Shown one piece after another: positions 1-22,913 of a DNA stretch of 22,913 nucleotides; position 1 is the first letter of the stretch; the number at the start of each line of letters is the position of its first letter. The stretch spans positions 1 to 22,913 of the IMG/VR virus record IMGVR_UViG_3300002835_008302, one strand, 5' to 3'. This DNA comes from a virus. The notes under the pieces are model-generated. The model saw only the letters and a program-made list of their open reading frames with translations. It did not search any database and had not been told where the DNA came from. The translations under genes and the position numbers were made by a program.

Positions 1-567
1 GAAGGATTTGGATTGAGTATTGCCGAATCAATTATGTGTGGTACTCCAGTAATTGTTAATGTTACTGGTGGACTACAAGATCAAATTGGACAAGTAGATG
101 ATAATGGTAAACCATTGGAATTTGATTTGAACTTTGGCACTAACAGTGTGGGTAAATATAGAAATCATGGTGTATGGGCAAAGCCAATTTGGCCATGTGT
201 TAAAACAATTCAAGGAAGTGTACCTACACCATATATCTTTGATGATGTATGTACATGGGAAGAATCTGCTGAAGCAATCATGTATTGGTATTTAATGTCT
301 TCAGAACAACGAGAAAAGTGTGGTTTGGAAGGTCGTCGTTGGGCAATGAATGAAGGTGGTATCAATGCCAAGAATATGTGTGATCAATTCATTAAAGCAA
401 TGGATTATACTATTAATAACTTTGTTCCTGATTCTGGCTTTGATTTGTTTACTGTTAAAGATCATGTAGGAAATTATCAACCACATAATAGTATTGGTGT
501 AGAAATTCCAAAGATTGATATTGACAAATTGAAAAATGAAATCAATACTACAATAGCTAAACTATGA
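1..567 (+). CDS. Glycosyltransferase, GT4-like, C-terminal part (5'-truncated by window edge)
   Basis: The reading frame is open from base 1, so the gene begins upstream; the TTG at base 13 is not its start. The first visible residues are EGFGLSIAE, the EX7E motif that binds the nucleotide-sugar donor in the C-terminal Rossmann domain of GT-B enzymes of the GT4/GT1 clan. It is followed by CGTPVIV and a GG loop, as is usual in this clan. The remaining ~150 residues would be the end of the donor domain plus a C-terminal extension. The stop overlaps the ATG of the dUTPase gene (ATGA), so the two are probably translationally coupled. Its role is presumably transfer of a hexose from an NDP-sugar to a glycan or protein; donor and acceptor cannot be read from the sequence. 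Confidence 0.8.
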   Translation, partial: EGFGLSIAESIMCGTPVIVNVTGGLQDQIGQVDDNGKPLEFDLNFGTNSVGKYRNHGVWAKPIWPCVKTIQGSVPTPYIFDDVCTWEESAEAIMYWYLMSSEQREKCGLEGRRWAMNEGGINAKNMCDQFIKAMDYTINNFVPDSGFDLFTVKDHVGNYQPHNSIGVEIPKIDIDKLKNEINTTIAKL

Positions 568-1271
568 AGATTCAAGTATTAAAGAATGATACATATCAGT
601 CTACTGATAATCTACCAAAGAAAGGTACTGATAGAGCTACTGGTTTTGATGTAGTTGTTACAAGTGATCCAGAAATCGTTGGTGATCAGTATGAGAATGG
701 TACATATAAACGAATCGATTATATTCAATATAAAACCAATCTTAAGTTGGCAGTTCTAAAAGATCGGCAATTCAGTAACTTTGGTTATACTGATTTGGAT
801 TATGATATTCTAGCATTTCCTCGTAGTAGTGTTAGTAAGTATAATTTAGTATTAGCCAACTGTATTGGATTAATTGACGCAGATTATCGTGGTGAAGTAT
901 TACTTCGTTTCAAGTACATTTGGCAACCAGAGGATTATAGTATATATCCCCACATATCCAATGATGGGTCTCCGTTATATAACTTTATAGTAGGAAAACC
1001 AAATGTTGAAAAACTTTATAATAAAGGTGATAAAGTTTGTCAACTCAAAGTAACAAAAGTTGAAAATGTAGAGTTTGTTTTGGTAGACGAATTAGATTCT
1101 ACTAATAGAGGCGAAGGTGGATTTGGTAGCACTGATACTAAATCAACTGATAATACTAAACAAACAATGAAAAATATTGCGGATTTGTATGAAAAAATTA
1201 GTGGAAATATTACCACTCCATCAAAAAAATATGTAGATTCAATCAAAGAAAGAGAAAGACAATTAGGATAA
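564..1271 (+). CDS. dut: dUTPase (deoxyuridine 5'-triphosphate nucleotidohydrolase), long form
   Basis: It hydrolyses dUTP to dUMP and PPi, keeping uracil out of DNA and feeding dTMP synthesis. All five trimeric-dUTPase motifs are visible in order: I ATGFDV (25-30), II PRSSVSK (86-92), III GLIDADYRG (102-110, with the catalytic Asp and uracil-gating Tyr), IV GDKVCQ (155-160) and V RGEGGFGST (182-190, the P-loop-like lid). At 235 residues it is much longer than the usual ~150. There are inserted stretches between motifs I and II (about 35-60) and III and IV (about 120-148), and a charged tail of ~45 residues after motif V. It sits between two glycosyltransferase genes, overlapping the upstream one by four bases. 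dCTP deaminase is related, but motif V and the IDADY motif favour dUTPase. Confidence 0.93.
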   Translation: MKIQVLKNDTYQSTDNLPKKGTDRATGFDVVVTSDPEIVGDQYENGTYKRIDYIQYKTNLKLAVLKDRQFSNFGYTDLDYDILAFPRSSVSKYNLVLANCIGLIDADYRGEVLLRFKYIWQPEDYSIYPHISNDGSPLYNFIVGKPNVEKLYNKGDKVCQLKVTKVENVEFVLVDELDSTNRGEGGFGSTDTKSTDNTKQTMKNIADLYEKISGNITTPSKKYVDSIKERERQLG

Positions 1272-1275
1272 ATTT

Positions 1276-2586
1276 ATGAGTAAACCATTATGTGTAATTC
1301 AAGGTCCAATCTTCAATAGAAGTGGATATGGCGATTTGGCAACCGATCTAGCAAAAAGTCTTGTTAGATATGGTAAATATGATGTAAAAATCAATCCTAC
1401 TCGTTGGGGTGGATGTCCATCTAAGACAACAATTGATGATTTGTCTACTGAAGAAGATAAACAATTGGCGACAATGTTTCTTACTCAACCTTTGAATAAA
1501 CAACCAGACCTATTTATTCAAATCAGTATTCCAAATGAATTTCAACCAGCAGGAAAATATAATATTGGTATTACTGCCGGAATTGAAACTACTATGGCGT
1601 CTGGTCAATTCGTTGATGGATTAAATAGAATGAACATGAATATTGTCACCAGTAATCATGTTAAAAAAGTATTTGAATCTGCACAATATCAAAAACAATT
1701 CGAAGATGGTAGAAAAGAACTTCTTAAAAGTGATAAACCAATGGAAGTATGTTTCTGGGGTGCAGATACAAACATCTATAAAAAAACCGATGAAAAAGTC
1801 GAATCAATTGAAAATGTTTTATCATCAATTCCCGAAAAGTTTGCGTTCTTGTTTGTAGGACAATGGACACATAGAAGTTTGTATAATGATCGCAAAGACA
1901 TTGGAAATCTTATTAAGACATTTAGCAATGCATTTAAAAATAAGTCTCCAGAAAATAGACCATGTTTGTTGTTAAAAACAAGCGGGGTAAATTTCTCGGT
2001 TGTTGATCGTGATGAAATTCTAAATAGAATTAAACAAATTCAAGCAGAAGTTGGTGATAACTGTCCTAATGTATATCTACTTCATGGGGAATTAACTCCT
2101 ATCGAAATGAATGCTTTGTTAAATCATGACAAAGTAAAAGTACATGTTAGTTTTACTCATGGTGAAGGATTCGGACATCCATTGTTGTTGGCTTCATTGA
2201 GTGGTAAACCAGTATTGTCATCTAATTGGAGTGGACATTTGGATTTCTTAAATCCTAAGTATACATCTTTCTTTGAAGGTTCACTCAAACAAATTCATCC
2301 TGAATCTGCAAATGATTGGTTGATTAAAGAATCCAGTTGGTTTTATGTTGCTTATGGATTGGCAGAAGATAAATTCAAACAGTATTATCACAGTTATAAC
2401 CAATCATACACCGATAAGGCAGAACAACTTCGTCTTGAAAATATGGAAAAGTTTAGTCTACAATCGATGGATGCAAAATTGTGGGGAATTTTGGACAAAT
2501 ATGTTCCGGAATTTGCAGTAGAAAAGAAAATCGTATTGCCTAAATTGAAAAAAATTGAACTTCCTAAAATAAGCAAGGTATCCTAA
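1276..2586 (+). CDS. Glycosyltransferase, GT4-like (GT-B fold)
   Basis: A full-length protein of 436 residues. The N-terminal domain begins with IQGPIFNRSGYGD (8-20), a typical acceptor-domain opening with a G-rich loop. The C-terminal donor domain starts near FLFVGQW (191-197). It holds a lysine-containing LLLKTSG strand (231-237), then HGEGFGHPLLLASLSGKPVL (295-314), the conserved donor-binding motif of this clan. Here the second acidic position of EX7E is not evident, which is seen in some divergent members. The C-terminus is Lys-rich. The start follows the dUTPase stop by four A/T bases with no Shine-Dalgarno. It is presumably a cytosolic transferase using an NDP-sugar; specificity is unknown. 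Confidence 0.82.
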   Translation: MSKPLCVIQGPIFNRSGYGDLATDLAKSLVRYGKYDVKINPTRWGGCPSKTTIDDLSTEEDKQLATMFLTQPLNKQPDLFIQISIPNEFQPAGKYNIGITAGIETTMASGQFVDGLNRMNMNIVTSNHVKKVFESAQYQKQFEDGRKELLKSDKPMEVCFWGADTNIYKKTDEKVESIENVLSSIPEKFAFLFVGQWTHRSLYNDRKDIGNLIKTFSNAFKNKSPENRPCLLLKTSGVNFSVVDRDEILNRIKQIQAEVGDNCPNVYLLHGELTPIEMNALLNHDKVKVHVSFTHGEGFGHPLLLASLSGKPVLSSNWSGHLDFLNPKYTSFFEGSLKQIHPESANDWLIKESSWFYVAYGLAEDKFKQYYHSYNQSYTDKAEQLRLENMEKFSLQSMDAKLWGILDKYVPEFAVEKKIVLPKLKKIELPKISKVS

Positions 2587-2589
2587 TAT

Positions 2590-3258
2590 ATGTCAACACC
2601 ATTTGTATCATATCTAGTTACATGTAAAAATACAGGATTTGAACTTCAAATTCTATTAGACAGACTATACAAATATGGACAAAATAATGAATGTGTCATA
2701 TTAGACGATTATAGTGATAACATTGAAACATTAGAAGTATTAAATAATGTATCTAACAATAGTTTTTTCAAGGTATACAAACACGAATTGAATAAAAACT
2801 ATAGTGAACATAAAAACTATGGTAAAAGTCAATGTAAAGGAGAATATATTTTCCAAATTGATGATGATGAATTACCGTCTGAAACATTATTGGAATCGTT
2901 AAATGAATTAATTCAATTAAATAATGATGTTGACTTATTTTGGATTCCTCGTATAAATGATTTCAAAGGTGTAAATCATGAAAATTCCAAACAATGGGGT
3001 TGGAGATTAACATCTTATGAAGATAGATTGATTGTTAATTGGCCAGATCCACAAGGTAGATTATTTAAAAATGTATCTTATATTGAATGGAAACGCAGAT
3101 TACATGAAAAAGTAGAAGGTGCAAAAACATATGTTCATTTACCGGCAGTATATGAACTATCTTTACATCATAATAAGACAATAGAAAAACAAATAGAAAC
3201 AAATATTAAGTATAATAAATTGTTTACAGAAGAAGAAAACAAAGGATTTAAAGTATGA
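2590..3258 (+). CDS. Glycosyltransferase family 2 (GT-A fold)
   Basis: A short GT2-type enzyme of 222 residues. The N-terminal strand VSYLVTCKN (6-14) opens the nucleotide-binding fold. The acidic ILDDYSD (37-43) matches the first conserved Asp of GT2 enzymes. FQIDDDELP (88-96) is the DXD metal/nucleotide-diphosphate site. The C-terminal part has WKRRLHEKVEG (157-167), resembling the acceptor-side segment of the WaaE/KdtX-like GT2 subgroup, where a 'RLHE' element is common. The gene starts three A/T bases after the preceding stop and ends in an ATGA overlap with the epimerase gene. Donor and acceptor are unknown. Confidence 0.85.
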   Translation: MSTPFVSYLVTCKNTGFELQILLDRLYKYGQNNECVILDDYSDNIETLEVLNNVSNNSFFKVYKHELNKNYSEHKNYGKSQCKGEYIFQIDDDELPSETLLESLNELIQLNNDVDLFWIPRINDFKGVNHENSKQWGWRLTSYEDRLIVNWPDPQGRLFKNVSYIEWKRRLHEKVEGAKTYVHLPAVYELSLHHNKTIEKQIETNIKYNKLFTEEENKGFKV

Positions 3259-4253
3259 ATAATCAACAAAAAATTGCAGTCGTATTAGGTGCGGGAGGAT
3301 TTATTGGAGGACATTTAGTTAAAAGACTAAAACAAGAAGGTTATTGGGTTCGTGGTGTTGATATTAAAAACAATGAGTATCACAATTACGCCGATGATTT
3401 TGTACTTGGCGATCTCACCGATCCAAATGTAGTAAAATCAGTAATTCCAGAAAATGCCGATGAAGTATATCAATTAGCCGCTGATATGGGCGGAGCATTA
3501 TACATTTTCACAGGTCAAAATGATGCAAATGTAATGCATAATTCCGCATTAATTAATTTAAATGTTGTTCATGAATGTACAAAGAAAAAAGTAAAGAAAG
3601 TATTTTATTCTTCAAGTGCATGTGCATATCCAGAATATAATCAAATGGACCCAAATAATCCAAAATGTGCAGAAAAAGATGCATATCCTGCAGAACCCGA
3701 CAGTGAGTATGGATGGGAAAAACTATTTAGTGAGAGATTATATTTGGCATATAACAGAAACCATAAGTTAGATGTAAGAATTGCTAGATTCCATAATATC
3801 TTTGGTCCATGTGGTACATATAAAGGTGGAAAAGAAAAAGCACCTGCAGCAATGTGTAGAAAAGCTCTTGAATCTTCAGACAATAGTGAAATTGAAGTTT
3901 GGGGAGATGGATTACAAACTCGTTCATTCTTATATATTGATGATTGTATAGAAGCAGTATTAAGATTTATGAGACAAGATAACTTCTTGGGACCAGTAAA
4001 TATTGGCTCCGAAGAAATGGTAACAATTAATCAATTAGCACAAATTGCAATCGATTTGACGGGTAAAAATATAAAGATTAAAAACCTTGCTGGCGAAGAA
4101 TTTCGTCAAAAGTATGGGTTTAAATGTCCAACAGGTGTAAGAGGAAGAAATTCTGATAATACATTATACCGTGAAAAAATGGGATGGGAACCATCACAAC
4201 CACTAAAGGTAGGAATTGAGAAAACATTCAATTGGATTTCAAAATTAATGTAA
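3255..4253 (+). CDS. GDP-mannose 3,5-epimerase-like NAD-dependent epimerase
   Basis: An extended short-chain dehydrogenase, 332 residues. It shows the NAD-binding GAGGFIGG (12-19), YQLAADMGG (72-80), SSSACAYPE (119-127), YGWEK (152-156) and GKEKAPAA (192-199). It also has WGDGLQTRSF, the last third typical of GDP-mannose 3,5-epimerase. With a constant offset of 22 residues, Cys123, Lys156 and Lys195 align with Cys145, Lys178 and Lys217 of the Arabidopsis enzyme, its catalytic set. The known reaction converts GDP-D-mannose to GDP-L-galactose (and GDP-L-gulose). The start is in an ATGA overlap, with AAGGA eight bases upstream, one of the few Shine-Dalgarno-like sequences in the window. The GT10-like enzyme at 9813 is a plausible user of a GDP-L-sugar. 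Confidence 0.9.
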   Translation: MNNQQKIAVVLGAGGFIGGHLVKRLKQEGYWVRGVDIKNNEYHNYADDFVLGDLTDPNVVKSVIPENADEVYQLAADMGGALYIFTGQNDANVMHNSALINLNVVHECTKKKVKKVFYSSSACAYPEYNQMDPNNPKCAEKDAYPAEPDSEYGWEKLFSERLYLAYNRNHKLDVRIARFHNIFGPCGTYKGGKEKAPAAMCRKALESSDNSEIEVWGDGLQTRSFLYIDDCIEAVLRFMRQDNFLGPVNIGSEEMVTINQLAQIAIDLTGKNIKIKNLAGEEFRQKYGFKCPTGVRGRNSDNTLYREKMGWEPSQPLKVGIEKTFNWISKLM

Positions 4254-4256
4254 TTT

Positions 4257-4823
4257 ATGGTTTATAAAACACACAAAGAAATCTTAGCTCCTAAAGGAAC
4301 AATAGGTTTATCAAAAAAAGACATATTTTCAAAATATAAAAAAAATCATACTGTTTTTTTTGAAACCGGAACACATAAAGGAGAATCAATTGATACAGCA
4401 TTAGAATTAAACTTTTCTAAAATAATTTCAGTAGAAATTGATCAAAACTTTTATTTAAATTGTTTTGACAAGTTTATTAAAGAAATAAGCAAAGGAAAAG
4501 TTCATCTATTTTTTGGAGATTCCAATGTATGGATGGATAGAATGTTAAAGTTAATTGACGAATCTGCTTTATTTTGGTTAGATGGTCATCCTGATGGAAT
4601 TAGCGGATATCCTTTGTGGGAAGAATTAAATCAAATAAAAAATCATCAAATAAAAACAAATACAATCATAATCGATGATATTCCAATTTATTTTAATCAA
4701 AACGAAGTTGAACAAAAATTGTTAGAAATAAATCCTAACTATTCACTTCAATACGAAAATGCATTGAATGAATCAAATAATGATGTATACGAAAATTACA
4801 GAATAGTGGCGTACATTAAATAA
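4257..4823 (+). CDS. SAM-dependent methyltransferase-like protein
   Basis: A small class I methyltransferase-like protein, 188 residues. FFETGTHKGES (34-44) is the SAM-binding glycine loop (motif I) and ISVEID (57-62) carries the acidic residue that binds the SAM ribose. FGDSN (86-90) matches the next loop. FWLDGH (106-111) and TIIIDDI (136-142) give the acidic strand ends seen in sugar O-methyltransferase-like families and the Methyltransf_24/FkbM neighbourhood. In a glycan island its likely job is O-methylation of a sugar. The fold call is fairly safe; the substrate is inference. It starts three A/T bases after the epimerase stop. Confidence 0.7.
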   Translation: MVYKTHKEILAPKGTIGLSKKDIFSKYKKNHTVFFETGTHKGESIDTALELNFSKIISVEIDQNFYLNCFDKFIKEISKGKVHLFFGDSNVWMDRMLKLIDESALFWLDGHPDGISGYPLWEELNQIKNHQIKTNTIIIDDIPIYFNQNEVEQKLLEINPNYSLQYENALNESNNDVYENYRIVAYIK

Positions 4824-4827
4824 AAAT

Positions 4828-6744
4828 ATGAAAACAATAATTAAACCTTGGGGCAAAGAAGAATGGTTAGAATTAAACGATGTTTATTGCTATAAAAGAA
4901 TTTACATCAATGCAGGTTACAAAACAAGTTATCAATATCATGTTAAAAAGCGTGAAACTAACTATATAATTTCCGGCAATGCTGAGGTTTGGCTGGAAAA
5001 TGACGACGGTATAGTTGAAAAGAAAATGATGTCTGCTGGTGATTATTTTAATGTTACTCCACCAAAGAAACATAGAGTAATTGCATTGACTGATATTATT
5101 CTTCAAGAAGTATCTACACCAGAAGTAGATGATGTAATTCGTTTAGAAGATGATGCAAATCGTAAAGACGGAAAAATAGAAGGAGAACACTCTTCTCCAG
5201 CAGTATTAATTCTAGCAGCAGGTCTTGGAACTAGATTAAAACATCACACCAAATCAAAAAATAAAGCGTTGGTTTCTATAAACAATAAAGCAATTATTTC
5301 ACATATCATTGAAAAATTTCCAGAAAACTATGATATTGTAGTTGCAGTTGGATATAAAAAAGACTCGTTGATTGAATATTGTAAACTTACATATCCACAA
5401 AGAAAATTTACTTTTGTAGAAGTAGATAAATGGGAAGATTCAAAGATTGGACCAGGATATTCTGCGTTTAAATGTAAGGAATATCTACAACGTCCTTTCT
5501 ATATTACTACTGCTGATTGTTTGATTGATTCTGAAATGCCTAAATTAGACGGAAATTGGATCGGTGTACATCAAACCAGTTATCCAGAAAAATACTCTAC
5601 TGCTAAAGTAGACGAAAATAATAATATAACAAGTTTCGTAAATAAATCGGAGAACGGATTTGATTATGCTTTTATTGGATTAGCATCTATCTGGGATTAT
5701 GAAATTTTCTGGAAACAATTAGGATCGTCAGATTTAGATACAGAACTAGTCTCTGCATGGTACAATCCAAGTGTATATCCTACACTAAAAGCAAAAGAAT
5801 TAAAATGGTTTGATACCGGCAATTTGGATGATATTGAAAAAGCAAAAGAACACTTCAAAGATTCTCCGCTTTCTTTACATAAAGAAATTGATGAAGTTAC
5901 ATATAAAATCGGAAATAAATTTTTGAAATTTAACTCCGATCAGACCATTACAAAAAATAGAGGTGAACGTGCATGTAGATTGCACAAGTTAGTACCAAAC
6001 AACTTCAAACTTACTAATAATTTCATTTCTTATGATTGGGAAGACGGTATAACCTTATATGAATACAATTCAGTAACAATATTTAATAAGTTCTTGTCAT
6101 TCTATAAAAATGTAATCGATGAATCATCCAAGTGGAAAAATCAATCTTTAATTGACTCTTTCTATATTGATAAAACTAATTCACGAAAAGATGCATTCTT
6201 AAAAAAGTATGGCGAAGATTATTTCAATAAATCATTTGAAATTAATTCAAAGAAATATCCTTCTCTAAAGGAAATACTTTCAAATGTTGATTTCAATTCA
6301 TTAAAAGAAAACTCTTTCTACAGTGTATTTCACGGAGACCTTCAATTTGATAATGTAATTTATAATTCAACATTTGATAAATTCACTTATATTGATTGGA
6401 GGGAGTCTTTTGCTGGATCAGTTGATGGTGGTGATTTGTATTACGATCTATCAAAAATGTATGGTGGGTGCATCTTGCCATATAATATACTTAAAAACGA
6501 TGATTCAATTAATATTGTAGAAGGAGTATCGACTGTAAATTATTCATATGAAAGCACAGTTCAGTTACAAGAATTCACAAAGAATTATGAAAATTGGTTA
6601 GTTAATAACAACTATGACATAAATAAAATAAAAATGATAACTGGTTTGATATATTTAAATATGTCTCCTCTTCATAGCAACAAATTTAATAAAATGTTGT
6701 GGTTTATGTCAACAGAAATGTTATATGAGTCTATTAGTAAATAA
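4828..6744 (+). CDS. Three-domain fusion: cupin + sugar nucleotidyltransferase + APH/choline-kinase-like kinase
   Basis: 638 residues in three recognisable parts. Residues 1-118 form a cupin like the C-terminal isomerase domain of mannose-6-phosphate isomerase/GMP fusions: KPWGKEEWLEL (6-16), YQYHVKKRE (35-43), the ISGNAEVW strand (48-55) and PPKKHRV (78-84). Residues 123-345 form a nucleotidyltransferase with LILAAGLGTRL (127-137), a Lys in SKNKALV (143-149), TTAD (227-230) and FDTGN (328-332). Residues ~355-638 resemble aminoglycoside/choline kinases, with the catalytic loop HGDLQFDN (502-509) and metal-binding Asp in YIDWRE (521-526). Kinase plus nucleotidyltransferase suggests one protein that phosphorylates a polyol, sugar or choline-like compound and activates it as an NDP/CDP derivative; the cupin may isomerise or epimerise. 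The substrate is unknown. Its 3' end overlaps the next gene by 20 bases. Confidence 0.85.
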   Translation: MKTIIKPWGKEEWLELNDVYCYKRIYINAGYKTSYQYHVKKRETNYIISGNAEVWLENDDGIVEKKMMSAGDYFNVTPPKKHRVIALTDIILQEVSTPEVDDVIRLEDDANRKDGKIEGEHSSPAVLILAAGLGTRLKHHTKSKNKALVSINNKAIISHIIEKFPENYDIVVAVGYKKDSLIEYCKLTYPQRKFTFVEVDKWEDSKIGPGYSAFKCKEYLQRPFYITTADCLIDSEMPKLDGNWIGVHQTSYPEKYSTAKVDENNNITSFVNKSENGFDYAFIGLASIWDYEIFWKQLGSSDLDTELVSAWYNPSVYPTLKAKELKWFDTGNLDDIEKAKEHFKDSPLSLHKEIDEVTYKIGNKFLKFNSDQTITKNRGERACRLHKLVPNNFKLTNNFISYDWEDGITLYEYNSVTIFNKFLSFYKNVIDESSKWKNQSLIDSFYIDKTNSRKDAFLKKYGEDYFNKSFEINSKKYPSLKEILSNVDFNSLKENSFYSVFHGDLQFDNVIYNSTFDKFTYIDWRESFAGSVDGGDLYYDLSKMYGGCILPYNILKNDDSINIVEGVSTVNYSYESTVQLQEFTKNYENWLVNNNYDINKIKMITGLIYLNMSPLHSNKFNKMLWFMSTEMLYESISK

Positions 6745-7372
6745 GGATACTAAAATCTATTGTTCATTCAGTAAAAATGCGGGAAATAAAGGATGTGAAT
6801 TCTTTAATCCCGCATTTAAAAAATTTAATATTAACGCTATTTATAAATCTTTTTCAGTAGATAATATTGAAAATGCACTAAATAGTGCAAGATATTTAAA
6901 TTTTTCAGGATGTGCAATTGCTATGCCTTATAAAAAAATTGCATTTGAATTGGTAGACAGAAAAGATATAAGTGCAATAAACAGCAAATCAGTAAATACT
7001 ATATTATTTGAAAGCAACAAAATGATCGGATATAATACCGATTACTATGCAACTGAAAAAATTTTAGAACCTAAATTAGATAAATTCAAAGAAATTTTTA
7101 TTCTTGGAAACGGCGGATTAGCCAATGCTGTAATATCTAAATCAAAAGAAATGGGATTTTTAGTAAACAATATTACTAGGAATAACTGGAACCACTTGAA
7201 TTTACTAAAAAATAGTTTAATATTCAATTGTACACCAGTAACTAACATCGTATTTGATAATTCCAACAATTTCATCGATTGTATTGTAGGAACTGATACT
7301 GGAAATTTATTTCATTTAAACCAAGCAATGAAACAGTTTGAAATATATACCGGAATAAAATATGAAGTATAA
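6725..7372 (+). CDS. Shikimate dehydrogenase (AroE)-like protein, short
   Basis: 215 residues, against about 270 for bacterial AroE, yet the diagnostic positions survive. They are a Ser-X-Ser at 14-16 (substrate carboxylate), Lys70 in AIAMPYK (catalytic Lys), Asn91 in SVNTI and Asp106 in GYNTDYYA (catalytic Asp). There is also GNGGLANA (128-135, the nucleotide-binding glycine loop), TRN (151-153) where NADP-dependent members carry their NRT motif, and Gln200 followed by QFEIYTG (204-210). AroE reduces 3-dehydroshikimate to shikimate with NADPH. No other shikimate-pathway enzyme is in the window, so the true substrate may be a cyclic polyol related to the glycan pathway. The start is placed at 6725, 20 bases inside the preceding gene, because the family's N-terminal strand begins within ten residues of it. 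Confidence 0.78.
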   Translation: MSLLVNKDTKIYCSFSKNAGNKGCEFFNPAFKKFNINAIYKSFSVDNIENALNSARYLNFSGCAIAMPYKKIAFELVDRKDISAINSKSVNTILFESNKMIGYNTDYYATEKILEPKLDKFKEIFILGNGGLANAVISKSKEMGFLVNNITRNNWNHLNLLKNSLIFNCTPVTNIVFDNSNNFIDCIVGTDTGNLFHLNQAMKQFEIYTGIKYEV

Positions 7373-8348
7373 ATATGGAATAGGAGTGATGTCAAAGAAC
7401 ATCGTTGACGCTTGTATTGAATATGCAAACGAAAACGATAAACATTTGATTTTTATTCCATCTAGAAGACAAGTAGATTATATCGGAGGATATGTAAATC
7501 ATTGGACCACTGAAGTTTTTTCTAAATATGTAAGAGATCGATCCAGTAATATTTTATTAAAAAGAGATCATGGTGGACCAGGACAAGGATTACACCATGA
7601 TGATGGATTAACATCATTAATTCATGATGCAAACTATTTCGATGCGATCCATATAGATCCGTGGAAAATATCAAAATCTTTTAAAGAAGGATGTATAAAT
7701 ACAAGAAACTTAATTGATCATTGTTTTGATATAAACAATAACATAATATATGAAGTAGGTACCGAGGAGTCTATTTTTAAATATGAATCCCATCAATTGG
7801 AAGAGTTGATTGAATATTTGAAAAAACATTTATCTGTTGAAAAATTTGATAGAATAAAATTTGCAGTAATTCAAAGCGGAACTTCTTTAAAAGAAACAAA
7901 AAATACGGGATCTTATGATAAACAAAGATTATTAGATATGGTTTCAGTATGTAAAAAATATAATCTTTTATCAAAAGAACACAATGGCGATTATTTGCCT
8001 GTTTTTCTTATTTTTGAAAAATTTGAATGTGGATTAGATTCGATCAACATTGCACCAGAATTTGGTCAAATAGAAACTAAAACATATTTACAAGAAATAA
8101 ATAATAACGATTTGTTATTTGAGACTTTTTTTGACATATGTCACGAATCAAAAAAATGGGAAAAATGGGTAAACAAAACTTTTGATCCTTTCACCAATAA
8201 AAAACAATTGATTAATATCTGCGGACACTATGTATTATCAACTAACAGTTTTGTAGATCAGATAAAGAAAAATGTTAGATTTGATATTGACAATATCATT
8301 AAAAATAATATAAAAGATAAATTAAAAGAGTTATATGGAAAAGATTGA
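7362..8348 (+). CDS. GatZ/KbaZ-like (tagatose-bisphosphate aldolase subunit family) TIM-barrel protein
   Basis: 328 residues. The N-terminal pattern fits the GatZ/KbaZ family: a GIGVMSKN strand (6-13), LIFIPSRRQVDYIGGY (29-44, compare the family's 'IEATSNQVNQFGGY'), KRDHGGPGQG (67-76, the family's 'GGDHLGP') and AIHIDPWK (95-102). GatZ/KbaZ are regarded as non-catalytic subunits that stabilise class II tagatose-1,6-bisphosphate aldolase. No GatY/KbaY partner is here, and the protein is about 90 residues shorter than GatZ. A catalytic role on its own is therefore possible, for example an aldolase or C-C lyase reaction on a sugar phosphate. It overlaps the AroE-like gene by 11 bases and the HAD gene by 14, implying a common pathway. 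An alternative start at 7389 follows AGGAG but would remove the first barrel strand. Confidence 0.6.
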   Translation: MKYKYGIGVMSKNIVDACIEYANENDKHLIFIPSRRQVDYIGGYVNHWTTEVFSKYVRDRSSNILLKRDHGGPGQGLHHDDGLTSLIHDANYFDAIHIDPWKISKSFKEGCINTRNLIDHCFDINNNIIYEVGTEESIFKYESHQLEELIEYLKKHLSVEKFDRIKFAVIQSGTSLKETKNTGSYDKQRLLDMVSVCKKYNLLSKEHNGDYLPVFLIFEKFECGLDSINIAPEFGQIETKTYLQEINNNDLLFETFFDICHESKKWEKWVNKTFDPFTNKKQLINICGHYVLSTNSFVDQIKKNVRFDIDNIIKNNIKDKLKELYGKD

Positions 8349-8697
8349 TGTCAAAACAGTATTTCTTGATATAGACGGTACATTAGTTAAACATGAAAAT
8401 CCTAGTAAAACATCTTTACCTTCTCATAAAATGGAGGTTTTAGACGGAACCATTGAAAAGTTATTAGAATGGAATAAAAAAGGATATACTATTATTTTAA
8501 CCACTGGAAGAAGAGAAAGTAATAGAGAAGTTACAGTTAAACAGTTACGAGAATCTGGTATATTTTATGATCATTTGATTATGGGCATTGGAAGAGGTCC
8601 AAGAGTAGTAATAAACGATATAAAACCAGACGGCATGATTACTGCGTATTCGGTAAATGTAGTTAGAAATGAAGGAATTAAAAATGTAGATCTATGA
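8335..8697 (+). CDS. Small HAD-family phosphatase
   Basis: 120 residues with the HAD core and no cap domain. FLDIDGTL (10-17) holds the nucleophile Asp12 and the acid/base Asp14. TTGR (56-59) is motif II. VINDIKPDG (92-100) supplies the C-terminal acidic motif, in a 'ND' rather than 'DD' form. Members of this size in capsule and LPS clusters dephosphorylate sugar or polyol phosphates. It overlaps the GatZ-like gene by 14 bases and the next gene by ATGA, so it probably removes phosphate from an intermediate made by its neighbours. Substrate assignment is inference. Confidence 0.78.
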   Translation: MEKIDVKTVFLDIDGTLVKHENPSKTSLPSHKMEVLDGTIEKLLEWNKKGYTIILTTGRRESNREVTVKQLRESGIFYDHLIMGIGRGPRVVINDIKPDGMITAYSVNVVRNEGIKNVDL

Positions 8698-9809
8698 TTT
8701 ATTTCTGCAACACATTTATTACAGAAACAAAACCTAAAATTGGAAAAGGATATTTAAATCGTGGCAATCTACGACCATTCAATAACTTTGATATTTTTAA
8801 GTATTCTTTAGCAAGTACATCAAAAATATATAATTGGTCTAAAGCAATTCTTAAAATTGAACTTGATGAGTGTTATATACACCGAAAAGAAGAATTAAGT
8901 CAATTTATAAAAGAAGAATTTAAAAATATTCCTTTAGTATTAGATTGGAAACGAAATGTTTATCAAAATGATTGGATTGAATCGTATGATTTATTAAATG
9001 ATCGTTTAATATGGTTTTACTGTAATCACGATCATATTTTTATTGATAGTGATAATTCTCATTTGACTGATATTGTTAATAAAATGGAAAATGACTACGA
9101 AGAATACATCAGTATGGGATATAGTCATTGGCCAGAATGTATAAGAACTGCTAAATTTGGAGGAAGTTCACCTCCATTTGACTCCAAAAGTTATAAATTT
9201 GAAGAAAATTGCATTACAATAAAAAATAATTGTTTTGATAGTATTCAAATTATAACAAAAGAACTATACAAAAATTGGTGGTTCAAAGGCAATTTTAATC
9301 AATATAAATTGCCTAGACCTGATTATTTTGGTATTGGATTAGCAGAAATAAAACCTGTACCCATACATAAAATGTATATACCAATCAAAGAACAATCCAG
9401 ACACTTTGATGGATATCAACATTGTAACCCACCTATATTAAATAATAAATGTCCGGCAATTGAAATACCCCAAGGATTTTTTGAAAATCAAATTAAAATT
9501 GATTATGGATTCGATTCAAGAAACCCAGATGTATCTATTACAAACTTTAATCCAACATCAAAAGACTATTTCGCAGATGATATAAAAGGTACAGATTATA
9601 AATGGATGATAGAAGACATTCCTATGTTTTGGAAAAATAGAGTTTCTAAAATAAATAGAAATGACAATATCGACGAAGAAACTATGATTCAATATAAAAT
9701 TCAATCAGTTCTTAACTTTATCTACTTTGACGGATTTCCAGTAGATTCTATTGTCGAAGAAGCTATTATTAGTCAATACCTAAAAGTTCACCCATCATAT
9801 TCATTATAA
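8694..9809 (+). CDS. Unrecognised protein, possibly a GT-A glycosyltransferase
   Basis: 371 residues; I do not recognise the family. It is soluble, with no signal peptide or membrane segment, and rich in aromatic residues. The segment FYCNHDHIFIDSD (108-120) follows a hydrophobic strand and looks like the metal-binding acidic loop of GT-A transferases, and the neighbours on the right are clear glycosyltransferases. Further landmarks are SMGYSHWPECIRTAKFGGSS (127-146) and a PRPDYFGIG stretch in the middle. The start shares an ATGA with the HAD gene stop. A glycosyltransferase role is a guess from context plus one motif; a sugar-modifying enzyme of another fold cannot be excluded. Confidence 0.5.
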   Translation: MIYFCNTFITETKPKIGKGYLNRGNLRPFNNFDIFKYSLASTSKIYNWSKAILKIELDECYIHRKEELSQFIKEEFKNIPLVLDWKRNVYQNDWIESYDLLNDRLIWFYCNHDHIFIDSDNSHLTDIVNKMENDYEEYISMGYSHWPECIRTAKFGGSSPPFDSKSYKFEENCITIKNNCFDSIQIITKELYKNWWFKGNFNQYKLPRPDYFGIGLAEIKPVPIHKMYIPIKEQSRHFDGYQHCNPPILNNKCPAIEIPQGFFENQIKIDYGFDSRNPDVSITNFNPTSKDYFADDIKGTDYKWMIEDIPMFWKNRVSKINRNDNIDEETMIQYKIQSVLNFIYFDGFPVDSIVEEAIISQYLKVHPSYSL

Positions 9810-9812
9810 ATT

Positions 9813-10682
9813 ATGTTAAAAATATTTTGCAATTTCATGAATGGAGATGATTTTTATAATAATATAAAAACAAATTCTCCAGAGTTATTAGATAAAAATG
9901 TTACTATATTCATTGATAGTCCACCAAAATCAATCGAAGAATTGAGGTTAAATCCTATCAATATTATGGTAGTTCTTGAACCAAATCAATTGTTTGGAAT
10001 ACACGATTTTGTTAAAGCAAATAATCATTTGTTTGATGCAATATTAACATGGGGCGAAACTATATTAAATAGTTGTGATAATTCTATGTTTTTTCCGTTT
10101 GGTGTTAGTTGGTTAGATGAAGAATATATAAATAATGTAGATAATATAGAAAAAAAGTTTGAAGTTTCTTTCTTATGCGGTGCTAAAAAAATGATAGAAG
10201 GACATCATTTAAGACATAGATTATATAATCTAGGACACAAAATAAAAATACCAAAACAATGGCATTACACTTTGGACGATTATACATATAACAACGGACA
10301 TCATACTATTATACAATATACAGGATGTTCTCCTGGCCATGAAAAGAAAAAGTTATGGAATAGTATGTTTTCTATTTGTATAGAAAATTCCAATAATAAT
10401 GGATATCATACTGAAAAAATAATCGATGCGTTTTTATCAAAAACAATTCCAATTTATTGGGGATGTCCTAATTTAGAAGAATTGGGATATGATATGAATA
10501 GTATCATTTATTGTAAAAACGAAGATCAAATAATAGATGTTGTTAACAATCTGACACCAGAATTCTATCTGTCAAAGAAAGAATCTATAGAAAAAAATTT
10601 TATTTTAGCCAAAAACTATTCTAATATTTTTGATAGATTTAGAAATGTTTTAAAAGAATTTATAGAAATAAATAATTTATGA
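9813..10682 (+). CDS. GT10 (alpha-1,3-fucosyltransferase-like) glycosyltransferase
   Basis: 289 residues. The C-terminal half carries the GT10 signature: FSICIENS (186-193), GYHTEKIIDAF (197-207) and TIPIYWGCPN (211-220). These correspond to the GDP-fucose-binding segment of bacterial and animal alpha-1,3/4-fucosyltransferases. The N-terminal half has EPNQ (56-59) and FFPFGVSW (93-100), like the acceptor domain of the family. GT10 enzymes invert configuration and use GDP-beta-L-fucose. Since the window encodes a GDP-mannose 3,5-epimerase-like enzyme and no visible fucose-synthesis gene, a GDP-L-galactose or related donor is a reasonable alternative. The gene begins three A/T bases after the previous stop and ends in an ATGA overlap. 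Confidence 0.85.
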   Translation: MLKIFCNFMNGDDFYNNIKTNSPELLDKNVTIFIDSPPKSIEELRLNPINIMVVLEPNQLFGIHDFVKANNHLFDAILTWGETILNSCDNSMFFPFGVSWLDEEYINNVDNIEKKFEVSFLCGAKKMIEGHHLRHRLYNLGHKIKIPKQWHYTLDDYTYNNGHHTIIQYTGCSPGHEKKKLWNSMFSICIENSNNNGYHTEKIIDAFLSKTIPIYWGCPNLEELGYDMNSIIYCKNEDQIIDVVNNLTPEFYLSKKESIEKNFILAKNYSNIFDRFRNVLKEFIEINNL

Positions 10683-10882
10683 GAAATATACTTACATTGG
10701 AAAATTACATTAATATGATGTTTACGGAAAACAAACATCATTTAGACGAACTGTTAAAAATTGTAACATCGTTACACCCAGACAAAAATCAACCAGATAA
10801 ATTAGAGGGAAATTGTATGTATGACAATTGCACTACTAATATAAATCCATTATTTTACAACAAACTATATTCACCAACATAA
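10679..10882 (+). CDS. Small hypothetical protein
   Basis: 67 residues, no recognised family. It looks translated because its ATG overlaps the stop of the GT10-like gene (ATGA) and it fills the space to the next gene exactly. The N-terminal half could form a helix. The second half contains CMYDNC (46-51), a Cys-X4-Cys pair that might bind metal, and ends in a polar, Asn-rich tail. It has no membrane segment. A short remnant of a longer gene is also possible. Confidence 0.5.
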   Translation: MRNILTLENYINMMFTENKHHLDELLKIVTSLHPDKNQPDKLEGNCMYDNCTTNINPLFYNKLYSPT

Positions 10883-10900
10883 AATAGGAAAAATTCAAAA

Positions 10901-11848
10901 ATGAAAATTATTACATTATTTTGTAATGTCACCACGGAAAAATTTTTAGAAATCACATCTGAAATAGAAGGATATAAAAAAATCGGATTCAGTAACAATG
11001 ATCAAAAAAGATATAAAGAATATTGCGATCTTGCGATCAATAGTTTTAAAAAATGGAATCCGGATATTGAAGTTGTATATTTAAATGACGATAATATATT
11101 AGATTATATAAAATTATTTGGATGTAAACTAATTAATAGTCCAATTGGTCAGAAATTTAATCTCGGATTAGAAGTAATGAAATATTTCAAAGCCGATAAA
11201 TTAATAATTTTAGATGTAGATACAATTACATGTTCTAGACTTGATGAAATGATTGACAATAACGAACATGATATATTAGTTAGTTTAAATTATAATATCC
11301 AAGAAGGAAATGAATATTTTACAAGTCCTCATTTTACTTTAGAATTTGAAAATAATATTACTATTAAAGACAGCGCTAATATAAATTCTGGAGTCGTATG
11401 TTTTAACAATATAAAAGCGTTAGAAAAAGCTTTAGAACTTACAATTATTCATCCAAATTATTTTGGAGATCAAGGCGCATTAAACGAATTATTATGGTCG
11501 CATGGAACATTTACATATAAAATCTTAGATGGTCCGTGGCCTTTAAGTGAAGTGTCTTATAATGTAAGATCAAAGGGGGTAAATTTTACAGAACAAATTT
11601 TTCAATTAGCAAAAAATAATAATGGACAAAGTTATATTTCAAGATATTATGTAAAGGACAATAAACTGTTTACACCGGATGACAAACACATTAAAGTTTG
11701 GCATCTAGCAGAAGGCATGCATGGCAGATCCAATGAAAAATTTGAAGAACTAACAAAAATAATAAAAACAATTTTATTCAATAAAGAAACTGTAAAATTT
11801 TTTAGAGAAAAATGTGACGGTGATTCGTTTTTTAATATAGACATATAA
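10901..11848 (+). CDS. GT8-like glycosyltransferase (GT-A fold)
   Basis: 315 residues. LIILDVDTI (101-109) is the DXD site preceded by the hydrophobic strand typical of GT8 and related retaining enzymes. NSGVVCFN and GDQGALNE follow in the family's order (acceptor-side Asn-Ser-Gly, then Asp-Gln). KVWHLAEG near the C-terminus matches the third metal-ligand histidine region. This suggests a retaining transfer of glucose or galactose from an NDP-sugar, although the donor is not certain. An AGGAAAA stretch lies upstream of the ATG in the 18-base gap, a weak Shine-Dalgarno-like element. Confidence 0.78.
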   Translation: MKIITLFCNVTTEKFLEITSEIEGYKKIGFSNNDQKRYKEYCDLAINSFKKWNPDIEVVYLNDDNILDYIKLFGCKLINSPIGQKFNLGLEVMKYFKADKLIILDVDTITCSRLDEMIDNNEHDILVSLNYNIQEGNEYFTSPHFTLEFENNITIKDSANINSGVVCFNNIKALEKALELTIIHPNYFGDQGALNELLWSHGTFTYKILDGPWPLSEVSYNVRSKGVNFTEQIFQLAKNNNGQSYISRYYVKDNKLFTPDDKHIKVWHLAEGMHGRSNEKFEELTKIIKTILFNKETVKFFREKCDGDSFFNIDI

Positions 11849-11849
11849 T

Positions 11850-13160
11850 ATGGAAGAAATACTAAATTCAATAAAAACTTATTTTTTAGAAAAACACTCT
11901 AATAAAAAATGGGAAGCAGGAAAAGATTGGGTGCAATATGCAGGTCCATTCTTCGATGAAAAAGAATATATTGCCGCAGTTAAATCGCTGTTGAATGAAT
12001 GGTTGGTCTTAGGACAAGATGCAATTACATTCGAAACTCATTTTCCAAAATTATTTAATAAAGAATATGGAATTTTAACAAATAGTGGAAGTAGCTCTAA
12101 CTTATTAATGATGTTATCAATGACATCAAAAAGACTATATAATCTCCCTAAAGGAACCAAAGTAATTACTCCTATTGCAGGATTTCCTACTACTTTAAAT
12201 CCTATTTTCCAAGTAGGATTTGAACCAGTATTTGTTGATATTGATTTAGATACATTAAACCTCAACTTAGATCAAGTTGAAGAAGTAGCAAAGAAAGGAG
12301 CAAAAATCATTACATTTGCTCATGTGTTGGGCAACCCACCCAATATGAACCGTTTGATGGAAATAGTTAAACAATACAATTTAATTCTATTGGAAGACTG
12401 TTGTGATGCGCTTGGTTCAACTTATAATGGTAAACCACTTGGTAGTTTTGGAGAACTAGCAAGTTGCAGTTTCTATCCTGCACATCACATGACTATGGGT
12501 GAAGGTGGATTTGTTGTATGTAATACAAAAATTCAAGAAATTGTTACTCGTAGTTTCCGTGAATGGGGTCGTGGATGTTATTGTGTTGGTAAAAAAGCAA
12601 ATCTACTAAAAAATGGTAGTTGTGGAAATAGATTTTCTAATTGGTTACCTGAACTTCCAGATGAGATCTTTGACCATAAATACGTTTATGACGAAATCGG
12701 ATATAATCTAAAACCAATTGAATTACAAGCTTCTATCGGTTTAGAACAAATGAAGAAATTGCCTGAAATTCATCGTAGAAGAAAGGAAAATCATTCAAGG
12801 TTAGTTAACATTTTTAAACCATATGAAGAGTTTTTCATTCTACCAAAAGCAACTGATTTATCCGATCCAAGTTGGTTTGCGTTTGCAGTAACAATTAAAG
12901 ATAATTCTAAATTCAAAAGAAAAGATATTGTTGGATTTTTAGAATCAAATAAAATTCAAACCAGACCATATTTTGCTGGCAATATTATGTTACAACCAGC
13001 ATATAATGGACTAATCGATAAAAATGAAGTTATTACAAAGTATCCAAACGCAAGGAAAATTACTACCGATACATTCTTTCTTGGAACTAGTCCTGTAATT
13101 ACTTCTACCCAATTAGATTACGTACAAAGTATCGTAGAATCATATTTCAAGACAATTTAA
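11850..13160 (+). CDS. RfbH/E1-type NDP-4-keto-6-deoxyhexose 3-dehydrase (PLP, [2Fe-2S]), DegT family
   Basis: 436 residues of the DegT/DnrJ/EryC1/StrS fold. SFYPAHHMTMGEGG (207-220) has His-His where sugar aminotransferases carry the PLP-binding Lys. This is the hallmark of CDP-6-deoxy-4-keto-glucose 3-dehydrase (E1, RfbH/AscC/YerC) and ColD. Cysteines at 185, 243, 245 and 258 reproduce the E1 cluster motif C-X57-C-X1-C exactly; the last spacing is X12 instead of X7. The YVYDEIGYNLK region near 280 also matches E1. The family removes the C3 hydroxyl using PMP and one-electron transfer from a reductase (E3). No E3 gene is visible here. A downstream RmlB-like gene would supply the 4-keto-6-deoxy substrate. 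The nucleotide (CDP or dTDP) is undetermined. Confidence 0.87.
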   Translation: MEEILNSIKTYFLEKHSNKKWEAGKDWVQYAGPFFDEKEYIAAVKSLLNEWLVLGQDAITFETHFPKLFNKEYGILTNSGSSSNLLMMLSMTSKRLYNLPKGTKVITPIAGFPTTLNPIFQVGFEPVFVDIDLDTLNLNLDQVEEVAKKGAKIITFAHVLGNPPNMNRLMEIVKQYNLILLEDCCDALGSTYNGKPLGSFGELASCSFYPAHHMTMGEGGFVVCNTKIQEIVTRSFREWGRGCYCVGKKANLLKNGSCGNRFSNWLPELPDEIFDHKYVYDEIGYNLKPIELQASIGLEQMKKLPEIHRRRKENHSRLVNIFKPYEEFFILPKATDLSDPSWFAFAVTIKDNSKFKRKDIVGFLESNKIQTRPYFAGNIMLQPAYNGLIDKNEVITKYPNARKITTDTFFLGTSPVITSTQLDYVQSIVESYFKTI

Positions 13161-13176
13161 AAAAAAGTTTCTAATA

Positions 13177-13200
13177 TATGTATATATATGTATATACATA
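13177..13200. repeat. AT-rich inverted repeat (10-bp arms, 4-base loop)
   Basis: In the 47-base gap between the 3-dehydrase and the RmlB-like gene, TATGTATATA (13177-13186) and TATATACATA (13191-13200) form perfect 10-bp arms around a TATG loop. The inner part 13187-13200 is also a 14-bp perfect palindrome. An A-run lies just upstream (13159-13166) and there is no T-run after it, so it is not a plus-strand intrinsic terminator. It could be a regulator site, an mRNA end or processing site, or simply alternating TA sequence. Confidence 0.45.
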
Positions 13201-13207
13201 AATCATT

Positions 13208-14173
13208 ATGTCAAATCAAAAAATTGTATATATTACAGGATGTCTGGGTTTTATTGGATCTTATGTTACTAGAGAATGTCTAGATAAAGGGTGGTATGTT
13301 AAAGGAATTGATAAAATTACATATGCTGCCCAACCAGACATTCTAAAAGAATTCAATAAATATAAAAATTTTAGTTTTGATCAGACTGATATAAATGATT
13401 TAGATAGATTGATAGATTGTGACTATTTCATTAATGTTGCTGCGGAATCACATGTAGACAATTCAATTAGAAAAAGTGACGACTTTGTTCACTCTAATAT
13501 TAACGGTGTACACAATATACTAGAGTTATTAAAAAACTATAATAAACAAGGTCAAGTAAAACCATTATTAATACATTTTAGTACAGATGAAGTTTATGGT
13601 GATATCGAACAAGGCAACCACATTGAAACTGATATATTGAAACCAAGTAATCCATATGCAGCAACAAAAGCGGCAGCAGATCAGTTAATATTGGCATGGG
13701 CACGAACATATGATGTAAAATATGTAATCGTTAGACCAACAAATAATTACGGTATTGGACAATATGTCGAAAAATTAATACCAAAAACATGTAAATATAT
13801 TACTTTAGGCAGAAAAGTACCACTTCACAATAACGGCACTCCAATTAGAAATTGGTTACATGCAAAAGATACTGCGAGAGGAATTATAAAGATCATAGAA
13901 TCCGGTGTTGAAAATGACATTTATAATATTGCCGGAGGATTTGAACAATCAAACATAATTACAGTAGAGAAAATAATTAAAGAATATTTAGGAGAATTGC
14001 CATCTGATTATAAAGAAAAATATTTAGATTTTTCTATACAACGTGTAGGACAAGATGTAAGATATGCATTGAATGATAATAAATTACGTTCATTAGGATG
14101 GGAACCAATTTGTAAATTCGACACTGAATTAAAAGAAATTGTAAATCATTATAAAAATAATTTTATATGGTAA
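13208..14173 (+). CDS. RmlB-like NDP-glucose 4,6-dehydratase
   Basis: 321 residues, an extended short-chain dehydrogenase. It has NAD-binding GCLGFIG (11-17), AAESHVD (78-84), STDEVYG (125-131, with the active-site Thr-Asp-Glu), YAATK (150-154, catalytic Tyr and Lys), RPTNNYG and a C-terminal LGWEP. The AAESHVD and STDEVYG motifs are those of dTDP-glucose 4,6-dehydratase, which converts NDP-glucose to NDP-4-keto-6-deoxyglucose through internal hydride transfer. Directly after the E1-like 3-dehydrase gene it would supply that enzyme's substrate. CDP-glucose dehydratase (RfbG) is the usual partner of E1, so which nucleotide is used is open. It starts with an ATG after a 47-base gap. Confidence 0.88.
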   Translation: MSNQKIVYITGCLGFIGSYVTRECLDKGWYVKGIDKITYAAQPDILKEFNKYKNFSFDQTDINDLDRLIDCDYFINVAAESHVDNSIRKSDDFVHSNINGVHNILELLKNYNKQGQVKPLLIHFSTDEVYGDIEQGNHIETDILKPSNPYAATKAAADQLILAWARTYDVKYVIVRPTNNYGIGQYVEKLIPKTCKYITLGRKVPLHNNGTPIRNWLHAKDTARGIIKIIESGVENDIYNIAGGFEQSNIITVEKIIKEYLGELPSDYKEKYLDFSIQRVGQDVRYALNDNKLRSLGWEPICKFDTELKEIVNHYKNNFIW

Positions 14174-14224
14174 ATTATTAATTTCATTGTATGATATTTA
14201 ATTTATTGATGAATCATTAAAATT

Positions 14225-15982
14225 ATGAACAAGATTAGAGTTTCAGATTATATTGTCAAATTTTTAGAAAATAAAGGCATTAAATACGCATTTCAAGTTC
14301 CTGGCGGAGGAGCAATGTTTTTAAATGATTCTATTGCAAAAAGCAATATAAAACCTGTATTTTGTCACCATGAACAGTCATGTGCAATGGCAGCAGTAGG
14401 ATATACTAAACTTACAAATGAAGTATCTTTAGTAATACCTACGTCAGGATGTGGAGGCACCAATGTAATAACTGGACTTCTTGATGCATGGCAAGATAGT
14501 CACAAACTAATAGTAATATCTGGACAAGTAAATAAAAAAGATACCACATATTTAAAAAATATACCATTAAGAAAATTGGGAATACAAGAAGTAAACATAG
14601 TAAAAATAATAAACTCTATTACAAAATATTCTACTATGATTGAAAATGCAAATGATATTGCATATGAATTAGAAAAAGCATATCACATTTGTTCAACGGG
14701 AAGACACGGACCAGTTTGGATTGATGTTCCTTTAGATATACAATCTTCTTATATTGAAGAAGATAATCTTAATCATTTTCAACCTGAGAATAATTTACTA
14801 GAATTAAAAGAATCAGATACATTCAAAAAATATTTATTTGAATCAAAAAGACCAATTATTATAGCTGGAAACGGTGTATATTTGGCCGATTGTAAAGAAA
14901 AATTTACAAAATTTGTAGAGAAATATCAAATCCCAGTAGCATGTACATTTCTAGGAATAAATATATTGGAAGAAAATCATTCTCTTTATGTAGGAAGAAT
15001 AGGCCTAAAAGGAACTAGAGCAGGAAATTTTGCAGTAGCAAATTCTGATTTGATAATATCAATTGGTAGCTCTTTGAGTATTCCTGCAACAGGATTTCAA
15101 TATCATCTGTTCGGAAGAGAAGCAAAAATAATTGCAATTGATATTGATAAAAATGAACATTCAAAAAATACGGTAAAAATTGATGATATAATCAACCAAG
15201 ATATTTCTGATTTTTTATCATTAAATCTAGATTTAGATTATAAAGTTCCGGTTAATTGGATAGAAAAATGTCAATCGTGGAAAAATAAATGGAATACATT
15301 TGATAGAAAAGACATTGACAATTTAAACATGTATTCTTTTTCCAAAAAATTAGGAGAAATAACTAAAAATATCAAATCGGTTGTAGTAACAGATGCTGGT
15401 TCTGCGAATTATGTTTTATGTCAAAGTTTAATAAATAATAGATTAATAGTACCTGCAGCGCAAGGCGAAATGGGATTTATGATCCCAGGATGTATAGGAG
15501 TTAGTCTTGGTGTTAAAAATGAAAATGTAATCGGAGTAACAGGAGAAGGATCTTTTCAATTTAATATTCAAGAATTACAAACTATTATTCAAAACAAATT
15601 ACCTATAAAAATGTTTATATTGAACAACGGTGGTTATTTATGTATAAAAAATACACAAATAAAATTTTTCAATAAAAACTTTTCTGGAGTGGATGAAAAT
15701 TCTGGAATTTCATTTCCTGATCCCGAAAAAATAGCTAATGCATATGGAATAAAATTTAAAAGAATACTTAATATTAAAGAATTAAATGATAATTTAGAAA
15801 CTATTATAAGTTATAATGGTCCGTATTTATGTGAAATCATGTGTCCTTCAGATGAAGAAATATATCCGACATCTGCTACTATTAAAACTGAAGATGGCAA
15901 ACTTATTTCACAACCATTAGAAAATATGTCACCGTTTTTATCAAAAGAAGAATTTGAAAAAGAAATGATAGTTAAAATATAA
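14225..15982 (+). CDS. Thiamine-diphosphate enzyme, acetolactate synthase/YerE-like
   Basis: 585 residues with the three-domain layout of acetohydroxyacid synthase-like enzymes. The N-terminal Pyr domain has VPGGGAMF (25-32) and CHHEQSCAMAA (47-57), with the cofactor-activating Glu50. GPVWIDVPLD (162-171) closes the domain. The middle domain (about 200-335) has IIIAGNGV. The C-terminal PP domain has GEGS (440-443) and LNNGGY (466-471), 24 residues apart, the ThDP-Mg motif with Glu in place of the usual Asp. In the neighbourhood of a 4,6-dehydratase and an E1-like 3-dehydrase, the best-known relative is YerE, which adds a two-carbon unit from pyruvate to C4 of CDP-4-keto-3,6-dideoxyglucose. 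Other carboligase or decarboxylase reactions are possible. It follows a 51-base AT-rich gap in which I see no clear signal. Confidence 0.82.
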   Translation: MNKIRVSDYIVKFLENKGIKYAFQVPGGGAMFLNDSIAKSNIKPVFCHHEQSCAMAAVGYTKLTNEVSLVIPTSGCGGTNVITGLLDAWQDSHKLIVISGQVNKKDTTYLKNIPLRKLGIQEVNIVKIINSITKYSTMIENANDIAYELEKAYHICSTGRHGPVWIDVPLDIQSSYIEEDNLNHFQPENNLLELKESDTFKKYLFESKRPIIIAGNGVYLADCKEKFTKFVEKYQIPVACTFLGINILEENHSLYVGRIGLKGTRAGNFAVANSDLIISIGSSLSIPATGFQYHLFGREAKIIAIDIDKNEHSKNTVKIDDIINQDISDFLSLNLDLDYKVPVNWIEKCQSWKNKWNTFDRKDIDNLNMYSFSKKLGEITKNIKSVVVTDAGSANYVLCQSLINNRLIVPAAQGEMGFMIPGCIGVSLGVKNENVIGVTGEGSFQFNIQELQTIIQNKLPIKMFILNNGGYLCIKNTQIKFFNKNFSGVDENSGISFPDPEKIANAYGIKFKRILNIKELNDNLETIISYNGPYLCEIMCPSDEEIYPTSATIKTEDGKLISQPLENMSPFLSKEEFEKEMIVKI

Positions 15983-15998
15983 AAGAAATAACATTATA

Positions 15999-16027
15999 TT
16001 GACAGTCACGGATTTAAATGACAGAAT
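15999..16027 (+). promoter_or_regulatory. Candidate sigma70-type promoter before the LdpA-like gene
   Basis: The 71-base gap before 16054 has a consensus -35 hexamer TTGACA (15999-16004), a 17-base spacer and CAGAAT (16022-16027), four of six matches to the -10 consensus. It is the longest non-coding stretch on the plus strand of the window. The -35 box lies inside the palindrome TGACAGTCA (16000-16008) and the -10 box overlaps the inverted repeat at 16017-16036, an operator-like arrangement. It is motif-based only. Confidence 0.35.
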
Positions 16028-16036
16028 ACAGTCATT
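16017..16036. repeat. Inverted repeat AATGAC-N8-GTCATT
   Basis: Six-base perfect arms (16017-16022 and 16031-16036) flank eight bases. Nearby TGACAGTCA (16000-16008) shares TGACAG and CAGTCA with it, so the same half-site words occur as a compact palindrome and again as a spaced one. Such a pair fits a dimeric regulator site over the candidate promoter, but short repeats in AT-rich DNA can be chance. Confidence 0.35.
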
Positions 16037-16053
16037 GATTAGTAGATAATAAA

Positions 16054-17211
16054 ATGAAAACACGATTTGAAATCTTACAAGACATTATTCACAAAGAACA
16101 ATGTTTTAAAATGATATGTGGAGCAGGAAACGAAGATAAAAGTCAAGTAAAAAAATTGGCTTTTATTTATACTTTAGCAGGTACAAAAATTTTAGATGTA
16201 TCTGCTAATGTTGATATTGTAAAATCTGCAATGGAAGGAATTAATTTGGCATATGAATATGCTCATAAGTTAAATGTAACAATTGAACATAGACCATATA
16301 TTATGGTTAGCGTTGGTATGCCAGGAGATCCACATGTAAGAAAATCATTTATCGATCCAAATAAATGTATTTCATGTACATTATGTATTCCTATATGTCC
16401 AACCGACGCAATTCCAAAAAACTTTACTAAAAATTTAGACTTTTTTAAAAATCTAAATGGATCATTTGAATTGGAAGATCAATCAAAAGAAATTGTTATT
16501 AAAGATCTTTGCATTGGATGTGGTAAATGTAGCAGTATTTGTCCAAAGTCAGATATCATATCATACCGACATAATGCAAGAGAAGTAAACAAACTATTAC
16601 CAAAATGTATGGATGCGGGAGCAGAGTTATTTGAACTCCATGCAGCAGTTGGTGAGGATGATATCACATTACAGGAATGGAAACTTATTAACGAAATCAA
16701 TCCAACAAATTACAATTCTATGTGTTTGGATAGATTGAATCTTGGAAATCTGAGACTTGAACATAGAATTCAAGAAGCAAAAAAAGTATCAGGCAATCGT
16801 TTAATGATTCAGGCAGATGGATATCCCATGAGTGGCGGAGAAGACGATTATAACACCACTTTACAAGCAATTGCATGTGCGGATGTTGTAAATAAGAAAT
16901 TCAACATGAGGATTGATAAAAAACGTGGTGTAGATAAGCTCGGAAAACCAAAGATATCTTCAAAGAAAATTTATAAAGATATAAATGATATAGATAATAT
17001 TCCACTCCTAATTTCAGGAGGAACAAATTCATTTAGTAAAGAATTGGCTGAAAAAGCAGGTGTAAGAATTAATGGTGTGTCAATCGGAACATTTGCTAGG
17101 GATTTAATTGAAGAATTCATCATATCAAATGATTTCTATAACAATGATGAATTAATCAAACTTGCATTTTTAAACGCAAAAGAATTAATTAACAAAAGTA
17201 ATAAACAATAA
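16054..17211 (+). CDS. LdpA-like protein: TIM-barrel with two [4Fe-4S] clusters
   Basis: 385 residues resembling cyanobacterial LdpA (light-dependent period protein) from end to end. The N-terminal barrel part has FKMICGAGNED (18-28) and YTLAGTKILDVSAN (39-52), like LdpA and plastid Ycf23. A ferredoxin-like insert has two complete cluster motifs: Cys105-X2-108-X2-111-X3-115-Pro and Cys153-X2-156-X2-159-X3-163-Pro. The C-terminal part has ELFELHAAVGED, QADGYPMSGGEDD and LLISGGTNSF, then SIGTFARDLIEEF, all LdpA features. LdpA in cyanobacteria senses redox state for the circadian clock; its enzymatic activity is not settled. In this operon it could be an electron donor or enzyme for the neighbouring [2Fe-2S] 3-dehydrase pathway. 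That link is inference. No transmembrane segment is seen. Confidence 0.8.
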   Translation: MKTRFEILQDIIHKEQCFKMICGAGNEDKSQVKKLAFIYTLAGTKILDVSANVDIVKSAMEGINLAYEYAHKLNVTIEHRPYIMVSVGMPGDPHVRKSFIDPNKCISCTLCIPICPTDAIPKNFTKNLDFFKNLNGSFELEDQSKEIVIKDLCIGCGKCSSICPKSDIISYRHNAREVNKLLPKCMDAGAELFELHAAVGEDDITLQEWKLINEINPTNYNSMCLDRLNLGNLRLEHRIQEAKKVSGNRLMIQADGYPMSGGEDDYNTTLQAIACADVVNKKFNMRIDKKRGVDKLGKPKISSKKIYKDINDIDNIPLLISGGTNSFSKELAEKAGVRINGVSIGTFARDLIEEFIISNDFYNNDELIKLAFLNAKELINKSNKQ

Positions 17212-17216
17212 AATAT

Positions 17217-17597
17217 ATGAAACAATTAGTTATAGCAGTCGATTTTGATGGCACTCTATGTGAATATGCATTTCCATCTATTGGAAAACAGACAGAACAA
17301 CAGAAAAATCTATTGGATCTTTTAATTAAACTAAAAGAAAAAGGTCATTACTTAATTCTATGGACCAACAGAGGAGACAATGAAAAATTTAAATGTTTAT
17401 CCGAAGCAATTGAATGGTGTAAACAACAAGGGTTGGAATTTGACCAGATCAATAAAAATAATCCAGAAAGAGAAGCAAAAAAATTATCAGGATCTAGCCC
17501 TAAAATATTAGCAGATTTTTATATAGATGATAAAGCTCTTCAATTTAATAATGAGTTAACCAGAACAAAAACTTTAGAATTCTTATCTGCATTGTGA
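17217..17597 (+). CDS. Small HAD-superfamily hydrolase
   Basis: 126 residues. VDFDGTL (8-14) carries the nucleophile Asp9 and Asp11, WTNRG (49-53) is motif II, and DFYIDDKA (100-107) is the metal-binding acidic motif IV. It is a core HAD fold without a cap, distinct in sequence from the HAD protein at 8335. Proteins of this size are common in phages and in capsule clusters as phosphatases of sugar or nucleotide phosphates. It follows the LdpA-like gene by five A/T bases and shares its TGA with the GTG start of the next gene. Confidence 0.75.
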   Translation: MKQLVIAVDFDGTLCEYAFPSIGKQTEQQKNLLDLLIKLKEKGHYLILWTNRGDNEKFKCLSEAIEWCKQQGLEFDQINKNNPEREAKKLSGSSPKILADFYIDDKALQFNNELTRTKTLEFLSAL

Positions 17598-18427
17598 ATA
17601 TATTAGTTACAGGCGCAAATGGTTTTATTGGTTCAAATATAATAAAATTATTGTCTAACGATATTAATTTCAATCTTTTTAAAGGTACTAGAGATAGTAT
17701 AGACTTATATTCAATTGATAGTATAGAAAAATATATATACAAAAATCAAATAAATGCGGTTATTCATTGTGCAATTGAAGGTGGAAGTAGATTAAAACAA
17801 GATACATATGAAATATTTTATAGAAATATATTAATGTATGAAAATTTAATTAAATTTAATGATAGATATAAAATATTTATTAATTTTGGTTCCGGAGCAG
17901 AATTTGATAGAAGATATGATATATCAAATGTAAATGAATGTGATATATTTAATGTAATTCCAACAGATTTTTATGGATTATCAAAAAATATCATTTCAAA
18001 ATTATCTATGTATGATAATGAATGTATAAATCTAAGAATATTTGGTTGTTTCTATCACAACGAATTATCTACAAGATTTATAAGAAATAATATAAACAAT
18101 TATATAAATAATAAACCAATCATTATACATCAAGACAGATACATGGATTTTTTTTACATGGAAGATTTAGCTAATGTAGTTAAATATTTTTTAAAAAATC
18201 CAGTTGTAAATTACAAAGACATTAATATGTCCTACGTAAAAAAGTATAAATTGAGCGATATTGCAAATATAATTAATCAATTATCCACACATAAAGTAAA
18301 TATTAATATAGAAAATAAATTATTTGGATTAAGTTATACTGGAAATGGAATGCAATTAAATTCTTTAGGATTAAATTTAAAAGATATTGAATTTGGCATA
18401 AAAGAATGTTATAATAAACTTGTATGA
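17594..18427 (+). CDS. NAD(P)-dependent sugar epimerase/reductase (extended SDR)
   Basis: 277 residues. It starts with GTG inside a GTGA overlap with the HAD gene; the nucleotide-binding motif GANGFIG (7-13) needs this start. FGSGAEFD in the middle supplies the active-site Ser region and FYGLSK the catalytic Tyr-XXX-Lys, with Leu-Arg-Ile-Phe-Gly further on, as in NDP-sugar 4-ketoreductases and epimerases. A role as a ketoreductase finishing a deoxysugar made by the upstream 4,6-dehydratase and 3-dehydrase is plausible but not provable from the sequence. It is shorter than RmlB-like enzymes and very AT-rich. Confidence 0.8.
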   Translation: MNILVTGANGFIGSNIIKLLSNDINFNLFKGTRDSIDLYSIDSIEKYIYKNQINAVIHCAIEGGSRLKQDTYEIFYRNILMYENLIKFNDRYKIFINFGSGAEFDRRYDISNVNECDIFNVIPTDFYGLSKNIISKLSMYDNECINLRIFGCFYHNELSTRFIRNNINNYINNKPIIIHQDRYMDFFYMEDLANVVKYFLKNPVVNYKDINMSYVKKYKLSDIANIINQLSTHKVNINIENKLFGLSYTGNGMQLNSLGLNLKDIEFGIKECYNKLV

Positions 18428-19341
18428 ATATTAAAATAATGTTTCATTTAATGCCTTGGGAATTAGATCTCGCCGAATTAGCATTCGACCAATTAGCAAA
18501 ATCAAAAAAATATTTAGATGTTAATGATAAAATATATGTCCACGTTGCATTAAATTTATCAAGTTATATAATAAATTGGAACGAATCGTCTATAAAAAAA
18601 GACTTTTTCATAGATAAATACAACAGATTATTGAAGTATTTAGATGAATATGAATTAATAAGCAAAATATATAATGATGACAAACTATATGGTCATCTAG
18701 ATCTTCAAAAAGAAATAATTCAAGACGATATAGATTACTATATAAATGTATGTCCCGACATGTATTTTCATACACATACTCTTCACTATTTAATACAATC
18801 AGCAAAAAATTTAAAAGATCGTTATTTTATAATAACAACCGAAACACCTAAACTTTGGGATTATACTTGGGATATATTAGCAAACAAAAACTTTAACTCG
18901 GTTAAATATGTTGATTGGGAGTCACAAAATATCAACGATATAATACACATCATTGACAATAATGATGAAACTCCGTATCTTGACAAAATAGTACAATTCA
19001 AATATGCGGGTTGGTTTGATTTGTATAACAAAAATTTTTACGAAAAATTTATACCATGTATGCCTGATTGGCATGGTTATGGACCTTGGGATTTTTTTGG
19101 TATGAATGTTGCAAATTTTGCGAGAACCAATTATAAAACCGAAATAAATCAATACATCTTAAGAAATCAAATTATATGTGAAAGAAATTTAGGAATTTTC
19201 CAAAAAAAATTAAGTCCTAACATATATAAAAAATATTTAAAACTAAATGATATTCCAGATCAAAGAAAAACATTTGAATCAAAATTTCAAGAATATTTTT
19301 TAAATTGGAAAGATTACGCTTTTAAAAATAAAATACTATGA
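18424..19341 (+). CDS. Unrecognised protein, probable GT-A glycosyltransferase-like
   Basis: 305 residues with no family I recognise with certainty. The N-terminal strand IKIMFHLMPWE (3-13) and YINVCPDMYFH (106-116) resemble a GT-A nucleotide-binding start and a DXD-like loop with a single Asp. FIITTETPKLWD (135-146) and WHGYGPWDFFGMNVA in the C-terminal half are striking Trp-rich segments of the kind that shape acceptor sites. It is soluble, without signal peptide. Four-base overlaps tie it to the reductase upstream and the glycosyltransferase downstream. The role is inferred from context. Confidence 0.5.
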   Translation: MNIKIMFHLMPWELDLAELAFDQLAKSKKYLDVNDKIYVHVALNLSSYIINWNESSIKKDFFIDKYNRLLKYLDEYELISKIYNDDKLYGHLDLQKEIIQDDIDYYINVCPDMYFHTHTLHYLIQSAKNLKDRYFIITTETPKLWDYTWDILANKNFNSVKYVDWESQNINDIIHIIDNNDETPYLDKIVQFKYAGWFDLYNKNFYEKFIPCMPDWHGYGPWDFFGMNVANFARTNYKTEINQYILRNQIICERNLGIFQKKLSPNIYKKYLKLNDIPDQRKTFESKFQEYFLNWKDYAFKNKIL

Positions 19342-20264
19342 GTAAATTTATTGTTACGACGACTATTAATAAACCAACTACAGCTACACTTAAATATTGT
19401 GATATAGCAGTTAAAAAGAATTGGAAGTTTGTTATTGTTGGAGATTTGAAAACTCCTCATGACGAATATAAAGCATTAGAGAATGATAATGTAATTTATT
19501 TGTCACCAGAAAAACAAGAATCTTTTTGTAAAGAATTGAGTGATATTATTGGATGGAGAACTATTCAACGAAGAAATATTGGATTTGTATATACATACAG
19601 ACAAGGTGCAGATTTAATTGCAACAGTAGATGATGACAATATTCCATATGAAAATTGGGGTGACAATATATTAGTAGATAAAGAAGTTGAAGTAGACATT
19701 TATACTAACTTATATAGTAATTATTTTGATCCGATTTCAGTAACAAATTGTAATGATCTCTGGCATAGAGGATATCCCATCGAATGCCTAAATGTTAAAA
19801 ACAATAATGAATATAAAGGTAAATTTAAACGCAATGTATTAATTCAAGCCGATTTTTGGGATGGTGATCCTGATATAGACGCAATTTGTAGATTGAGTAA
19901 AAAACCAATAGTAAAATTTAACAAATTTGATCCATTTGCATCAACTCAACTTGCACCGTTTAATTCACAAAATACATTCTTATCAAGAAAAGTATTGCCA
20001 TTTTATGCAGTTTTACCATATATAGGAAGAATGGATGATATATGGGGAAGTTATATTACACAACATTATTTCCCAAACAGTGTTGTTTATAATAAAGCTA
20101 CTGTATATCAAGAAAGAAATGTTCAAGATCTAATTAAAAACATGGAAAATGAAGTAATTGGATACAGAAATACATTTAAATTATTAAATGACCTTTCAAA
20201 TTATAAATCTTATCTTCCAGAACAAACAATCAAATTTTGGGAATCTTATAGAAATCAATTTTAA
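19338..20264 (+). CDS. STELLO/reversibly glycosylated polypeptide-like GT-A protein
   Basis: 308 residues. The N-terminus FIVTTTINKPT (4-14), FVIVGDLKTP (31-40), RRNIGFVYTYRQGADLIATV (78-97) and the DDDN motif (98-101) match the STELLO/DUF288 group. YTNLYSNYFDP, the HRGYP segment, a WDGDPDIDAICR segment and GRMDDIWGSYI are reminiscent of plant reversibly glycosylated polypeptides (GT75, UDP-arabinopyranose mutase). The DDD site would bind metal and NDP-sugar. The activity could be a glycosyltransferase or an NDP-arabinose mutase; the sequence does not decide. Start is in an ATGA overlap. Confidence 0.68.
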   Translation: MSKFIVTTTINKPTTATLKYCDIAVKKNWKFVIVGDLKTPHDEYKALENDNVIYLSPEKQESFCKELSDIIGWRTIQRRNIGFVYTYRQGADLIATVDDDNIPYENWGDNILVDKEVEVDIYTNLYSNYFDPISVTNCNDLWHRGYPIECLNVKNNNEYKGKFKRNVLIQADFWDGDPDIDAICRLSKKPIVKFNKFDPFASTQLAPFNSQNTFLSRKVLPFYAVLPYIGRMDDIWGSYITQHYFPNSVVYNKATVYQERNVQDLIKNMENEVIGYRNTFKLLNDLSNYKSYLPEQTIKFWESYRNQF

Positions 20265-20267
20265 TAT

Positions 20268-21143
20268 ATGAAATTATCAGCTGTTATAGTATCACGAAAC
20301 GACAATTATGGTGGAAATTTAATTGAACGATCTTCATATTGTTTCAATTCAATGATAGATACATTTGATGAAGTCTTTTATATCGATTGGAATAGTGAAA
20401 CAAAAAGTCTTCTAAATGAAGTAAAACAAAATATCCAATTCAAAGGTAACTTTCATCACATTGTTATTGAACCAAAAATAGCAAAAATGTTAACCAACTT
20501 TGATGTAGAAGCACAAAAATGTTGTGAGGTATTAGGAAGAAATATTGGTATTAGAAGAGCTACAGGAGATTGGATCGTATCTACAAATATAGATATTATC
20601 GCACCAAGACGAAAAGATCTTGAAGATACAATAAATCAACTAGATAAAAATACATTTTATACTGTAAGTAGAAGAGATGCGGAACTTCCTAATATTCAGC
20701 AGTTTAATAAAGATAATAATTACGAAGAGTATAAAAATTGGAAAGATGTAAGAGAATATTTAATAAATAATAGTGAAGAAAGACACTATGAAGAAAAAAC
20801 CATGCAAGGAGATGATTATAGTATGGTAAATTGTTGTGGCGATTTTCAATTAGCACCAAATAATATATGGAATGATATTCGTGGAATGGAAGAAGATTTG
20901 ATATACGCATTATATGCAGACACAAATGTACAGAAAAAAGCAGTAATGCACGGATACGGATTAAAAGCTATTTATAATCCTGCATTCTTCCATATAAATC
21001 ATGGAAGAGGTGGAGGTGGATTCTTAACAGGAGTAAATAGAAAAGCAAATGATATGTATAGAGCAATCGTATATCAAAACAAAACACAAAACAAAGATAA
21101 TTGGGGATTTTCCGATATTGATATTGAATATGAAAAAATATGA
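20268..21143 (+). CDS. GT2-like glycosyltransferase
   Basis: 291 residues. SAVIVSRNDNYG (4-15) is a GT2-type opening strand, FYIDWNS (37-43) the first acidic strand, and GIRRATGDWIVSTNIDIIAP (94-113) the helix plus strand leading to the metal-binding loop, with NID in place of DXD. A Gly-rich HGRGGGGF segment lies near the C-terminus. This kind of protein occurs in glycan islands of phages and bacteria; the donor is unknown. The start follows the preceding stop by three A/T bases with no Shine-Dalgarno, and the end overlaps the next gene by four bases. Confidence 0.7.
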   Translation: MKLSAVIVSRNDNYGGNLIERSSYCFNSMIDTFDEVFYIDWNSETKSLLNEVKQNIQFKGNFHHIVIEPKIAKMLTNFDVEAQKCCEVLGRNIGIRRATGDWIVSTNIDIIAPRRKDLEDTINQLDKNTFYTVSRRDAELPNIQQFNKDNNYEEYKNWKDVREYLINNSEERHYEEKTMQGDDYSMVNCCGDFQLAPNNIWNDIRGMEEDLIYALYADTNVQKKAVMHGYGLKAIYNPAFFHINHGRGGGGFLTGVNRKANDMYRAIVYQNKTQNKDNWGFSDIDIEYEKI

Positions 21144-21472
21144 TACCTATTATATTAATATACACATTTTTATTAGTAATATGGTTTAATACAGAAGCAT
21201 TTGTTGAATATAGTCATATATTAAAACTTAAATGGTTCAAAGTAAATGATTATTTGAATGCAAAAGAAACAGATTTTACACTCACATATCATTCATATCT
21301 ATTACAAAAACATAATAGTTTTTTTACTAGATTGATTACATGTCCATTTTGCTTGAATTTTTGGATGATTTTAATAGGAAAATTTATTTTTGGTTATTCG
21401 TTTCTAGAAATACCTACTATTTATGTAACATCACTAATTACATATTTTGTATTCAATAAGTTATCACCATGA
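21140..21472 (+). CDS. Small membrane protein with a CPFC motif
   Basis: 110 residues. One membrane segment at about 2-17, another around 72-86 and a third at 90-106, with a ~50-residue polar stretch between the first and second. ITCPFCLNFW (66-75) is a CXXC pair at the start of the second membrane segment, as in small phage/bacterial proteins of the DUF1360 type; that assignment is tentative. Its function is unknown. It is coupled to both neighbours by ATGA overlaps. Confidence 0.6.
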   Translation: MIPIILIYTFLLVIWFNTEAFVEYSHILKLKWFKVNDYLNAKETDFTLTYHSYLLQKHNSFFTRLITCPFCLNFWMILIGKFIFGYSFLEIPTIYVTSLITYFVFNKLSP

Positions 21473-21762
21473 GAATCTCCAATTTAAATGAATTATACAA
21501 TTATATCAAAACAAAAGAACAATTAACATCCAATGGAAGTTTAATGCAAATATGTGCTTGTGTAGATCAATTTAAAAATATATGCAGTTGTAAAGCAAAA
21601 GAAAAAGGTCAAAAATTATTTGACTGTAATAACAAATATGTTTCTACAATAAATAACATTGACCAACAAACTATAGATTTATTGTTCTCAGTAACAGATG
21701 ACAAATCAATAGAATTTTATGATAATTCTATTCACATCAAAACTATTTCAGTATCTCCTTAA
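21469..21762 (+). CDS. Small Cys-containing hypothetical protein
   Basis: 97 residues, no recognised family. It contains CACVDQFKNICSCK (29-42), five residues short of a classic zinc-knuckle layout but with four closely spaced cysteines, plus a further Cys at 53. The sequence is otherwise polar and helical in the first half. It is the last gene of the plus-strand run. Its last 20 bases overlap the end of the convergent dNMP kinase gene, so there is no room for a classical bidirectional terminator. Confidence 0.6.
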   Translation: MRISNLNELYNYIKTKEQLTSNGSLMQICACVDQFKNICSCKAKEKGQKLFDCNNKYVSTINNIDQQTIDLLFSVTDDKSIEFYDNSIHIKTISVSP

Positions 21763-22393
21763 GACAATCCTCTACAATAAGATTTAAATTCGGATTGTTA
21801 ATCAAATCACTGTGATTTTTATCAGTAACTATTTGTTCCCATTCAACCTTATAATCAGCAAGAATTCTAATCTTAGGATCATTCAACGCTTCATGTTGAT
21901 TGGGCGATTCTGTATAGATTTTCTTACTTTTATCATTGACTCTATAATGTCTTCCATCAGTAGCAAATCCATAAGTATATTTACTAATATGAATCAACTT
22001 ACCACCAAGTTGTTTCTTTAACCAAAACACTTCATCATCTACATATTCTACATAACGAATGTCGCTGATAAAATTAACATCGTTAGTATCTTTCTTTAGC
22101 TCCTCATGTAATAACCCCGTCCAATATTTACCTTCAGTCTGTTTTCGTTTTACACCACCATACCATACCAACATTTCTCTAAAAGCATTCTTATCTTCGG
22201 TCTTTTCACTGAAAGAACTCAATCCCAACTTTTCTTGAATAAATGGTTCACAATCTTTTTTCAAGAAATACGCAAGTGCATATGTTTTGGATGTTAAGTT
22301 ATACTTTTCTTTTAAAACCTTTTGTGCAATATCACAAAATAAATTCTTACCACTTCTAGCAAATCCAGATACTCCTATATAAATTTTATTCAT
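21743..22393 (-). CDS. 1: Deoxynucleoside monophosphate kinase (T4 gp1-like)
   Basis: 216 residues. GFARSGKN (10-17) is the Walker A loop in the form used by phage dNMP kinases. SDIRYVEYVDDE (110-121) and the Trp/Tyr-rich WYGGVKR region (77-83) fit the T4 gp1 type, including the arginine-rich lid that selects the nucleotide. T4 gp1 phosphorylates dTMP, dGMP and 5-hydroxymethyl-dCMP, so the gene feeds phage DNA synthesis. Its start overlaps the stop of the upstream minus-strand gene by eight bases, so the two are co-transcribed away from the window end. The general call is strong, the exact nucleotide range is not. Confidence 0.85.
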   Translation of the reverse strand: MNKIYIGVSGFARSGKNLFCDIAQKVLKEKYNLTSKTYALAYFLKKDCEPFIQEKLGLSSFSEKTEDKNAFREMLVWYGGVKRKQTEGKYWTGLLHEELKKDTNDVNFISDIRYVEYVDDEVFWLKKQLGGKLIHISKYTYGFATDGRHYRVNDKSKKIYTESPNQHEALNDPKIRILADYKVEWEQIVTDKNHSDLINNPNLNLIVEDCLKEILK

Positions 22394-22913
22394 TTTCCAT
22401 TAACCCTTCTATTTCTTTTTCTGATTTACCATACTGTTTACATATATCAATCAGACTATTAATACCACTTTCCGTTTTGAAAAATAGTACACAATAACTA
22501 TAGGCATCATCTTTACTAACTTCAAATTTATTTGATACCAATTGAATCAATTCCTTATTAAATTTAACCTTGTTAGGTTTGATCCACTTACAAAACCGTC
22601 TGCCATGCGGCACAAAGTCACATAATACCTTATAAAGATGTTTCTCAGGTAAGATGTCAAAATACTTGGATACAAACGCAATTTCTTCAATAATCATTTG
22701 ATCCATACCAAGTCCCATCAATAATGTATACTTATTGAACGATTTAATATCTGCAGCAGTAAGTGTATCAAAATACTTAGGATTCTTAACTTCCCTAATT
22801 TGATTGATATGATCAAATAAAGATTTAGTCTTCGTTAAGTTCTGAGTCTCTTCGTTCGATTGATTTGAATCGTTCTTTGAGAGAGGGGTTTTTTGTTTTT
22901 TGGGTCTTCCCAT
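22386..22913 (-). CDS. 62: Sliding-clamp loader small subunit (T4 gp62-like)
   Basis: 175 residues; the ATG lies on the last base of the window. LYKVLCDFVPHGRRFCKWIK (93-112) closely matches the central T4 gp62 segment 'LMAAVPRGKRYGKW', and KFEVSKDDAYSYCVLF (129-144) aligns with 'RYQVNTNDAINYKSIL' in the same order and spacing. gp62 is the non-ATPase subunit that with gp44 loads the gp45 clamp on DNA. The first 30 residues are a basic, Lys/Asn/Ser-rich tail beginning GRPKKQK, an AT-hook-like motif not in T4 gp62. I take the ATG as the start, but an upstream extension cannot be excluded at the edge. gp44 would be expected just outside the window. Confidence 0.8.
   Translation of the reverse strand: MGRPKKQKTPLSKNDSNQSNEETQNLTKTKSLFDHINQIREVKNPKYFDTLTAADIKSFNKYTLLMGLGMDQMIIEEIAFVSKYFDILPEKHLYKVLCDFVPHGRRFCKWIKPNKVKFNKELIQLVSNKFEVSKDDAYSYCVLFFKTESGINSLIDICKQYGKSEKEIEGLMENE

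Follow-up and report, generated by a model that had tools for sequence, protein, structure and literature searches.

A T4-like phage fragment carries a putative gene set for a branched deoxysugar and a separate LdpA-like module

The 22.9-kb IMG/VR virus record analysed here (22,913 nucleotides, hereafter the window) is, judging by its genes, a fragment of a T4-like phage that carries what appears to be a genuine gene set for a rare branched deoxysugar at positions 11850–15982. The set comprises an E1-type 3-dehydrase, an RmlB-type 4,6-dehydratase and a YerE-like thiamine diphosphate (ThDP)-dependent carboligase, the combination that a first-pass annotation of this DNA had recognized as yersiniose-type logic. 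We consider it probable that the set serves to make an activated 4-C-branched 3,6-dideoxysugar for glycosylation, and that the LdpA-like and HAD-family genes that follow form a module of their own.

The open reading frame list places the E1 (11850–13160), RmlB-type (13208–14173), ThDP (14225–15982) and LdpA-like (16054–17211) genes tightly packed on the plus strand. The run continues on the same strand without a real gap into a HAD-family phosphatase gene (17217–17597) and a gene for an RmlD/GalE-type SDR (17594–18427; PF01370, PF04321), a candidate reductase of the keto branch that comes after the HAD gene in most loci having both E1 and ThDP genes. The contiguity described at first pass was thus borne out, with the order corrected to E1, RmlB, ThDP, LdpA-like and the run extended by the HAD and SDR genes. 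We assign the window to a T4-like phage because it also contains T4-type clamp-loader, dNMP kinase and dUTPase genes and because the cassette is surrounded by a large glycosyltransferase island.

The protein encoded at 11850–13160 passed the curated RfbH model (NF011936; 464.6 bits against a cut-off of 423), and its closest solved structures were 3bcx and 3bb8 (E about 1e-100), with ColD (about 1e-54) and aminotransferases well behind, which identifies it as an E1-type (RfbH) PMP/[2Fe-2S] 4-keto-6-deoxysugar 3-dehydrase and not an aminotransferase. Both sequence features on which the class had initially been proposed were found: His212-His213, within YPAHH, occupies the position of the aminotransferase PLP-lysine, and the cluster ligands follow the pattern Cys185-X57-Cys243-X1-Cys245, to which a conserved fourth cysteine, Cys258, can be added. 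PAHH was kept in all 64 viral E1 open reading frames, and C185, C243, C245 and C258 were invariant across 12 aligned viral E1 proteins. The last spacing is X12; in the E1 motif of the literature the fourth cysteine is preceded by X7. The phage protein therefore shares its family, the PMP-site His and the [2Fe-2S] cysteines with RfbH/AscC (CDP-6-deoxy-threo-hexulose 3-dehydrase) but differs from it in this spacing, in having no partner E3 gene and, probably, in acting on a sugar carried by a nucleotide other than CDP.

For the 13208–14173 protein, TIGR01181 was by far the best model (300.7 bits), the CDP-glucose dehydratase model TIGR02622 reaching 72.4 bits; PDB matches were dTDP-glucose dehydratases, and STDE and YxxxK are present in the sequence. 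These scores uphold the 4,6-dehydratase class assigned earlier, although the TIGR01181 cut-off of 365.1 was not reached and we therefore name the protein RmlB-type, not RmlB. Its family membership makes dTDP (or UDP) the more likely sugar carrier rather than CDP. As a counterpoint to the pathway as a whole, published work on E1 and YerE concerns CDP sugars, whereas the dehydratase of the window is dTDP-like.

The ThDP enzyme has the ALS fold by domain search and matches TIGR00118 with an E value of 3.6e-106, and ilvB appears in surveys of viral auxiliary metabolic genes (for example PMC8226683), as would be expected if the gene were an auxiliary 'ilvB' coding for a true acetolactate synthase of branched-chain amino acid metabolism, with unrelated sugar genes beside it. 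Against this, the TIGR00118 match scored 355.9 bits, under the curated cut-off of 538.35, the gene has no adjacent ACT-type regulatory subunit gene, and E1 and RmlB genes are its frequent company. Among solved structures the best matches were 8rph (352 bits) and 5ahk (257 bits), the latter of which we take to be PpYerE, and acetolactate synthases/AHAS reached at most 226 bits. The 8rph structure is that of JanthE, a YerE-like enzyme (PMC12188165), and the existence of a PpYerE structure is mentioned in PMC12247030. The NNxGYLxIKxTQ region and the C-terminal DGxLxSxPLExxSP tail of JanthE recur in the phage enzyme, and both lie past the stretch over which the AHAS and PpYerE matches align. A maximum-likelihood tree separated AHAS from the YerE-like enzymes JanthE and PpYerE (support 100/98) and grouped the viral proteins with JanthE (100/99), PpYerE forming a long branch whose exact placement is uncertain. 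On the basis of the tree and the structure matches to JanthE and 5ahk, we regard the enzyme as YerE-like by descent, in agreement with the earlier proposal; a true AHAS was ruled out by the sub-threshold TIGR00118 score together with the tree, and we would give that reading hardly any credence. The two outcomes named beforehand as fatal to the pathway, a ThDP enzyme grouping with acetolactate synthases and a dehydrase grouping with aminotransferases, were both examined and neither occurred.

The HHEQ motif with the catalytic Glu is present in the phage enzyme, and its ThDP/Mg-binding motif at residues 440–442 (15542–15550, plus strand) is a non-canonical GEG, neither GDG nor CDG. A GEG in place of GDG might, in principle, lower the affinity for the cofactor. 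GEG occurs in six of seven members of the window's ThDP clade and in all 16 of a sister clade (Hc). Scanning viral contigs with two ThDP alignments yielded more than 120 loci and, after de-duplication, 87 ThDP proteins, of which 51 have CDG, 24 (including the window) GEG, 10 GDG and one ADG, with one unresolved. In JanthE, CDG was regarded as unusual (PMC12247030, PMC12188165); in this viral set it is the majority state, and most of the viral YerE-like enzymes are non-canonical. The requirement for a canonical motif thereby becomes directly testable, and viruses emerge as a rich natural source of candidate ketone-accepting ThDP enzymes.

Comparison with the nearest relative, the viral locus L002, indicates how the tight four-gene run arose. 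The two are collinear over window positions 11882–14178 (84.5%) and again from 15954 on (88%), a point that lies inside the HpcHb gene of L002; between these blocks L002 carries ThDP2-HpcHa-HpcHb, and the window only its own ThDP gene. The spacer at 15984–16049 (plus strand) encodes in frame the last 22 codons of HpcHb, an HpcH/HpaI-type aldolase, including the stop codon, and its local alignment to the end of L002 HpcHb scored 92, the best of 500 shuffles reaching 45. An initial view that HpcHb is simply absent from the window was replaced by this 3′-end fossil. The fossil and the broken collinearity therefore mark the four-gene run as the product of a recombination that exchanged the ThDP block and deprived the window of its aldolase. 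The LdpA-like/HAD pair in the window may be idle, or it may be served from elsewhere in the genome or by the host.

The usual E3 reductase was reported missing in the first-pass annotation, and no PF00175 or PF00111 domain was found in the window, itself a fragmentary record. The E3-type domain PF00175 was likewise absent from 64 related viral records, except for an FNR-like gene in one locus (L010), and the Fer2 domain PF00111 from the first 20 viral records, those tested for it; all of these records are fragments. Since the 65 viral records yielded no standard E3, the electrons of E1 more likely come from host carriers, a plausible source given that SpnQ, an E1 homologue, is served by general ferredoxin or flavodoxin systems.

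The earlier proposal had instead been that the LdpA-like 2[4Fe-4S] protein takes the place of E3, as part of a single integrated pathway in which it supplies E1 with electrons. The two genes belong to the same run of adjacent genes, the protein has two [4Fe-4S] motifs, no E3 was found, and the FNR-like reductase gene of L010 adjoins an LdpA-like module. Co-occurrence nevertheless led us to reject this substitution: 40 viral loci with both E1 and ThDP genes, which is most of them, have no LdpA-like gene in the fetched stretch, and LdpA-like genes occur without E1 or ThDP genes, and with a cytidylyltransferase gene, in eight viral loci and in SAR11 and other cellular loci. The loci counted are not independent events, and their contigs are fragments. 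In its model, too, the protein is a complete TIM barrel and not a small ferredoxin. Electron transfer from the LdpA-like protein to E1 thus seems very unlikely to us. Its constant neighbours are the HAD phosphatase and an HpcH-type aldolase, and the LdpA-like and HAD genes are a separate, swappable module rather than a substitute for the missing reductase.

The LdpA-like protein (16054–17211) matched NF045992 with an E value of 1.5e-41 and 142.7 bits against a cut-off of 450, which makes it a homologue and not LdpA itself. It contains two CxxCxxC...C motifs (Cys 105, 108, 111, 115 and Cys 153, 156, 159, 163), and an AlphaFold2 model built from 34 sequences (mean pLDDT 89.4, pTM 0.80) predicts a TIM barrel whose strand 3 is followed by the 2[4Fe-4S] segment as an insertion. 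With this model as query, Foldseek/VIA searches returned TIM barrels throughout, ribulose-phosphate epimerase among them (Z 17.8, rmsd 3.1 over 205 residues); because many barrels score alike and none stands out, neither one particular relative nor a cofactor (FMN or other) can be assigned. The protein is homologous to the cyanobacterial clock input protein LdpA over about 345 residues and has the same 2[4Fe-4S] motifs. LdpA has been reported as restricted to cyanobacteria (PMC5520375); the LdpA-like proteins described here differ from it in lying below the family cut-off, in occurring in phages, SAR11 and other bacteria, and in residing in sugar loci instead of clock loci. The LdpA family, so far a clock input protein of cyanobacteria, thereby gains an enzymatic context and a fold model.

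Directly after the LdpA-like gene stands the gene for the HAD phosphatase (BT0820-like; NF046079, 89.9 bits, below the cut-off of 165) in all 23 viral loci, usually with an HpcH/HpaI-type aldolase gene alongside. A cytidylyltransferase gene lies nearby in none of the 14 LdpA-like viral loci with a ThDP gene and is present in eight of the nine without, the ninth (L013) being cut off at its left end. SAR11 contigs have the order aldolase-LdpA-HAD-cytidylyltransferase too, with CTP_transf_3 confirmed. Such cellular loci were found with a hand-made degenerate pattern, a scan with the viral LdpA alignment having given chance matches only, and viral-type LdpA occurred in one of 398 Pseudomonadota and two of 197 Pelagibacteraceae genomes. 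In SAR11 and some phages the aldolase-family, HAD phosphatase and CTP_transf_3 genes resemble the aldol step, HAD phosphatase and CTP transferase of CMP-Kdo/nonulosonate-type pathways; the module differs from these in using an HpcH-type aldolase where they have KdsA/NeuB and in its additional Fe-S TIM barrel, and the window differs further in having no cytidylyltransferase. On an Omnitrophota contig (L023), an open reading frame next to an LdpA-like gene (4517–5410) looks FNR-like by eye; it has no Pfam hit and was for that reason not counted as evidence.

Three kinds of HpcH/HpaI-family gene, HpcHa, HpcHb and HpcHc, are carried by the relatives. Aligned to Escherichia coli YfaU, HpcHa keeps the HpaI His base, the Arg and the Glu and Asp metal ligands, and HpcHb and HpcHc keep the Glu and Asp ligands and have lost the His and Arg. 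HpcHa is found in seven of seven members of one GDG clade of the ThDP tree, HpcHc throughout another clade, and none of the three in CDG clades; mapped on this tree, aldolase kind requires six Fitch parsimony changes, against a mean of 28 and a minimum of 22 after shuffling. In the first 13 loci HpcHa had appeared to be linked to ThDP genes of the JanthE side only (six of six versus none of seven), a pattern superseded by the larger set, where HpcHa marks the one GDG clade. Because aldolase type follows ThDP clade, these distributions suggest that different ThDP clades graft different branches. The YerE-like enzyme ErwE takes 4-hydroxy-2-oxo acids (PMC12247030), compounds of the class that HpcH/HpaI aldolases produce, and we infer that HpcH-type aldolases could supply the ThDP donor.

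An extension of this idea would join the two kinds of locus: the HpcH-type aldolase, LdpA-like protein and HAD phosphatase would together make a 2-keto-3-deoxy acid that is CMP-activated in the cytidylyltransferase loci and decarboxylated as the YerE-like donor in the E1 and ThDP loci, giving a long, erwiniose-like branch. The cytidylyltransferase distribution, the canonical HpcHa with HpaI active-site residues in the whole of one ThDP clade and the donor preference of ErwE (PMC12247030) point in this direction. On the other side, two loci of the window's own ThDP clade (L083 and L085) have neither aldolase nor LdpA-like genes nearby, the window has lost its aldolase, HpcHb has no HpaI catalytic His and Arg, and the counts are not independent, as the loci are related by descent. 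We consider a shared keto acid unlikely, and given L083, L085 and the lost aldolase, the ThDP enzyme of the window may simply use pyruvate.

What the analysis shows directly is the family of each protein, the catalytic motifs, the co-occurrence of the genes and the scar of recombination; from these we infer all substrates and products of the route that we favour, that to a 4-C-branched 3,6-dideoxysugar. The RmlB-type enzyme would convert (most likely dTDP-)glucose to the NDP-4-keto-6-deoxyhexose, and E1 would remove the 3-hydroxyl with electrons from host ferredoxin or flavodoxin and a reductase, since no E3 is encoded. The YerE-like enzyme would then decarboxylate an alpha-keto acid and add the acyl unit at the C4 ketone, giving a tertiary alcohol; the SDR would reduce the side-chain ketone, and the activated sugar would be used by the many glycosyltransferases of the window. 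As a separate module, the LdpA-like protein, the HAD phosphatase and an HpcH-type aldolase would make or modify a phosphorylated keto acid. This arrangement resembles the yersiniose A and erwiniose systems of YpYerE, PpYerE, ErwE and JanthE, in which a ThDP lyase transfers an acyl unit onto a ketone and the YerE-like gene is clustered with those for E1 and a 4,6-dehydratase; JanthE also shares the C-terminal tail of the phage enzyme, and its CDG is the motif of many viral relatives. It differs from those systems in being viral, in its dTDP-type rather than CDP-type dehydratase, in its GEG motif and in having no E3, and the phage relatives differ in the clade-specific HpcH aldolases and the LdpA-like module nearby.

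More tentatively, and as a possibility that we rate as rather low, phages may carry an exchangeable design system for branched sugars, with a constant E1/RmlB core, CDG or GEG YerE-like carboligases and swappable donor modules that include an LdpA-family enzyme. The donor module would consist of a new LdpA-family Fe-S TIM-barrel enzyme, an HpcH aldolase and the HAD phosphatase and would yield a keto acid; if so, LdpA itself would belong to a family of sugar-acid enzymes.

Related gene sets are scattered over more than 80 uncultivated viral contigs. Among the 87 de-duplicated viral ThDP loci from IMG/VR, 70 have an RmlB gene and 54 an E1 gene in the fetched stretch; some have no E1 or no RmlB there, the contigs being fragments, and the counts are not independent, owing to descent. 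No LdpA-like or HpcHb match was found in 50,697 deposited phage records, and deposited phage genomes yielded no YerE-like gene; nor did searches of the open-access literature turn up a phage reported to have one. The ThDP matches listed from deposited phages have about 25–32% identity and are mostly annotated as, or resemble, ordinary host acetolactate synthases. Of the novelty in a T4-like phage that had been claimed at the outset, one part holds, the set being new for deposited phages, and the other does not, such sets being common in uncultivated viral contigs and hence not unique to this one. E1 alone is already present in deposited cyanophages, and rfbH/ascC and ilvB are among the listed viral auxiliary genes (PMC10653327, PMC8226683). 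Our results suggest that some of the 'acetolactate synthase' (ilvB) genes in virome surveys are branched-sugar carboligases, which changes the reading of such auxiliary genes.

Alignment of window positions 8217–22913 with the nearest relative, contig locus L002, revealed patches of 72–89% identity interspersed with unrelated genes, and this strong mosaicism indicates that the sugar island is being reshuffled among close phages. The window carries a second conserved module (4828–8697), consisting of a cupin, nucleotidyltransferase and kinase-like fusion (4828–6744), a truncated AroE-like protein (6725–7372), a protein that gave no match in a Pfam search and that we judged by eye to be a putative TIM barrel of the class II aldolase type (7362–8348), and a small HAD protein (8335–8697). 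Parts of this module are also carried by the contig loci L010 and L020.

The majority of the viral YerE-like enzymes have non-canonical ThDP-binding motifs (GEG in the window at 15542–15550): of the 87 de-duplicated viral ThDP proteins, which include those of loci L161, L175 and L185, CDG occurs in 51, GEG in 24 and GDG in 10. In locus L005 (7447–9205), the ThDP gene is made up of two overlapping open reading frames (343 and 245 amino acids), a split that reflects either a frameshift or an assembly error.

In L010, the LdpA-like module's HAD gene is followed immediately by a gene for an FNR-type FAD/NAD reductase (11525–12247), the sole case among 65 viral records and a possible candidate electron donor to the LdpA-like enzyme. 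Outside the phages, Gastranaerophilales are often placed in Cyanobacteriota as non-photosynthetic members. Whereas LdpA has been described as exclusive to cyanobacteria (PMC5520375), shorter LdpA-like proteins are encoded here by Gastranaerophilales and other MAGs (L025, L026, L031, L046, L051 and others).
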